A stretch of DNA of 64,000 nucleotides, from positions 2,232,001 to 2,296,000 of the forward strand of contig NZ_CP073754.1 in assembly GCF_018734325.1 (NCBI RefSeq). Reading direction: 5' to 3'. The position numbers and the translations under genes were made by a program. Below, piece by piece: positions 1 to 64,000 of the stretch; positions within the stretch are counted from its first letter, which is position 1; every line of letters begins with the position of its first letter. The notes under the pieces were generated by a model. It searched no databases. It was not told the DNA's origin and saw only the letters and a list, made by a program, of their open reading frames with translations. Source of the stretch: Methylomonas paludis. GTDB taxonomy: Bacteria; Pseudomonadota; Gammaproteobacteria; Methylococcales; Methylomonadaceae.

Positions 1-100
1 ATAGACAGCCTTTTCCCAACCCAAGTTTTTCAATGGTCACATCTTGTGTCTTTGCGGTTGGTTTGATGGCATCAAGCTGGGTTGCAGTGAATGTGGTCAT
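1..100 (-). CDS. Integrase N-terminus (partial, runs off left edge)
   Basis: The reverse strand reads ATG at 100 and stays open to the window edge, giving 33 residues that begin MTTFTATQLDAIKPTAK. The pattern of a short polar start, then xLDAIKPxxK and a Gly-rich turn, resembles the N-terminal DUF4102 arm-binding domain of tyrosine recombinases of phages and islands. The tRNA-Thr 3' fragment about 150 bp away supports this, since such integrases usually sit beside the tRNA they target. No clear ribosome binding site is visible. Only the first residues can be read, so the family call rests mainly on context. Confidence 0.45.
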   Translation of the reverse strand, partial: MTTFTATQLDAIKPTAKTQDVTIEKLGLGKGCL

Positions 101-249
101 AATCAAATCCAGTGGCAGTTTTAGTGGCAGTTCATGTTGGATAATTATACATCCTACCGGATTTAATTGGACAATGAAATTTTACATACTATTGTTTTTA
201 ATAGATATAATGACTTGTATTGGATGACAATGGACTAATCGCCGTGTGG

Positions 250-294
250 TTTGTAATCAGCCGGTCAGGAGTTCGAATCCCCTCACTAGCTCCA
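250..294 (+). other. tRNA-Thr(TGT) 3' fragment, probable att site
   Basis: From the anticodon loop (TTGTAATC, anticodon TGT) through the variable loop, the T-arm loop TTCGAAT and the acceptor end CACTAGC-T-CCA this reads as the 3' half of a tRNA-Thr. The matching 5' half (GCTAGTG start, D-arm) is absent and the bases before 250 do not pair with the anticodon stem. One T-stem pair (A-C) is mismatched. Such 3' halves mark the far end of elements inserted at a tRNA anticodon loop, so the element probably lies to the left and resident chromosome to the right. Confidence 0.7.
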
Positions 295-302
295 TATAAA
301 TC

Positions 303-336
303 AAGCCCTTAGATGGTAACGTCTAAGGGCTTTTTT
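303..336 (+). terminator. Intrinsic terminator after tRNA-Thr fragment
   Basis: A perfect 11-bp stem (AAGCCCTTAGA / TCTAAGGGCTT, 303-313 with 322-332) with an 8-base loop is followed by a T run. It is probably the original terminator of the tRNA-Thr gene. A very similar hairpin recurs at 5280-5309. Confidence 0.8.
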
Positions 337-555
337 ATGCCCGTTCGGCATTGGTGGAGCAATTCAGGAAAAGAAGCCGCAACAAACCACAATACTTACT
401 GCTCATTAATAGATACAGGTGCTGCCATACCAAGATTGGACAATTGGCCTTGGAAATCGAATTATTGGTGATTGACTCTCACCTCAAACACTTAAGACCA
501 GCTCTCTTATCTCGTGCTATGATTTGAAGAAATGACCAACTATTAGGCGAAGCCA
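337..555. other. No gene seen between terminator and PIN toxin
   Basis: No open frame with coding character and no strong promoter spacing is visible. A TATGAT hexamer near 518 could serve as a -10 box for the toxin-antitoxin pair, but no convincing -35 box was found. Confidence 0.4.
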
Positions 556-978
556 TTGTATCGGGTAGTGATTGATACTAATGTGATTATTTCTGCATTA
601 CGTTCAAAACAGGGGGCATCTAACCAATTTTTAAGACTATTGGGGCAGGAGCTGTTTGAATGCGTGATCTCTGTTCCATTGGTGTTGGAATACGAAGAAG
701 TCTGTAAACGACTGATGCCGCCCTTGGGTATCTCGAATACACAGATTGACAGTTTTATCGATTACATCTGCCAGGTAAGCTTACATCGCAAGATTTTTTA
801 TCTTTGGCGACCACAGTTACCGGACGCTGACGACGATTTTTTGCTGGATTTGGCTGTTGAAGCTCAAGCTGAATTTATTATTACTTTCAACCAAAGAGAT
901 TTTCCGGGTGTTGAGCGTTTTAATATTCGCTTAGCCACACCCAAAGCATTTATGCAGATTTTAGGGGTATCCTTATGA
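556..978 (+). CDS. PIN-family toxin (COG1569-like)
   Basis: 140 residues opening YRVVIDTNVIISAL, the first acidic motif of PIN-domain ribonucleases. A second acidic cluster PDADDDFLLDLA and the late motif FIITFNQRDFPG complete the domain. PIN toxins use Mg2+ bound by three or four acidic residues to cut RNA. The start is TTG at 556; no ATG is available that would keep the first motif, and a weak AGGCGA lies upstream. The stop overlaps the next gene by 4 bp (ATGA), so the two are translationally coupled. Toxin-first order is less common than antitoxin-first in type II systems but is known for this PIN subfamily. Confidence 0.82.
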   Translation: MYRVVIDTNVIISALRSKQGASNQFLRLLGQELFECVISVPLVLEYEEVCKRLMPPLGISNTQIDSFIDYICQVSLHRKIFYLWRPQLPDADDDFLLDLAVEAQAEFIITFNQRDFPGVERFNIRLATPKAFMQILGVSL

Positions 979-1211
979 CACAAGTAGTTATCGATTTTCC
1001 TGACTCCCTTTTTAGAGGAGCAGAAGCTTTGGCTCAAAAAGAAAAAATATCAATCGAGCAATTGATTACCTCGGCATTGGGAGAAAAAATAGCGGCATTG
1101 ATGACTGAAGACTATTTAACTCAGAAAGCTAAGCGTGGCAGCCGAGATGTCTTTTTGTCGATCTTAGATCATGCTCCTGATGTCGATCCTGCAGAAGAAG
1201 ATAAGCTTTAG
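975..1211 (+). CDS. Putative antitoxin partner of PIN toxin
   Basis: 78 residues. The N-terminus (TQVVIDFPDSLFRGAEALAQKEKISIEQLITSAL) has the short strand plus two helices of a ribbon-helix-helix DNA-binding protein. The acidic tail (HAPDVDPAEEDKL) would suit toxin neutralisation. It starts inside the toxin stop codon. The role rests on position, size and fold pattern. It would be expected to bind the PIN protein and repress the operon. Confidence 0.72.
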   Translation: MTQVVIDFPDSLFRGAEALAQKEKISIEQLITSALGEKIAALMTEDYLTQKAKRGSRDVFLSILDHAPDVDPAEEDKL

Positions 1212-1357
1212 ACTGATGGGACTACTGAGTTTCGAATTTTTGCTTAAATCTTATTGGCAAGCTCAAATCAGTCAATAAGGTTAGTAACATTTAGGATACC
1301 ATTTGCATACGCTCTATTTATCTGGCGCCACCAGCCTTTGCTTAACGATCTAGAAGT

Positions 1358-2146
1358 TCAAATTACTCCAAGTATCCAACCTTCAACCTCGGCTATCCCG
1401 CGAAGATTTCCCGGTAGATTGGGTGTGAAAAATGATAATAATTTGCCGTCTTGATCGTTTTGGCGCATCCACGCAGCTATACTGTAAGCATCGTGCTGGT
1501 CGCTAGTCCGGTTCTCTACGGGAAAAAATTGTTTATACAAAGCAGGGTAAGCTTCAACGATGACGGACTTGCCAGGTGGGATATCCCAACCGTCGAAAGG
1601 CCAGAAATGTACAGCCTCACCCAACTCATAGCGTAAATAACGTAGCCAAGGAATGCCGGCATGAGTGGATTTGGCCACTGAACCTTGCACGTCGAATTGA
1701 AAAACGGATTTTGCTTTACAACGTTCTTCGCAGATGCGACGCCAGCGTGGATTACCCATGCGTGCGTCACCATTACCAGCAGAACCGTGACGTACAAAAT
1801 CGACATAGGTATACGGCTGGTCGGTAGGCCAATGGCATTGAAAATCGTTCAAAAAGTTTGGCCAATCCGGCGGTAACTGGTGAACTTCAAAATAACGTAG
1901 CGGAAATGAAAAACTGTGATCAATGCCAACCAGTGTCGGCAAGTCTTGGGTCAAGGTTTGGCGCAACCATTCGGCAATTCCGCGCCGGGTCCAGTATTTA
2001 CGAGGGCTTGGCGGCGGCATAACTTCTTCAGGTTCGGCTATTGCTTGAGCACGATAAACGCGCAAACCTTTAAGACTCGATTCAGCCGTTTCGGCGCCTG
2101 AATAGTCGATACCAATGTAACGTTGAAAGGATGGATTAGACGACAT
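1358..2146 (-). CDS. DUF429-like protein, predicted RNase H fold
   Basis: About 262 residues. The opening IGIDYSGAE, the internal LVGIDHSFSFP, the late VIVEAYPALY and the near-terminal DQHDAYSIAAWM place acidic residues as in DUF429 proteins, which are predicted to have an RNase H-like nuclease fold. The biochemical role of the family is not established. The start is taken at the MSSNPS methionine (2146); an upstream in-frame ATG at 2161 would add MQPFL. The gene is convergent with the PIN pair and has no operon partner here. Confidence 0.6.
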   Translation of the reverse strand: MSSNPSFQRYIGIDYSGAETAESSLKGLRVYRAQAIAEPEEVMPPPSPRKYWTRRGIAEWLRQTLTQDLPTLVGIDHSFSFPLRYFEVHQLPPDWPNFLNDFQCHWPTDQPYTYVDFVRHGSAGNGDARMGNPRWRRICEERCKAKSVFQFDVQGSVAKSTHAGIPWLRYLRYELGEAVHFWPFDGWDIPPGKSVIVEAYPALYKQFFPVENRTSDQHDAYSIAAWMRQNDQDGKLLSFFTPNLPGNLRGIAEVEGWILGVI

Positions 2147-2219
2147 AAGGAAAGGCTGCAATCAATCGTACCGGGTGCTGTATGGCTTGCTGTAGATATT
2201 GTTCATTATCAGAATCTAT

Positions 2220-2474
2220 CCCATCCGCCCGCAGCAATAGCTCTATCCCTTGCCCGTCAGATGCAATCAACAGCTTCAAAACATTGCCGGTATAACTGGC
2301 GTGGTATCCAGAATCGCCGGAAACAATAATAACTCATCTTTGCTCAAAGAGCGCTGGCCGGCGCGCTATTACCGCCGATACCGGCTTGCGTTTATCGCGT
2401 TTTTTCGGCATGAACGACGGATTTTGGGTGGGCTTGCAGGCTGATTTTGGTACCGCTAAGGCAAGTATGGTCTA
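2220..2474 (+). pseudogene. Decayed higA-type antitoxin
   Basis: The stretch ending at the TAA at 2474 encodes ITADTGLRLSRFFGMNDGFW then VGLQADF, the typical C-terminal half of HigA (XRE) antitoxins. About 100 bases upstream, in another frame, AIALSLARQM matches the helix-turn-helix entry of the same family (SQNALARQM). The two pieces are separated by frameshifts and extra sequence, and no intact start is present. No higB toxin was found beside it. This is probably a relic of a lost module. Confidence 0.55.
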
Positions 2475-3042
2475 AAAAAGCTTTGTTTAATAAGCCGCCA
2501 GCGATTGATTGGGATTATCATTATCCCCGACGGTAATCAGAAATGGGTTACGCCTAATGCTACCAGTTTGTAATAACGGGTATTGCTTGCATTCGGCGCA
2601 ATACGGCTATCGCCTATTGACGCCCTATTCATTACGGCTTATCGTGTTGTGATTGGAACGATTTAATTCAGATTAATTTTTATGGCTATAAACACACGAA
2701 ACATATTATGGTTTGTAATATTTATTAGCCATGCAAAAACCCCCAAGTCTTTTTTAATGTTAAAAATACCTTAAAATACAACCACATAAACAAAAACAAG
2801 AAAACCCCATCTAATTATTTAACAGCATTAAACTGAAAAAATAAGAGATATGGCCTATTTTAATTACTTCATTTAACATAGTTTAATTATTCTGAATTTA
2901 GCATTCTTAATATATTATTGTGACAATTTGTCGCGCGACAATTAACCACATTTTATATTAATAATTTTTTTGGTAATTTATCTCTCATCGCATAAAGGCG
3001 TGCGATGAAACTACCCTTTTAAACGGACAGAAGAGATAAGTT
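2475..3042. other. Gene-free, AT-rich spacer
   Basis: No open frame with coding character. The first third has short G+C-rich motifs (GGGTTACGCCTA, CGGCTATCGCCTA) that look like worn intergenic repeats. The part from about 2660 to 3000 is very AT-rich and may hold promoters for the exported protein that follows, but no single promoter stands out. Confidence 0.4.
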
Positions 3043-3282
3043 ATGAAAAAAAATACTTTAATTACAATTGCTATTATTTTAGTTTTGGGTATTAGTGTTT
3101 TCAAAGCCACTATTGCAGGTGAATCGAAGTCTGAGGAAAAATCTGTGGCTTGGTATGTCGCCAACCTCCAGGCTGCCAAAGCACAAAACAAGGAATGTTA
3201 CGGTAATCCCGGCCTGCAATCGACTGCGAATTGCGTTAATTCATTGCACGCATTGGAGATCAGTTTTAAAGGCGGTAATTGA
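3043..3282 (+). CDS. EexN-like small exported protein
   Basis: 79 residues with a Lys-rich start and a hydrophobic segment (LITIAIILVLGISVF), i.e. a signal peptide or anchor. The mature part VAWYVANLQAAKAQNKECYGN followed by PGLQSTANCVN resembles EexN entry-exclusion lipoproteins of conjugative systems (WY...C...NPG...NC.NA). The family's lipobox cysteine is missing, so this copy would not be lipidated. AAGAGATAAGTT precedes the ATG. No conjugation gene is present within the window. A role in surface exclusion is therefore only a possibility. Confidence 0.5.
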   Translation: MKKNTLITIAIILVLGISVFKATIAGESKSEEKSVAWYVANLQAAKAQNKECYGNPGLQSTANCVNSLHALEISFKGGN

Positions 3283-3404
3283 GTCAAATTGGTAGAACTA
3301 CCGAGGACTGAGTGCTGGTAACAGCCTGTTCAGTTCTCGGACACCAACACAGAATGTTTGTTTTTTGCGGTAAAAGCCCCGGCTTTTACAAGGATGGCAC
3401 TAGT

Positions 3405-4040
3405 ATGCAGCGATTTTATAAACATCAGGACATGGACGTTTCCAATCACCTGGAAATCAATTTAAGAACTGCTTTCCATGAGGCCGGGCATGCTGCTGCC
3501 ATTTTTTTGGAAAATAAACGCAAAAATCTGCCTGCGGTGTATTTTCATATCCAACTGCAAAAGTTAAATGGATTGGCTGCGCCGCTGTTCACCAGAATTT
3601 GCGGCGGTCGGCAAATAGCCGATCCAAACATGATAGGCCGGGCGGAGTCCGCCAGTATTGTTGGTTGTCAACTAGCCTACGAGGCCGACATCATCAATTA
3701 TCTGGCTGGACCGCTGGCCGAAGCAAAATATGTCTCCATTCGCGATAATGAAGCCTTTAATGTGCATTTGCTGAAACCCGACTCTCTTTATAATTACGGT
3801 GGTTCTGCTGATCTGGAAGAAGTTGGCTGCTATTTGAAGTCATTCCTGCCTTCTGTAAAAGAACGCGAAACCAAGCTTAACGAGTTATTTGTAGAGGCGT
3901 TTCACTTTGTGCAACGCGTTGAAAACTGGCAACGCATTACCGCTTTGGCAAATCATATCCTCAACAGCGCCGATGAGCATATCTGTTTTGATCAAGTCTG
4001 CACGGTTCTTCAGCAAGACCGGCAATACGCCAATTATTGA
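3405..4040 (+). CDS. Stand-alone M41-like zinc peptidase domain
   Basis: 211 residues from ATG at 3405, chosen because AAGGATG lies about 9 bases upstream; the open frame extends to 3312 without family signal. The zinc motif HEAGHA (H25, E26, H29) is followed by NYLAGPLAEA (99-107) and GGSADLEEV (132-140). This spacing and order resemble the FtsH peptidase domain (HEAGH, then GGRAAEE, then an ASNDLEQA segment whose Asp is the third zinc ligand). No AAA+ ATPase domain or transmembrane helix is present, unlike FtsH. It could be a soluble protease or an inactive scaffold. Its substrate is unknown. Confidence 0.6.
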   Translation: MQRFYKHQDMDVSNHLEINLRTAFHEAGHAAAIFLENKRKNLPAVYFHIQLQKLNGLAAPLFTRICGGRQIADPNMIGRAESASIVGCQLAYEADIINYLAGPLAEAKYVSIRDNEAFNVHLLKPDSLYNYGGSADLEEVGCYLKSFLPSVKERETKLNELFVEAFHFVQRVENWQRITALANHILNSADEHICFDQVCTVLQQDRQYANY

Positions 4041-4292
4041 TGCGGGTGTCGATTGGGCGCTCCTAATACAGTTTTATCTGTATGCGATTGTCTGCAAGCC
4101 GTTAATACCATTTCAACCCAGTTCCTAAGCTCAGAAACCAGCAGAAACAAGTTTCTGTATCCAATTTTTCCGCGTACAAACCTTTGGGATGCGACTGTTG
4201 CGCAGCTTTGCTTTACCGGCCATACTTACATTGTTTAGATAGCCGGTTAATTTAGGCCGCAATTGCTCGACATATAACTATAAGGTAAAAAT
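4041..4292. other. Spacer without recognisable gene
   Basis: No conserved frame was seen. The TAAGGTAAA before 4293 is the ribosome binding site of the next gene. Confidence 0.4.
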
Positions 4293-5255
4293 ATGAACCA
4301 AATAATCTTTTTAATTTTAGCAATTACAGTTTCTGGAGTTGCTAATTCTGCAGTGCCAATTCCAGCCAATAGCTTTTGGACTACGCCAATTCCGTTAGAT
4401 GCCCCGCTGGCTGCCAATTCCAATAACTACGTCAGCGAATTTATCAGACAGTTTCATACCCATTATGGAACTGTTTCGATAACAACCGATTCTTTTAATG
4501 CACCGGTATATGTTGTAGAACCCGGCACCCCAACTGTGGCTGTAAACCAATGGAAATGCCAGGTAAATAGCACCCTAAGTCCAACTTTGAAAACCCAATT
4601 ATCCAGCGTTCCGATACCAAGCAATGCCCTCAGCTCACCAGACAGTGATGGGGAAATGATCATATATGATCCGACCAGCGATACTTTGTGGGAATTCTGG
4701 CAAATACATAAGGTAAAAGGCAAATGGCAGGCTTGCTGGGGCGGACAAATTGAAAATTATTTGACATCATCCGGCATTTTCTCTTTTCCTTACGGAGTCA
4801 CTGCCACTGGTTTGCCATTGGCAGCTGGACAAATAACGGCAGAAGAATTGCAAAACGGCCAGATCAATCATGTTATGGGTATAGCGTTGGTTGATTTGGC
4901 AGATAAAAGTATCTATTCCTGGCCAGCGAATCGTTCTGACGGCAAAAATCTCAGAAATCTGCCTAATCAGATACCGGAAGGCACCCGGTTCAGGCTTGAC
5001 CCCACTATTAATGTTAATACATTAAACCTAACTCCGGTTGGTAAGATTATTGCCAAAGCCGCTCAAACTTACGGTTTTGTGGTTTGGGATAAAAGCGGAG
5101 CGATTACTTTACGTGCTGAGAACGTGTTGTCTTATACCGTGAAGGGTTCAGCAAATCCTTATCCGGCTTTGTTTGGCGGCAAGCAAAACTGGGCGATATT
5201 GCAAAATTTTCCTTGGGACAAGCTACAGTTTTTAGTGCCTGATTATGGTAAGTAA
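4293..5255 (+). CDS. Secreted protein of unknown function
   Basis: 320 residues with a clear signal peptide (MNQIIFLILAITVSGVANSA). The mature protein starts PIPANSFWTTPIPLDAPL and contains YGTVSITTDSFNAPVYVVEPG, a DTLWEFWQ segment, HVMGIAL, PEGTRFRLDP and a terminal FPWDKLQFL. From memory the same pattern (WTxPLPxDAPLxxNS ... TLWEFW ... IPEGxRFRLDP ... FPWDxLQ) occurs in uncharacterised secreted proteins of actinobacteria and other soil bacteria. The aromatic-rich, lectin- or hydrolase-like composition does not give a function. A terminator follows directly. Confidence 0.7.
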   Translation: MNQIIFLILAITVSGVANSAVPIPANSFWTTPIPLDAPLAANSNNYVSEFIRQFHTHYGTVSITTDSFNAPVYVVEPGTPTVAVNQWKCQVNSTLSPTLKTQLSSVPIPSNALSSPDSDGEMIIYDPTSDTLWEFWQIHKVKGKWQACWGGQIENYLTSSGIFSFPYGVTATGLPLAAGQITAEELQNGQINHVMGIALVDLADKSIYSWPANRSDGKNLRNLPNQIPEGTRFRLDPTINVNTLNLTPVGKIIAKAAQTYGFVVWDKSGAITLRAENVLSYTVKGSANPYPALFGGKQNWAILQNFPWDKLQFLVPDYGK

Positions 5256-5279
5256 ATAGAAAAGCCCACGAGTGCGAAT

Positions 5280-5312
5280 AAAGCCCTTAGCTTGGTATCT
5301 AAGGGCTTTATT
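5280..5312 (+). terminator. Hairpin terminator after secreted protein gene
   Basis: An 11-bp perfect stem (AAAGCCCTTAG / CTAAGGGCTTT, 5280-5290 with 5299-5309) with an 8-base loop. It shares most of its sequence, including part of the loop (TGGTA), with the tRNA-linked terminator at 303-336. Confidence 0.7.
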
Positions 5313-5378
5313 GCTTTTTGCGGTCAGATCAACACAAAACAGGCAAACCACAACCTAAGCCTGGGTGATTACCAAATT

Positions 5379-6392
5379 TTATGCAATGGCTAGTTTATTT
5401 TTGGATTTGTACATAATCATAGCCAATAAACCACTGAACATAAACAGGGATGATGACGGTAAAGGTACTGCTGCCACGGAAATAACTGTAAGTTCATTAA
5501 GATTAGACACATATCGACCTGCCTTGGCTACATCTGCCGGAACCACTACTCTGGCAAATCCAGAGCCGCCTAAGGAACCACTGTTGGTGGCATAGGCGAT
5601 TAGATCATTATTATTGCCGAATAAGGGATCCAGTTCTGCCAGTGAAAATACTGTTTGATATCCATCTGTGCCAGTGGCCACTACATATTCATGCAGAATA
5701 TTGGCGCTACTGGTGTCCACACCGGCCAGATTGAGTAAATCCCAAATGGAAACACCACTGAAGCTGGTTCCGGCTGTTAATGGCGGCGTACTAACACTAA
5801 CTGTCTGGGTTGCTAAGCTGCCAGGAAAATTGCTGCTGTTATAGGTGGTGATATTGGCTACAGCGCCATCAATGGTAAATTGCGAGGAAACTCCGCCAGA
5901 TCCCGGCGTATAAGCCAGATGTCCGACTTGTAAACTAGTTAAGTTCTGCACATTGGCGCCGTCTGCGGCAATAATGCTGGGCGTACTGAGTGAGCCATTG
6001 CTGTCGCTATAGGCAATAATGGCGTTCTCGTTGCCAAAACTGCTGTTCAACTCGCCCAATGAATATACTGTTTGAGCCCCGCCACTACTGGTGGCAGTCA
6101 CATAATCACGCAGAATGTCATTTTTGGGCACGCTGGGATCGGTAGCAACATAGGAAGCTAAATAGCTGCTCAATGAAACCCCGGTATAGGTATCACCTGC
6201 CACCGTAACGGTTTTAACTGAGTTGGGATTGGTGCCGGCATAAGTCTGTAAATCGGCCAAATTAAATCCGCTGGGACTTGAGGGCTTTAAAAACCCGCTA
6301 AAACTGACGGAACTGTCTGCTAATGCGGTAGTTACTGGTATCAAACATGCCATAAAAAGCACATAGAGACCACTAGCGATATTTTTCACCAT
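5379..6392 (-). CDS. PEP-CTERM-type protein with two sulfite-oxidase-fold-like repeats
   Basis: About 337 residues from MVKNIASGLYVLF (ATG at 6392, AGAGGT upstream; an in-frame ATG at 6461 lacks such a site). After the signal peptide come two related halves, each with a 'sVSLSSYL / VSIWDLLNLAGV', a 'DYVTATSSGGAQTVYSLGEL / EYVVATGTDGYQTVFSLAEL' and a 'FGN...IAY' block. This pattern is that of small molybdopterin-oxidoreductase-like (sulfite oxidase fold) domains that usually lack the cofactor Cys. The C-terminus VPLPSSSLFMFSGLLAMIM plus a Lys tail is an exosortase-type sorting signal. It is probably an exported surface or matrix protein of unknown ligand. Confidence 0.65.
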   Translation of the reverse strand: MVKNIASGLYVLFMACLIPVTTALADSSVSFSGFLKPSSPSGFNLADLQTYAGTNPNSVKTVTVAGDTYTGVSLSSYLASYVATDPSVPKNDILRDYVTATSSGGAQTVYSLGELNSSFGNENAIIAYSDSNGSLSTPSIIAADGANVQNLTSLQVGHLAYTPGSGGVSSQFTIDGAVANITTYNSSNFPGSLATQTVSVSTPPLTAGTSFSGVSIWDLLNLAGVDTSSANILHEYVVATGTDGYQTVFSLAELDPLFGNNNDLIAYATNSGSLGGSGFARVVVPADVAKAGRYVSNLNELTVISVAAVPLPSSSLFMFSGLLAMIMYKSKNKLAIA

Positions 6393-6587
6393 TGTCTTTA
6401 CCTCTGCTGATATTAGATATTGAATTTTAGGTAACGGAACGATATAGAGAAAGGGTTGCACATCCGTGTGCGATTCAAGCGGAACAAATCCTTATGTCCC
6501 TGAGCTTGAACATTCCAACTTTTAGCTAAACACTATCTTTGCGATAGCTTAGATGATCCGACCATACCGGCCGGAGCGATGCATGTA

Positions 6588-8222
6588 TTACTGCAGTTGC
6601 ACCTGACCGTAATTGGTGTTGGCGGTTGGCAGCACACAAGCGTTGGGTTTACCGTGCGCATCCAGTTTGCTATAGGGCGTTACTGGATTGGTTGGATCCC
6701 AAACTAAAGGTGGGGTATAACCGTTATCACTCAAGGCGATATAGCCGGCTTGGCCAAACGACTGATTACTTAAAGAAATATTACGCGCCGCGATCGTGGT
6801 AGGCAGTTTACTATAGGCTGCAATAGCGTTTAAGGCCGCATTCTGGTTAGCGCTATTACTGGCGGATTTCCAGGACAAGGCATAATTACCGACTAAACGG
6901 TAATGACCCAGATAGGCTTCCAAACCGGTGGGGATAGCGCTGTCGATAGCAATAAAGCGATAGTTGGCTTTGTTGGTGGCATTACGTTCGGTAGTTTGAA
7001 TACTTAATGCCCACTGTGTGCCATGTGCAGTGCCTGCTGAGGGTGGATTTGGATAAGGCGATGGGTTGGTAGTGCCAAACCAAGTGCTGGTACCGTCATT
7101 GTAGTCGGCCAGACATTTATCAACAGCGCCCAAACTGGTGGCATACTGAATATCGCCCAGCGTGGCAGTTGCCGGTGTAGCCAGCTCAGGTGCGGTAGCG
7201 CCCAAACAAGGGTATTGCAGTACATTGGCTAACACTGCAACTTGCTGACCAGCGCCGTTTTCGCGACGGCAGACATGCACAGTAGTATCGGTCGGATTCT
7301 GTAAACCACCGTGCGGATTAGTACCAGTGGGCGGTGAAACGCCTGCTGAAACACCGGCGGCAACCACATCAACCAGAGTATTGCTGCCATCAACCTGGAA
7401 CTGACTCCAGTCGGTAATAGCACCGGTAAACAGACTGACCAATTGTTCCTTGCTCAAGCTGGGTACACATTTTGCCGTCTCATCGCCAACCGTACAGGTA
7501 TTGGGCAATAATCCGCTTTGAATTTCAGCATATTGCAGTGCATTTCTGAGCAACAAGGTGACGGGGATACCAACAATATGTCCACCCAAAGCGTGCACAT
7601 TGTCTAACTGAGCAGCATTTATAGGTGTGGAACCGGGCGTGACATTGTCAGCCGCACCAAACACATCGGGTGTCACGTCTGAAGTCGCAGCGGTAGCGGC
7701 TATGCCTGCTGTGGCGGTGGTGCAGGTATAGTGATACTGATAGGTGGCACCACCGGATGAATATGAGCCAATGCTGGCAGTACAGCCTGCGGTGACCGGA
7801 TCTTTCAGATAAGTTAATAAAGTACCGTGATTAACGGCATCCAAACCAACAAATGAGGCACCCAGTCGGCGTCTGGATATCCAGATTTTGGATTTATGAT
7901 GGTTGGTAGCATCACCAGTCGTTAGGCCAGGGATTTTGGTATCGTCGGTGTAACAATAAATGGCCGAGTAGTTATCGTTGATTCCGCTTTGAAAATAAAT
8001 GTGGCTAGTACCGGTACCAGCGCTATTGGGGGCATCCAGACACACGGCATTAGCCACGGAGATGTTATTGACCAGAAAACCAAATGCCGGATCGTTGGAT
8101 TGGGATCCGGGTATATAAACGGCTAGATCGGGCGTAGCATCCGGGGGCAAGGCCCAGGCATTAAATGCTAATGCCAGATTCAACACAAATGAACCGGCGA
8201 CAAGTTTTTTAAAATTTTGCAT
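6588..8222 (-). CDS. PstS-like substrate-binding protein, secreted
   Basis: 544 residues with a signal peptide (FVLNLALAFNAWA). The central LVSLFTGAITDWSQF matches the PstS-type motif (iFxGkItnW) of phosphate-binding proteins. The rest is longer than PstS (about 320-350 aa), with Cys-containing insertions (VCLDAPNSAGTGTSH, CTASIGS, VCRRENGAG) and no lipobox. AGGAAA precedes the ATG. Flanking PEP-CTERM genes on the same strand suggest a surface-associated set. Phosphate binding is possible, but the long insertions make the ligand uncertain. Confidence 0.6.
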   Translation of the reverse strand: MQNFKKLVAGSFVLNLALAFNAWALPPDATPDLAVYIPGSQSNDPAFGFLVNNISVANAVCLDAPNSAGTGTSHIYFQSGINDNYSAIYCYTDDTKIPGLTTGDATNHHKSKIWISRRRLGASFVGLDAVNHGTLLTYLKDPVTAGCTASIGSYSSGGATYQYHYTCTTATAGIAATAATSDVTPDVFGAADNVTPGSTPINAAQLDNVHALGGHIVGIPVTLLLRNALQYAEIQSGLLPNTCTVGDETAKCVPSLSKEQLVSLFTGAITDWSQFQVDGSNTLVDVVAAGVSAGVSPPTGTNPHGGLQNPTDTTVHVCRRENGAGQQVAVLANVLQYPCLGATAPELATPATATLGDIQYATSLGAVDKCLADYNDGTSTWFGTTNPSPYPNPPSAGTAHGTQWALSIQTTERNATNKANYRFIAIDSAIPTGLEAYLGHYRLVGNYALSWKSASNSANQNAALNAIAAYSKLPTTIAARNISLSNQSFGQAGYIALSDNGYTPPLVWDPTNPVTPYSKLDAHGKPNACVLPTANTNYGQVQLQ

Positions 8223-8354
8223 TTTTCATTTCCTGACTGTATTGGTTTAAATACTTGCCCCTTAATCATTCTGTTAGTAATTCCGCCAGGCTTGAAGGAG
8301 ATACAACTGACGGAACCCAGGGGTTACCCAACATTACTTTGACGGAAGCACCAG

Positions 8355-8412
8355 AGGATGTGCCGACACTGGATGCGCATCACTGCGTTCAGCGCATCCT
8401 ACGCCGTATCCG
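8355..8412. repeat. Imperfect palindromic intergenic repeat
   Basis: The segment GGATGCGCATCACTGCGTTC then AGCGCATCCTACGCC contains outward-facing GGATGCGC / GCGCATCC arms. Such GTAGGATGCGCTGAACGCAG-like units are commonly scattered between genes in gammaproteobacterial genomes. It lies between the start of the PstS-like gene and the end of the PEP-CTERM gene. Copy number cannot be judged from this window. Confidence 0.45.
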
Positions 8413-8471
8413 TCAAAATAAGATTGGTCGCCTACTAGTATTAGCTAAATGCCAAGGGGCTAAATTTATAA

Positions 8472-9269
8472 TTAAATGTTTGATTTGCGTTTTTGCAGCT
8501 TCAGCATCGCTATTAAACCGCCGGAGAATAACCATACTGCACCGGGTACCGGTACCGAAGCGACATTCCACACAACATGAGAATTAGCTGCGTCGATGGA
8601 AAAAGTTCCCGGCAGTTTTTCCAAAGTCATCACGGTAGAGTTTTTCAGGCCAGTGGAGATACCGGTGGTGTGTTCAAACAACAGCTCCAAGGTATTAAGG
8701 CCGGTACCGCCCAATGTGGTACTGTCGTTAACACTAGGACTGCCCTGACCTTCCCCCCAGGTGCCACCGGTTGAGTAAAATCCGGCCAGACCCTGGCTAA
8801 AAGTATCGCTAGGCACCAGTCCTACGCCACCTACGCCGTTGATATTGGCAATCCGGTTGAGGATGGTAGTTTGTAAACCGCCCATTTGAAACAGGTTTTG
8901 GGCAGCATCCAATGCTTTGTTACCCGGTTCTTCACTAACCAGCAAACCATCTAATGTGGTGCCTTTTGGGGTGATCAAATTAGCAGCGGCAATATTGTAA
9001 ATAATGCTGCCGCCATTGGCTAAGGTGTTGTTAACCCAGCTGAAAAATCCGGAATCGGACGTTGGCAACACCAGAGAATTGCTGTCCTCGCTGATGAACG
9101 TGGCCAAACTCACACCCAGGTCGATGTTGTACGATGTGCTTTGATAGGTATCGTAAGCATTTAAAAACAAATCGTTGTTGGGTAATGTTGTCGCCTGCGC
9201 CACTGAGACGCCGCCGGCCAACATCAAGCTTAAGCCTAATGTTTTTAATCTATCTGGCTTCATGATCAT
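8472..9269 (-). CDS. PEP-CTERM-type exported protein
   Basis: 265 residues with a signal peptide (LGLSLMLAGGVSVAQA) and a C-terminal sorting tripartite signal VPVPGAVWLFSGGLIAMLKL plus QKRK. The body has repeated acidic and Asn/Gly-rich segments and no catalytic motif. Exosortase would cleave after the VP motif and anchor the protein at the outer surface. AGAGGTG lies before the ATG at 9269; the second ATG (9263) is also possible. No exosortase gene is in the window. Function is unknown. Confidence 0.7.
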   Translation of the reverse strand: MIMKPDRLKTLGLSLMLAGGVSVAQATTLPNNDLFLNAYDTYQSTSYNIDLGVSLATFISEDSNSLVLPTSDSGFFSWVNNTLANGGSIIYNIAAANLITPKGTTLDGLLVSEEPGNKALDAAQNLFQMGGLQTTILNRIANINGVGGVGLVPSDTFSQGLAGFYSTGGTWGEGQGSPSVNDSTTLGGTGLNTLELLFEHTTGISTGLKNSTVMTLEKLPGTFSIDAANSHVVWNVASVPVPGAVWLFSGGLIAMLKLQKRKSNI

Positions 9270-9659
9270 AAATCACCTCTTTTGGGCTATGCCCCTGAAA
9301 AAATAGTTATCAAATACCCTTTAGCATCCTTAGGCCGCACCAGGGTGGCTTACTACAGAATTACAAACTATACTTAATGCGATATGTCCCTATGGTAATA
9401 ACGTAAGTTATTTTTCATGATATGTCAAAGTGTATATATCGAATTGATTATTTACCCTAAGGAAACAGTGTTTTTTCAAGCTGTTAAACCAAATATTTTG
9501 GTCTTGTATAGCAAATAAGCGCTAGTCTTATGCTATAAATTCGATATTATTTGCTTAAAACATGCAATATCATTCACTAACGATATATCTTCTTATATAC
9601 GATAATTTGTGACCACTGCCGATGTAGCTCTGCATTCGGGATAATTTGGGTAAAGACTG
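9270..9659. other. Divergent promoter region before giant exoprotein
   Basis: 390 AT-rich bases between divergent genes, so it must hold promoters for both. A direct repeat GATATGTC occurs near 9381 and 9420. No known riboswitch pattern was recognised. A long leader for the exoprotein is possible. Confidence 0.45.
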
Positions 9660-12600
9660 ATGAAATTTTGCTTGAAAACTGGCATGACCCAATATTGCAA
9701 CTGGTTATCCAGCGGCATTCTGATGTTGAGCGGTATAGGCAATGTGTACAGCGATGATGTAGGCTTGCCTATTGCCACCCAGGCTGGCTCTGTCGATGGC
9801 AATCTGACCAGCCCCGCCTTACATTCCGGCATAGATATCGGCAGTGCGATGGCCAGTTATAGTGCCGATGGACATAAGCTGACCATAGAGCAAACTACGA
9901 AACAAGTGATACTGGACTGGAACAGTTTTGATATCGGCGCAGGCAATTCTGTGCAATTTGTGCAGCCGGATACGACGTCAATTGCCTTGAACAATATTCA
10001 CCAACTTAACGCCAGTGAAATTCTGGGCAATTTATCGGCCAATGGTCAGTTGTATCTGGTCAACAATAATGGCTTTGTATTTGGGCAACACAGTGAGGTT
10101 GATACCAATAGTCTGGTGGTCAGCAGTCTGAATATCACTGATACCGTGTTTAAACAGGGCATTGTTAATGTGGTCAATAATGCAGCACCAAGCACCAGCA
10201 CACCCGGTAACGCTAACACAACAGCGGTAGCGGCTTTAACAGCAGATGGCGTGGTGTACCGCAACACGGCGGCCGGCCAGGAAAAAATTCGGGTATTGGT
10301 GGAAAAAGGCGCGCATATCAATGCGGCAGATACCGGCCGGGTGATTCTGGCCGCTCCGGAAGTGGAAAATGACGGCTCCATAAGAGCACAGGATGGCCAG
10401 GTGATTTTGGCTGCTGCTACCGATAAAGTTTATCTACAGGAATCCAGTTCCAGTCAGTTGCGGGGGCTGTTGGTGGAAGTACAAACCGGCGGTGATGCCA
10501 AAAATCTGGGCACGATTCTGACTGAGCGCGGTGATACCACTATGATGGGTTTTGCTGTATCCCAACAAGGCGTCATATCTGCCAGCACTTCGGTGGCTTT
10601 AAACGGCAGCATCCGGCTATTGGCTCGGGAAGGTGCGCAATTGGTCAATACTTCATCCAACTCTACGACTAATTATATTCTGGAACCTATCAGCAATAGC
10701 ACTGTGCGCAGCCATGATGCCAGTGACGGCTTAGGTCAACAGGCTAGCGTGACGCTGGCTAAAGGTAGTATCAGCCAGATAAAACTGGATGCAAGTGATG
10801 GAAATACAGTGACTGGGCAAGCTCAGCCTAAATCGCTGCTTGACGTGGAAGCCGGTTATATAGACATGAAAGCCTCGGCCAAGATTATTGCTCATGGCGG
10901 TGAGGTTAATATGACGGCCAATCTGTCACCAACCAACAGCAATCAATACTTCCCGGACACACAACCTTTGGCACCGGTAACTGCCGGTAATAACAGCCGA
11001 ATTTTTCTGGAAACCGGCAGCAGTATTGATGTGTCAGGGGCGAGCGATGTGCTGATGCCGATGTCCAGCAATGAAGTGGACTTGACCCTCTACAGCTATG
11101 AGTTGCGCAACGATCCCATTCAGAAAAATGGCTTGTTATACGGTAAAACCATTGAAGTTGATACTCGTCAGGGCACGGCCTTGGCCGATATTTCCGGAGC
11201 GGTGGCAGCTGAAAAGTATTCGGTGTATTACCGCAATAGTGCGGCGGGCACGGTTAATCTGATTTCAGAAGGCGACACCCTGATTCAGAAGGGGGCTGAT
11301 ATTAATATATCGGGGGGTTGGCTGGATTATCAGGCCGGAATAATCAATATGACGCAGTTGGTATCCAATGGCGTGGTATTCAGTCTGGCCAATGCCGACC
11401 CTAACCGGATTTATCAACAAATATCCACGCTAGCTAGCTACCAAACAGCCTACTCTCAGGGCATGAATGCCGGCACAGTTAATATTCATAGCCGGGATTT
11501 GGTGCTGGACGGAAATATACTCTCAGCAACCCGCTATGGCCAATTTCAACGTAGCGCCGCCAGTTTGCCTGCCGGCGGCCAGTTGAATATTGACACCACC
11601 TGGTCAGGCGTTTATCAGCAGGACGTGATTTTTCAGAATAGCCAAACTTATACCATCATCCCCGCTACCGGTAGTGTGTTCAGCCCTCTGTATTTAAGTC
11701 AAGCATTGTTTTTTCAGGTTTTTAAGCACAACAATCTGCAACAGAATTTGAATCTGAATCTGAAAACCGGCGGTAATCTGCTGATTGAGCCTAACACTAA
11801 AATTGACCTGCAAGCATTGGCTAATTTAAGTCTGCAAGCCGGTGCTATTGATGTCCAGGGCAGCATCAAGAGTGTTGGTGGTAATGTCAGTTTAACTACT
11901 CTGGTGGGCGAGGATAAAACCCGTTCCAGCACCGGCGAAATACGGTTGAGCAGTAAGAGTAATATTGATACCAGTGGTGTCTGGATTAACGATGTATACA
12001 ACTTGCAGCATAATAATGCTCTGGCTGCTTTAGCCATCAATGCCGGTAATATCAGTTTGCAGGCACAGGGTGATTTGATCTTGTCACAGGGAGCGCAATT
12101 AAATGCCAATGGTGGGGCTTGGCTGCAAGCTAACACGACACTTAATGCCGGCACAGGCGGTGCTATCAGTTTGAGTTCTGCCGGGAATAATACCGACACC
12201 TTATTGCAACTGGGTGCCACACTGTCTGCCTATGCCTTATATAACGGCGGCAGCTTAAACATAGCTGCCAATAGCATCGATATCAGTAATTCAGGCGGCA
12301 TTGACACTGTGGGCGTGTTACAACTGGCAACCGGTAAATTATTACACGGTGGCGGGTTCAGCAATTACACGCTGACCGCCAATAATGGCGGCTTAACGAT
12401 TGCCGAAAATACTGCCATACAATTACGCCAAAGTAACTGGCAGTTGTCAGCGGCTGCTTACAATACCAACGGCGGTTCTTTAGCTGATCTGACTACGGAG
12501 ACCTTGCTGCCCGACTATCAGCGCAATGCGGTAAATTTGACATTGAATGTGCTGCAAACTGTACAAGGGGTAGACCAGAATCTGGCAATCGACATTGCCA

Positions 12601-15600
12601 AAAACGCCACGATTACTACTGACCCGCTGGCGAGCATTAGCCTGAAATCTGATGCCAATATCAATATAGATGGTAGCCTGAGCGCACCAGCCGGCAATAT
12701 TAATATCAGTGTGGTAGCACCACCGAACGCCAGTTCCGATCCAGGCTATAACCCCAATCAGGCTATTACGCTTGGGACAGACGCGATTTTGTCCACACAC
12801 GGCACAGTAATAATGACTCCCAATCCAGCAGGACTGGCAGTAGGCAAAGTTCTGGATGGCGGCACGATCAGTATCAGCGCTAATCGCGGCTATATCCTCA
12901 CCGCCGGCAACAGTACCTTGGATGTATCCGGCATCAGTGCCGGGCTGGATATTATCAACACTCAAGGCATTCATTTTCAGCTTGTTCCAGGCAATGCCGG
13001 TAGCATTAATTTGACCGCTGCGGAAGGCATGATATTACAAGGCAAATTCCTGGCTAAGGCTGGAACCGGCGAGACTGCTGCCGGCAGCGGCTCTACAGCA
13101 GCCGGCGGCAGTCTGAATATCAGCCTGAATGCACAGAACCGGGCCGAACCATTTGACGTACCCTTCCCTACTGGTGATCGCATTATCAATCTGAGCAGCA
13201 AGACTGTTAATTTGCTGGACAGCTCTCAACTCAGCAATCCGCTTATCCCCACGGCACTAAACGGTCAGGCTTATATTTCCACGGATCAAATTACTCAAGC
13301 CGGTTTTGACAGTGTCAAACTACAAAGCTTTATTAATACCGGTACCCAATCAGAACCGGAACCACAAAATGGCGCGATAAACTTTGTGGGTGATGTGAAT
13401 TTGGCGGTAAAACTTAATCTGGAACTGGATGCACCGCAGCTCACCCATAGCTGGTTGACGCCAGAAGATAAGGGTCAGGTGATTTTGACGGCCGACACAC
13501 TGACTTTAGGCTCCAGTCAGAATCAAACTGTAATCGGCAGTTTGAACAGTTCTACCCAGCCGGCGCAATTGCTCCAGCTTAATGCTGCCAATATCGATTT
13601 GCGCGGTGCCGCCCAGATCAGCGATTTTGCCCTGACCCAAATCAACAGCAGCGGAGATGTACAGTTAATTGGGGTGAATCCAAATTATCAAGCTAATTTG
13701 CTGGGGGCCTTAAACTTGAGTGGTAATCTGGACATCAGTGCCAGAGAAATCTACCCCACCACACTGACTCAATACCAGATCAGTATAGACCCATTCCTGA
13801 ACCCAAACGGGACGCTGAAAATTTTAAGCAATTCGGCCACGCCAGTCACTCCGCTATCAGCAGCCGGGCAACTAACCATCAACGCGCCTATCATAGACAA
13901 CGCAGGGGCATTACTAGCCCCATTCGGCAAAATTGAGCTAGATGCCGGCAATAATTTAACTTTAGAAGCCCATAGCCTGACTTCAGTTGCGGACAGCGAC
14001 AATTTGACTATCCCTTTCGGCCAGACGCAGGGCAATGGTAAATACTGGATATATCCTTTGGGCACTGCTGTTAATATTCAAAGCGGCACTCCACAAAAAA
14101 CCATCACTCTGCATGGCCCCAGTATTAATCTGTTGCCGGATTCTGTGGTGAACTTGAATGGTGGGGGTGATTTGCTGGCTTATGAATTTACCCCGGCACC
14201 GGGCGGCAGTATCGATTATCTCAACCCGGCGTATTTACAAAGCTATGCCATTCTCCCCGACCTACAGAGCGGCTATGCCGCCTACGATGCCCAGTTATTT
14301 GCTAATTCCGGACTGAGCTTGGGAGCAAGTATTCATTTAAGCGCCGACTCTGGAGTACCCGCCGGCAATTATGTGTTATTGCCGGCCTATGATGCTCTGT
14401 TACCAGGGGCTTACCTGATTACACCAGCGGCAGGCACCACCAATATGACACCGGGCAGCAGCGGGTCATTACCGGATGGCGCTTCCGTGGTGGCCGGCTA
14501 TCTGTTTAACCAGGGCAGTCAAGTTTCCGCAGCGCTTTGGTCGGGATTTACCGTGCAATCCGGCAAGCTGATCAGCACTTATTCACCTTATTTATTGAGT
14601 ACCGCCAGCCAGTTTTACAGCAGCCAAACTAATAATGGGGTGGCTGCCGCATTGCCGGAAGATGCCGGTGACTTGACCTTGCTGGCTAGTCAGGCTCTGA
14701 ATATTGCCGGACAAATCAATGCCACAGCATTTCTTGGGAAAGGACTGGGTGGAATGCTGGATATTAGTGCCAATAATATTGAAGTGGTCAATCAAGCACC
14801 GGCTATTAATACACCAAATACGATTATTCTACTTGCCTCTAATCTTAACCAATTGGGTGTAGACAGTATTTTGCTGGGCGGACGCCGTACCCGCACCAGT
14901 ACGGAAACCCAACTAGCCGTCAGTGCACATAGCGTGGATATCGACAAGGATGTGGCTTTAACTGCTCCGGAAATTATTTTGGCAGCCGATGATAGCGTTA
15001 AGCTGGATAGGGGTGCCAGTATTAGTGCGGTAGGCAGCCTCAAGCATAGCGACACCTTGCTGCAAATCAGCAATTCGGCTAACCCCAGCACAGATAAAAC
15101 CAACACTGATGGAGCCTTACTCAGAGTATCCAGCGCGGCATCTGCGCTGGTGGAACGTAATGCCGCAGGACTGGATCAACAGTACGGCACCCTAGATATA
15201 GAGGCGGGTGCTACGTTGAACAGCGCTGGATCTATTTTGCTGGATGCCAGTAAAACCGGCACCATTTTGGGTAATATTCAAATGACCCAAGGTGAATTAA
15301 CTTTAAGTTCCAGCTTAATTACCTTAGGCGGGGGTAGCGATTCCGGGATGGGTTTTCAGCTTTCCAACGCCATTCTGAACCAATTACATGTTGATAATCT
15401 GGTACTGAACAGTTATAGCTCGGTCAACATCGCCGATGGCGTTAATTTACAGTTAAATAATTTGAGTATTGATGCCGCCGGTATTTATGGCTATGCCGGC
15501 GATACGGCAAAGATTAATGCTGGAACCATCAGTTTGCAAAACAGCCTGGCTGCTGTTGCTGCCGGTCAGGCCGCCGGGTCTGGGACGCTGCAGTTGACAG

Positions 15601-18600
15601 CGACTACTATCACGCTGGGAGCCGGTCAATATCAGATATCCGGCTTCAGCCAGCTAAACCTGAATGCCACTGGCAAATTGCTTGATGATGGCCTCAGTGC
15701 GCTTGATGTGAACGGTAATGTCAATATTACCACGCCGCTATGGACAGCTAATGCCGGTGCCGACACCACCCTGAATCTGGGCGCTCATCAACTTACCACA
15801 ACAGCTAGCGGCACGGCCTCGACCAATTCCGCACTGGGAGCCGCACTGACTGTCAATGCCGGCAGCATTAATCAGCAAACGGCTATTGATATGGCATCCG
15901 GTAAGGTGGTACTTAATGCCAGCAATGGCTTAACCATAACCGGCAGTGGTTCGATAGACACTTCCGGGCAAGTGATTAATCTGGCCGGTAATGCTATGTA
16001 CAGCAACGGCGGGATGATCAGTCTGACCAGCGCTTTATCCGATATTAACGTGGCCGGTAACCTGAATGTATCCGGCTCCAAACTGGGCGGCAATGCCGGC
16101 AGTCTGGTGCTGAATGCGGCCGACGGCAGTGTGTCGCTGGCCGGCACTCTGCAAGGATTTGGCTATCAGGGGGCAAACGGCGGCAATATTGCTATTCACA
16201 GTAACCGGACTTCTGAAAGCAAGTTTTCGGCTTTGAGCAAAATACTGCAAGATGACGGTTTTAATCACAATTTTGCCGTGCGCCTGGGGCAAGGCGATCT
16301 AGCACTGGATCAAAATTATACTTTGCAAGCCGCCAGTATTACTCTCACCGCTGATAACGGTCTGGTGGACATTTCCGGCAATTTGAATGTCAACGCGACT
16401 CAGGCCGGCGATATTCGGCTTTCCGGCAATAACGGCGTCAAAATCGAAACCACCGCTTCATTGACCGCTGTATCTACCGGCAACGCTAATAGCGGCGGTA
16501 ATATTACCCTGACTTCGGCTCCGGTCAATTCCAGCAGTTCCGGGGTAATAATAGCCAAGGACGCAAACCTGGATGTGAGCGGCGGCAGTAATGGTTCCGG
16601 GGGGGTAGTTGATATTATTGTCAATCGGCTCGGCGCAGACGATGCCGCGATAGCTTTATCAGGCACTGTACATGGCGCAGCTTCCTTGGATGTGTATGCC
16701 ATGGCACATTATGTTAATGTCGATTTGAGCGATCAGCAATTTCAGCAAATGCTGACGGATAGCCAAACCTATCTGAATGCTGCTGCATTGAACGACAATC
16801 TGCAAACCAGATTGGGAAATTTTGATTTATTGCCTGGCTTGGACATCCAAAACAGTTCCAGCTTAAGCTGGAATATTAGCACCGTGTTAAGTGATGCTGT
16901 CAGTAAACCTGGTCTGCTGAGCATACGCTCCGGCACCGATATTAATATCAACACCACCCTCAGTGATGGTTTTGTACCGAATCAGGCGAAACTGCAATTA
17001 AGCAGTGGCTCTTCATGGCGTTATAACATTGCCGCTGGTGCGGATCTATCCAGTGCAGACATGCAGGATATAGTAACGGACGGCACTACAGGTAATTTAA
17101 CCATCGCCGCCAATACCAGCATCAGAACCGGTACCGGCGACATTTATCTGGCTGCTGGCAAAAATATTGTCTTGAGCGATTGGACATCTACTGTCTACAC
17201 TGCCGGACACCAATCGGCATTAACTGATCCCTACGCCAAATACCGGCCCACTAGTTTTGCCGTGCAATATCCGGATCAAGGTGGGAATGTCACGCTGATA
17301 GCCGGCAACAATATTATCGGCGCGGCTAGCCCGCAAGTGGTGTCGGACTGGCTGCAACGCTCCGGCAACTGGAATTCGGGTGCCGCTGTGGGTATAAATA
17401 ATCTACCGACCGCCTGGGGTATTGATTTTGGCTATACCAACCCAACTGCTATAGGCACCGGCACCAGTTATGTAAATTCCACTCTGGGCTTTCGGGAAAA
17501 TATCGGCGCCTTGGGCGGTGGTAATGTAACTGTTCAAGCCGGGAACAATATACAGGATTTATCGGTAGTATTGCCCACTAACGCTGTCAGCCAATTAGTG
17601 AACGGCAGCACCGTATTAACCGAACAAGGTGGCGGTTATCTTAGGGTAACCGCAGGCGGTGATATTAACGGTGGGCTGTTTTATGATGAAAAAGGTAAGG
17701 CGGATATTAGCGCAGGCGGGGCCATTAGCGGCGGCTCGCAATTCAGTAACGGTCCGATTCTGGCTCTGGGAGACACTCAATTCAATGTCAATGCCGGTAA
17801 TGGCATTGAATTAAGTACTGTACTTAATCCATTTATTATTGCCCAGGCCGGCGTCAAAGCTCCCAAGATGGATTATTTCAGTAGTTATACCGCAAACAGC
17901 GCAGTTAAGCTGACCAGTCTGGCAGGTAATATTGTGTTAAATAACAATACCAGTGCCGTTACCAATCAAATTGTCGCTTGTCTGGATGCCAGTTGTACCG
18001 GTAATCAGGCTGGGGATTTTTATAACAATCTAAGTGCTGTTACCGACATTACGCCCTTATTGGCAATGTATCCCGGCAGTCTGAGTGCCGCGGCCTTAAC
18101 CGGCGGCATCCAGATCGAAAATTCTATGAGTTTGTATTCCGCTGCCGACAGTAGCTTTAACCTATTAGCCAGTGCTGATATCAGCTTTGCCGACAGTGTG
18201 GTGTTAACTCAGCTGGATGTCAATCCTGCCCAACTTTTACCGCTTATGCAGCCGGTCACCAGTTTTTCCATCACCAGTGATTACTGGTTAGCAAATAATT
18301 ATGACAGCGTGCTGGGTCATGCCGCCCAACCAGTTCATAGCAATGATACCAGTACGAATCTGATCGCCTCCGCCCAGGGGAGCTTGATAGGTTTAGGTAC
18401 CGGTGCAATCATTGCTGCCGCCAAAGCAACCGATGTGTCTGCCGGTTTGAATTTGAACAATCTAAGCCTGTTCATTCAGAATCTGCCCGGCACTTATCAG
18501 GATGTCAGCACTATCAGTGTTGGTGGCGATATACTTTACCCCAGCCAACGCAATCCGGTAACCGGCGTGTTTCAGGGCTCGGGCCTGATTAAAGTCGCTG

Positions 18601-19850
18601 GCCCCGGCTGGTTGAATGTCTGGGCCGGTGGCAGTATTGATCTGGGTGTTTCCGCCGGCATCACCAGCGTCGGCTCTTTATACAATAGTGCTTTGCAAAA
18701 TTACAGCGGTGCCGGCATCAACTTATTGGCTGGTGCAAGTGTGGGCGCGACCAGTCAAAGTTTATCGGCATACTGGCAACACTATGTCCTCGACAACACA
18801 TACCGCAATCAATTGAGCCAGCAACTGAACTCTGTATTGAGACAAGCACCCAGCACCAATAATTTGGCGCTGGCAGGTAATCTGCGCAGTCTGTTGAACG
18901 CATTGGCTACAGCACAACAGCAATTGCCGGATGCAGATCTAAACAGCCATTGGCAATTAGCCCTGAATATTCTGTTTGACCAGTTCCGGCTGACGGCAAC
19001 TGAAGTCAATATTTATCATAATAATTCCGCTTATCAGGCGGGATATGATGCTATAAAACGGCTGTTTCCCAATCCCGGCCAAGCCGACATTAGTCTGGAC
19101 TTCAGTCAAATTCAGACGCTGGAGGGCGGTGATATCAATCTGCTGGCACCAGGCGGCCAGATTAATGTCGGCCTGGCGGCATCTGATATTGCTACTGATA
19201 AAAGTGCCGCCCAATTAGGTGTGGTAGCTCAGGGCCAAGGCAATGTCAATATCCTCACCAAAGGTGATCTACAGGTTAACCAGTCTCGGGTTTTCACGCT
19301 GGAGGGGGGTGATATTAGTGTCTGGTCCTCTGATGGCAATATTGATGCCGGGCGCGGTACAAAATCATCACTGGCCACTCAATTACCGATTGGTAATTAT
19401 GATGCCTACGGCAATTTGCTGCTGGTTTACCCTGCCAGCGTCAGTGGTAGCGGAATTCGCGCTCAATCTGGCTATAACAGTAAAACCATAGGCAATATCA
19501 CGCTGCTGGCACCACATGGGGTAGTCAATGCCGGTGAAGCTGGTATTGCTGGAGATAATATTACCATTGCCGCCATGGCTGTGATTGGCGCTACTAATAT
19601 ACAGGCCCTGGGAACTACGCTGGGGGTACCCCAAACCCAAAACGGGTTTGTTATTCCAGATGCGGTTAGCAATGCTGCTGCAGCGGCGGCGCGCAATTCC
19701 AGCATCAACATGATTGAAGAGAGAAGCGATGCAATAGAACGCACTAACAAAACGACCAGAGTCGTTATGCTGGATACGCAAATTTTGGGATTTGGGCGTT
19801 GCAGTGTGGCTGAAGTGCGGGAGGGTAAGCAAGCGTGCGGGGGACGCTGA
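9660..19850 (+). CDS. Giant two-partner-secretion exoprotein (filamentous haemagglutinin type)
   Basis: 3396 residues. After a signal peptide (ending near GIGNVYS, about residue 31) comes a TPS domain: TIEQTTKQVILDWNSFDIGAG, VQFVQPDTTSIALNNI, ILGNLSANGQLYLVNNNGFV then FGQ, the pattern recognised by TpsB outer-membrane transporters. The remainder is thousands of residues of short Asn/Gly/Ser-rich strands (LNAGxISL, GGNISI) expected to form a long right-handed beta-helix. The C-terminus has two Cys (3381, 3393) in a basic tail, recalling the cysteine pair that tethers HMW1 adhesin to its transporter. No contact-dependent toxin domain is seen. The TpsB gene is not adjacent. Probable role: adhesion or biofilm. 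Confidence 0.88.
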   Translation: MKFCLKTGMTQYCNWLSSGILMLSGIGNVYSDDVGLPIATQAGSVDGNLTSPALHSGIDIGSAMASYSADGHKLTIEQTTKQVILDWNSFDIGAGNSVQFVQPDTTSIALNNIHQLNASEILGNLSANGQLYLVNNNGFVFGQHSEVDTNSLVVSSLNITDTVFKQGIVNVVNNAAPSTSTPGNANTTAVAALTADGVVYRNTAAGQEKIRVLVEKGAHINAADTGRVILAAPEVENDGSIRAQDGQVILAAATDKVYLQESSSSQLRGLLVEVQTGGDAKNLGTILTERGDTTMMGFAVSQQGVISASTSVALNGSIRLLAREGAQLVNTSSNSTTNYILEPISNSTVRSHDASDGLGQQASVTLAKGSISQIKLDASDGNTVTGQAQPKSLLDVEAGYIDMKASAKIIAHGGEVNMTANLSPTNSNQYFPDTQPLAPVTAGNNSRIFLETGSSIDVSGASDVLMPMSSNEVDLTLYSYELRNDPIQKNGLLYGKTIEVDTRQGTALADISGAVAAEKYSVYYRNSAAGTVNLISEGDTLIQKGADINISGGWLDYQAGIINMTQLVSNGVVFSLANADPNRIYQQISTLASYQTAYSQGMNAGTVNIHSRDLVLDGNILSATRYGQFQRSAASLPAGGQLNIDTTWSGVYQQDVIFQNSQTYTIIPATGSVFSPLYLSQALFFQVFKHNNLQQNLNLNLKTGGNLLIEPNTKIDLQALANLSLQAGAIDVQGSIKSVGGNVSLTTLVGEDKTRSSTGEIRLSSKSNIDTSGVWINDVYNLQHNNALAALAINAGNISLQAQGDLILSQGAQLNANGGAWLQANTTLNAGTGGAISLSSAGNNTDTLLQLGATLSAYALYNGGSLNIAANSIDISNSGGIDTVGVLQLATGKLLHGGGFSNYTLTANNGGLTIAENTAIQLRQSNWQLSAAAYNTNGGSLADLTTETLLPDYQRNAVNLTLNVLQTVQGVDQNLAIDIAKNATITTDPLASISLKSDANINIDGSLSAPAGNINISVVAPPNASSDPGYNPNQAITLGTDAILSTHGTVIMTPNPAGLAVGKVLDGGTISISANRGYILTAGNSTLDVSGISAGLDIINTQGIHFQLVPGNAGSINLTAAEGMILQGKFLAKAGTGETAAGSGSTAAGGSLNISLNAQNRAEPFDVPFPTGDRIINLSSKTVNLLDSSQLSNPLIPTALNGQAYISTDQITQAGFDSVKLQSFINTGTQSEPEPQNGAINFVGDVNLAVKLNLELDAPQLTHSWLTPEDKGQVILTADTLTLGSSQNQTVIGSLNSSTQPAQLLQLNAANIDLRGAAQISDFALTQINSSGDVQLIGVNPNYQANLLGALNLSGNLDISAREIYPTTLTQYQISIDPFLNPNGTLKILSNSATPVTPLSAAGQLTINAPIIDNAGALLAPFGKIELDAGNNLTLEAHSLTSVADSDNLTIPFGQTQGNGKYWIYPLGTAVNIQSGTPQKTITLHGPSINLLPDSVVNLNGGGDLLAYEFTPAPGGSIDYLNPAYLQSYAILPDLQSGYAAYDAQLFANSGLSLGASIHLSADSGVPAGNYVLLPAYDALLPGAYLITPAAGTTNMTPGSSGSLPDGASVVAGYLFNQGSQVSAALWSGFTVQSGKLISTYSPYLLSTASQFYSSQTNNGVAAALPEDAGDLTLLASQALNIAGQINATAFLGKGLGGMLDISANNIEVVNQAPAINTPNTIILLASNLNQLGVDSILLGGRRTRTSTETQLAVSAHSVDIDKDVALTAPEIILAADDSVKLDRGASISAVGSLKHSDTLLQISNSANPSTDKTNTDGALLRVSSAASALVERNAAGLDQQYGTLDIEAGATLNSAGSILLDASKTGTILGNIQMTQGELTLSSSLITLGGGSDSGMGFQLSNAILNQLHVDNLVLNSYSSVNIADGVNLQLNNLSIDAAGIYGYAGDTAKINAGTISLQNSLAAVAAGQAAGSGTLQLTATTITLGAGQYQISGFSQLNLNATGKLLDDGLSALDVNGNVNITTPLWTANAGADTTLNLGAHQLTTTASGTASTNSALGAALTVNAGSINQQTAIDMASGKVVLNASNGLTITGSGSIDTSGQVINLAGNAMYSNGGMISLTSALSDINVAGNLNVSGSKLGGNAGSLVLNAADGSVSLAGTLQGFGYQGANGGNIAIHSNRTSESKFSALSKILQDDGFNHNFAVRLGQGDLALDQNYTLQAASITLTADNGLVDISGNLNVNATQAGDIRLSGNNGVKIETTASLTAVSTGNANSGGNITLTSAPVNSSSSGVIIAKDANLDVSGGSNGSGGVVDIIVNRLGADDAAIALSGTVHGAASLDVYAMAHYVNVDLSDQQFQQMLTDSQTYLNAAALNDNLQTRLGNFDLLPGLDIQNSSSLSWNISTVLSDAVSKPGLLSIRSGTDININTTLSDGFVPNQAKLQLSSGSSWRYNIAAGADLSSADMQDIVTDGTTGNLTIAANTSIRTGTGDIYLAAGKNIVLSDWTSTVYTAGHQSALTDPYAKYRPTSFAVQYPDQGGNVTLIAGNNIIGAASPQVVSDWLQRSGNWNSGAAVGINNLPTAWGIDFGYTNPTAIGTGTSYVNSTLGFRENIGALGGGNVTVQAGNNIQDLSVVLPTNAVSQLVNGSTVLTEQGGGYLRVTAGGDINGGLFYDEKGKADISAGGAISGGSQFSNGPILALGDTQFNVNAGNGIELSTVLNPFIIAQAGVKAPKMDYFSSYTANSAVKLTSLAGNIVLNNNTSAVTNQIVACLDASCTGNQAGDFYNNLSAVTDITPLLAMYPGSLSAAALTGGIQIENSMSLYSAADSSFNLLASADISFADSVVLTQLDVNPAQLLPLMQPVTSFSITSDYWLANNYDSVLGHAAQPVHSNDTSTNLIASAQGSLIGLGTGAIIAAAKATDVSAGLNLNNLSLFIQNLPGTYQDVSTISVGGDILYPSQRNPVTGVFQGSGLIKVAGPGWLNVWAGGSIDLGVSAGITSVGSLYNSALQNYSGAGINLLAGASVGATSQSLSAYWQHYVLDNTYRNQLSQQLNSVLRQAPSTNNLALAGNLRSLLNALATAQQQLPDADLNSHWQLALNILFDQFRLTATEVNIYHNNSAYQAGYDAIKRLFPNPGQADISLDFSQIQTLEGGDINLLAPGGQINVGLAASDIATDKSAAQLGVVAQGQGNVNILTKGDLQVNQSRVFTLEGGDISVWSSDGNIDAGRGTKSSLATQLPIGNYDAYGNLLLVYPASVSGSGIRAQSGYNSKTIGNITLLAPHGVVNAGEAGIAGDNITIAAMAVIGATNIQALGTTLGVPQTQNGFVIPDAVSNAAAAAARNSSINMIEERSDAIERTNKTTRVVMLDTQILGFGRCSVAEVREGKQACGGR

Positions 19851-19866
19851 ACATATGACGTGGACA

Positions 19867-19887
19867 GGAGCGGCTGATTACCGCTCC
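19867..19887. terminator. Hairpin between convergent genes
   Basis: A 7-bp perfect stem GGAGCGG / CCGCTCC with a 7-base loop lies between the ends of the exoprotein and the small secreted protein gene. No long T run follows directly, so it may be a weak or bidirectional terminator. Confidence 0.4.
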
Positions 19888-19915
19888 CCTAATATTGCCG
19901 TTTTATTCTAATTAA

Positions 19916-20317
19916 TCAGTGGATTCTCACCAAAAAGCCATCGGATTTTTCGCAGCCGGGTTTGCTGTGTGCGGTAACGCTAACTCGGGCAAAGCCATGC
20001 TCCACGGGACGATCCAGTTTGCCGCGCACTTCAAATTGGCCGGTGGCGCGAGTGGTGATAATCAGTTCCTTAGGGGAAAAATGGATTTTTGGGCCGCCCA
20101 GGCTAACTTCGACGTTAATGGAAGTCGGGGTGGTATTGGCTGAGGCAACCAAAGAAAATTCACTAAACGATTGATTGTATTTGTTTGGTGATGGCTGGAA
20201 TTCGGAGAAAATAGGCCGGTCGCAACTATGGGTGGCACCTGTATTATTGTAAGCATAAGCGACATTCAGGCTTATACTGAGGGCAACTGCGGCAAGGATT
20301 TTATAGCGGCATTTCAT
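19916..20317 (-). CDS. Small secreted protein, unknown
   Basis: 133 residues with a signal peptide (KILAAVALSISLNVAYA). The mature part (CDRPIFSEFQPSPNKYNQSF ... INVEVSLGGPKIHFSPKELI ... FEVRGKLDRPVEHGFARVSV) looks like an all-beta, immunoglobulin-like domain with two Cys. GGAGAAAAA precedes the ATG. No family was recognised. It faces the exoprotein gene, which gives no firm clue. Confidence 0.55.
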   Translation of the reverse strand: MKCRYKILAAVALSISLNVAYAYNNTGATHSCDRPIFSEFQPSPNKYNQSFSEFSLVASANTTPTSINVEVSLGGPKIHFSPKELIITTRATGQFEVRGKLDRPVEHGFARVSVTAHSKPGCEKSDGFLVRIH

Positions 20318-20485
20318 ATTTTTTCTCCAGAGTCATACGGTGCTGTTAAGGCATTAATGTAGCTTATTGTTTTTGTGTTCCTACCAGCCGGCGGCGGGGT
20401 CGGGAACAGGGAGTATAGCAGAGATTAGTTTCGGGCAGATTCGCCTGGCGAGGGTTTTTGCTGCTGGATTAGCGCAGCAGGGAGT

Positions 20486-21229
20486 TTATTTCAGCCAATC
20501 CAAACTCATATCGTCTTTAAGGTTTACCCCGGATATACCGCGTTGTAAAGCTGCCTGACTCAAATACAGTAATTTGGCGGCTGCCACTTGATATGACAGG
20601 CCTTCCGGGGGGCGAATATTGGAAATACAATTGCGATCGGCATCGGTTTTGCCGGGATGAGGTTGATAGGTCAGATACACACCCAGACTATCTGCCGCAC
20701 TGAGGCCGGGACGCTCACCCAGTATAATCACTGCCAGTCGCGCATTAAGTAAATGGCCAATTTCATCAGCAACTGCCACTCTGGCATTATTGAGTAAACA
20801 GATGGGGCCCAGGCTTAATGCACTGGTGCTAAAAGCAGCCAATACTGCCTGGAGAAAATCCAGGCCGTGATTGTCAACGGCGGTGGATGACAAACCGTTA
20901 CTGAGTATCAAAACCACATCGTACGCCACCTTGGGACGGCACTCCAGCTGTTGGCGGCTGGATTCCTGCAAAATTCTGCCTTTATCGGGTCTTTGCAAAT
21001 ATTCTATGCGAGTGCTGACGGCTGTTTCCAGTTGCAAGGTCTGCAAGCCCAGCCGGGTTAATTGTTCGGCAAAGTCTGACCTGTTCCAGGCTTGATGCAC
21101 GGCATCGCGGGCCGCCGCATGGGCCAGTTGGAAATCCAGCAGGGCGCTGGTCGGCAAACTACATCCTGCCCTGCCCTGAGCGATTCGGGCCTGGGTATAG
21201 CGGCGCAGCTGGTACCAGGGATCTTTCAT
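20486..21229 (-). CDS. eutC: Ethanolamine ammonia-lyase small subunit EutC
   Basis: 247 residues. The N-terminus PWYQLRRYTQARIAQGRAG and the segments DVVLILSNGLSSTAVDNHG, GERPGLSAADSLGVYLTY and DRNCISNIRPPEGLSY are characteristic of EutC. With EutB it forms the adenosylcobalamin-dependent lyase that turns ethanolamine into acetaldehyde and ammonia. It overlaps eutB by 4 bp, so the subunits are coupled. The rest of the eut operon (microcompartment shell, EutA, EutE) is absent here, so the likely use is simple nitrogen release. Confidence 0.95.
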   Translation of the reverse strand: MKDPWYQLRRYTQARIAQGRAGCSLPTSALLDFQLAHAAARDAVHQAWNRSDFAEQLTRLGLQTLQLETAVSTRIEYLQRPDKGRILQESSRQQLECRPKVAYDVVLILSNGLSSTAVDNHGLDFLQAVLAAFSTSALSLGPICLLNNARVAVADEIGHLLNARLAVIILGERPGLSAADSLGVYLTYQPHPGKTDADRNCISNIRPPEGLSYQVAAAKLLYLSQAALQRGISGVNLKDDMSLDWLK

Positions 21230-22620
21230 GATTCTCTACCGGTTAAACCCCGAAATTGCGCCAATAAAGGGATATGCCGGCTCTGATCAGCCAAGGCATT
21301 GGCGCCATTAAAAATACCCATTTGGTCGAGCCAGGCGGCAAACTCCGGGGCCGGCAGTAAGCCCAATACCTGACGCAAATACAGACAATCGTGAAACGAG
21401 GTGCTTTGATAAGCGAGCATCACATCATCGGCCCCAGGAATGCCCATAATAAAATTACAGCCGGCTACCCCCAGTAAGGTGAGCAGATTATCCATATCAT
21501 TCTGATCGGCTTCGGCATGGTTGGTGTAACAGACATCGCAACCCATCGGCAAACCCAGCAATTTTCCGCAAAAATGATCTTCCAGGCCGGCGCGGATAAT
21601 TTGTTTGCCATCATACAGGTATTCCGGGCCGATAAAGCCCACCACGGTGTTAACCAATAAAGGCGAAAACTCTCTGGCAACTGCGTAAGCTCTGGCTTCG
21701 CAGGTTTGGGCATCAATGCCGTGATGGGCATTGGCGGATAGCGCACTGCCCTGCCCGGTTTCAAAATACATGACATGATCGGTATGGGGATTGCGCCGCA
21801 AATCGCTTGCCATGGCTTTAGCCTCTCTTAACAGGCTTAAATCAATCCCAAAACTTCGATTGGCCGCTGCAGTACCGGCTATGGATTGGAATACCAAATC
21901 CACCGGTGCGCCGCGTTGCATCAAGGTCATACTGGTGGTGACATGCGACAGCACACAGGATTGACTGGGAATCTGATGCCTATCAATAATTTCATCCAGC
22001 AGATTCAATAGGGTGGCGACATTATCCAGATTATCGGTGGCCGGATTAATGCCGATCACGGCATCGCCACTGCCATACAGCAGGCCATCCAGTGTACTGG
22101 CAGCAATGCCGCGCGGATCATCAGTGGGATGGTTGGGTTGTAAACGGCTGGACAATCGGCCAGGCAAGCCCAGTGTGGAACGAAACCGGGTGACTACCCG
22201 ACAGCGTCTGGCCACGGCAATCAAATCCTGATTGCGCATGATCTTGCTGACTGCCGCGGCCATTTCCGGAATAATGGCCCATTTTATTTGCGCCAGGTCA
22301 CTGGTATCAGCCAATAGCCAGTCCCGAAACTCCCCCACAGACATATTTTTGAAGGGGGCAAAGGCGATACTATCGTGTTGTTGATAGATTAAAGCCGAAA
22401 CTTCATCGAGTTCCGGATCAATTAGAGGCTGATCTAAAAAGGTTTGTAACGGCAGATCGGCTAAAACCTGCTGGGCAATTGCTCTTTCCAGCTCTGATGC
22501 AGCGGCCAGCCCGGCCATTTCATCAGCCGCCCGCCGTGGTGAGGCTTTAGCCAGCAGGGTTTTAAGATCGTGAAAGCCAAAGTGCCGGCCTTTAACAGTT
22601 GCGGAATAGCTCATATTCAA
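21226..22620 (-). CDS. eutB: Ethanolamine ammonia-lyase large subunit EutB
   Basis: 464 residues, the usual EutB length. Recognisable blocks include SPRRAADEMAGLAA, RFRSTLGLPGRLSSRLQPNH, GDAVIGINPATDN, YFETGQGSALSANAHHG, VVGFIGPEYLYDGKQIIRAG and GLPMGCDVCYTNHAEADQND. This subunit forms the TIM barrel that binds substrate and cobalamin. It is first in a two-gene operon with eutC. No cobalamin riboswitch pattern was seen upstream. Confidence 0.96.
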   Translation of the reverse strand: MNMSYSATVKGRHFGFHDLKTLLAKASPRRAADEMAGLAAASELERAIAQQVLADLPLQTFLDQPLIDPELDEVSALIYQQHDSIAFAPFKNMSVGEFRDWLLADTSDLAQIKWAIIPEMAAAVSKIMRNQDLIAVARRCRVVTRFRSTLGLPGRLSSRLQPNHPTDDPRGIAASTLDGLLYGSGDAVIGINPATDNLDNVATLLNLLDEIIDRHQIPSQSCVLSHVTTSMTLMQRGAPVDLVFQSIAGTAAANRSFGIDLSLLREAKAMASDLRRNPHTDHVMYFETGQGSALSANAHHGIDAQTCEARAYAVAREFSPLLVNTVVGFIGPEYLYDGKQIIRAGLEDHFCGKLLGLPMGCDVCYTNHAEADQNDMDNLLTLLGVAGCNFIMGIPGADDVMLAYQSTSFHDCLYLRQVLGLLPAPEFAAWLDQMGIFNGANALADQSRHIPLLAQFRGLTGRES

Positions 22621-22699
22621 AGGTAAGGTTTTGTAACTATCCAGACTTTCTCATGTTGTGTAGACCGTTATAAAACCTTCTCTACTCCAGAGCAGGCGT

Positions 22700-22719
22700 G
22701 CTTGGCCGTTTAGCCAAGC
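22700..22719 (-). terminator. Hairpin downstream of parA
   Basis: A 7-bp perfect stem GCTTGGC / GCCAAGC with a 6-base loop lies just past the parA stop and before eutB. It lacks a T run, so read-through from parA into eutBC cannot be excluded. Confidence 0.35.
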
Positions 22720-22738
22720 TTATACTGAAGTGAATTTA

Positions 22739-23512
22739 TCAGCTATGAATTTCCAGATACAAAGCCCGGTACTCTTCGGTTAATTTATGCGTGGGGGCAT
22801 AATGCACCAAAGGCTGGGCATCGGAATGTGATTCACGCACTTTGACCGATGAGGAAATTTTGGCTTCCAGTACCGGCAGACCTTCGGCAATTAATTCTTC
22901 TACCAGCTGGCGAGGCAGATTGGCCTGTTTCTGATACTGGTTGACAATAATGCCTTCCACTTCCAGGCCTTGGTTATGATCAGCCTTGACTTCGGCAATG
23001 GCACGCATCAGGGTATACAGTGATTCGCGGGCAAAGGTGTCACAATCGAAAGGTATCAGGCATTTTTCTGCCGCGATCAGTGCTGACTGGCTGTAAAAAT
23101 TCAGCACCGGCGGGGTGTCTATGTAAATATGATCGTAACCTTCCAGTTTTTCCAGGGCTTCTTTGAGCTTAAAGATTTTATAACGTGATTCCAGCCGGCT
23201 TTGCAGGGCTTCCAGTTCAGGATGCGAAGGCAAAATATACAGATTGGGAAAAGGTGTTTCATGAATGGCGCTTTCCAGACCTTCCTTTCCACCACCGAAT
23301 AAACCCAAGCCCAAATTGTCTTTAAAAAAATGGGCAATGGTTTTATCCGCATCCGTTACTTTACTGCCTAACAGATATTGAGTGGAATTGCCCTGAATAT
23401 CCAAATCAATGACCAGAGTTTTTTTACCTTCCACGGCGCTGATAGCGGCCAGATTGCAGGTGATGGTGGATTTACCCACGCCGCCTTTTTGATTAAAGAT
23501 TACCCTGCGCAT
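22739..23512 (-). CDS. Orphan ParA-family ATPase
   Basis: 257 residues from the MRRVIFNQKGG start (GAGGA five bases upstream; an in-frame start 15 bases earlier has no such site). The deviant Walker A KGGVGKST, DLDIQGNSTQYLLG and YIDTPPVLNFYSQSAL (Walker B region) mark a ParA/MinD-class ATPase that dimerises on ATP and binds nucleoid DNA. No parB or parS-like site was seen next to it, so it probably positions some cargo other than a chromosome origin. It is followed by eutBC on the same strand. Confidence 0.85.
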   Translation of the reverse strand: MRRVIFNQKGGVGKSTITCNLAAISAVEGKKTLVIDLDIQGNSTQYLLGSKVTDADKTIAHFFKDNLGLGLFGGGKEGLESAIHETPFPNLYILPSHPELEALQSRLESRYKIFKLKEALEKLEGYDHIYIDTPPVLNFYSQSALIAAEKCLIPFDCDTFARESLYTLMRAIAEVKADHNQGLEVEGIIVNQYQKQANLPRQLVEELIAEGLPVLEAKISSSVKVRESHSDAQPLVHYAPTHKLTEEYRALYLEIHS

Positions 23513-23571
23513 ATTCGTCCTCAACACTGGAAATACTGAAAGTTGACATTATAAGGTTAATGTTAGCAATA

Positions 23572-24057
23572 TCAACAACGGCTAAATTTTTTGGCTTGAC
23601 ATGCCGGGCAATCAGGAATAAGGCTGGTGGATTTAAAAGAAATTTGTTTGCCGCATGCATCGCAAACAAAAGTGCCGGGGCCGGCAATATCACCGCTATG
23701 ATAGGGATGGTATTGTTTGGCGTCCCACTCCAGTTCGGTCAGTTTAAGCCGGGTTTTGTCGGCAATGTCAAAAAAGGCTTTCAGAGCAAAATTTTCTATC
23801 AGGTTAAGATCAAATTTTAACCATTCGCTCAGTGAATCCGGCTTGCTGTCTGGCGTATTGATTGCAGCCAGATTAATGTCACGAATGACATAGCCGGCAA
23901 TTTTATTAATTTCTTCCTGGGTATGCCCCCCCAAAGCGCTGGTTTTTTCCTTCGCGATCTCCAATGCTTCGGCAACACTGTGCAAGGTATCATCCAGTGC
24001 TTCGTACAGATGTCCCATCAGATCGTCATAGGTTTTTATTAGTTTGTGTTCGCTCAT
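23572..24057 (-). CDS. DUF1451 zinc-ribbon protein (YbeL-like)
   Basis: 161 residues. The N-terminal two thirds are helical (YDDLMGHLYEALDDTLHSVA, EALEIAKEKT). The C-terminus carries a zinc ribbon of two Cys pairs: CDACGKQISF and CPACQAKKF. This is the DUF1451 layout, as in E. coli YbeL, whose gene also lies next to leuS. GGAGA precedes the ATG. The function of the family is unknown. Confidence 0.85.
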   Translation of the reverse strand: MSEHKLIKTYDDLMGHLYEALDDTLHSVAEALEIAKEKTSALGGHTQEEINKIAGYVIRDINLAAINTPDSKPDSLSEWLKFDLNLIENFALKAFFDIADKTRLKLTELEWDAKQYHPYHSGDIAGPGTFVCDACGKQISFKSTSLIPDCPACQAKKFSRC

Positions 24058-24141
24058 GGTTTCTCCGATTTAAATCAAGCTTTAGATTTAAGCTTCTGTA
24101 AGGTATTCTAGCGCTTTTTTACCAGAAAAGACGAACACCGG

Positions 24142-26724
24142 ATGGAAGAGCATTACAACCCGCAGACGATAGAGCAAAAAATACAGGCCGATTGGGAAGT
24201 ATCAGGCGTGTACGCCGCCCATGAAAATACCGGCAAGGAAAAATACTACTGTCTGTCCATGTTTCCTTATCCTAGCGGCAAATTGCACATGGGCCATGTC
24301 CGCAATTACACCATAGGCGATGTTATCAGCCGGTTTCAGCGGCTGCAGGGCAAACATGTGTTGCAGCCTATGGGTTGGGATGCCTTTGGTTTGCCGGCGG
24401 AAAATGCCGCCATGCTCAACAAAGTACATCCGGCTGACTGGACGCATTCCAATATAGACTATATGCGCGATCAGTTGAAACGCCTGGGCTTTGGTTACGA
24501 CTGGGGGCGGGAGCTGGCGACTTGCGATCCGGATTATTACCGCTGGGAGCAATGGTTCTTCCTGCGCCTGCTGGCCAAAGACCTGGTTTATAAAAAAACC
24601 GCTCCGGTTAACTGGTGTCCGCATGATCAGACCGTACTGGCTAACGAACAGGTGATAGACGGTTGTTGCTGGCGTTGTGATACTCCGGTTGAGAAAAAAG
24701 AAATTTCGCAGTGGTTTTTAAAAATCACGGCTTATGCCGACGAATTGTTAAGTGCACTGGATGGCCTACCCGGTTGGCCGGAGCAGGTCCGCACCATGCA
24801 GGCCAACTGGATAGGCCGCTCTGAAGGCGTAGAAATGGATTTTGGTGTGGCCGGTTTTGAACAGCCGATCCGTATTTACACCACCCGACCTGATACGCTG
24901 ATGGGCGTAACTTATGTGGCGGTAGCGGCCGAGCATCCGGTTGCCCTGAAAGCGGCTGAAACCAATCCTGAAGTTGCGGCATTTTTGGAAGAATGCAAAC
25001 ACATGGAAACCTCCGAAGCTGCTCTGGAAACCATGGAAAAACGCGGCATTAATTCCGGCTTTGTGGCAGTGCATCCTTTGACTGGTGAAGAAGTACCGGT
25101 CTGGATCGCCAATTTTGTCTTAATGAATTACGGCACCGGGGCGGTGATGTCGGTGCCGGCACATGATCAGCGTGATTATGAGTTCGCCAAAAAATATTTG
25201 ATCGCTATTAAAGCAGTAATTCGCGCCGCCGACGCTGCTGTCGATATTAGTGAACAGGCATTTACCGATAAAGGTGTACTGTTTAATTCCGGCGAGTTTG
25301 ATGGCTTGAATTCTGCCGAGGCATTTTCTGCCATTGCCGCCAAACTATCCGACCTGGGCAAGGGCGAACGTAAAACCAATTTCCGGTTGCGCGACTGGGG
25401 TGTATCCCGGCAACGTTACTGGGGGGCGCCGATTCCGGTGATTTATTGCGATGATTGCGGTACCGTGCCGGTGCCGGATGATCAGTTACCGATCACTTTG
25501 CCGCGTGATGTGGTGCTGGATGGCTCACAAGCGCCGCTGGCTGCCCATCCAACCTTCCCACATACGACTTGTCCGCAATGCGGCAAAGCAGCTCGCCGTG
25601 AAACCGACACCTTCGATACCTTTATGGAATCGTCCTGGTATTTTGCCCGTTACGCCAGCGCCGATGCCACTAGCGGCATGCTGGATGAACGCGCCAATTA
25701 TTGGCTGCCGGTGGATTACTATATCGGCGGCATAGAACACGCTATTCTGCATTTGCTGTATGCACGGTTTTATACCAAGTTGCTACGCGATGAAGGTCTG
25801 GTGGCTTGCGACGAGCCGTTCAAAAATCTGTTGACCCAGGGTATGGTGGTGGCGGAAACGTTTTATCAGTTTGATGAACACGGCCATAAAGTGTATTTCA
25901 ATCTAACCCAGATTGACGTGGAACGGGACAGCAAAGGCAAAATTATCAGCGCCAAATTATTGAGCGATGGTTCGCCGGTGACGGTGGGTGCCGTGGAAAA
26001 AATGTCCAAATCCAAAAATAACGGCGTTGATCCGCAAGTATTGATTGATAAATACGGTGCCGATACCGTGCGCCTGTACACCATGTTTACCTCACCACCT
26101 GAGCAATCTCTGGAATGGAACGATGCCGGCGTGGAAGGCGCTTTCCGCTTCCTGAAACGCTTGTGGCGTTTGGTGCATCAGCATGTGGCAAGTGGTATTC
26201 CGGCAGCACTGGAGGTGGCGACTTTGACCGATGCCCAGAAAGATCTGCGCCGCCAATTGCATCATACTTTGCAAAAAGTGACCGATGACATGGCTCGCCG
26301 CCATACTTTTAACACTGCGATTGCGGTGAATATGGAGTTATTGAACGCGCTGGCCAAATTTGAAGATGACAGCAACAATGGTCTGGCCGTGCGCCAGGAA
26401 GTGCTGGAGTTTGTGGTGCTGATGCTGTCGCCCATTATTCCGCATATCAGCCAGCAACTCTGGGGACATTTGGGCCACGCTAGCGATATTGTCACGGCTG
26501 ACTGGCCGGTACTGGATGAAACTGCCCTGCAGCAGGATGCCATTGAGATGGTGATACAGGTGAACGGCAAGTTGCGCGGCAAGTTTTCGGTAGCGGTAAC
26601 CGCTTCCAAAGCAGATATTGAAGCGCTGGTCTTGGCAGATGAACATGTTCAGCGGTATATTGATGGCAAACCCATCAAAAAATTGATTGTGGTACCGCAA
26701 AAACTGGTCAATATCGTTGTTTAA
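24142..26724 (+). CDS. leuS: Leucyl-tRNA synthetase
   Basis: 860 residues, the normal bacterial length. Class I signatures are present: HMGH at 49-52 in [20 protein letters not shown] and KMSKS at 620-624. The zinc-like and editing (CP1) segments are readable, including [19 protein letters not shown]. The enzyme charges tRNA-Leu and hydrolyses mischarged tRNA. The start [12 protein letters not shown] is typical. It heads a leuS-lptE-holA run conserved in gammaproteobacteria. Confidence 0.98.
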
Positions 26725-26748
26725 TAACAGTTTCAGCAAGGCTTAACC

Positions 26749-27246
26749 ATGAAACAGGCTATCGGCGGCATATTATTGTTCTGCGCACTACTAAGCGGTT
26801 GCGGCTATCATTTGCGCGGCTCGCTGGATTTACCGGAATCGCTGCGCAATGTCTATATGGCGGGGGCATCGGCTTCATTGCAATCGGAAATGGTATCCAT
26901 GCTGCGTGCCTCCAAAGCCAAACTGTCGGATACCACCATGAATGCCGGTATTATTCTGAAAGTGCTGAAAGAGGATATGAGTAACCGGGTATTATCTATC
27001 GGCACCACCGGTAAATCCACCGAATCCGAATTGAATTATTATCTGCGCTTTCAGTTTTATGATAACCAGGATAAGCCTTTGATGGACGAACAAACCATCG
27101 AAATTGCCCGCGAGTATTTTAACGACCAAACCGCAGTACTGGCTAAATCCAACGAAGACCTGACCATCCGCGCCGAGATTTATAAGCAGGCAGCCCGCAT
27201 GTTGATGGCCCGTGCCGGTATTGCCATTGAAAATCAAAAAAAATAA
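26749..27246 (+). CDS. lptE: LPS-assembly lipoprotein LptE
   Basis: 165 residues with a lipoprotein signal ending LLSGC (lipidated Cys18) followed by GYHLRG, typical of LptE. With LptD it forms the outer-membrane gate that inserts lipopolysaccharide. The gene lies 24 bp after leuS and 2 bp before holA, the same order as in E. coli, so the three are probably cotranscribed. Confidence 0.95.
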   Translation: MKQAIGGILLFCALLSGCGYHLRGSLDLPESLRNVYMAGASASLQSEMVSMLRASKAKLSDTTMNAGIILKVLKEDMSNRVLSIGTTGKSTESELNYYLRFQFYDNQDKPLMDEQTIEIAREYFNDQTAVLAKSNEDLTIRAEIYKQAARMLMARAGIAIENQKK

Positions 27247-27248
27247 GG

Positions 27249-28274
27249 ATGCAGATCAAGCTTGAGCAATTGACGGCAGGCTTGAGCAAACAACTGCTGC
27301 CGGTTTATTTGATTAGTGGCGATGAGCCCCTGCAAGTGGGTGAGGCTGCCGATGATATCCGCAAAGCCGCCCGGCAGGCCGGGTACGGCAATCGCGAAGT
27401 GCTGGCCATAGATGATACTAATCACTGGCAGGAATTGCTGACCGAAGCGGACAGTTTATCCATTTTTGCTGATAAAAAACTGATTGATTTGCGGCTGCCT
27501 TCTGCCAAGCCCGGCCTGGAAGGCAGTAAAACCTTGGTTAGTTATTGCCGGAATTTACCGGAACACACCATATTGTTAATCACTATGGGTAAGCTGGAAA
27601 GCACTGCCTTAAAAGCACAATGGTATCAAGCCATAGACGCTGTGGGTGGCACCGTGCGGGTTTGGCCCCTGCAAGGCCAGGATTTGCTGAACTGGTTACA
27701 ACGCCGAGCTGAACGGCGCGGAATGCATTTTGAAACCGAAGCCTTACGGATATTGGCCGGGCGCATAGAAGGCAATCTGCTGGCCGCCGCGCAGGAAATA
27801 GAAAAACTTTATATCCAGCATGGTGAACAACGAATCACTAAAGCAATTATCGAAGCGGATGTGGCGGACAGTGCCCGTTTTGATGTGTTTAAACTAAGCG
27901 ATGCCTTGTTGGCCGGCAGCCTGAACCGGGTGACGAAAATCCTGCATGGTTTGCAGGCCGAAGCGGTGGCAGCACCCGTGGTATTGTGGGCGCTAAGCCG
28001 AGAAGCCCGATTATTGTTAAACCTGCATACTGAACTCAAATCATCTGCACACCCAGAAACTGTTTTTAAGAAACTACAGGTTTGGGACATGCGCAAGTCT
28101 GCGGTGCAGGCCGCCCTAGCCCGGCTTAAAATGGCGGATGTGCAATATATTTTGCAAAATTGCACCCTGGCTGATCAGCAGATCAAGGGTCAACTGGCTG
28201 GTGACAGCTGGGAAAAATTATTTGAAATTTGTGTATTGTTTTGTCAGCCGGCCCTACCGCGTTTGCGTGCTTGA
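27249..28274 (+). CDS. holA: DNA polymerase III delta subunit
   Basis: 341 residues, the usual HolA size. Seen: LPVYLISGDEPLQVGEAADD near the start, LIDLRLPSAKPG, AERRGMHFETEALRILAGRI then EGNLLAAAQEIEKL, and DVADSARFDVFKLSDALLAG. Delta opens the sliding clamp in the clamp-loader complex. The start has AAGG directly upstream and lies 2 bp after lptE. Confidence 0.96.
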   Translation: MQIKLEQLTAGLSKQLLPVYLISGDEPLQVGEAADDIRKAARQAGYGNREVLAIDDTNHWQELLTEADSLSIFADKKLIDLRLPSAKPGLEGSKTLVSYCRNLPEHTILLITMGKLESTALKAQWYQAIDAVGGTVRVWPLQGQDLLNWLQRRAERRGMHFETEALRILAGRIEGNLLAAAQEIEKLYIQHGEQRITKAIIEADVADSARFDVFKLSDALLAGSLNRVTKILHGLQAEAVAAPVVLWALSREARLLLNLHTELKSSAHPETVFKKLQVWDMRKSAVQAALARLKMADVQYILQNCTLADQQIKGQLAGDSWEKLFEICVLFCQPALPRLRA

Positions 28275-28438
28275 TGAGTTACGAACTTTACCAGTTTGAT
28301 GGTGTCCACTGGCTGACGTTATAATAATTGGTTAAGGTTTTAACATTCCAGTTCCAGAGCATGGAGTCGCATTGGCAAACCGGCCTTACCACGGGTAAGA
28401 CCCACTTTTGTGCTTTTTCATTTTTACATGTGTAATTT
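28275..28438 (+). promoter_or_regulatory. Leader region before moaA with hairpin
   Basis: 164 bases between holA and moaA. A 6-bp stem CTTACC / GGTAAG (28385-28399) with a 3-base loop, extendable by two G-C pairs across a mismatch, is followed after a spacer by T-rich sequence. It may be a holA terminator or part of a moaA leader. A molybdenum-cofactor riboswitch could not be recognised. Confidence 0.35.
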
Positions 28439-29446
28439 ATGTCTGATAGTCGGCTAACAAGCCCCTTGATTGACCGTTTTGGCCGGGTAGTCAACTATTT
28501 ACGGGTGTCTGTCACAGATCGCTGCGATTTCCGTTGTGTGTACTGCATGTCGGAAACCATGCAGTTTTTACCGCGTGCGCATATATTAACGCTGGAAGAA
28601 ATTCAGTTTATCTGTCAGACCTTTGTGGAACTGGGTGTCACTAAAATACGCATTACCGGTGGTGAACCGCTGGTACGGCAAGGTGTATTAGGTTTATTGC
28701 AGGAGTTGGGCCGCTTACCCGGCTTAAATGAGCTGGTGATGACCACTAATGGTTCCAGACTGGCGCAAATGGCCGACCAAATTAAAGCCGCCGGCGTGAA
28801 ACGCCTGAACATCAGCCTGGATACGCTGGATGCGGCCAAGTTTAAGGCCATTACCCGTACCGGTGATATTGAGCAGGTACTGATGGGCATTAATGCGGCG
28901 CGTACTGCCGGTTTTAACAAAATTAAACTGAATGCAGTGATTCTCAAAAACCGCAACCATCATGAAGTGACTGATCTGGTGCAGTTTGCCGTGGATAAAG
29001 AACTGGATATCAGCTTTATTGAAGAAATGCCCTTGGGCGTGATAGACGAACATCAACGCAGCGAATGTTATTACCCCAGTCATTTGATCAAAAGTGACTT
29101 GCAAAACCGTTTCGAGCTGAATGCAGTTACAGACAGTACCGGTGGCCCATCCAGTTACTTTAAAGTGCAGGACAGTCATACCCGTGTGGGCTTTATTTCC
29201 CCGCATAGCGCCAATTTTTGCAGCACTTGCAACCGGGTACGTCTGACTGCCGAAGGCCGCTTATTGCTGTGTCTGGGCAATGAAGACTCGGTGGACTTAA
29301 AAGCCGTGGTCAGAGCTTATCCCGGCGATATGGATAGGCTGAAACAAACCATCATAGCGGCTATGCAAATCAAGCCGGAAAAACATACCTTTAATATCCA
29401 CGAACAAGCTATTATCATGCGCCACATGAGCGCAACCGGCGGTTGA
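28439..29446 (+). CDS. moaA: GTP 3',8-cyclase MoaA
   Basis: 335 residues. A radical-SAM CxxxCxxC cluster (C29, C33, C36 in CDFRCVYC), ITGGEPLVR, the second cluster FCSTCNRVRLTAEGRLLLCLG and the conserved C-terminal Gly-Gly are all present. It performs the first step of molybdenum cofactor synthesis, turning GTP into 3',8-cyclo-GTP. No other moa gene is adjacent. The ribosome binding site at 28439 is poor, but the start fits family length. Confidence 0.97.
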   Translation: MSDSRLTSPLIDRFGRVVNYLRVSVTDRCDFRCVYCMSETMQFLPRAHILTLEEIQFICQTFVELGVTKIRITGGEPLVRQGVLGLLQELGRLPGLNELVMTTNGSRLAQMADQIKAAGVKRLNISLDTLDAAKFKAITRTGDIEQVLMGINAARTAGFNKIKLNAVILKNRNHHEVTDLVQFAVDKELDISFIEEMPLGVIDEHQRSECYYPSHLIKSDLQNRFELNAVTDSTGGPSSYFKVQDSHTRVGFISPHSANFCSTCNRVRLTAEGRLLLCLGNEDSVDLKAVVRAYPGDMDRLKQTIIAAMQIKPEKHTFNIHEQAIIMRHMSATGG

Positions 29447-29469
29447 GCAGCCACCCAAGAGAAGAGATT

Positions 29470-29832
29470 ATGTCAGTCAATAAAGCCGATCAAATTATCG
29501 CCCAGGCCCGGCGTTATAAAGAAGACCGCGAAAAAGGTTACCGGGAACAGGCTTTAAAACTTTATCCCTGGATTTGCGGACGCTGTACCCGCGAGTTTGA
29601 CCATAAGAACCTGCGCGAACTGACGGTACATCATCGTGACCATAATCACGACAATAACCCGGGAGATGGCAGCAACTGGGAATTGTTATGCGTGTATTGT
29701 CATGATAACGAGCACCAGCGTTTTGAAGAACAGGTTCGCTACGGCAGCAAGGGCGGCGGAACCGACAGCAAATCTCCGGTGGCAACCTTTAGTCCATTTG
29801 CCGATCTGAAAAAAATGATGCAGAAGGACTAA
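29470..29832 (+). CDS. yajD: HNH nuclease family protein YajD
   Basis: About 120 residues from MSVNKADQII, chosen because AAGAGAAGAG lies just upstream. A zinc pair CGRC, the motif TVHHRDHNHDNNPGDGSNWE and the second pair CVYCHDNEH form the HNH/zinc-finger fold of YajD. The family is conserved in gammaproteobacteria. Its role is unclear, though the active-site His residues are intact. The stop overlaps the tag start by one base (TAATG). Confidence 0.9.
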   Translation: MSVNKADQIIAQARRYKEDREKGYREQALKLYPWICGRCTREFDHKNLRELTVHHRDHNHDNNPGDGSNWELLCVYCHDNEHQRFEEQVRYGSKGGGTDSKSPVATFSPFADLKKMMQKD

Positions 29833-30392
29833 TGCAAAAATGTATTTGGGCTTTAGCCAGTGCCGCTGAGGAACAGTATCACGACCAGGAATGGGGCGTA
29901 CCGCTGTACGACGACCATAAACTCTTCGAGTTTTTGATTTTAGAGGGTGCACAGGCCGGTTTGAGCTGGCGAACCATTCTGAATAAACGCGACAGCTACC
30001 GACTGGCGTTTGATCAATTTGATGCGCAAAAAATGGCCGCTTATGATGAAACCAAACTGGCTGAGCTGCAGTTGAATCCAGGCATTATCAGAAACCGTTT
30101 GAAAATCCGCGCCGCTGCGCTTAATGCCCAGGCCTTTGTCAACATCCAGGCCCAGTATGGCAGTTTTGCCGAGTATATCTGGCAGTTTGTGGACGGTAAA
30201 CCCCGCCAGAACCATTGGCAAAGCCATGCCGACATCCCTGCGTTCAGTCCGGAATCGGAACACATGAGCAAAGCTTTAACCAAACAGGGCTTTAAATTTG
30301 TCGGCAAAACCATTTGTTATGCCTATATGCAGGCGGTGGGTATGGTCAACGATCATACCGTGACTTGCTATCGACACAGTCAGTTGTCATGA
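29832..30392 (+). CDS. tag: DNA-3-methyladenine glycosylase I
   Basis: 186 residues. C4 and H17 at the N-terminus and a C-terminal NDHTVTC (His and Cys four apart) match the Tag zinc site. EWGVPLYDDHKLFEFLILEG and AQAGLSWRTILNKR form the base-binding pocket region. It removes 3-methyladenine from alkylated DNA. It is coupled to genes on both sides (TAATG before, ATGA after). Confidence 0.96.
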   Translation: MQKCIWALASAAEEQYHDQEWGVPLYDDHKLFEFLILEGAQAGLSWRTILNKRDSYRLAFDQFDAQKMAAYDETKLAELQLNPGIIRNRLKIRAAALNAQAFVNIQAQYGSFAEYIWQFVDGKPRQNHWQSHADIPAFSPESEHMSKALTKQGFKFVGKTICYAYMQAVGMVNDHTVTCYRHSQLS

Positions 30393-30853
30393 CTCAAATC
30401 ACTGATTATCAGGCTTTGCTGAGCACCCAAAAAAGCCTGCAACTGGCAACCAGCAGCCCGGACGGCAACGCCGACATTAGTTACGCGCCGTTTACGCTGG
30501 ATGACAACCGGTTTTATATCTATGTCAGCGCCTTGGCCAAACATACTGCCAATATGCTGCACAGCGGCCAGGCCGGAGTGTTAATCATCCAGCCGGAAGC
30601 CGAAGCCGACAATATCTTTGCCCGGCGGCGGCTAAGCTTTAATTGCCGGGTGCAGGAAATCAGCAAAGGCTTACCAGACTATGCCCGGCTGTTAGAGTTG
30701 ATGCAGCAACGCTTTGGCAACATCATTGGGCTATTGAGCAGCCTGCCGGATTTTCACCTATTGCAGTTAAGCCCGCAAACCGGGCTGTATGTGGCCGGGT
30801 TTGGCAAAGCCATGACAGTGGATTTAAGTTTGGGCCTGGCTGCTGCCGGGTAG
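30389..30853 (+). CDS. HugZ/PNPOx-like split-barrel protein
   Basis: 154 residues from the ATG inside the tag stop codon (ATGA). LSTQKSLQLATSSPDGNADI and SYAPFTLDDNRFYIYVSALAKHT match the FMN-binding split barrel of pyridoxamine-oxidase-like and HugZ haem-utilisation proteins. RRRLSFNCRVQEI and YVAGFGKAMTVD continue the fold. HugZ proteins are usually longer with a C-terminal haem-binding extension, so this may be the barrel alone. Haem degradation is a guess. Confidence 0.75.
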   Translation: MTQITDYQALLSTQKSLQLATSSPDGNADISYAPFTLDDNRFYIYVSALAKHTANMLHSGQAGVLIIQPEAEADNIFARRRLSFNCRVQEISKGLPDYARLLELMQQRFGNIIGLLSSLPDFHLLQLSPQTGLYVAGFGKAMTVDLSLGLAAAG

Positions 30854-30867
30854 GCAGCTGGATATAG

Positions 30868-30873
30868 TATAAT
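30868..30873 (+). promoter_or_regulatory. Probable -10 box of tRNA-Arg
   Basis: A perfect TATAAT lies 38 bases before the tRNA. The -35 region overlaps the end of the upstream gene and is poorly conserved. Confidence 0.5.
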
Positions 30874-30911
30874 AACGGCTTGGGCTACTTGCGCCTGTTT
30901 CCGCATATAAA

Positions 30912-30988
30912 GTCCCGGTAGCTCAGCTGGATAGAGCAGCCCCCTCCTAAGGGGCAGGTCGGACGTTCAAATCGTCTCCGGGACGCCA
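30912..30988 (+). tRNA. tRNA-Arg (anticodon CCT)
   Basis: 77 bases. The acceptor GTCCCGG pairs with CCGGGAC. The D-arm is AGCTCAGCTGGATAGAGC, the anticodon arm CCCCTCCTAAGGGG (anticodon CCT), and the T-arm contains GTTCAAATC. A CCA end is encoded. It lies 135 bp before the type I restriction operon. No copy of its 3' end was found at the far side of that operon. Confidence 0.96.
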
Positions 30989-31122
30989 AGTTTATCAATG
31001 CGTTATCAAGAATAACAATGCATCGATAATTGACCAAGGGACACTGGCGGGACATTTCAAATCAAAAAACCGCAGCATTTGACAAAAATACTGTCCAAAC
31101 GTATTTAAACAGGAAGTCCAGA

Positions 31123-32673
31123 ATGACCAGCACCCAACAACGCGCCGCACTGCAACGCCAAATCTGGCAAATCGCCAATGAGGTACGAGGCGCAGTCGAT
31201 GGCTGGGATTTCAAGCAATATGTACTGGGCACCCTATTTTATCGCTTTATCAGTGAAAACTTTGCCGGCTACATCGAAGGCGGTGACGGCAGCATCAACT
31301 ATGCAGAACTTCCCGACAGTGTCATCACCCCGGAAATCAAAGACGATGCCATCAAAACCAAGGGCTACTTCATCTACCCCAGTCAGTTGTTTACAAATGT
31401 TGCTGCGGGCGCCAATACCAACGACAGCTTGAATACGAATTTGGCCACCATCTTTGCCGCCATCGAAAGCTCCGCCAGCAGTTACCCATCAGAGCGTGAT
31501 ATTAAAGGCCTGTTTGCTGATTTTGATACCACCAGCAACCGACTAGGTAACACCGTGACCGACAAAAACAGCCGATTGGCCGCCGTACTCAAAGGTGTGT
31601 CCGGGTTGGATTTTGGCGATTTTGACGGCAGCCACATTGACTTGTTTGGCGATGCCTACGAATTTTTAATCTCCAACTACGCCGCCAATGCCGGTAAATC
31701 CGGTGGCGAGTTTTTTACCCCGCAACACGTGTCCAAGCTGATTGCGCAACTGGCCATGCACCAGCAAACCAGCGTTAATAAAATTTATGACCCCGCCTGT
31801 GGTTCCGGCTCACTGCTGCTGCAAGCCAAAAAGCATTTTGACGCCCACATTATTGACGACGGTTTTTTTGGTCAGGAAATCAATCACACCACCTACAACC
31901 TGGCGCGGATGAACATGTTTTTGCATAACATCAACTACGACAAGTTCAATATTCAGTTGGGCAATACCCTGATCAACCCGCACTTTGGTGATGACAAACC
32001 CTTTGATGCCATTGTCTCCAACCCACCTTACTCGGTAAAATGGATAGGCAGCGATGACCCCACCCTGATTAACGACGAACGCTTTGCCCCGGCTGGCGTA
32101 TTAGCCCCTAAATCTAAAGCCGACTTTGCCTTTGTGCTGCATGCGCTGAGTTACCTCTCCGGCAAAGGTCGCGCCGCTATTGTCTGCTTCCCCGGTATTT
32201 TTTACCGTGGTGGCGCCGAGCAGAAAATCCGCCAATATCTGGTGGATAACAACTATGTCGAGACCATCATCTCACTCGCGCCCAACCTGTTTTTTGGCAC
32301 CACCATCGCCGTGAATATTTTGGTGCTGTCCAAACACAAAACCGACACCAATATCCAGTTTATTGATGCCAGCGGCCTATTTAAAAAGGAAACCAATAAC
32401 AATCTGCTGACTGACCAGCACATCGAACAGATCATGCAGGTGTTCGATAGCAAAACGGATGTTGAACATTTTGCCAAGTCGGTGAATTTTGCTGCCATTG
32501 CCGCCAGCGACTACAACCTGAGTGTGAGCAACTACGTCGAAGCCAAAGACAACCGCGAAGTGGTGGATATTGCTCAGCTCAATGCCGAACTGAAAATTAC
32601 GGTGGCAAAAATCGACCGACTGCGGGCGGAGATTGATGCCATTATGGCGGAGATTAAAGGAGATACTACATGA
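31123..32673 (+). CDS. hsdM: Type IC DNA methyltransferase subunit HsdM
   Basis: 516 residues from [10 protein letters not shown] (AGGAAG upstream; the open frame runs 93 bases further without family signal). SAM-binding motif [13 protein letters not shown] and catalytic NPPY are present, and [20 protein letters not shown] precedes them. The whole protein reads very like EcoR124I HsdM, the type IC archetype. Two HsdM plus HsdS form the adenine methyltransferase that protects host DNA. The stop overlaps the fic start by 4 bp. Confidence 0.97.
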
Positions 32674-33275
32674 TTTTGGAAAATAAACTAAACATCACCC
32701 ATCAAGTTGAGCTTGCCAAGACGGAAGAAAAAATCAGCAAGCAAAAGGCCAGACAGCTGTTTGACTCTGGCGATATTAACCAGGTGGATGTGGGTAAATT
32801 TTCCGGGTTGGCATTTATCCATAGCTATTTGTTTGGGGATATTTATGAGTTTGCCGGCAAACTCCGCGACGTGAATATAGCCAAAGGCAACTTTCGTTTC
32901 GCGCCGCTAATGTATTTAGAGCCATCGTTAAAACATATTGACTCTATGCCACAAGGCAGTTTTGCTGAAATTATCGAAAAATATGTCGAAATGAATATTG
33001 CCCACCCGTTTCGCGAGGGCAATGGTCGTGCCGCCCGCATCTGGCTTGACCTGATGCTGAAAACAGAAATTAAAAAAGTGGTGGACTGGAACTTGGTGGA
33101 CAAGGAGGAATATCTGTCCGCCATGCAACGCAGTGTGGTGAGAGATGTTGAAATTAAAGCCCTGCTCAAACCAGCCTTAACCGATCAAATTGATGACCGC
33201 GCCCTGTTTATGAAGGGTATTGATGTGAGCTATTACTACGAAGGCTATAGTGAATTTAAAACTGAGGAACTGTAG
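32670..33275 (+). CDS. fic: Class III Fic protein (NmFic-like) inside hsd operon
   Basis: 201 residues. The Fic motif [12 protein letters not shown] starts at H112. The C-terminal motif SYYYEG (S187 to G192) fits the (S/T)xxxE(G/N) inhibitory helix of class III Fic enzymes. The segments [40 protein letters not shown] and [12 protein letters not shown] read closely like Neisseria meningitidis NmFic, which AMPylates gyrase subunit B after relief of self-inhibition. Both catalytic and inhibitory parts look intact. It lies between hsdM and hsdS with a 4-bp overlap and a 2-bp gap, so it should be made with them. Confidence 0.93.
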
Positions 33276-33277
33276 TC

Positions 33278-34417
33278 GTGAGTAACTTGCATTATATGGA
33301 AAAACTGCTGGATGGTACTGAGGTGGAGTGGAAACCTTTGGAGCAAGTAGCGAAAATAAAGCATGGCAAAGACTGGAAAGGCTTAGACGCAGGCAATGTT
33401 CCAGTCTACGGTTCGGGCGGTATTATGGGATATGTCGGCGCATATTCATATAACAAGCCATCAGTTCTGATACCTCGAAAAGGCTCGATTACAAATATTT
33501 TCTATATTGAGTCGCCATTCTGGAATGTTGATACAATTTTCTATACAGAAATTGATAGGTCACTAATTATACCGAAGTTTCTTTATTATTTTATTAAAAC
33601 AATTGATCTGATGGCTCTAGATACCGGTTCAGGAAGACCGAGCCTGACACAGGCTATATTGAATAAAATCCCTATCCCTATCCCAAGCCCTGAAAACCCA
33701 GAAAAATCGCTTGAGATTCAAGCCGAAATCGTCCGCATTTTGGACGCATTCACCGAGCTTACCGCCGAGCTTACCGCCGAACTTACCACCGAGATTACCG
33801 CTCGCAAAAAACAATACAACTACTATCGCGACCAATTGTTGAATTTTGAAGAAGGAGACGTGGAGTGGAAGACGTTGGGGGGGATGGCAGAGAATCTTGA
33901 TTCGATGAGAAAACCTATAACGAGTGGCTTAAGAGAATCTGGCTCTATTCCGTACTATGGTGCATCAGGCATTGTCGATTACGTTAAAGGCTATATTTTC
34001 GATGGAGATTTTTTGCTTGTTTCCGAAGACGGCGCAAATTTGGTGGCGCGAAATACCCCAATAGCCTTTAGCATCAGTGGGAAAAGCTGGGTGAACAATC
34101 ACGCACACGTCCTTAAATTCGAGACATACGCTGAGCGTAGATATGTGGAATATTATTTAAATAGCATTAATTTAACGCCTCATATCTCCGGTGCAGCTCA
34201 GCCAAAGCTAAACAAAAAGAATTTAGAAAGCATCAACATTCCGAATCCTTCCCCCGAAGAAAAAGAGCGCATTGTCACCATTTTGGACAAATTCGACGCC
34301 CTTACCAACTCCATCAACGAAGGCTTGCCGCGCGAAATTGAATTGCGCCAAAAGCAATACGAGTACTACCGTAATTTGCTGTTGAGTTCCCCCAAGCCCG
34401 AAGAGGTAGCGGCATAA
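33278..34417 (+). CDS. hsdS: Type IC specificity subunit HsdS
   Basis: 379 residues from GTG at 33278. Two target-recognition domains (about 15-150 and 200-340) are each followed by a conserved helix: [13 protein letters not shown] ... [15 protein letters not shown] in the centre and [20 protein letters not shown] ... [14 protein letters not shown] at the end. The central helix holds TAEL-type four-residue repeats as in EcoR124I. The two domains recognise the two halves of a split site and the helices set the spacing. The recognition sequence cannot be predicted from here. Confidence 0.95.
33749..33796 (+). repeat. 12-bp TAEL-type tandem repeats in hsdS
   Basis: Four 12-base units encode [12 protein letters not shown] and TTEI; the two middle units differ at one base. 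In EcoR124I and its variants, gain or loss of one TAEL unit changes the non-specific spacer of the recognition site by one base pair. The same position and sequence here make unit-number change a plausible switch. Confidence 0.85.
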
Positions 34418-34418
34418 C

Positions 34419-35558
34419 ATGAGCAAGACGCTAACGGAAATAGCACAGCAACTGAGAGACGCCAATAAAAAGGTGCAGATGATCTATGCCTTTAATGGCA
34501 TAGGTAAAACCCGCCTGTCGCGGGAATTTAAGCAGTTGATTGCACCAAAAAACGATGATGGTGAAGGTGATCAATCTGAATTGTCGCGCAATAAAATCCT
34601 TTATTACAACGCTTTTACTGAAGACCTGTTTTATTGGGACAATGATTTAGAGTTGGATGCCGATCCCAAACTGAAAATTCAGCCTAATTCGTATACGGAT
34701 TGGTTGCTCACCCTGCTAAAAGATCTGGGTCAAGATGGAAATATTGTTAAGTATTTTCAGCGTTATGCTAATGACAAATTAACACCCCATTTCAGCGAGG
34801 ATTTTACTGAAGTTGGCTTTTCCCTGGAGCGAGGTGATGATGAACGTTCCGGCTATATCAAAATTTCCAAAGGCGAAGAAAGTAATTTTATCTGGAGTGT
34901 TTTTTATACGCTCCTAGATCAAGTTATTACCATTCTCAATGTTGCCGAACCAGGCGAGCGTGAGACAAATCAGTTTGATCAACTGGAATATGTATTTATT
35001 GATGACCCGGTCAGCTCACTGGATGAAAATCATTTGATTGAGTTGGCGGTCAATTTGGCTGGCTTGATTAAATCCAGTCAATCCGACCTGAAATTTATTG
35101 TCACGACGCATAGTCCGCTGTTTTATAACGTCCTCTTTAATGAGCTTAACGGCAAAACTTGCTATCTGTTAGAGCGCTTTGAAGATGGCACTTTTGCCCT
35201 CGTTGAAAAGCAAGGCGACTCGAACAAGAGCTTTTCTTATCACCTGTATTTAAAGCAAACGCTTGAACAAGCGATTGCCAATAATCAGGTGCAAAAATAT
35301 CACTTCACGCTATTGCGTAACCTGTATGAGAAAACTGCCAGTTTTCTGGGTTACCCGAAATGGTCAGAACTTTTGCCCGATGATAAACAGCTCTATTTAA
35401 ACCGCATTATTCAGTTCACTAGCCATAGCACATTATCCAATGAAGCCGTTGCCGAGCCAACCCCACAAGAGAAGCAAATGGTTAAGCTGCTGCTGGAGAA
35501 CTTGATTGATAACTATGGTTTTTGGCAGCAGCTAGAGCAAAATGACAATCGAAACTAA
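34419..35558 (+). CDS. prrC: PrrC-type tRNA anticodon nuclease
   Basis: 379 residues. The N-terminal ATPase part has Walker A AFNGIGKT (24-31), the [16 protein letters not shown] signature region (151-166) and [12 protein letters not shown] (191-202). The C-terminal nuclease triad is conserved: R300, E304 and H336, the same spacing (+4, +36) as R320/E324/H356 of E. coli PrrC. The N-terminus is about 20 residues shorter than E. coli PrrC. PrrC is held silent by its type IC restriction complex and cuts the tRNA-Lys anticodon loop when phage blocks restriction. It follows hsdS by 1 bp and overlaps the next gene, matching the prr locus order. Confidence 0.95.
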
Positions 35559-36558
35559 ACCAGCTCTACATAGCCAACAAGACTTTGTCGATGTATTACG
35601 ACATATTCAACAATCGCGTCAGAAGATTTTTGCGCAAATTAACACGACCCTCATCGATTTATACTGGCAAATTGGTCAAATCATTAGCCATAAAGTCAGT
35701 ACAGAAGCGTGGGGTAAAGGCGTTGTGACTGATTTGGCGGTATTTATCACGCAGCAAAACCCTGAACTAAAAGGCTTTAGCGATAAAAACCTGTGGCGCA
35801 TGAAGCAGTTTTTTGAAACCTATCAGGCAGATGAAAAACTCTCATCACTGGTGAGAGAATTGCCTTGGACCCACAACACGATTATTTTTTCACGCTGTAA
35901 GTCTGCTGAGGAGCGTGAATATTATTTGAATGTATGCATCAAAGAACGATATACATCAAGGGAGCTTGAGCGTCAGATTAATACCTCTCATTTTGAACGC
36001 GCCATGCCGGGCAATCAGAAACTCTCAGCAGTGCTGAGAGAATTGCATCCAAACATTAGCAATACATTGAAAGATAACCATGTATTGGAGTTTTTAGGCT
36101 TGCCTATGCAACACAAGGAAAGCCATTTACAAAAAGCCTTAATTCGGAATATGAAAAAATTTATTCTAGAATTGGGCAGAGACTTTATTTTTGTAGGCGA
36201 AGAATATCGTTTACAAGTAGGCAATCAAGATTTTTTTATTGACTTACTGTTTTTTCATCGTGGCTTGGCGGCATTGGTGGCATTTGAGTTAAAAATTGGC
36301 AAATTTAGTCCTGAGCATTTAGGGCAGCTTAATTTTTACCTTGAAGCACTAGACCGCGATGTGAAAAAACCGCATGAAAATCCAAGCATAGGTATTTTGC
36401 TATGCCGAGATAAAGATGAAGAGGTAGTGGAATACGCACTATCACGCAACTTATCACCGACGATGGTGGCTCAATATGAATTACAGTTGCCAGATAAAAA
36501 ACTAATTCAGGCTAAATTGCATGAATTATCTGAAATTGGATATTTTGAATCAAACTAA
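35542..36558 (+). CDS. YhcG/DUF1016 PD-(D/E)xK nuclease
   Basis: 338 residues. The N-terminal DUF1016 part reads [20 protein letters not shown] and [19 protein letters not shown]. The C-terminal nuclease core has [20 protein letters not shown] and [20 protein letters not shown], giving the D...ExK active-site pattern. Such proteins often sit next to type I restriction genes, but their role is not settled; DNA-end processing or defence has been suggested. It overlaps prrC by 17 bp and hsdR by 1 bp, so it is part of the same operon. Confidence 0.9.
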
Positions 36559-39500
36559 TGAAAGAATATAAAGTCATTGCAGAATCCAACAACTTTATCG
36601 TTCTGGATAAATATACCAAGGAATGGAAAGTTAGCGAAAGCTACCAAAGCGAATACGACTTGGAGCGGGAATTTATACGTGATCTGCAAAATCAAGGTTA
36701 TGAATACCTGCCCGATCTCAACACTCTAAAAAAGATGTTGGCCAACGTACGCGAGCAGTTGCAAGCCCTGAATAACATGCGGTTTTCCGACGGCGAATGG
36801 CTGCGTTTTGTGGAGACCTGGCTGGACAGGCCCAGCGATAGCATCATTGATAAAACCCGTAAGATTCATGATGACTATATTCATGATTTTGTGTTTGATG
36901 ATGGCCATATTCAGAACATCTACCTGTTGGACAAAAAGAACATTGCCCGCAATAAGGTGCAAGTTATCAAGCAGTTTGAGCAAAAGGGTTCGCACGCCAA
37001 CCGCTACGATGTCACGGTGCTGGTCAATGGCTTGCCTTTGGTGCAGGTTGAACTGAAAAAACGTGGTGTGGCCATTCGCGAGGCCTTTAATCAGGTGCAC
37101 CGTTACAGCAAAGAGAGTTTTAATAGCGGGCATTCGTTGTTTAAATATTTGCAGCTGTTCGTCATTTCAAACGGTACGGATAGCCGTTATTTTGCCAACA
37201 CCACTCAGCGCAACAAAAACAGCTTCGATTTCACCATGAACTGGGCAAAATCCGATAATGGCCCGATTAAAGACTTAAAATATTTTACCGCCACTTTCTT
37301 TCAGAAAAACACCTTGCTCAGTGTGCTGCTGCATTATTCGGTGTTTGATGTGAGTGATACTTTGCTGGTGATGCGCCCCTATCAAATTGCCGCCACCGAG
37401 CGCATCTTGTGGAAAATCAAAAGCACCTATCAAGCTGAAAACTGGAGCAACGTGGAAAGCGGCGGCTTTATCTGGCACACCACCGGCTCTGGTAAAACCC
37501 TGACCAGTTTTAAAGCGGCGCGTTTGGCGACTGAGCTGGATTTTATTGACAAGGTGTTTTTCGTGGTGGATCGGAAAGATCTGGATTACCAGACCATGAA
37601 GGAATATCAGCGCTTTTCGCCGGATAGTGTCAATGGCTCGGACAGCACTGCCGGGCTTAAACGCAATCTGGATAAAGATGACAATAAAATTATTATCACC
37701 ACGATCCAAAAGCTCAACAACCTGATGAAAGGTGAAAACGACTTGCCGATTTATAACAAGCAAGTGGTGTTTATTTTTGATGAGGCGCACCGTAGCCAGT
37801 TTGGTGAGGCGCAGAAAAACCTGAAGAAAAAGTTTAAAAAGTTTTATCAATTTGGTTTTACCGGCACACCGATATTCCCGCAAAATGCCCTTGGTGCCGA
37901 TACCACCGTCAGCGTGTTTGGCCGCGAGTTGCATGCTTATGTCATCACCGACGCTATTCGCGATGAAAAGGTATTGAAGTTTAAAGTGGACTACAACGAT
38001 GTGCGCCCAAAGTTTAAAGCCTTTGAAAGGGAGCAAGACGAGAAAAAACTTAACGCGGCAGAAAACAAGCAAGCCTTGTTGCACCCCGAGCGTATTCGGG
38101 AAATTTCGCAATATATCTTGAATAATTTCCGGCAAAAAACCCATCGCCTGCAGGCTGGGGCCAAAGGCTTTAATGCCATGTTTGCCGTGAGCAGTGTGGA
38201 TGCCGCCAAGCTGTATTATGAGTCTTTGCATAAATTACAAGAAGGCAGTGAGAAGCCATTGAAAGTGGCGACCATATTCTCTTTTGCAGCTAATGAAGAA
38301 CAGGATGCCGTAGGCGAGATTCAGGATGAAAGCTTTGATGTTTCTGCCATGAACAGCAGTGCCAAAGAGTTTTTAAGCGCGGCTATTGCTGACTATAACA
38401 CGCTGTTTAAAACCAATTTTAGTGTGGATAGCAATGGCTTTCAAAATTATTACCGCGATCTTGCCAGGCAGGTAAAAGCCAAGGAAATTGACTTGCTGAT
38501 TGTGGTTGGCATGTTTTTAACCGGCTTTGATGCTCCAACCTTGAATACCTTGTTTGTGGATAAAAACTTGCGTTACCACGGTTTGATGCAGGCCTATTCA
38601 CGCACCAATCGCATATTTGATGCCACCAAAACCTTTGGTAATATCGTTACCTTCCGTGATTTAGAGCAAGCCACCATTAATGCTATTACCCTGTTTGGCA
38701 ATAACAATACCAAAAACGTGGTGCTGGAGAAGAGCTATAAGGAATACATGGCAGGCTTTACGGATGTAGTGACCGGCGAAACCCGACGCGGCTTTGTGGA
38801 GGTAGTCACGGAGCTGGAACAGCGTTTCCCCAACCCCGATGAGATTGTTAAAGAATCCGACAAAAAAGCCTTCGTGAAACTGTTTGGGGAATATTTGCGC
38901 GTGGAAAATGTGCTGCAAAACTACGATGAATTTGCCAGCCTGAAAGCCCTGCAAAGTGTTGATATTAGTGACCAGGAAGCGGTTGAGGCATTCAAAGCCC
39001 AACATTATCTAAGCGATGAAGACCTGGCCGCACTGCAAGTCATCAAAATGCCCGCCGAGCGGAAAATTCAGGATTATCGCTCCACCTATAACGACATACG
39101 CGACTGGCTACGGCGTGAAAAATCCGCCGCTGAAAAAGAAAAATCCACCATTGATTGGGATGAGGTGGTGTTTGAGGTGGATCTGCTCAAGTCCCAAGAA
39201 ATCAATTTGGATTATATTCTGGAACTGATTTTTGAAAATAATAAGAAAGTTAAAGATAAAGCGGCGCTGGTTGAAGATGTGCGCCGAGTGATTCGCTCTA
39301 GCCTGGGCAACCGCGCCAAAGAGAGCTTGCTGGTTGATTTTATTAATCAAACCGATCTAGATCAGATAGGCGATAAGGCCAGTGTTATTGATGCTTTCTT
39401 TATCTTTGCACAAGCGGAACAACAGCGTGAGGCGCAAGAGCTAATTAGCACTGAAAGCCTGAATGCTGAGGCCGCGAGGCGTTATATTAGCACCTCACTA

Positions 39501-39656
39501 AAACGGGAGTTTGCCAGTGATAATGGCACTGAGCTGAATGCTATTCTGCCTAAAATGAGCCCGTTAAACCCACAGTACCTGACAAAAAAGCAGAGTGTCT
39601 TCCAAAAAATAGCCGCTTTTGTGGAGAAGTTTAAAGGTGTCGGTGGACAGGTGTGA
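36558..39656 (+). CDS. hsdR: Type IC restriction subunit HsdR
   Basis: 1032 residues (EcoR124I HsdR has 1038). The nuclease site D151...E165-x-K167 ([20 protein letters not shown]) and the ATPase Lys K313 in TTGSGKT have the same numbering as in EcoR124[14 protein letters not shown] is the helicase motif II. HsdR translocates DNA and cuts it far from the recognition site. It closes the operon, and no frameshift was seen. Confidence 0.97.
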
Positions 39657-39778
39657 TCCTGGTCTTATAAGGTATGTGGGCGCGGCGGAACAGGAAGATG
39701 CAGGTTTTTTTTCCAAGGCCCGGCAGCTTCTACCCGCTACGCCTGTTATAAGCTACCTAAATGTTGCGAGACATCGTC

Positions 39779-39979
39779 ATGGATTCAATTAATAACCATA
39801 CTTTCAAGTCTGCTTTGATCGATAAGGATCAGGTATTAATTGACCCCTTAAATTGGGATGCATTGTTCGATAAAGTCAGTGAGCGATCAAAACAAGGACA
39901 AACGCCATCAATTGATGATCAAACATCAGGCGAGCCCACTTTGACCCGCGATGAAATTTATGCCGACCGTTTGCATTGA
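39779..39979 (+). CDS. Putative antitoxin before broken PIN toxin
   Basis: 66 residues from MDSINNHTF (an in-frame ATG 18 bases earlier is possible). The sequence DQVLIDPLNWDALFDKVSER and the acidic-basic tail PTLTRDEIYADRLH look like short antitoxins that precede PIN toxins. Its end overlaps the ATG at 39960 of a PIN-type reading frame. With that toxin broken it may be an orphan. Confidence 0.5.
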   Translation: MDSINNHTFKSALIDKDQVLIDPLNWDALFDKVSERSKQGQTPSIDDQTSGEPTLTRDEIYADRLH

Positions 39980-40205
39980 CACCAATATTTTGGTGTATAA
40001 ATTTGAACGATCCAATACTGCAAACAAAAAAGCGCGAACTATAACGTCTATCAAATCTGCCAGGCAACTATGGGCCATTCAAGTCCAAACCGCCCCCAGC
40101 TCTACGTCATTCAAAGCCATATGTCGGATACCGTACCGACTGATACGGGTTTTATTACTAGAATTCTCAAAATGCCTTAGTGCTGACTCAAAGCTTGGTT
40201 TTTGA
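39960..40205 (+). pseudogene. Truncated PIN toxin
   Basis: The frame starts MPTVCIDTNILVYKFERSNT, the classic first acidic motif of a VapC/PIN ribonuclease. After about 30 residues the family pattern is lost and the frame ends near 40205 without the later acidic residues. A deletion or frameshift after residue 30 is likely. Confidence 0.55.
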
Positions 40206-40254
40206 TCGGTAGCTATATACATTTCGATCACAATTATTTTCCTTGGGGAATTCC

Positions 40255-40377
40255 ATGAACGATCCGGATCACAAAAAACATTGCATGCAATCCTGCATAG
40301 AAGCTTGTAGCCATTGCCATCAAGTGTGCTTACAAATTGCTTTGGGTCACTGCCTGAATACCGGCGGTAAACAGTAA
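40255..40377 (+). pseudogene. Copper-storage protein gene, 5' fragment
   Basis: ATG at 40255 (GGGGAA upstream) opens a Cys-rich helix pattern, KHCMQSCIEACSHCHQVCLQ, of the DUF326/Csp four-helix copper-storage family. After GGK the frame runs into the IS66-family element and stops at 40377. Removing the element and one copy of its 8-bp duplication joins this exactly in frame to 42917-43178, giving a 126-residue protein with 18 Cys by my count and no signal peptide, like cytosolic Csp3. Confidence 0.88.
40366..40373. repeat. Target-site duplication, left copy (GGTAAACA)
   Basis: The eight bases GGTAAACA directly left of the element recur directly right of it at 42909-42916. Eight-base duplications are typical of the IS66 family. 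Confidence 0.95.
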
Positions 40378-40455
40378 GCGCTTAACAAACCCCATCTACC
40401 CATAATTAATTGAATTTGGGAAAGTATCGTCACCGTCAATTGATGAGGATACCCG

Positions 40456-40839
40456 ATGAACCAGCCCCTTTCAGAAAATACCCAGCCAACGGATGCTGTA
40501 AGTCTAACCGATACGCAGCGCTTTTGGTTTGCCCATGTCGAGCAATGCCTGGCGTCAGGTTTGAGTATTGCCGTGTATGCCCGGCAACACCAATTGGCCG
40601 ATAAATCTTTATATCACTGGATCAAGCGTAAGCGTGAGTGGCCAAGCCGTGCTGTGCAGACCGGCGCTGGCACAGCGACTTTTCATCCTGTGCAGATGGT
40701 ACAGCCGGTGACGAGTGGCTCACTTGAACGGCCAACGCTGTGGCTGCGCCTACCCAATGGCATTGAATGTCAATTTCAAGCCATTGATACCGAGCATTGC
40801 CTGGCGGTGCTGACCGGGTTGTCGAGGTTGCCAGCATGA
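40456..40839 (+). CDS. tnpA: IS66-family accessory protein TnpA
   Basis: 127 residues. TDTQRFWFAHVEQCLASGLS, then IAVYARQHQLADKSLYHWIK, is the helix-turn-helix region of IS66 TnpA, a small protein needed with TnpB for transposition. Its stop overlaps the tnpB start (ATGA). Confidence 0.9.
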   Translation: MNQPLSENTQPTDAVSLTDTQRFWFAHVEQCLASGLSIAVYARQHQLADKSLYHWIKRKREWPSRAVQTGAGTATFHPVQMVQPVTSGSLERPTLWLRLPNGIECQFQAIDTEHCLAVLTGLSRLPA

Positions 40840-41195
40840 TGCGGCCCCTTTCCGTCGATTGGGCAGTTTATTTATGCGAACAACCGGTTGATTTCAGGAA
40901 GGGCGCTGCCAGTTTGGCGGTCCTGGTGGAAGCGCAGTTGAGTTTAAATCCGTTTGCTGATTGTTTGTATGTGTTTAGAAATCGGTCAGCCACGGCTATC
41001 AAGTTGCTGTATTGGGAGCGTAATGGTTTTTGTCTATGGCAGAAGCGTTTGGAGAAAGCACGGTTTTTCTGGCCAAAACCCAGCGAGTCTGGCACGGTGA
41101 CGTTAAGCGTACAGCAACTGAACTGGTTGTTGGAAGGTTATGATATTAATCGCATGAAGCCGCATCCGGTGCTGGATTATCAGTCGGTTTTATAA
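40836..41195 (+). CDS. tnpB: IS66-family accessory protein TnpB
   Basis: 119 residues. The blocks VYLCEQPVDFRKGAASLAVL, NPFADCLYVFRNRSATAIKL then LYWERNGFCLW, and QLNWLLEGYDI define the IS66 Orf2 family. This protein is unrelated to the RNA-guided TnpB of IS605. Translation is coupled to tnpA. Confidence 0.95.
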   Translation: MMRPLSVDWAVYLCEQPVDFRKGAASLAVLVEAQLSLNPFADCLYVFRNRSATAIKLLYWERNGFCLWQKRLEKARFFWPKPSESGTVTLSVQQLNWLLEGYDINRMKPHPVLDYQSVL

Positions 41196-41237
41196 TCTTT
41201 TGCCGGCTTTGAAGCGTCTATTTTCTGAATTTTCAAT

Positions 41238-41270
41238 GGCTTATTATGGCGTAAGTTGCTATAATAAGCC
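41238..41270 (+). promoter_or_regulatory. Hairpin just before tnpC start
   Basis: A perfect 10-bp stem GGCTTATTAT / ATAATAAGCC (41238-41247 with 41261-41270) ends two bases before the tnpC ATG. It would limit ribosome access to the transposase start. No separate ribosome binding site is seen. Confidence 0.5.
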
Positions 41271-41272
41271 TT

Positions 41273-42886
41273 ATGGAACAAGAGCTTGAATTGCCTTCAG
41301 ATGTCGACAGCCTGCAGAAAATGCTACGTACGCTGACGCGTGATTATCGGCAATTACAATCAAAACACGATATTCTGCAAGAGCAAATCAATCTCTTGCT
41401 ACATAAACGCTTTGGCGCCAATAGCGAGAAATACCGGGCAGAGCAAGCGGATATGTTCAATGAGGCGGAAGCCTATGCCGAAGAGTCGGATGAAACGACC
41501 GCTGAAACGGCGACGGCCACCTCTGAAGTGGTGGCCGCCACCGAAAATGCATCAGCGCCTATCGCTTCCGCAGCCCAGCCCGGCCAAACTGTACCGGTCA
41601 AGCCTGGCCGTAAAGCCCTGCCTGCTGCACTCCCCCGCGTTGAGATCATCCACGACCTACCGGAAGCGCAACGCCGTTGCTCAGCCGGCCATGCGCTAAA
41701 AGAAATCGGTACTGAAGTGTCCGAACAACTGGACATCATTCCAGCCAAGGTGCAGGTGTTACGCCATATCCGCATCAAGTATGCCTGCCCTTGCTGTCAG
41801 GCCGAGGTGAAAACCGCGCCACTGCCGCCGCAACCGCTGCCTAAAAGCAATGCTTCGCCCGGTTTACTGGCTTATCTGATCACCAGCAAATTCCTGGATG
41901 CCTTGCCGTTTTACCGGCAAAGTAAACAGTTTCAGCGTATCGGCGTTGAGCTATCACGCGGCACCCTGTCTTTATGGGCGATTCGTTGCGGCGAGCTGAT
42001 TCAAGCTTTGTGCAATTTGATGCAGGAACACCTGCATCAGTACCCCATTCTGCAAATGGATGAAACCACGCTACAAGTCTTGAAAGAAGAGGGCAAAGCC
42101 GCTAGCAGTCAGTCTTATCTGTGGGTACAGCGCGGTGGCCCACCTGATCAACCAGTCGTGCTGTTTCACTATGCACCCACCCGCAGCCAGGCCGTGGCAG
42201 ACCAACTGCTACAAGGTTACAGCGGTACGCTGCAAACCGACGGCTACGCCGCTTACCCGACCGTGTGCGCTAAAAACGGCTTGCGCCATGCCGGGTGTTG
42301 GGCACACGCCAGACGTAAATTCGATGAAGCCTTAAAAGCCCAAGGCAAAGCTCAGCCTAAAGCCGGCAAAGTCAGTAAGGCCTTAATCATGATCCAGAAA
42401 CTGTACCGGATTGAGACGCAAATCAAATATCTGTCGGTCGATGAAAAATACCGGATTCGCCAACAGCAGGCCGTGCCGATCCTGCATGAAATCAAAGCTT
42501 GGTTGGATATCTCCTTAACCCAAGTGGCCCCCACCAGCTTAACCGGCAAAGCCTTGGGCTATCTGGCTAACCAGTGGTCAACACTCACCGTCTATTGCCA
42601 AGATGGGCGGTTAGACATTGATAACAATGCCGTGGAACGCGCCATCCGGCCCTTTGTCATTGGTCGTAATAACTGGCTATTCGCCGATACCATAAAAGGC
42701 GCCAAAGCCAGTGCCAATCTCTATAGCCTGATTGAAACCGCCAAACTCAATGGACTGGAGCCGTATCGCTATCTGCATCATATTTTTAAAGAACTGCCCA
42801 AGGCTCAGACTCTGGAAGATATTGAATCACTGCTGCCCTGGCAAGTGGATAGGGAGCATATTAACAGCGGATGGAAAAATGGCTAG
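41273..42886 (+). CDS. tnpC: IS66-family transposase TnpC
   Basis: 537 residues. A coiled N-terminus (LRTLTRDYRQLQSKHDILQE) and KRFGANSEKYRAEQADMFNE lead to a Zn-finger-like CPCC (YACPCCQAEVKT). The DDE catalytic core follows: PILQMDETTLQVL, TLQTDGYAAYPTV, CWAHARRKFDEAL and DIDNNAVERAIRPFVIGRNN. The gene is intact. Confidence 0.96.
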   Translation: MEQELELPSDVDSLQKMLRTLTRDYRQLQSKHDILQEQINLLLHKRFGANSEKYRAEQADMFNEAEAYAEESDETTAETATATSEVVAATENASAPIASAAQPGQTVPVKPGRKALPAALPRVEIIHDLPEAQRRCSAGHALKEIGTEVSEQLDIIPAKVQVLRHIRIKYACPCCQAEVKTAPLPPQPLPKSNASPGLLAYLITSKFLDALPFYRQSKQFQRIGVELSRGTLSLWAIRCGELIQALCNLMQEHLHQYPILQMDETTLQVLKEEGKAASSQSYLWVQRGGPPDQPVVLFHYAPTRSQAVADQLLQGYSGTLQTDGYAAYPTVCAKNGLRHAGCWAHARRKFDEALKAQGKAQPKAGKVSKALIMIQKLYRIETQIKYLSVDEKYRIRQQQAVPILHEIKAWLDISLTQVAPTSLTGKALGYLANQWSTLTVYCQDGRLDIDNNAVERAIRPFVIGRNNWLFADTIKGAKASANLYSLIETAKLNGLEPYRYLHHIFKELPKAQTLEDIESLLPWQVDREHINSGWKNG

Positions 42887-42908
42887 ATGGGGTTTGATAA
42901 CCGCTTAC

Positions 42909-43178
42909 GGTAAACATGTTGAGGCGGAACATTTTCGACTGATGATGAGCTGTGCCGAAATTTGCCAAGCCTCGGCTAATTTGCAACTGGGTGGCTCTGT
43001 TTTTCATCAGCGTGTTTGCGGGGTTTGTGCCGAAATCTGCGAAGCCTGTGCGGTGAGTTGCGAAAAAATTGGCGGTATGGATGAATGCGTGAAGGCGTGC
43101 CTAGCTTGCGCCGAGAGTTGTCGGCACATGGCAAGTAACACGCTTGGGCATCATGACGGCTGCGAGAATAAAGCCTGA
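42909..43178 (+). pseudogene. Copper-storage protein gene, 3' fragment
   Basis: Begins with the second GGTAAACA. In frame with the 5' fragment it encodes HVEAEHFRLMMSCAEICQAS and ends in Cys-rich helices CGVCAEICEACAVSC and CVKACLACAESC. CxxxC and CxxC spacing along helices is the Cu(I)-binding core of Csp proteins. It has no start of its own near the IS. The intact ancestor would have stored many copper ions in the cytosol; the split copy is presumably inactive. Confidence 0.88.
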
Positions 43179-43265
43179 GAAAAATCTGCCGATTTCAAAA
43201 AGAGGGGATTTATTAAATTCCTAAATAACTCTACCCTTGGGCAAAATAGTAAATGGAGCGCAACC

Positions 43266-43505
43266 ATGAAAAATAAGGATAAAGCATCTCATTACGCACA
43301 TGAGGCTTTTGATAAAATTGCCGGTGCAAGCAGTAAGGCATCCGAGGTACTTTACGATAAAGGCGAGGACTTGAAAATTGCCGAGCAAATATTGAGAAAG
43401 CAATGCCGCAGATATGTGCGTGATAATCCGATTACAGCATTGGGTATTGCAGCAACAGCAGGCTTTTTGTTGAGCCAGCTACTTAAAAGTACGTTAAACC
43501 GTTAA
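43266..43505 (+). CDS. DUF883/ElaB-YqjD-like membrane protein
   Basis: 79 residues with an amphipathic Lys/Asp/Ala-rich N-terminus and a C-terminal membrane segment (ITALGIAATAGFLLSQLL). RRYVRDNPITALGIA is the signature of the DUF883 group; E. coli relatives bind stationary-phase ribosomes at the membrane. GGAG lies upstream. It sits between two broken metal-storage genes. Confidence 0.8.
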   Translation: MKNKDKASHYAHEAFDKIAGASSKASEVLYDKGEDLKIAEQILRKQCRRYVRDNPITALGIAATAGFLLSQLLKSTLNR

Positions 43506-43654
43506 AAATCATGTATTCGGGTGCGCTGGTAGCCCCATGCAGTTGGTGTACTTAGTTTTATTGCTATAGAGCAAGGTTACAGGCATCGCTGCATGAAAGT
43601 GCCGACCCCCTTGCTGGGGGGGGGTTCTCCGTCCCCAGCGAATCGGCTTTTGGT

Positions 43655-44047
43655 CTATAGGTCATCTATGAGCGAAGCAAGATCTTCGGCATGTTCTTCT
43701 TCACTGGCCAGTATCTCTTTGAGCATGATTTGTGTTGTTGAATCATGCTCAGCCAAATAGGCTATCATCTCCCGATAGCTTTCGATGGCGATCCTTTCAG
43801 CTATAAGATCTTCCTTGATCATCGATTTGAGCGTATCGCCTTCAATGTACTCGGCGTGGCTACGCTCGCTCAACCCATCTGGAGAATAATTGGGTTCGCC
43901 CCCCAATTCGACAATGCGTTTTGCCAGACGGTCCGCATGCAGCATCTCTTCATTGGCGTGGGCCAAAAACTCGGTTTTTACCGGCTCGGAATGTATTCCC
44001 TTGGCCATAAAGAAATGACGTTTATAACGTAGAACGCAGACTAACTC
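43655..44047 (-). pseudogene. Ferritin-like gene, 3' fragment
   Basis: Encodes ELVCVLRYKRHFFMAKGIHS, ANEEMLHADRLAKRIVELGG, ERIAIESYREMI and ASEEEHAEDLASLIDDL, the helices and Glu/His ligands of a bacterioferritin/DPS-like protein. The 5' part lies at 47472-47647 beyond a 3.4-kb insertion. Joining through one copy of ACTAACTC restores a single frame (ATELVCVLRY). The fragment has only a TTG of IS origin as possible start, so it is probably not functional. Confidence 0.88.
44040..44047. repeat. Target-site duplication, left copy (ACTAACTC)
   Basis: ACTAACTC occurs immediately left of the insertion and again at 47472-47479 on its right. Confidence 0.95.
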
Positions 44048-44129
44048 GTAAGCGCTCAATTATCCGCGTAATTCACAACCCTTATGGGCCCTGTCAGACT
44101 ATCCCCACGCTATAAACTTGGGATTTACG

Positions 44130-44459
44130 ATGGCATCAACCGAAAGCAATACCGATCACGAATTCTGGCAACGCCATATCGAGCAATGGCACACCTCCGG
44201 GTTATCTCAAGCCAGTTACTGCCGCCAGCAAGCGCTACTTGTCCATCGATTTAGTTATTGGAAGCGCAAGTTCCTGGCAGAGTGCGAACCGATTTCGCCT
44301 GATCCAAAAAGCGGCTTTGCCCGAGTGCAAGTAGCGGCACCTGTCGCCACACCTTCCTCGCCGGGCTTGTCCTTGTGCTTTCGGGATGGCATCCGGTTGA
44401 CCGGGATTACGCAGACTAATCTGGCTTTGATTAAACCCTTGCTTGAGGTATTGCGGTGA
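44130..44459 (+). CDS. tnpA: IS66-family TnpA (left copy)
   Basis: 109 residues from MASTESNTDHEFWQRHIEQW. The SQASYCRQQALLVHRFSYWK helix-turn-helix pattern is as in IS66 TnpA. It is identical to the copy at 47060-47389 and overlaps tnpB by 4 bp (GTGA). Confidence 0.88.
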   Translation: MASTESNTDHEFWQRHIEQWHTSGLSQASYCRQQALLVHRFSYWKRKFLAECEPISPDPKSGFARVQVAAPVATPSSPGLSLCFRDGIRLTGITQTNLALIKPLLEVLR

Positions 44460-44821
44460 CTTATATCATGCGCCCCGCCTTGGAACTGACAGAGGTCTAT
44501 CTTTACCGGCAAGCCATTGATTTTCGCAAATCCCATCGTGGCCTGGCGGCGATTATTGAGTGTGAGCTCGGCCATAATCCGTTTGATGGTGGGCTGTATG
44601 CGTTCACCAATCAGCAGCGAACTAAAATCAAATGTTTGTTCTGGGAAAACACGGGCTTTGTCCTTTATTACAAGGCTTTGGTCGAGGATAAGTTCAAGTG
44701 GCCGAAGGGTGATGAGGCACTGTTAACGTTAACCGGTCAGCAGTTGAATTGGCTTTTGGATGGCTATGACATTAGCGTCATGAAAGGCCATAAAAACCGG
44801 CATTATGAATCTGTTTTTTAA
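44456..44821 (+). CDS. tnpB: IS66-family TnpB (left copy)
   Basis: 121 residues from GTG overlapping the tnpA stop (ATG at 44468 is the alternative). VYLYRQAIDFRKSHRGLAAI, KIKCLFWENTGFVLYYKAL and LNWLLDGYDISVMKGH are typical. Identical to the copy at 46698-47063. Confidence 0.92.
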   Translation: MTYIMRPALELTEVYLYRQAIDFRKSHRGLAAIIECELGHNPFDGGLYAFTNQQRTKIKCLFWENTGFVLYYKALVEDKFKWPKGDEALLTLTGQQLNWLLDGYDISVMKGHKNRHYESVF

Positions 44822-44843
44822 GGGAAATATCAGTATTTACGGA

Positions 44844-44876
44844 GTGAAATCGCGTATAATATCAGCATGATTTCAC
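44844..44876 (+). promoter_or_regulatory. Inverted repeat covering tnpC start codon
   Basis: GTGAAATC (44844-44851) can pair with GATTTCAC (44869-44876), placing the tnpC ATG (44867) at the stem base. The same sequence is present in the complete - strand copy. It parallels the start-codon hairpin of the other IS66-family element here. Confidence 0.45.
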
Positions 44877-44971
44877 CTCACTTTCCTGCCTTAGAACACG
44901 ATGATTACTCGGCTGTCTTGTTGCCGGGGATGCTCGCTGAATTACTTGAAAAAGCACAACGCGTGGAGTAA
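44867..44971 (+). pseudogene. Truncated tnpC (left copy)
   Basis: Only 34 residues (MISPHFPALEHDDYSAVLLP onward) remain before the junction. The stop TAA is supplied by the terminal repeat of the opposing copy. The catalytic core is missing. Confidence 0.9.
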
Positions 44972-44996
44972 GCGCTTAATAAAGCACGTAGTACCC

Positions 44997-46652
44997 CTAT
45001 CTGGCAAAATTCTGATTTTTAAAATTCCAGGGCAACAAGGCTTCAATTTTTTCAACCGTATCGGCATAAGGCAGTGCTTTGAGGACTTGGGTTAAATAGG
45101 CGTAGGGTTCTATTCCATTAGCTTTAGCCGTTTCAATCAAACTGTAATGGATTGCGCTGGCTTGTGCGCCTTTGGGGCTATCACTGAATAACCATGCTTT
45201 GCGACCAATCACAAAGGGACGAATAGCGTTTTCAGCAAGAATATTGCTGATGTTCAATTCCCCATTCGAGCAATACACCATCAGCTTATCCCATTGATTA
45301 CTGAGGTAAGTCATGGCCTTGCCGGTTAAACCGTCCTTCGGCACTTTGTGTTGATTGTCATCCAGGTACGTTTTCAGTTTTTTCAAAACAGGCAGGCTTC
45401 TTTTGCAGCGTTGCTGAAATTTTTCTGCGGCGCTCAGTGTTTTGATCTGCCGCTCTATCATATAGAGTGTATTGATTAAACCCAGGATGTGATCCGCTTT
45501 GCTCGCCTTATACGGTTTACCTTTCTTCGGTTTGGGTTGCGCATCTTGAGCCTCTTTAAATTTGCGGCGCACATGATCCCAACAACCTAGTTGGGTAATG
45601 TTGTTAATAAGGCACGCGGCATTGTAGCCAGCAAAGCCATCGGTTTGCAGATAACCCTGAAAACCATCAAGCAGGCGCAACGGCACGTCCTGGCTGCGGG
45701 ACGGATCGTATTCAAACAACACGCTAGGTTGTCCAGGCGGACCGCCCAGTGTCACCCACATGAATTTATCCGAGGTCGCCGGTCGCCCCGGTTCTTTGAG
45801 GACCTGCACCCGTGTTTCGTCGGCCATGATGAGGTTGCCGGCCTGTTGATGATCCCGGAGGAGATTAATCAAAGGTTGCAAGGGTCTGGCCAGCGCGATG
45901 ACCCAGTTGGCTAGCGTGGCCCTTGAGAGTTCGCCGCCATAACGGGCTAAGATGTTTTCAAGTCGATAAAGCGGTAAGCCATCGCAGTATTTATAGATGA
46001 GTACAGAGCACATCAGGTCAATGCTACCCATTGCACCCGGAACAGGATGCTTGGGCAGAACGGCAGCTATAATCCGGCGTTGCATCTCATCTTGACTCGG
46101 TTCCAGAAACACGGCTTTTTCTTGCATGTATTCTAAAACCCGTACTTGTGCGGGGATAATGTCCAGTTCTTCTTTGACTTTAGTAAAGAAGGTCGTAATG
46201 GCACCGGCTTTTTCTTCATCGCTCAGCTTGATAAAGATTTGCTCGCGGGGTAAGTTGTCGGCAAACGGTTTACGTCCCGGTTTTTGCTTAGTTTGACCGG
46301 CCTCAGGGGATTCGGACGCAATGCCGGACGCAATCGCCTCGACTTCGTCGACCGCTTCATCCGTTGCGGTTTCAAAATCCACCGTGGCTTCAATTTCAGC
46401 ATCATCAAATAACGAGATTTGCCCCGACTGTTCACTCGAAGGTGCAAAGCGTTTGACTTTGGATAACCGTAGCGCTTCTTCGAGTAACTCAATCCGTTGT
46501 TTGAGCGAGGCAATGACTTCGGATTTAAGTTCAACGGTTTGCGTTAACTCATCCACGCGTTGTGCTTTTTCAAGTAATTCAGCGAGCATCCCCGGCAACA
46601 AGACAGCCGAGTAATCATCGTGTTCTAAGGCAGGAAAGTGAGGTGAAATCAT
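44997..46652 (-). CDS. tnpC: IS66-family transposase TnpC
   Basis: 551 residues. Leucine-rich coiled N-terminus (ELTQTVELKSEVIASLKQRI), KRFAPSSEQSGQISLFDDAE, then the catalytic core: NLIMADETRVQVL, YLQTDGFAGYNAAC, CWDHVRRKFKEAQ and NILAENAIRPFVIGRKAWLF. It is intact and is the only full transposase of this element here. Confidence 0.95.
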   Translation of the reverse strand: MISPHFPALEHDDYSAVLLPGMLAELLEKAQRVDELTQTVELKSEVIASLKQRIELLEEALRLSKVKRFAPSSEQSGQISLFDDAEIEATVDFETATDEAVDEVEAIASGIASESPEAGQTKQKPGRKPFADNLPREQIFIKLSDEEKAGAITTFFTKVKEELDIIPAQVRVLEYMQEKAVFLEPSQDEMQRRIIAAVLPKHPVPGAMGSIDLMCSVLIYKYCDGLPLYRLENILARYGGELSRATLANWVIALARPLQPLINLLRDHQQAGNLIMADETRVQVLKEPGRPATSDKFMWVTLGGPPGQPSVLFEYDPSRSQDVPLRLLDGFQGYLQTDGFAGYNAACLINNITQLGCWDHVRRKFKEAQDAQPKPKKGKPYKASKADHILGLINTLYMIERQIKTLSAAEKFQQRCKRSLPVLKKLKTYLDDNQHKVPKDGLTGKAMTYLSNQWDKLMVYCSNGELNISNILAENAIRPFVIGRKAWLFSDSPKGAQASAIHYSLIETAKANGIEPYAYLTQVLKALPYADTVEKIEALLPWNFKNQNFAR

Positions 46653-46697
46653 GCTGATATTATACGCGATTTCACTCCGTAAATACTGATATTTCCC

Positions 46698-47063
46698 TTA
46701 AAAAACAGATTCATAATGCCGGTTTTTATGGCCTTTCATGACGCTAATGTCATAGCCATCCAAAAGCCAATTCAACTGCTGACCGGTTAACGTTAACAGT
46801 GCCTCATCACCCTTCGGCCACTTGAACTTATCCTCGACCAAAGCCTTGTAATAAAGGACAAAGCCCGTGTTTTCCCAGAACAAACATTTGATTTTAGTTC
46901 GCTGCTGATTGGTGAACGCATACAGCCCACCATCAAACGGATTATGGCCGAGCTCACACTCAATAATCGCCGCCAGGCCACGATGGGATTTGCGAAAATC
47001 AATGGCTTGCCGGTAAAGATAGACCTCTGTCAGTTCCAAGGCGGGGCGCATGATATAAGTCAC
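46698..47063 (-). CDS. tnpB: IS66-family TnpB (right copy)
   Basis: 121 residues, identical to the product at 44456-44821. It is coupled to tnpA by a GTGA overlap and lies 45 bp before tnpC. Confidence 0.92.
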   Translation of the reverse strand: MTYIMRPALELTEVYLYRQAIDFRKSHRGLAAIIECELGHNPFDGGLYAFTNQQRTKIKCLFWENTGFVLYYKALVEDKFKWPKGDEALLTLTGQQLNWLLDGYDISVMKGHKNRHYESVF

Positions 47064-47389
47064 CGCAATACCTCAAGCAAGGGTTTAATCAAAGCCAGAT
47101 TAGTCTGCGTAATCCCGGTCAACCGGATGCCATCCCGAAAGCACAAGGACAAGCCCGGCGAGGAAGGTGTGGCGACAGGTGCCGCTACTTGCACTCGGGC
47201 AAAGCCGCTTTTTGGATCAGGCGAAATCGGTTCGCACTCTGCCAGGAACTTGCGCTTCCAATAACTAAATCGATGGACAAGTAGCGCTTGCTGGCGGCAG
47301 TAACTGGCTTGAGATAACCCGGAGGTGTGCCATTGCTCGATATGGCGTTGCCAGAATTCGTGATCGGTATTGCTTTCGGTTGATGCCAT
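47060..47389 (-). CDS. tnpA: IS66-family TnpA (right copy)
   Basis: 109 residues, identical to the product at 44130-44459. First gene of the complete right-hand copy. Confidence 0.88.
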   Translation of the reverse strand: MASTESNTDHEFWQRHIEQWHTSGLSQASYCRQQALLVHRFSYWKRKFLAECEPISPDPKSGFARVQVAAPVATPSSPGLSLCFRDGIRLTGITQTNLALIKPLLEVLR

Positions 47390-47471
47390 CGTAAATCCCA
47401 AGTTTATAGCGTGGGGATAGTCTGACAGGGCCCATAAGGGTTGTGAATTACGCGGATAATTGAGCGCTTAC

Positions 47472-47647
47472 ACTAACTCAGTGGCAAGCGCTTCATTTAA
47501 AAGCCTGATGACTTCTTTACGGTCCGCCGAGTAGCCTTTAGTGACGGCGCCGTTCTCAATATTATGGCGGGCGTGCTTGCGCAAGGCCTTAATGTTCGAT
47601 AGAACCGATTCATTATCTTTGGACATTTCGTTTGTAGACGTATTCAT
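47472..47647 (-). pseudogene. Ferritin-like gene, 5' fragment
   Basis: ATG at 47647 (CAGGT upstream) opens MNTSTNEMSKDNESVLSNIK, continuing to VIRLLNEALATELV where the IS structure begins within the 8-bp duplication. ALATEL is the start of the first ferroxidase-type helix, which continues at 44047 as CVLRYKRHFF. The intact ancestor would be a ferritin-like protein of about 190 residues with a polar N-terminal extension. Confidence 0.88.
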
Positions 47648-47758
47648 TTTTTTACCTGTGGTGTTTTGCAATTGATGGGCTTATTTACTGACAGAAAAAT
47701 CGAAGTCCCGCTTTTAGTATTTCTAGCGGCAAGGCGATCAAAGCCCAACACTGCGGAT

Positions 47759-48343
47759 TTACTGTGATTTATGATGCAAGCTAATATAGAGTAATGACCA
47801 TCCGGCAAAGATCAGGTTAATGCCTAATAGTAAACCCGGTATCCATACTGCAGTTCCAGGCCAACCAGCCCAAACGATAATAGCCAAAAACAAAGATGTT
47901 AGACCGCTAAAAATTGTCCAGCCCCAACGCGCCAGTGGACGCAGCATGACAGCCAAAGAAACTTTTGCCAGACCATCCATAGCGAAAAATATGCTGAGTA
48001 ACAGGGTTAAGGTCATTCTGCCTTCCGTGGGATCCGCCACCAGGAAATAACCGATTATAATTTGTAAAACGCCGGAAAATAGCCATAAACCAAACCCTGG
48101 CATATTGCTGATACTAATAACTCTGACGGTTTGAAATACTCCGCACACCAACAACAGCCAACCCAGAAACAGGGTAATACCTAAAGTAAAAACGCTGGGA
48201 ACGATAATGGCAGTTGTTCCCATGGTGATCAAAAACAGGCCTTCCGCTGCAAACCATTTCCAATGCTGTTGCAAATAACTGAGCACTTGAAGTTGTAGCG
48301 GCCTGATCCCGCCACTGGATTTAAATTGTGCATTTATATTCAT
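47759..48343 (-). CDS. hdeD: HdeD-family acid-resistance membrane protein
   Basis: 194 residues with six hydrophobic segments and the DUF308/HdeD layout: GLFLITMGTTAIIVPSVFTL, LFLGWLLLVCGVFQTV, GFGLWLFSGVLQIIIGYFLV and PGLLLGINLIFAGWSLL. E. coli HdeD acts in high-density acid resistance. It follows yfdX on the same strand with a 67-bp gap, so they may be cotranscribed with the now broken ferritin-like gene. Confidence 0.88.
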   Translation of the reverse strand: MNINAQFKSSGGIRPLQLQVLSYLQQHWKWFAAEGLFLITMGTTAIIVPSVFTLGITLFLGWLLLVCGVFQTVRVISISNMPGFGLWLFSGVLQIIIGYFLVADPTEGRMTLTLLLSIFFAMDGLAKVSLAVMLRPLARWGWTIFSGLTSLFLAIIVWAGWPGTAVWIPGLLLGINLIFAGWSLLYISLHHKSQ

Positions 48344-48410
48344 GACTAAACATTTTCCGGATTAAATTAAAACCATTAAGTTATTTCAAACAATGTTGGT
48401 TTTGCTACTT

Positions 48411-49328
48411 TTAGCCATGAGGGTGGATGATTTTATTTTTAAACGTCGACAGGGCATTTTTAATTTTTTGCCATTCACCTTTAAATCCTGCAGTGCCTAT
48501 CGATTTTTTTAAGGTGTCCATTTCGTTGTAAAGTGGTTCAAAATCTTTTTTAATACCGTAACCTAAGGCTTCTGCCACATTGATATCCTGGTTTGTTTCT
48601 ATGACCAACTGGGAAATCTTATCTTTGTTTTCTTGCTTGGATAAGTCTTCCTTATGTTCAATTTGAAACGCCTGATTTAATTTATCTTCCGCCCTAAAAA
48701 TTGAAAGCGGTGTGATATCTTGTTCGTAAACCAAGGTATCAAGTGCTTTAATTAATTCCCGTTTGGCTTCGGAAAGATTTCCTGCCGCTATCAACGGCAC
48801 CACTTGATCAATGGTGGCAAGGTAGGTTCCCAGCGGCAGAGAGGCCACCGTCACCCGAATTTCATCAACTAAACTATCGAGTATGGGCCGGGCATCCTGA
48901 AACTTTTCATCATTAATTAAACCGGATAATTGATTTTTCAAGCTTTTGATTACTTTCAAATCGGTAGGCCCTTCCAAGACCTGGACTTGAATATCAATGG
49001 GAACCAGCTCTAAAGCCGGTTCACGAGCTAACAGTAAATGTAAATCGCCGGAAGCGACTTGTAATGCCGCCAGGGCTTCTTTGGGCTGGTTATTTGCCAG
49101 AGCTTTTAGTGCGGTTTGCGTAGCAATTGCCGCATCGACTGCTTCTTTGGCGAGTTGCTTTCCGGTCGAGCTATCTTTGATACTGGTCGTCAGATCGGGA
49201 GTCGCTGCGGTTGCGGCCGGCGGATTTTTTGCCGCATCTACCGCAAAGGCCGTTAACGGCAGAGATAAAATCAAAGGCATCACTGTAGACCCAATAACGG
49301 CCCTGATTTTTAACTTTTGAATTTTCAT
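48411..49328 (-). CDS. yfdX: YfdX-family periplasmic stress protein
   Basis: About 305 residues from MKIQKLKIRAVIG (GGAAAT six bases upstream; two in-frame ATGs lie slightly earlier). A signal peptide (LILSLPLTAFA) is followed by YfdX blocks: KQLAKEAVDAAIATQTALKA, EALAALQVASGDLHLLLARE, VPIDIQVQVLEG and YLATIDQVVPLIAAGNLSEA. In E. coli YfdX is under EvgA control in acid response and acts as a pH-dependent periplasmic chaperone. YfdX and HdeD also occur together in the stress-tolerance locus tLST. Confidence 0.9.
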   Translation of the reverse strand: MKIQKLKIRAVIGSTVMPLILSLPLTAFAVDAAKNPPAATAATPDLTTSIKDSSTGKQLAKEAVDAAIATQTALKALANNQPKEALAALQVASGDLHLLLAREPALELVPIDIQVQVLEGPTDLKVIKSLKNQLSGLINDEKFQDARPILDSLVDEIRVTVASLPLGTYLATIDQVVPLIAAGNLSEAKRELIKALDTLVYEQDITPLSIFRAEDKLNQAFQIEHKEDLSKQENKDKISQLVIETNQDINVAEALGYGIKKDFEPLYNEMDTLKKSIGTAGFKGEWQKIKNALSTFKNKIIHPHG

Positions 49329-49834
49329 TATCATTTCCATATTTTGTGAGATTTATTGAACCAAGCCAATCACGGCGGCAATTAACAGCACAGAAGCCGT
49401 AACGCTTACACCGATCTACCTATGGCTAACGGTTTACAAAATAAGTTAATCGCTAGAATTTATCAGTGCATTAACGAACATAGCGTGAATGAAACGCCCC
49501 AATGCACCAAGTCTCTGTCTATTGCTGACGCCTTAAAATCGCAGTAAACCTTACAGCTTTGCAATAATTATTGATTTCACCTCGGGGCTTACTGCCCGCA
49601 AACCTTGCTAAGGCTTTGATTAATATGCTGAGCGAGCCATTTAATCGATGTTCGTTGCCGCACAGACCTATTTTGGTTTTGTGAGTATTGTTTTTAAAGC
49701 GCAAATGAAAAACCGAATCAACAGCGACAAAAATATCCCTGTCTAAATAAGCAGCTTAGTGCTGGTAGTGTGTTTTCCCTCATTACACTGACTGCTGTAC
49801 CCAGACCCACTGAAATTTAAATTAGGACGGTTTT
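49329..49834. other. Divergent intergenic region
   Basis: About 500 bases between yfdX (-) and glgP (+). No conserved frame was seen; a 61-codon frame on the - strand near 49519-49704 has no ribosome binding site or family signal. It must contain promoters for both directions, but none is clear. Confidence 0.4.
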
Positions 49835-52384
49835 ATGAGCAAAAAACCTCGCGTAAGCCACCCTATATACAGTTATTTACCCATGGAAATCGATGGCGTT
49901 GATTCCTTGGCTGAGCTGGCGCTGGATATGCGTTGGTCGTGGAATCATGCAACCGATGGCGTATGGCGGATGCTTGATCCTGAGCTGTGGGAAATTACCC
50001 AAAATCCGTGGGTCGTTTTGCAGACAGTATCGCGTGACCGTATTGAGTGCGTATTGGCCGATACCGCTTTTCGCAAACATGTTGATGCGTTGGTTCATAC
50101 CAAGCGGCAATTACTGGAGGCGCCTGCGTGGTTTCAAAAGCAGCATTCACAGAGTGCCCTGAACTGTGTCGCCTATTTCAGTATGGAATATATGCTGAGC
50201 GAAGCTTTGCCGATCTATTCCGGTGGGCTGGGAAATGTAGCCGGCGACCAACTTAAAGCCGCCAGCGATCTGGGTATACCGGTAGTCGGCGTGGGATTAC
50301 TGTACCAGCAAGGCTATTTTCGCCAATTGATCGATAAGGACGGTATACAACAGGCTCTCTACCCCTATAACGACCCAGGACAGTTGCCGATCATGCCTTT
50401 GCGACAAGAAAACGGCGAATGGTTACGATTGGAGATTGCCTTACCCGGTTACACGGTATGGCTACGCGCCTGGCAAGTACAGGTCGGCAGAGTGAAACTT
50501 TATCTGCTGGACAGTAATGATGCAGTGAACTATCCAGAGCACCGAGGGATTACCAGCGAGTTGTATGGCGGCGGATCGGAGTTACGCCTCAAACAGGAAA
50601 TGCTGCTTGGACTCGGCGGCTGGCGATTGCTGGTTGCGTTGGGTCTCCGTCCGGAAGTCTGTCATCTGAATGAAGGCCATGCCGCCTTTGCAGTATTGGA
50701 ACGCGCTCGCAGTTACATGCAAGAGACAGCTCAGTGTTTCGAAGTAGCATTGGCGATCACCCGTGCCGGGAATCTTTTCACTACTCACACGGCTGTAGCG
50801 GCCGGTTTTGATCGTTTCGCACCACCACTTATTGAGCAATATCTCGGTGCATATGCTAAGCAGAAGCTCGGCATCACAGTCCATGATTTATTGGCCATGG
50901 GCCGCCAAAACCCGAACGACTTGTCGGAGCCTTTCAACATGGCCTATCTGGCAATCCGGGGAAGTGGGGCCGTAAACGGCGTTAGCCGTTTGCATGGCGA
51001 AGTCAGCCGACGCCTGTTTGAACCGCTGTTTCCAGGTTGGCCGCAGGATGAAATCCCGGTTGGATACGTAACAAACGGCGTCCATATGCCAACTTGGGAC
51101 TCGGCAGCTGCCGATGATCTTTGGACGGAAGTTTGTGGCAAAGATCGCTGGCTGGGGTCGGCGAAAAACCTGGAACAAGACATTCGCCATATCTGCGATG
51201 CCAGACTCTGGCAATTTCGCAACGAAGCTAGTCAGTCTCTGGTTGATTTCACTCGCAAACGTTTATCCCGACAACTATCAGCCTGTGGATCAACGGCAGA
51301 GGCGATTGCCGAAGCCAAGCAACTATTTAATCCAAAAACCTTGACACTGGGTTTTGCGCGGCGCTTCGCAACTTACAAGAGGCCTAATCTGCTGCTGTAT
51401 GACCCGGATCGCTTATTACGCCTGTTAACCAATACCCAACGGCCAGTGCAACTAATTTTGGCAGGCAAGGCCCACCCGGCTGACCAAGCCGGACAGGCTC
51501 TAATTCAGCAATGGGTGCATTTTATCAGCAGGCCAGAAGCTCGCGCGCATGTGATCTTTCTGAGCGATTACGACATGCAGTTAACCGGAGAATTAGTACA
51601 AGGAATCGACGTCTGGCTGAACACGCCACTAAGACCCTGGGAAGCATGCGGCACCAGTGGCATGAAAGTGCTGGTCAATGGCGGCATCAACTTGTCGGAA
51701 CTGGATGGCTGGTGGGCAGAAGCCTATAAACCTGAAGTGGGCTGGGCATTAGGGGATGGATTAGAACATGGCGACGATGCTTTTTTGGAGGCCGCCGATG
51801 CCAACGCGCTTTACGATCTGTTGGAACGGGAAGTGATTCCAGAGTTTTATGACCGGGATGAAACTAATATCCCCAACCGATGGCTTAGCAGAATGCGGGA
51901 AAGCATGGCGAGGTTAACACCGCGTTTTTCTGCGAATCGTGCGGTGTGCGAATACACAGAACAACATTACCTGCCGGCGGCTGCAGCCTATAACTTGCGA
52001 ATTGCCGATAAAGGCGCAATCGGTAAACAAATAGCTGAATGGCAGCAGCATCTGGAACAAAAATGGACCACTCTGCACTTCGGCAAGATGAAAATTGAAA
52101 CGCACGGCGAACAACACCTATTTGAAATTCAGGTCTATCTCAATGATCTTGATCCCGTTGCGGTGCGGGTGGAGTTATATGCCGAAGGCGTTGCAGGCGG
52201 GACTCCAATACGCTTGGAAATGAAGCAAGTTGGTCTACCGGTCGACACTTTGTCCAGCTATTACCTATACAGCACAACCGTTTCAGCGACTCGCTCGCCC
52301 ACCAACTATACGGTGCGCCTTATCCCACACCACGATGACGTGGCGGTTCCACAGGAGGCCCGGCTAATCCTCTGGCAGCGGTGA
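49835..52384 (+). CDS. glgP: Alpha-glucan phosphorylase (DUF3417 type)
   Basis: 849 residues. The N-terminus ELALDMRWSWNHATDGVWRM is the DUF3417 domain of the long alpha-glucan phosphorylase group. YFSMEYMLSEALPIYSGGLG, HLNEGHAAFAVLERARSYM, FARRFATYKRPNLLLYD and GTSGMKVLVNGGINLSELDG follow; K611 in the last is the predicted PLP lysine. It releases glucose 1-phosphate from glycogen or maltodextrin. It lies among stress genes without other glycogen genes. GACGG upstream is a weak ribosome site. Confidence 0.93.
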   Translation: MSKKPRVSHPIYSYLPMEIDGVDSLAELALDMRWSWNHATDGVWRMLDPELWEITQNPWVVLQTVSRDRIECVLADTAFRKHVDALVHTKRQLLEAPAWFQKQHSQSALNCVAYFSMEYMLSEALPIYSGGLGNVAGDQLKAASDLGIPVVGVGLLYQQGYFRQLIDKDGIQQALYPYNDPGQLPIMPLRQENGEWLRLEIALPGYTVWLRAWQVQVGRVKLYLLDSNDAVNYPEHRGITSELYGGGSELRLKQEMLLGLGGWRLLVALGLRPEVCHLNEGHAAFAVLERARSYMQETAQCFEVALAITRAGNLFTTHTAVAAGFDRFAPPLIEQYLGAYAKQKLGITVHDLLAMGRQNPNDLSEPFNMAYLAIRGSGAVNGVSRLHGEVSRRLFEPLFPGWPQDEIPVGYVTNGVHMPTWDSAAADDLWTEVCGKDRWLGSAKNLEQDIRHICDARLWQFRNEASQSLVDFTRKRLSRQLSACGSTAEAIAEAKQLFNPKTLTLGFARRFATYKRPNLLLYDPDRLLRLLTNTQRPVQLILAGKAHPADQAGQALIQQWVHFISRPEARAHVIFLSDYDMQLTGELVQGIDVWLNTPLRPWEACGTSGMKVLVNGGINLSELDGWWAEAYKPEVGWALGDGLEHGDDAFLEAADANALYDLLEREVIPEFYDRDETNIPNRWLSRMRESMARLTPRFSANRAVCEYTEQHYLPAAAAYNLRIADKGAIGKQIAEWQQHLEQKWTTLHFGKMKIETHGEQHLFEIQVYLNDLDPVAVRVELYAEGVAGGTPIRLEMKQVGLPVDTLSSYYLYSTTVSATRSPTNYTVRLIPHHDDVAVPQEARLILWQR

Positions 52385-52841
52385 TCCGTTTTAAAAGGTT
52401 TAGGAATCCAAGAGTTACCGAAAAACGTCATCGGGAATTGAAATCCATCCGTAAACGGCTCTGATATCCAGATGATTTCAAATGACGAACACAACACCAA
52501 ACCACAAATAGCTGAAAAAACATGGATATAAGTACGGTCATAGTCAAAATCTAGTCTGCGCATACAAGCCTGTTCTTCGCTCTATGATAGACACCATGAC
52601 CAACGCTAAAGAATCTACAGATATAGCCAGCAGAGTTGCCATGGCAATTTAATGACACCTTGGCAGATTTGTGCGCTGACGAACAGACTGATTTACCTGG
52701 AAGGGAAATAATGGCTCTACAGATAAATCCGCCTCATTGTGTCTCGAAAGGAATTATTGAATCTGCGTGGTCTGTCGTTGACAACATATAGACTGTCCCA
52801 GCACAAAATTCAGCCGTTAATTGTTCTGAAGGAAAAATACT
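52385..52841. other. Spacer without recognisable gene
   Basis: About 450 bases. Short frames on either strand end quickly and show no family pattern. GAAGGAAAAA just before 52842 is the ribosome binding site of the next gene. Confidence 0.4.
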
Positions 52842-53432
52842 ATGTCTGATGACAAACCTCTTATTGACGATAAATCTTTTACTGTTAAGGTTCCTAACCG
52901 TGCAGTTGAACTTTTAAAAGAATTCAAGACTGAAGAAATCATATTTTTCATGATAATTCTGCTTTCGGTTATCGGTGTAGGCATTACCGACTACGCACCT
53001 ATGGAAAGCTGGGCTTATTGGATGTTTATGGTTACGGCATTGGCTGCCTCTGCGGTGGTGATAGAAAAGACCTTGTTACACCGAAAAGACGTTAGCTTTA
53101 CCAAATTATGGGTAACACAGTTGTTGCATTGGGGGGCGACGCTAATTGTGATTATTCTCAGCTTTGCTTTCGTTAAAACCGGCCGCATGACTTACGAGGG
53201 TTCTGGTCTGGTTATTCTGCTTATACTGTCATTGTCGACCTTTCTGGATGGATTTCACGTCGGTTGGCGTTTTTATCTTGCCGGTATTTTCTTAGCCATT
53301 ACTTCCATTTTGGCGGCTTTCGTCGAAGAGTACATGTGGATTTTACTAGTCATCGCAATTGCCAGCATTGTGTTCTCCACTTATTTGGAAAAATATCTGA
53401 CTGCAAAAGAAAATGAAATCCAGGAATCTTAG
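52842..53432 (+). CDS. Membrane protein of unknown function
   Basis: 196 residues with a soluble charged N-terminus (40 aa) and about five or six membrane segments (IIFFMIILLSVIGVGITDYA, WMFMVTALAASAVVIEKTLL, LIVIILSFAFV, LVILLILSLSTFL, FYLAGIFLAITSILAAFVEE, ILLVIAIASIVF). No family is recognised with certainty. It lies 22 bp before an antiporter gene, so they are probably cotranscribed. Its place beside a Kef-type gene and HdeD/YfdX resembles the small membrane proteins of tLST. Confidence 0.7.
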   Translation: MSDDKPLIDDKSFTVKVPNRAVELLKEFKTEEIIFFMIILLSVIGVGITDYAPMESWAYWMFMVTALAASAVVIEKTLLHRKDVSFTKLWVTQLLHWGATLIVIILSFAFVKTGRMTYEGSGLVILLILSLSTFLDGFHVGWRFYLAGIFLAITSILAAFVEEYMWILLVIAIASIVFSTYLEKYLTAKENEIQES

Positions 53433-53454
53433 AAGACGTTAAGAAGTAACGAAA

Positions 53455-54627
53455 ATGGAATCATACCGCATAGAGCTTTTTTTCATTGCCCTGGCTGCTG
53501 CTCTGGCGCCATTTTTGGCTCAACTGCCGAATCGCTTTCGGCTGCCGATAGTTGCCGTTGAATTGTTATTGGGTATTTTTATTGGCCCTCATATCCTTAA
53601 TCTGGTGAATGCGGATGGTTTGGTGGGGACAATGGGTGAATTGGGTTTAACCTTTTTACTGTTCATGGTCGGACTGGAAATCAACTTTAATGAAATCCGG
53701 GGAAAACCGTTAGCATTAGCCGTTGGCGGTTGGTTTTTATCGTTGACAGTAGCAATGGTCTTTATGTTCATTGCGAATTCGCTAGGCTTGATAAAAACCC
53801 CGTTATTAGCGGCTGTGGCCTTATCAACTACTGCCCTCGGTGTTCTGGCCCCCATTCTGCGTGATAAAGGGATTCTGGAAACCAAGTTTGGTAAACTACT
53901 ACTTTCCGCCGCCGCGATAGGCGAACTCGGCCCGCTAGTGGCGATTTCTTTCCTGATTATCCCCGAACATTCGCCAGTATTACATACGCTGTTTATGATC
54001 ATTTTTGCAGGAATAATTTTGCTCTCGGCCTACACGGCAACTCAGGTTCGATCTTCAAAAATCATTGATTTGCTAGCACAAACCATGCAAAGCAGCGGTC
54101 AATTACCCGTGAGAATTTGTATCGTTTTACAGACGCTATTGGTGGTGCTTGCCGCAGAATTTGGCTTCAACGTTGTGATCGGCGCATTTGCTGCCGGCAT
54201 GGTGGTGAGCCTCGCTTCCACGGGTGAAGGTGGCGCGATGCTTCGGCAAAAGCTTGATGCGATTGGTTACGGATTCCTGATCCCATTTTTTTTCATCGTA
54301 GCCGGTATGAAGTTTGATCTTAGCGCGTTATGGGCTTCGCCTTTAGTTCCAGTGCAAATTATCTGTCTATTAGTTCTTTTGATTTTGGTTAGGGGGGCAC
54401 CGGTTTTACTATACAATCGAGTTCTTTGTGCAAATCATAAATTGCCATTTGCTCTTTATTCTGCCACGGGGTTACCTTTAATCGTTATCATTACAGAACT
54501 TGGAATTTCTTCTGGACTTATGGCGGCCGATAAAGGCGCAGTGCTGGTTTGTACAGGCATGATTTCTGTATTTCTATTCCCCATTCTTGCAGAAAACTTA
54601 TTGCCGAAGAATAATGATAAGCTTTGA
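53455..54627 (+). CDS. CPA2-family cation:proton antiporter (Kef-like core)
   Basis: 390 residues with about 12 membrane segments. FRLPIVAVELLLGIFIGPHI, LGLTFLLFMVGLEINFNEIR and LSTTALGVLAPILRDKGILE with GLL...AAIGELGP match the Na+/H+ exchanger core of CPA2 transporters. The C-terminal NAD-binding RCK domain of full Kef proteins is absent. Likely role: K+ or Na+ exchange for H+ during pH or electrophile stress. Confidence 0.9.
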   Translation: MESYRIELFFIALAAALAPFLAQLPNRFRLPIVAVELLLGIFIGPHILNLVNADGLVGTMGELGLTFLLFMVGLEINFNEIRGKPLALAVGGWFLSLTVAMVFMFIANSLGLIKTPLLAAVALSTTALGVLAPILRDKGILETKFGKLLLSAAAIGELGPLVAISFLIIPEHSPVLHTLFMIIFAGIILLSAYTATQVRSSKIIDLLAQTMQSSGQLPVRICIVLQTLLVVLAAEFGFNVVIGAFAAGMVVSLASTGEGGAMLRQKLDAIGYGFLIPFFFIVAGMKFDLSALWASPLVPVQIICLLVLLILVRGAPVLLYNRVLCANHKLPFALYSATGLPLIVIITELGISSGLMAADKGAVLVCTGMISVFLFPILAENLLPKNNDKL

Positions 54628-54909
54628 ATAATTGCAGCGCTGGAAATTAGTGAGTTTAATTCAAAATTTGAGTTGTAATTTGCCGAGATCATAATGGCGA
54701 TCTGTCTATCATTGGGTTATCTGAGGCTCAGCCATACAAAACAGTGATTATTAATTGTGGGCTACCGTCCGAGAATAAACTGCCTTAAGCCCTTCAATAT
54801 TCAGAAAATCCTGTGTATTCTTTGTTGCCAATATCTAACTCATGCAGGATAGCGCTAAAACGCGCATACCTTTAATTTAATCTTAGAAACAAGATACGGA
54901 AGCATACAG
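54628..54909. other. Spacer with no feature recognised
   Basis: No gene, tRNA or clear terminator was seen. GATACGGAAG just before 54910 may serve as a weak ribosome binding site. Confidence 0.35.
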
Positions 54910-55812
54910 ATGCATTTTGTTGATGAATCAATGGTTGCCAGCGTTCTGTGTATGCAGGATCTGATTCCAGTGATGCGCCAGACCATGATTGATTTCTCAC
55001 AAGGTCGCATTGCTCAGCCGCCCCGCCAAATGTCTGCCGTTCAATCGCACGATGGCTTTTTTGGGAGCATGCCGGCAACCAGTGCCCATGCTTTGGGTGC
55101 CAAGCTCGTGACATTCTACCCTGATAATGCCGAGAAAAATCTTCCTGCCGTTATGGCAATGATAGTGCTGTTTAGGCCGGAAACCGGTGAGCCATTGGTT
55201 ATGCTTGATGGGCGCTTAATTACCGAGATGCGAACTGCTGCTGTCTCGGCGGCCTATATCGACGCTGTTGCGGCAGCCAAGGTAAATACTCTCGCCGTTT
55301 TGGGGGCAGGTGCGCAAGGCAGGCGGCATATTGAAGCTTTATCACATGTACGCCAGTTTAAAGATATCCGCATTTGGAGTCGCACGCTACGGCAGGCAGA
55401 AGAACTTGCTACCCACGTTGGTGGCCGGGTGATGTCGCGCGAAGCAGTGGTGCGGGATGCGGATGTGGTTGTCGTGGCGACATCCGCAACCGAACCGGTG
55501 CTGGAAGGAAAATGGCTGCGCCCTGGTGCGAAAGTTGTGACCGTCGGTTGGGCGGGTGCCGACAGCGCAGAGGTTGATGGGGCAACGATGGCAAATGTGA
55601 TTATTGTAGACTCTCGGGAAGGCACGTTGGCAGAATCAGGCAATATACGCCGCTTCAACGCCCAAATTTATGCCGAACTGGGCGAAATCCTCGACGGAAC
55701 CCGACGATTAAACCCAGAGGCTACCGTTGTCTTCGATTCAATCGGCATGGCTTGCGAGGACATAGCTGCGGCAACGCTGGTGTACGAAAAACTGCAGGGC
55801 AAAACTCGATAG
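54910..55812 (+). CDS. Ornithine cyclodeaminase / mu-crystallin family protein
   Basis: 300 residues. GSMPATSAHALGAKLVTFYP, DGRLITEMRTAAVSAAYIDA and the NAD-binding LAVLGAGAQGRRHIEALSHV fit the family, which includes ornithine cyclodeaminase, alanine dehydrogenase and ketimine reductase. WSRTLRQAEELA is the second half of the Rossmann fold. The exact substrate cannot be told from the sequence and no amino-acid pathway genes are adjacent. Confidence 0.9.
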   Translation: MHFVDESMVASVLCMQDLIPVMRQTMIDFSQGRIAQPPRQMSAVQSHDGFFGSMPATSAHALGAKLVTFYPDNAEKNLPAVMAMIVLFRPETGEPLVMLDGRLITEMRTAAVSAAYIDAVAAAKVNTLAVLGAGAQGRRHIEALSHVRQFKDIRIWSRTLRQAEELATHVGGRVMSREAVVRDADVVVVATSATEPVLEGKWLRPGAKVVTVGWAGADSAEVDGATMANVIIVDSREGTLAESGNIRRFNAQIYAELGEILDGTRRLNPEATVVFDSIGMACEDIAAATLVYEKLQGKTR

Positions 55813-55908
55813 GCCTCAGGTATCAGCCGCTAATTGTCACCCCGTGTTAAAAGTGGCTACTTATACTGCATTATTCCGACCAATCTGGATAATTTATGAG
55901 CCAAGATC

Positions 55909-56763
55909 ATGTTTAACAAGCTAAATAATTACTCAAAGGTTTTGCCACTCTGGAGTTTGCTGCTTTATTTAATTGGATTTTCGGCTCATTCCGCTACTCT
56001 GTCATTCTTAGACAATGGTCATCTGGTGAAAACAATGGCAATCGAAGAACTGGTACGAGGCAGCGAATTAATAACATTAGCTGTCAATAATCCGACCGAT
56101 TCGATAAGCAAAAATTATCAGGGCTTTGGGTTAAATTTGCTATTGAATGCGGTTTTCAATTCAGAATGGCAAGGCCGCGATGCCATTAAATTTACCGCCT
56201 TGGACGGGTATCAGTCCATTATACCTGTGCAAGCGATTATCAAGCACCAGGGCTTGATTGCCATAGGTGAAAATGGTGTAAGCAGGTTTACGCCGCTGCT
56301 GCGAAAAAATACCGAAACTGTCGATCCGGGGCCGTTTTATCTGGTCTGGGAAAATATCCAGGATAACGCTGCCCAAACAGATCCCTGGCTGAGTTGGCCC
56401 TGGCAGTTGACGTCTATTGAATTAACTTCGTTCGAGCGGGAATATCCGCAGTCGACACCACCGGCCTCCAGCCCTGAATCCGTTAAAAATGGCTTTTTAG
56501 GATTTCGACAACATTGTATGAAATGTCATGCCATTAATGGTAACGGCGGCACGATGGGGCCGGAACTCAATTATCCAGTCAGCGTTACCGAGTATTGGCA
56601 GCCGGCATGGCTTACTAAATTTATAGCCGATCCGCAAAGCGTGCGGGCTAATAGCAAGATGATAGCATTTGAGGGCAATTCCGATCACCGCGAGGCACTG
56701 ATTGCAGATATTATCGAATATTTAAAAGTGATGGCAAGCAGTAAACCGTTGCATCGCGAATAG
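55909..56763 (+). CDS. Periplasmic c-type cytochrome with sulfite-oxidase-fold-like N-domain
   Basis: 284 residues with a signal peptide ending near SAHSA. Residues 30-150 (LVRGSELITLAVNNPTD ... FTALDGYQSIIPVQAI ... GPFYLVWENI) have the 'DGY...ip' and 'GPxxLVW' pattern of small molybdopterin-like domains without the cofactor. The haem motif CMKCH is at 203-207, with GPEL after it and a likely axial Met at 251 (NSKMIAF). It probably passes electrons in the periplasm; partner unknown. Related domains occur in the exported protein at 5379-6392. Confidence 0.82.
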   Translation: MFNKLNNYSKVLPLWSLLLYLIGFSAHSATLSFLDNGHLVKTMAIEELVRGSELITLAVNNPTDSISKNYQGFGLNLLLNAVFNSEWQGRDAIKFTALDGYQSIIPVQAIIKHQGLIAIGENGVSRFTPLLRKNTETVDPGPFYLVWENIQDNAAQTDPWLSWPWQLTSIELTSFEREYPQSTPPASSPESVKNGFLGFRQHCMKCHAINGNGGTMGPELNYPVSVTEYWQPAWLTKFIADPQSVRANSKMIAFEGNSDHREALIADIIEYLKVMASSKPLHRE

Positions 56764-56813
56764 GTTTTGCCAGTATTGGCTCTGCAAAACCTGTAGACTG
56801 AAGGTTAAGCACA

Positions 56814-58385
56814 TCAAAATACTTTACCCCGAAATTTTCCGACTAAGCCGACACCCAGCAACGCTACTAATGCACTCCACAATAAGCCAGGCATCAAGTC
56901 GAAATGACGCTGATAAAAAGTTGCCTGCGGTTTAGTTTGATAAGGGATGGCATAAATACCCGCCCAACTGGTATCCAGTGGGGATAAGCTTAAAACATCA
57001 CCGTTTGCCAAGGATACTGTCGAAATCCCGGTATTGGTGGCGCGTATAATCGGACGCCTGAATTCTATACCACGGGCCAGTGTCATATATAAATGTTGAT
57101 ACGGTTCCTGCCAGTTGCCATACCAGGAATCATTGGTGGCATTAACCATAAATTGCGCCCCCAGATCGGCCAGTCCTTTGGAAAACTCTGGAAACAAACT
57201 TTCATAACAAACTTGCGGCCCTATTGCATAACCATTAATGCTTAATAACACCGTTGGCCCTGGGCCACGACCAAAATGCGCCACCATGGGAAACAGGTTT
57301 CTCAACCAGGGAAATGTCTGTTCACCGGGGATATACTCGCCCAAAGCCAGCAGATTGGTTTTACTGTAATGAGGTTCGGTTACTATACCCTGCTTATCGA
57401 TTGCAAATAGCGAGTTGGTAATTAAACCGGATTGCTGATCCTTGGCATAAGCCCCGGTAATCAAGGCGATTTGCCGAGATTGCAAAAATCGCTGAACCGC
57501 CAGTGCATATTCTGACTGGTTATAATCGCCGCCCAATCGACCCGGAAAAGCGGTTTCCGACCACATGGCAAAATCAATGTGGGGATTTTGCACCAGACCT
57601 TGATCGGTTACCTGCAGGTATTTTTTTAAAATCTCAGCTCTAAAGCCTTTGCCATGTTCCATGGCTTCTTTTTCAACATTGCCGATATTGGCCTGAACCA
57701 ACAATGCTGTTACAGAGGCATCGGGAATCGGCAGTCGATTTTTTAAGCAGATGCCACCGCCATTCAAGATCAGAAAAACGATCAGCACGCTGGCCAGGCC
57801 AAGTTTGCCGGTGAGTTGGCTGCGTTGCCGCCAAGCCAGCAAAACCGCCAAATTGGTGAGAATGGTCAACATGCTCAAACCGGTAAATCCGATAAATTCA
57901 GCCCATTGGTATATAGGCAATCCGGCACCATACCAGCTATAGCCAAAATTCCATTTGAATAACATTGGGGTATAGAGTTCGGTTAAAGCCGTCAATACAG
58001 CCATCAAACCAAACGATAAACCAGCAGAACCGAGGCAATACTTGCGACTCCAGAACCACAATATCCCGGCAACCGGCACAAACAGATGACCCAGCAGCCC
58101 AAACAAAATCATACCCAGGCCCGATACCAACCAGTTGACTTTGGCAAATTCATGCAGGGTATAAGTCACCCAGTTGAAACCGATCAAAGTATAGATAAAG
58201 CTGGTCAGCACCCCACTTAACAGCACGGATTTTAGTTTATGCTGCTCTTGCCAAAACAGCCACAAGGGCACAAAGCAGAATAAGGATGCCCAGGGCGGAA
58301 AAGGGATATAACTGGTGCCGATAAAGATTCCGGACCAAATCGGCAACAGCCATTGAGAGTTTTTAGTCCGCCACAAACGGTTCAT
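56814..58385 (-). CDS. lnt: Apolipoprotein N-acyltransferase
   Basis: About 523 residues from MNRLWRTKNS. Six to eight N-terminal membrane segments are followed by the nitrilase-like domain with the catalytic triad E277 (WSETAFPG), K342 (YSKTNLLALGEYIPGE) and C393 (CYESLFPE). RGIEFRRPIIRATNTGIS is also typical. Lnt adds the third acyl chain to lipoproteins in the inner membrane. The in-frame ATG nine codons upstream is an alternative start. Confidence 0.96.
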   Translation of the reverse strand: MNRLWRTKNSQWLLPIWSGIFIGTSYIPFPPWASLFCFVPLWLFWQEQHKLKSVLLSGVLTSFIYTLIGFNWVTYTLHEFAKVNWLVSGLGMILFGLLGHLFVPVAGILWFWSRKYCLGSAGLSFGLMAVLTALTELYTPMLFKWNFGYSWYGAGLPIYQWAEFIGFTGLSMLTILTNLAVLLAWRQRSQLTGKLGLASVLIVFLILNGGGICLKNRLPIPDASVTALLVQANIGNVEKEAMEHGKGFRAEILKKYLQVTDQGLVQNPHIDFAMWSETAFPGRLGGDYNQSEYALAVQRFLQSRQIALITGAYAKDQQSGLITNSLFAIDKQGIVTEPHYSKTNLLALGEYIPGEQTFPWLRNLFPMVAHFGRGPGPTVLLSINGYAIGPQVCYESLFPEFSKGLADLGAQFMVNATNDSWYGNWQEPYQHLYMTLARGIEFRRPIIRATNTGISTVSLANGDVLSLSPLDTSWAGIYAIPYQTKPQATFYQRHFDLMPGLLWSALVALLGVGLVGKFRGKVF

Positions 58386-58475
58386 GCTCAGTTGTCTCAC
58401 GCTAAGATACAAAACCTAATTGTACCTGATTGCTTAAGCCGGCAATCCTGAAGCGTGAGGACAAACTTTACCAAT

Positions 58476-61400
58476 TTAAACCAGCACTCGTTCGATACCA
58501 CCATTAGTGACTTGTTTGACATAGCTTTTCATCCAGTTTTCACCGAGTATGTGTCTGGCCATTTCCACGACAATGTAATCCACTTCCAGTTGTTCCACTT
58601 CATCGCCATAGCGTTGCAAGCCTTGCACACAGGATGGGCAAGAGGTGAGCATTTTCACCGGCCCATCGTAACCACCGGCCTTGAGTTTGGCGGTATTTTC
58701 CTGAAGTTCTGATGACTTGCGGTAGCGTATCTGGGTGGATATATCCGGACGGGCCACCGCCAGGGTACCGGATTCCCCGCAGCAGCGATCAGATTTTATA
58801 ACGGTACTGCCGACCAGTTCGCTGACGGTTTTAATGGCATCCTGCTGTTTTAACGGGCTGTGACAAGGATCATGGTATACATAAGGTACTCCGTTCAAAC
58901 CGGACAGTTTAATGCCTTTTTCCAGCAGATATTCATGGATGTCTATCAAGCGACAGCCGGGGAAAATTTTGTCAAACTCGTAATCGGCCAATTGGTCGAG
59001 ACAGGTACCGCAACTAACCACTACGGTTTTGATATCCAAATAATTCAAGGTATTGGCCACCCGGTGAAACAGCACACGGTTGTCTGTGGTAATTTTCTGG
59101 GCGCTGTCGAATTGGCCGGCGGCGCGCTGTGGATATCCGCAGCACAAATAACCGGGCGGCAGCACGGTTTGCACACCAATGTCATACAGCATGGCCTGGG
59201 TGGCCAGACCTACCTGAGAAAACAAGCGCTCTGAACCACAACCGGGGAAATAAAATACCGCTTCCGAATCAGTGCGGGTTTTATGACGATCGCGGATAAT
59301 CGGTACGATATGATCATCTTCTATATCCAGCAAGGCTCTAGCGGTTTTGCTGGGCAATTTGCCTGGCATTTTGCGGTTGGTAAAATGGATCACTTGCTCG
59401 CGCAACGGGCCTTTACCAGTAGTGGATGGCGGTTGTTTGAGCTGCGCCCTCCCCCAGGGTTTTAATAACACATTGGCCAGTCTTTGCGCTTTGTATGCCC
59501 ATTCGATCATGGTCATGCGCATAAACTTGACGGTATTGGGGTGGCTGGTGGTTAAAAAGGCAATCGCCGCCGTTTTTACCGGGTTAAAGCTTTGTTTGCC
59601 CATTTTGCGCAACAGATTGCGCATATTCATGGACACATCGCCAAAATCAATATCGACCGGACAAGGATTGAAGCATTTGTGGCAGACTGTGCAATGGTCG
59701 GCCACATCTTCAAATTCGTTCCAGTGGGTGATGGAAATGCCACGCCGGGTTTGCTCTTCGTATAAAAATGCTTCGATCAACAGCGAAGTCGCCAGAATTT
59801 TATTCCGTGGTGAGTACAGCAAATTAGCTTTGGGCACATGGGTTGAACAGACCGGTTTACATTTACCGCAGCGTAAGCAGTCTTTAACGGATTCCGAGAT
59901 GGCACCGATATCGCTTTGTTGCAAAATCAGTGATTCAAAGCCCATCAAGCTAAACGAGGTGGTGTAAGCCGCACGCAGGTCACCGCCCGGCATCAGTTTG
60001 CCGCTATTAAAACGGCCTTCCGGATCGACACGCTGTTTGTAGTCGTGGAAACCGGCTAGTTCCTGTGCGGTTAAAAACTCGTATTTGGTAATGCCTATAC
60101 CGTGTTCGCCGGAAATCACCCCATCTAGTGACCGCGCCAACGCCATAATACGGGCTACTGCCGCATTGGCTTCGCCGAGCATGGCGTAATCGTCGGAATT
60201 TACCGGCAGATTGGTGTGGACGTTGCCGTCACCGGCATGCATGTGCAAGGCCACAAACACTCTGCCGCGCAGGATTTGTTTATGCACAGCATCGATACGC
60301 TCCAGAATTTGCCGGAAGTTGTCGCCTTCGAAAATCAGCTGCAATTTGGGCAGCAATTCCTGTTTCCAGGAAATGCGCAAGGAATAATCCTGAATGCGAT
60401 GAAACAATGTGGGCTCAATGGTACGGTTGCTCAGCTCGCCCAGCACTATACCGCGTTCATGCAGCGCCAATTCGGCAGCAGCCAGTGGTAAATCCAGATT
60501 ATCATAAAGCCATTGCCAGTATTCACGCACCTGGATAACGGCTTCTAGCGCCATATTACGCCGGTCGCCGATTAATTCAGCATGATTGACACTTTCTTCA
60601 TAGCTGCGTAACGGCAAATCGCCTTGCAAAAATATAATTAACGCATCACACAGGCGCAGTTTGTTGCGGATGGACAGTTCGACATTGATACGTTCGATGC
60701 CGTCACAATAATCTCCCATACGCGGTAGCGGGATGACCACATCTTCATTGATTTTAAAGGCGTTGGTGTGTTTCGCTATCGCGGCAGTACGGGCTCGGTC
60801 CAGCCAGAATTTTTTGCGGGTGTCCGGGCTGACGGCAATAAAGCCTTCGGCACTACGAGCGTTACACAGCCGAACCACTTCCGAAGCTGCCAGCGCTACC
60901 TGGGTTTCATCGTCACCAACGATATCGCCGATCAACACCATTTTCGGGCGGCCGTGGCGTTTGGCTTTGGTGGCATAACCCACGGCTTTGACATAGCGCT
61001 CATCCAGATGCTCCAGACCGGCCAGCATCACCCGATCCGGACCCTGTTTGGGTAGGGCTGCCAGATAATCACGAATTTCAACGATGGCGGGTACGGCTTC
61101 GCGCACCTGACCAAAAAACTCCAGGCACACGGTGCGGGTATGCGGCGGCATTTTATGCAGTATCCAGTGCGCAGAGGTAATGATGCCGTCACAGCCTTCT
61201 TTCTGGATACCGGGCAAGCCGCCCAGGAATTTGTCGGTGACGTCCTTGCCCAACTCGCCTTTGCGGAAAAAGCTGCCGGGGATAATCAAAGGCTGTTCGG
61301 ACAGTAATTGTTTGCCATCGGCAGCAAAACGGCGCAGCAAAAATTCGGCCTGCTCCTGATCGTGAATTTTGCCGAGATTGTGCTTGATACGCTGTACTTC

Positions 61401-62393
61401 CAACCAGTTGCCGTCCGGTGTCACCATGCGCCAGGACAATAAATTGTCCAGGGCAGTACCCCACAATACGGCTTTTTTACCGCCGGCGTTCATGGCAATA
61501 TTACCGCCTATGCAGGAAGCGTCAGCCGAGGTGGGGTCGCAGGCAAACACCAATCCGGCATTTTCGGCCACATCCATCACTCGGCGGGTCACCACGCCGG
61601 CACCGGTAAAAATGGTGGCGTAGGGTTCGGCAACCCCAGGCAAGAGTGTCTCAGTTTGTACCGGACTGATTTCCAGTAATTTTTCCGTGTTGATCACTGC
61701 CGCATAAGGCGTCAGTGGTACTGCGCCGCCGGTATATCCGGTACCGCCGCCGCGCGGGATAATGGTTAAGCCCAGCTTGATGCAATCTCTTACCAACAAA
61801 CCGACTTCGGCTTCGGTATTGGGATATAGCACTACAAATGGATATTCAACCCGCCAGTCAGTGGCATCGGTCACATGAGATACCCTGGCAAAGCCATCAA
61901 AGCGAATATTATCTTTACGGGTATGTTTTGATAATAAGGCTAAAGATTTACGACGTACTTCTTCGGTGGTTTCAAAAAAATTGGCAAAATCCTGGATGGC
62001 CTGGTGGGCGGCGGCTATCAGTTGTGCCACGCGCGGCGCCCGTTCCGATTGCTGGCTTTCCAGTTCAGCCTGGCGTTTTTCCATTTGTTTGAGTCGATGT
62101 TTCAAAGCATCCAGCAAGGCTTTGCGGCGTTTGCGGTTATCTAGCAGATCATCTTCCAGATAGGGGTTGCGGCGCACGGCCCAGATATCGCCCAATACTT
62201 CGTAAAGCATCCGTGCTGAACGGCCAGTGACCCGCTCGGCACGCAAGGATTCTATGATTTGCCAGTTTTCTTCACCCAATAGCCGAATCACAATTTCCCG
62301 GTCTGAGAAAGAGGTGTAGTTGTAAGGAATTTCGCGCAACCGCAGCGGGGCGGTTTCGGCAACTTGAGGCAAAGAGCTTAAATCCACGGGCAT
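58476..62393 (-). CDS. DUF3683 FAD-linked oxidoreductase with Fe-S and CCG domains
   Basis: 1305 residues. An N-terminal DUF3683 part ([20 protein letters not shown]) leads to the FAD-binding core ([52 protein letters not shown]). The GlcD-like C-terminus has [13 protein letters not shown]. Then come two 4Fe-4S motifs ([11 protein letters not shown] and [11 protein letters not shown]) and two CCG-type domains ([12 protein letters not shown] ... [18 protein letters not shown] ... CCGESG). It resembles D-lactate/glycolate dehydrogenase fusions that feed electrons to quinone. Substrate is not known. Confidence 0.93.
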
Positions 62394-62858
62394 TCGAGGT
62401 TAGACGTTGGTTAAAATGGGTGGATTGTACCATTCCGGCTAGCGTGAAAATACCTTAAAAGCTTTTGGTATTTATGGCAGGATTTCCTTAGAAGTGACTG
62501 GGTTAGTTAATTCCTGGTCAACTAAAAATGGTTCTCGATCAATTTAATCTAAAAAATAGATAAGTGACGATTATTTATTAAGGCTATAGCGGGTAGTCTC
62601 GAATTTTTATCAACTCTAGAGAATTATCCCGGCTTTCTGCGTTTTCTTTAACGACATAACAGTTTTGATTATTTTGCATCATAACAGTCAGTCATTTTGT
62701 AAAACTGTATTCTGGATTTTATCCTCTGACTGATTCTGTTTTAAAAATACACTGGTGAGTAAAGTATGCACCGTCAGCCACATTAAGTATTGACGCTCAT
62801 TCCTCTCACTGCATCGCACTGCGATGCAGTTTTTTTACTTATTCATCTGGAGATTTTC
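62394..62858 (+). promoter_or_regulatory. Long leader region of Nit1C cluster
   Basis: 465 AT-rich bases between divergent genes. The last 110 bases contain successive small hairpins: GGTG/CACC (about 62753-62772), GTCA/TGAC (about 62773-62794) and then a strong terminator ending 22 bases before the start codon. Such an arrangement suggests transcription attenuation. No -24/-12 sigma-54 spacing was found in a manual search, and no known riboswitch class was recognised. Confidence 0.5.
62808..62836 (+). terminator. Strong intrinsic terminator in leader
   Basis: A perfect 10-bp stem ACTGCATCGC / GCGATGCAGT with a 3-base loop is followed by a run of seven T. It lies inside the leader of the following gene, not after a + strand gene, so it must be conditional or it ends an upstream small transcript. 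Confidence 0.85.
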
Positions 62859-63341
62859 ATGCCCGTAGTTCAAGCGCCAGCTCACCAAAAAGGCGATTTT
62901 TTTGTCGATTATGAAGAAAAAGTCTTCGAAGACGTTAAGGCCCAAGCCGGCCAAAAAGCTTTGGTTAAATTTCATACCGTGGCATTCGAAGGTTCGATTG
63001 GCTTTGTTAATCTGTTACAGGCCCTGCGTTTGCAACGCAAAGGCTTTGAAACCTCTATTCTGCTATATGGGCCGGGGGTGACGCTGGGTATTCAACGCGG
63101 CTTTCCGCGCCTGGGCGACGAATCGTTTCCCGGACATCAAAATTATGCCAACCAGATTGGCAAATTCATTGAAGAAGGCGGCAAGGTCTACGCCTGCCGG
63201 TTTGCTTTACAAGCCTTGTATGGGCACGGTGAACCCAGTTTGTTGCCGGGCATTCGCCCAATCAGCCCACTTGATGTGTTAGATATTGTACTGCTGCATC
63301 AACGCGACAACGCTTTCATTCTGGATACCTGGACTTTGTAA
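62859..63341 (+). CDS. MSMEG_0572-family nitrogen-response protein (Nit1C)
   Basis: 160 residues from [20 protein letters not shown], with TGGAGA six bases upstream; an in-frame start at 62790 lies within the terminator region and is unlikely. [40 protein letters not shown] and [20 protein letters not shown] are characteristic. The family is a fixed member of Nit1C clusters with nitrilase, radical-SAM and AIR-synthase-like partners, linked in pseudomonads to cyanide assimilation. Its own biochemical role is unknown. Confidence 0.9.
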
Positions 63342-63363
63342 GCCACAACCATCGTCAGCCTGT

Positions 63364-63389
63364 GCCCGGCTTGATGTTCGGGCCTTTTT
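63364..63389 (+). terminator. Weak hairpin between Nit1C genes
   Basis: GCCCG / CGGGC (5 bp) with a 10-base loop followed by CTTTTT lies in the 71-bp gap before the nitrilase. It may partly terminate or stabilise the first message. Confidence 0.4.
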
Positions 63390-63412
63390 CGACCTGCAAC
63401 GGGAGACCAATT

Positions 63413-64000
63413 GTGACTACCTCTAATATCGTTACAGCGGCAGCAGTACAGATTAGCCCAGTATTTGATTCTGCAACCGCCACCGGCGACAAGGTATGCC
63501 AGGCCATTAGCGATGCCGCGGCCCGTGGCGCACAAATTGTGGTGTTTCCGGAAACCTTTGTGCCCTACTACCCTTATTTTTCCTTCGTGCTGCCGCCGGT
63601 AGCCGCTGGACGTGAGCATTTAAAACTATACGATTATGCACCGACAGTACCTGGGCCGATCACCGATGCTGTGGCAGCGCAGGCCAAAGCTCATGGCGTG
63701 GTAGTGGTTTTGGGGGTTAACGAGCGGGATCACGGCAGTCTATATAACACCCAGCTGATTTTCGACGAAACCGGCCGACTGGCACTGAAGCGCCGCAAAA
63801 TTACCCCCACCTATCACGAACGCATGATCTGGGGCCAGGGAGACGCTGCCGGTTTAAAGGTGGTGGAAACCGGCATTGGCCGTATTGGCGCACTGGCATG
63901 CTGGGAACATTATAACCCGTTGGCCCGCTACGCTCTTATGGCCCAGCATGAACAAATTCATTGCAGTCAGTTTCCGGGATCATTGGTCGGCCCTATTTTT
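63413..64000 (+). CDS. Nit1C nitrilase (partial, runs off right edge)
   Basis: 196 residues seen from GTG at 63413 (GGGAG upstream). The nitrilase triad is readable: E47 in [15 protein letters not shown]129 in [18 protein letters not shown] and C163 in [11 protein letters not shown]. This fits the Nit1-type nitrilases that form cluster Nit1C; the NitC member is essential for cyanide use in Pseudomonas pseudoalcaligenes. Substrate here is inferred to be a small nitrile or cyano-compound. Confidence 0.93.

What the first reader, a model, noticed from the sequence alone, without database searches (positions are those of the whole stretch)
31123..39656. Layered defence operon: type IC restriction with embedded Fic, PrrC and YhcG
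Six genes with overlaps or 1-2 bp gaps run hsdM-fic-hsdS-prrC-yhcG-hsdR. The E. coli prr locus has hsdM-hsdS-prrC-hsdR; here a class III Fic AMPylase and a PD-(D/E)xK nuclease are added inside the same unit. All active-site motifs I could check look intact. If restriction is inhibited by a phage, PrrC would cleave tRNA. Fic might add a second arrest (gyrase AMPylation in NmFic). The combined logic as one system is the most interesting candidate in the window.
Basis: partly seen in the sequence, partly recalled or inferred. Interest (0 to 1): 0.85.

Follow-up and report, generated by a model that had tools for sequence, protein, structure and literature searches.

The report
Restriction operon carrying swappable toxin genes
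A bacterium related to methane eaters has a common DNA-cutting antiviral operon with three extra genes (two probable growth-stopping enzymes and a probable nuclease) packed into two gaps where its relatives keep other extras, so it looks like one load on an exchangeable carrier rather than one fixed new machine.

Summary
The six genes are there, intact and tightly packed: hsdM, fic, hsdS, prrC, yhcG, hsdR (31123-39656; genus inferred as Methylomonas). The backbone is type IC-like restriction-modification. PrrC keeps its ATPase motifs and R-x3-E-x31-H triad, Fic is the self-inhibited NmFic/EfFic type, YhcG is a DUF1016 PD-(D/E)xK protein. The components are right; a single "combined logic" is not supported. 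Related backbones in 9 of 36 same-genus genomes carry other loads (RhuM, Schlafen/AlbA, KilA-N, RelA/SpoT-like, DUF559). The same order was seen in one other locus (L043, plus a truncated gene), the same three extras in another order in L031, and the three together in none of 16 HsdR-anchored loci. The extras are not chance: fic recurs between hsdM and hsdS as far as Fusobacteria, YhcG occurs as four subfamilies, each in one slot, and all three are under purifying selection. yhcG moved recently as a one-gene cassette (dS 0.21, against 1.84 and 1.55 for its neighbours in the same locus pair). Best reading: a two-slot cargo operon with independent back-up effectors, a loaded variant of the E. 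coli prr locus. Activities are inferred, not shown.

The parts
31123..32673 (+). hsdM, type I adenine methyltransferase subunit, 516 aa
   Evidence: TIGR00497 650 bits, PF02384 1.5e-120; motifs I and IV intact
32670..33275 (+). fic, class III (self-inhibited) AMP-transferase, 201 aa; occupies the hsdM/hsdS slot
   Evidence: NF046029 303 bits; residues 2-201 align with E. faecalis Fic 5nv5, E=1.3e-92; FIC motif at 112 and C-terminal SYYYEG at 187
33278..34417 (+). hsdS, specificity subunit, 379 aa, GTG start
   Evidence: PF01420, two stretches, 3.8e-49; PADLOC Specificity_I 3e-118
34419..35558 (+). prrC, anticodon-nuclease family protein, 379 aa; first gene of the hsdS/hsdR slot
   Evidence: PADLOC PrrC 3.2e-152; R300, E304, H336 and G29-K30-T31 invariant in 16 aligned PrrC
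35542..36558 (+). yhcG, DUF1016 PD-(D/E)xK protein, 338 aa; second gene of the hsdS/hsdR slot, recently exchanged cassette
   Evidence: PF06250 4.3e-56, PF17761 3.3e-43; 89-98% identity at about 35520-36540 against L068, mostly 67-84% through prrC and 72% at the start of hsdR
36558..39656 (+). hsdR, type I restriction subunit, 1032 aa
   Evidence: TIGR00348 677 bits, PF12008 EcoR124_C 1.5e-70; nuclease and helicase motifs intact
30912..30988 (+). tRNA-Arg (CCT) directly upstream of hsdM; not part of the operon, a possible integration site
   Evidence: ARAGORN; copies of its 3' part lie about 5-15 kb away in five same-genus genomes

Best explanation
A type IC-like restriction-modification operon that serves as a carrier with two cargo slots, one at the hsdM/hsdS junction and one at the hsdS/hsdR junction. 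This copy carries Fic in the first slot and PrrC plus YhcG in the second. Likely working: HsdMS methylates host DNA and HsdRMS cuts unmodified incoming DNA (from homology). PrrC is held latent by the Hsd complex and cuts tRNA-Lys when a phage blocks restriction (inferred from E. coli EcoprrI). Fic is a self-inhibited AMP-transferase that, when released, modifies GyrB Tyr109 and stops replication (inferred from NmFic; the target residue is present in this genome). YhcG is probably a nuclease of the PD-(D/E)xK fold that acts on DNA (weak fold evidence), perhaps on ends left by HsdR or as a separate suicide nuclease. The three extras are independent back-ups gained and lost separately, mostly by recombination in the flanking hsd genes. 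Shown: genes, motifs, recurrence, exchange of yhcG, slot clustering, purifying selection. Inferred: all activities, triggers, the back-up role and the recombination route.
For: Related backbone in 9 of 36 same-genus genomes; six of these can be laid out from hsdM to hsdR and none has the window's set, three are partial. Of 71 PrrC-anchored loci with hsdM, hsdS and prrC in one run, 47 have no extra that my models recognise, 5 have Fic, 7 YhcG, 11 RhuM, 6 another. Of 16 HsdR-anchored loci that span hsdM to hsdR, 9 have PrrC, 8 RhuM, 4 YhcG, 1 Fic, none Fic+PrrC+YhcG. yhcG against L068: dS 0.21, with prrC 1.84 and hsdR 1.55 in the same pair; the identity block coincides with the yhcG frame in L068 and L043. 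YhcG tree of 18: slot label needs 2 changes, shuffled mean 5.8, 0 of 500 as low; RhuM (23 labelled of 26) 4 against about 7.7, 1 of 500. Distances of Fic against PrrC (r 0.28, 6 loci) and YhcG against PrrC (0.38, 8 loci) give no clear common history. Junction spacings recur across loci. dN/dS 0.04-0.15 for fic, prrC and yhcG against intact homologues. GyrB of this genome has Tyr109.
Against: No experiment. Fic tracks the backbone (r 0.77 with HsdM in 11 loci, 0.88 with HsdR in 9), so it may be a more permanent partner than 'exchangeable' suggests; PrrC also tracks it (0.60, 80 loci). In the same set YhcG has 0.56 with HsdM (11 loci, 1 of 2000 shuffles as high) and 0.43 with HsdR (9 loci, 53 of 2000), so it is not wholly uncoupled. 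Fic and YhcG co-occur in 2 of 71 PrrC loci, somewhat more than expected (Fisher p=0.07), which leaves room for cooperation. dS near 2 is saturated, and one Fic pair (L049) gave no dS. Several comparison loci, L043 and L068 among them, are from metagenome bins. The mobility of Fic and PrrC themselves was not shown as it was for yhcG.
Confidence: 0.7

Rival explanations
1. One integrated layered system: restriction, PrrC, Fic and YhcG share a trigger and act in a set order.
For: Tight overlapping junctions; the same six genes in the same order in L043, with a truncated DUF1016 gene between fic and hsdS, and the same three extras in another order in L031; Fic and YhcG weakly associated (p=0.07).
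Against: 0 of 16 HsdR-anchored loci have the set; L031 uses a different YhcG subfamily in the other slot; yhcG was exchanged without prrC or hsdR; same-genus relatives carry other extras.
Confidence: 0.12
2. The extras are selfish or addictive genes that use the R-M operon as a carrier (or stabilise it) and give little phage defence.
For: Remnants of cargo beside the backbone, for example rhuM, yhcG and hsdR fragments in L142 and truncated RhuM pieces in L144 and L150; yhcG exchanged more recently than its neighbours.
Against: PrrC is a known back-up defence in E. coli (passages); cargo under purifying selection; class III Fic carries its own inhibitory glutamate (passage) and relatives stand alone (L158, L159, L161), so post-segregational killing is not obvious.
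Confidence: 0.15
3. Chance insertion of unrelated genes into an operon, with no function there.
For: The full set is rare; yhcG has the lowest G+C of the operon (0.387 against 0.495 for hsdM).
Against: Four YhcG subfamilies (28-53% identical to each other) and Fic recur at these junctions; slot labels cluster on the trees; reading frames intact and conserved.
Confidence: 0.03

Closest known systems
E. coli prr locus (EcoprrI, type IC hsdM-hsdS-prrC-hsdR)
   Same: Backbone family, gene order and PrrC between hsdS and hsdR; this plain order is the commonest among the 82 PrrC loci laid out (42 of 82).
   Different: Adds Fic between hsdM and hsdS and YhcG between prrC and hsdR.
NmFic / EfFic, class III Fic proteins
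   Same: Equivalog model over cut-off, near full-length match, FIC motif and C-terminal inhibitory (S/T)xxxE(G/N) motif.
   Different: Encoded inside an hsd operon; close relatives also occur without labelled hsd genes in the stretches fetched (L158, L159, L161, L021).
PADLOC candidates PDC-S02 (DUF1016/YhcG), PDC-S04 (Fic), PDC-S05 (RhuM), PDC-S22 (KilA-N)
   Same: Fic and YhcG here, and RhuM and KilA-N in the relatives, match these candidate models strongly.
   Different: The models are of single genes; here several sit together in defined slots of one operon. The Schlafen/AlbA, DUF559 and RelA/SpoT-like cargo match PADLOC only weakly.
Extra genes in Campylobacter jejuni type I loci (rlo, mlo), and the toxin-replacement idea of Makarova et al. 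2012
   Same: Varied extra genes inside type I loci (RloC paper passage; mloB listed between hsdS and hsdM, passage); repeated replacement of toxins in R-M loci (passage).
   Different: The 2012 text holds neither 'Fic' nor 'DUF1016' and the RloC text not 'Fic' (DUF1016 not looked for); here exchange of one cassette and slot clustering are shown on sequence.

Membership tests
Type IC restriction-modification (EcoR124/EcoprrI) | HsdM, HsdS and HsdR subunits of the type I family in order M-S-R | tested here: met
   PF12008 EcoR124_C domain in HsdR
Type IC restriction-modification (EcoR124/EcoprrI) | Subunit complementation or antibody cross-reaction with other IC enzymes (criterion recalled), and restriction activity | not testable with these tools
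   Needs bench work
PrrC anticodon nuclease | ABC-type ATPase motifs plus Arg-x3-Glu-x31-His catalytic triad | tested here: met
   the model resembles Rad50 and PtuA heads (low TM-scores, mean pLDDT 77)
PrrC anticodon nuclease | Location inside an hsd operon between hsdS and hsdR | tested here: met
PrrC anticodon nuclease | Cleaves tRNA-Lys, silenced by its R-M enzyme, activated by an anti-restriction factor | not testable with these tools
   Inferred from E. coli; passages
Class III Fic AMP-transferase (NmFic/EfFic) | FIC motif HPFx(D/E)GNGRxxR and C-terminal inhibitory helix with (S/T)xxxE(G/N) | tested here: met
   in a 13-row alignment H112, S187, E191 and G192 are invariant while motif position 116 varies
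Class III Fic AMP-transferase (NmFic/EfFic) | AMPylates GyrB | not testable with these tools
   The genome's GyrB has Tyr109; activity unknown
YhcG/DUF1016 nuclease | DUF1016_N plus YhcG_C PD-(D/E)xK domains with D and ExK | tested here: met
   D234 and K251 invariant in 18 rows, E249 not
YhcG/DUF1016 nuclease | Nuclease activity | not testable with these tools
   Foldseek hits to AdnA, MGME1 and SSO0001, TM-scores low, model pTM 0.44
A single conserved six-gene defence system | Same gene set conserved as a unit across unrelated genomes | tested here: not met
   same order in L043 only, of 82; 0 of 16; varied cargo in same-genus relatives

The most novel reading that the evidence does not exclude
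Type IC hsd operons are a general two-slot docking platform: the hsdM/hsdS and hsdS/hsdR junctions each accept particular subfamilies of effector (Fic, two YhcG subfamilies and mostly one set of RhuM in the first; PrrC, two other YhcG subfamilies and mostly another set of RhuM in the second) because those proteins are kept silent by, and sense, the neighbouring Hsd subunit. Each cargo would then be a different alarm for a different way of disabling restriction, and the window holds one of the fuller loads.
Probability: 0.25. Interest if true: 0.75.

Novelty: new variant of a known kind. Interest (0 to 1): 0.45.

Why it matters
PrrC is the well-studied case of a toxin guarded by a restriction enzyme. 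If Fic, YhcG and RhuM are guarded in the same operon in the same way, type I loci become a large, readable collection of restriction-guarding effectors, and the slot pattern says which Hsd subunit to test as the silencer of each. If they are not guarded, the locus is a clean natural record of cassette exchange in a defence operon. Either way the question whether PrrC-style guarding is general becomes testable with one small operon.

Tried and rejected
Island bounded by a tRNA: the operon follows tRNA-Arg(CCT), but no second close copy of the tRNA was reported in the window's genome (three matches, two of them 75-77% elsewhere) and none of 11 related loci scanned holds a tRNA; left as a side observation. 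E. coli search for this fic in distant mode: no match. Viral contigs: all 22 contigs with a PrrC of at least 47% identity (L201-L222, of 40 found) have HsdR downstream, 21 directly, and none shows Fic or a full-length YhcG in the stretch fetched, several of which begin near prrC; the Fic and YhcG hits there (L241-L246) have no labelled hsd gene. PrrC and YhcG by sequence in the PDB: no hit. An all-backbone distance test gave YhcG no correlation with HsdM or HsdR, but in the close-backbone set it is moderate, so that argument was dropped and the case rests on dS and the identity block. The 101-aa ORF of L143 matches no family and, at E below 0.1, only its own duplicate. Of four YhcG pairs with intact genes dN/dS is at most 0.15; the fifth, the L142 remnant, gave 0.34 and is not counted. 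HsdS was given no selection test because it is only 36-66% identical to its relatives.

Rows dropped or counted loosely: duplicate loci of one genome (for example L044 = L143, L064 = L166); L040 and L098 of the 80 PrrC hits, whose prrC my labelling missed; seven of the remaining 78 without hsdM, hsdS and prrC in one run. The 47 loci with 'no recognised extra' include some whose extra my models do not know: L034 and L082 (Bro-N), L085 (ORF6N) and L056 (RelA/SpoT). Layouts break at genes on the other strand and stop at the last hsd or prrC gene, which hid hsdR of L031 and the second yhcG of L027 until. Of 21 HsdR hits above 1100 bits other than the window were fetched (G413 and G332, broken or at a contig end, left out); 3 of the 19 were incomplete (L165, L170, L179); among the 16 counted, L163, L171 and L180 have a partial end gene and L169 a broken hsdS. 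The two surveys share some genomes.

Literature: PrrC+Fic+type I restriction+hsdM gave 0 papers; DUF1016+type I restriction+Fic gave 1, not opened; RhuM+type I restriction+hsdS gave 1, not opened; Fic family protein+hsdM+hsdS+hsdR gave 1, passages read, no link of its Fic gene to the hsd operon stated there; type I restriction-modification+embedded+accessory genes and so on gave 1, passages read. So I found no paper on this combination in that library, which lacks most subscription journals. All papers were seen as passages only. Miller et al. 2005 was not read; it is known here only through the RloC paper.
Full report
WHAT IS THERE. The window lies at 2232001-2296000 of a 3.67-Mb single-contig genome. 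Six + strand genes run hsdM, fic, hsdS, prrC, yhcG, hsdR with junctions of -4, +2, +1, -17 and -1 bp. All are full length with intact motifs. Whether they are transcribed together was not tested; pattern scans show no promoters above chance, and only two weak terminator-like sites on this strand inside the operon.

THE COMPONENTS. HsdR carries the EcoR124_C domain. PrrC has R300, E304 and H336 at the spacing of E. coli PrrC (Arg320-Glu324-His356, passage), invariant in 16 aligned PrrC proteins; an AlphaFold model from those 16 sequences (mean pLDDT 77) resembles Rad50 and PtuA ATPase heads, with low TM-scores. Fic passes the NCBI model for NmFic and aligns from residue 2 to its end with E. faecalis Fic, including the C-terminal inhibitory motif. 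Literature passages describe such class III proteins as self-inhibited, NmFic as a modifier of gyrase, and EfFic as both adding and removing AMP. The window genome's GyrB has tyrosine at 109. YhcG has D234 and K251 invariant in 18 sequences, E249 not; its model (mean pLDDT 74, pTM 0.44) gives weak matches to AdnA, MGME1 and SSO0001, the last a Cas4-type protein by recall.

RELATED BACKBONES, DIFFERENT LOADS. Searching 61 genomes with the operon DNA gave strong hsd matches (about 80% identity or more) in 9 of 36 same-genus genomes. Gene orders: G576 hsdM-fic-hsdS-[Schlafen/AlbA]-remnants-rhuM-hsdR; G585 hsdM-fic-hsdS-prrC-rhuM-hsdR (with a 101-aa ORF after hsdM that matches nothing); G573 hsdM-hsdS-[DUF559]-rhuM fragment-yhcG-hsdR; G583 hsdM-hsdS-[Schlafen/AlbA]-hsdR (hsdM cut by the contig end); G561 hsdM-rhuM-fic-[KilA-N]-hsdS-[RelA/SpoT-like]-hsdR; G590 hsdM-rhuM-fic-hsdS-[RelA/SpoT-like]-hsdR (hsdR cut). 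G567 (short contigs: hsdM end-rhuM fragment-fic-yhcG-hsdS, and hsdR apart), G586 and G587 are partial. HsdM and HsdR are 87-93% identical in protein to the window's in these loci, apart from one 19% fragment in L150 at 75%. G561 carries four extras, so the window's load is not the largest.

WIDER SURVEY. A scan of species genomes with a PrrC alignment kept 80 loci, the best of at least 514, so this set is chosen for likeness to PrrC. With four plasmid loci added, 82 could be laid out; 42 are plain hsdM-hsdS-prrC-hsdR. Among 71 of the 80 with hsdM, hsdS and prrC in one run, 47 have no extra that my eleven models recognise, 5 have Fic, 7 YhcG, 11 RhuM and 6 others, a few of them outside the hsdM-hsdR interval; at least four loci carry extras unknown to the models. 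The window's order recurs in L043, a Methylococcales bin, with one additional truncated DUF1016 gene between fic and hsdS. L031 (Advenella) has hsdM-fic-yhcG-hsdS-prrC-hsdR. To avoid choosing by PrrC, I took the strongest HsdR hits in samples of 369 genomes of the class and 398 of the phylum and fetched 19 of 21; 16 span hsdM to hsdR, three of them with a partial end gene and one with a broken hsdS: PrrC in 9, RhuM in 8, YhcG in 4, Fic in 1, six with nothing recognised besides PrrC, none with Fic, PrrC and YhcG together. Fic between hsdM and hsdS also occurs in Cetobacterium (Fusobacteriota).

CASSETTE EXCHANGE. Against L068, window nucleotide identity is mostly 67-84% through prrC, 89-98% from about 35520 to 36540, which is the yhcG reading frame, and 72% at the start of hsdR; L043 shows the same shape, 79-97% in the block. 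Synonymous distances for the L068 pair are 0.21 for yhcG, 1.84 for prrC and 1.55 for hsdR (values near 2 are saturated). yhcG is also 72-75% identical to genes sitting between hsdR and hsdS of a different type I family whose HsdR is 30-35% identical. It therefore moves without its neighbours. In G576 the junction holds a fossil: the first 148 bp of rhuM, then an inner piece of yhcG (94% identical to the window's), then the first 110 bp of hsdR, then intact rhuM and hsdR.

NOT CHANCE. YhcG proteins in these operons fall into four subfamilies, 28-53% identical to each other. On an 18-row tree (three rows from the other type I family) the slot label needs 2 changes, against 5.8 in shuffles, and none of 500 shuffles is as low; each subfamily keeps to one slot. 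RhuM needs 4 changes against about 7.7, 1 of 500 as low, with single exceptions inside its clades (near-copies help such clustering, and the YhcG tree has long inner branches). L027 carries one YhcG subfamily in the first slot and another in the second, though its contig ends before hsdR. dN/dS is 0.04-0.15 for fic, prrC and yhcG against intact homologues. Fic distances track HsdM (r 0.77, 11 loci) and HsdR (0.88, 9 loci), and PrrC tracks HsdM (0.60, 80 loci); YhcG gives 0.56 with HsdM (11 loci) and 0.43 with HsdR (9 loci), RhuM about 0.3 (20 and 19 loci); Fic against PrrC 0.28 (6 loci), YhcG against PrrC 0.38 (8 loci). So Fic and PrrC look like longer-term residents, while YhcG and RhuM change more often.

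HOW IT MOST LIKELY WORKS. Restriction by HsdRMS is the first layer. PrrC, by analogy with EcoprrI, is silenced by the Hsd proteins and stops translation when restriction is inhibited (passages). Fic needs no antitoxin gene and would stop replication through GyrB when its self-inhibition is lifted. YhcG is probably a DNA nuclease. I think these are separate back-ups riding in the same operon rather than one ordered circuit, because the loads differ from locus to locus and yhcG was exchanged alone. The bolder reading, that each is guarded by the Hsd subunit beside it, is not excluded and would explain slot fidelity; recombination through flanking hsd genes would explain it too.

KNOWN AND NEW. 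The hsdM-hsdS-prrC-hsdR locus, extra genes in type I loci and their replacement by one another are in print (passages), and PADLOC already holds models of Fic, DUF1016, RhuM and KilA-N as defence candidates. I found no description of Fic and DUF1016 together with PrrC in a type I operon (open-licence library only). The new content is this particular load, the demonstration of single-gene cassette exchange, and the slot clustering of two cargo families. I rate it a new variant of a known kind.

Noticed in passing
window 30912-30988 and G566, G571, G561, G562, G559: In five same-genus genomes the 3' part of tRNA-Arg(CCT) is repeated about 5-15 kb from the full tRNA, as at an integration hotspot; no such second copy was listed for the window's genome.
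   Followed up: partly
L142:9521-11405: Fossil record of cargo turnover: start of rhuM fused to an inner piece of yhcG, then the start of hsdR, then intact rhuM and hsdR.
   Followed up: yes
L027:2609-3649 and 5964-7040: One operon with two different YhcG subfamilies, one after hsdM and one after prrC.
   Followed up: yes
L146:8331-8912, L147:2560-3141, L061, L056:7784-8446: A RelA/SpoT-like protein as cargo, in the hsdS/hsdR slot or (L056) the hsdM/hsdS slot (L147 and L061 by my own model only); a possible alarmone-making effector.
   Followed up: partly
L020, L152, L153, L154, L229: Another type I family with yhcG between hsdR and hsdS (or, L229, between prrC and hsdM): the same kinds of cargo on a distant backbone.
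   Followed up: partly
L201-L222: prrC followed by hsdR on 22 IMG/VR contigs, without Fic or full-length YhcG in the stretches fetched.
   Followed up: partly
window 40456-46652: Two sets of IS66-like transposase genes (my reading of the translations, not searched) around a ferritin-like gene, downstream of hsdR.
   Followed up: no
window 39951-40205: Short frame that starts like a PIN-domain toxin (by eye); no Pfam match, probably a remnant.
   Followed up: no
window 9660-19850: A 3396-aa filamentous-haemagglutinin-like protein with TPS secretion and DUF3739 domains.
   Followed up: no
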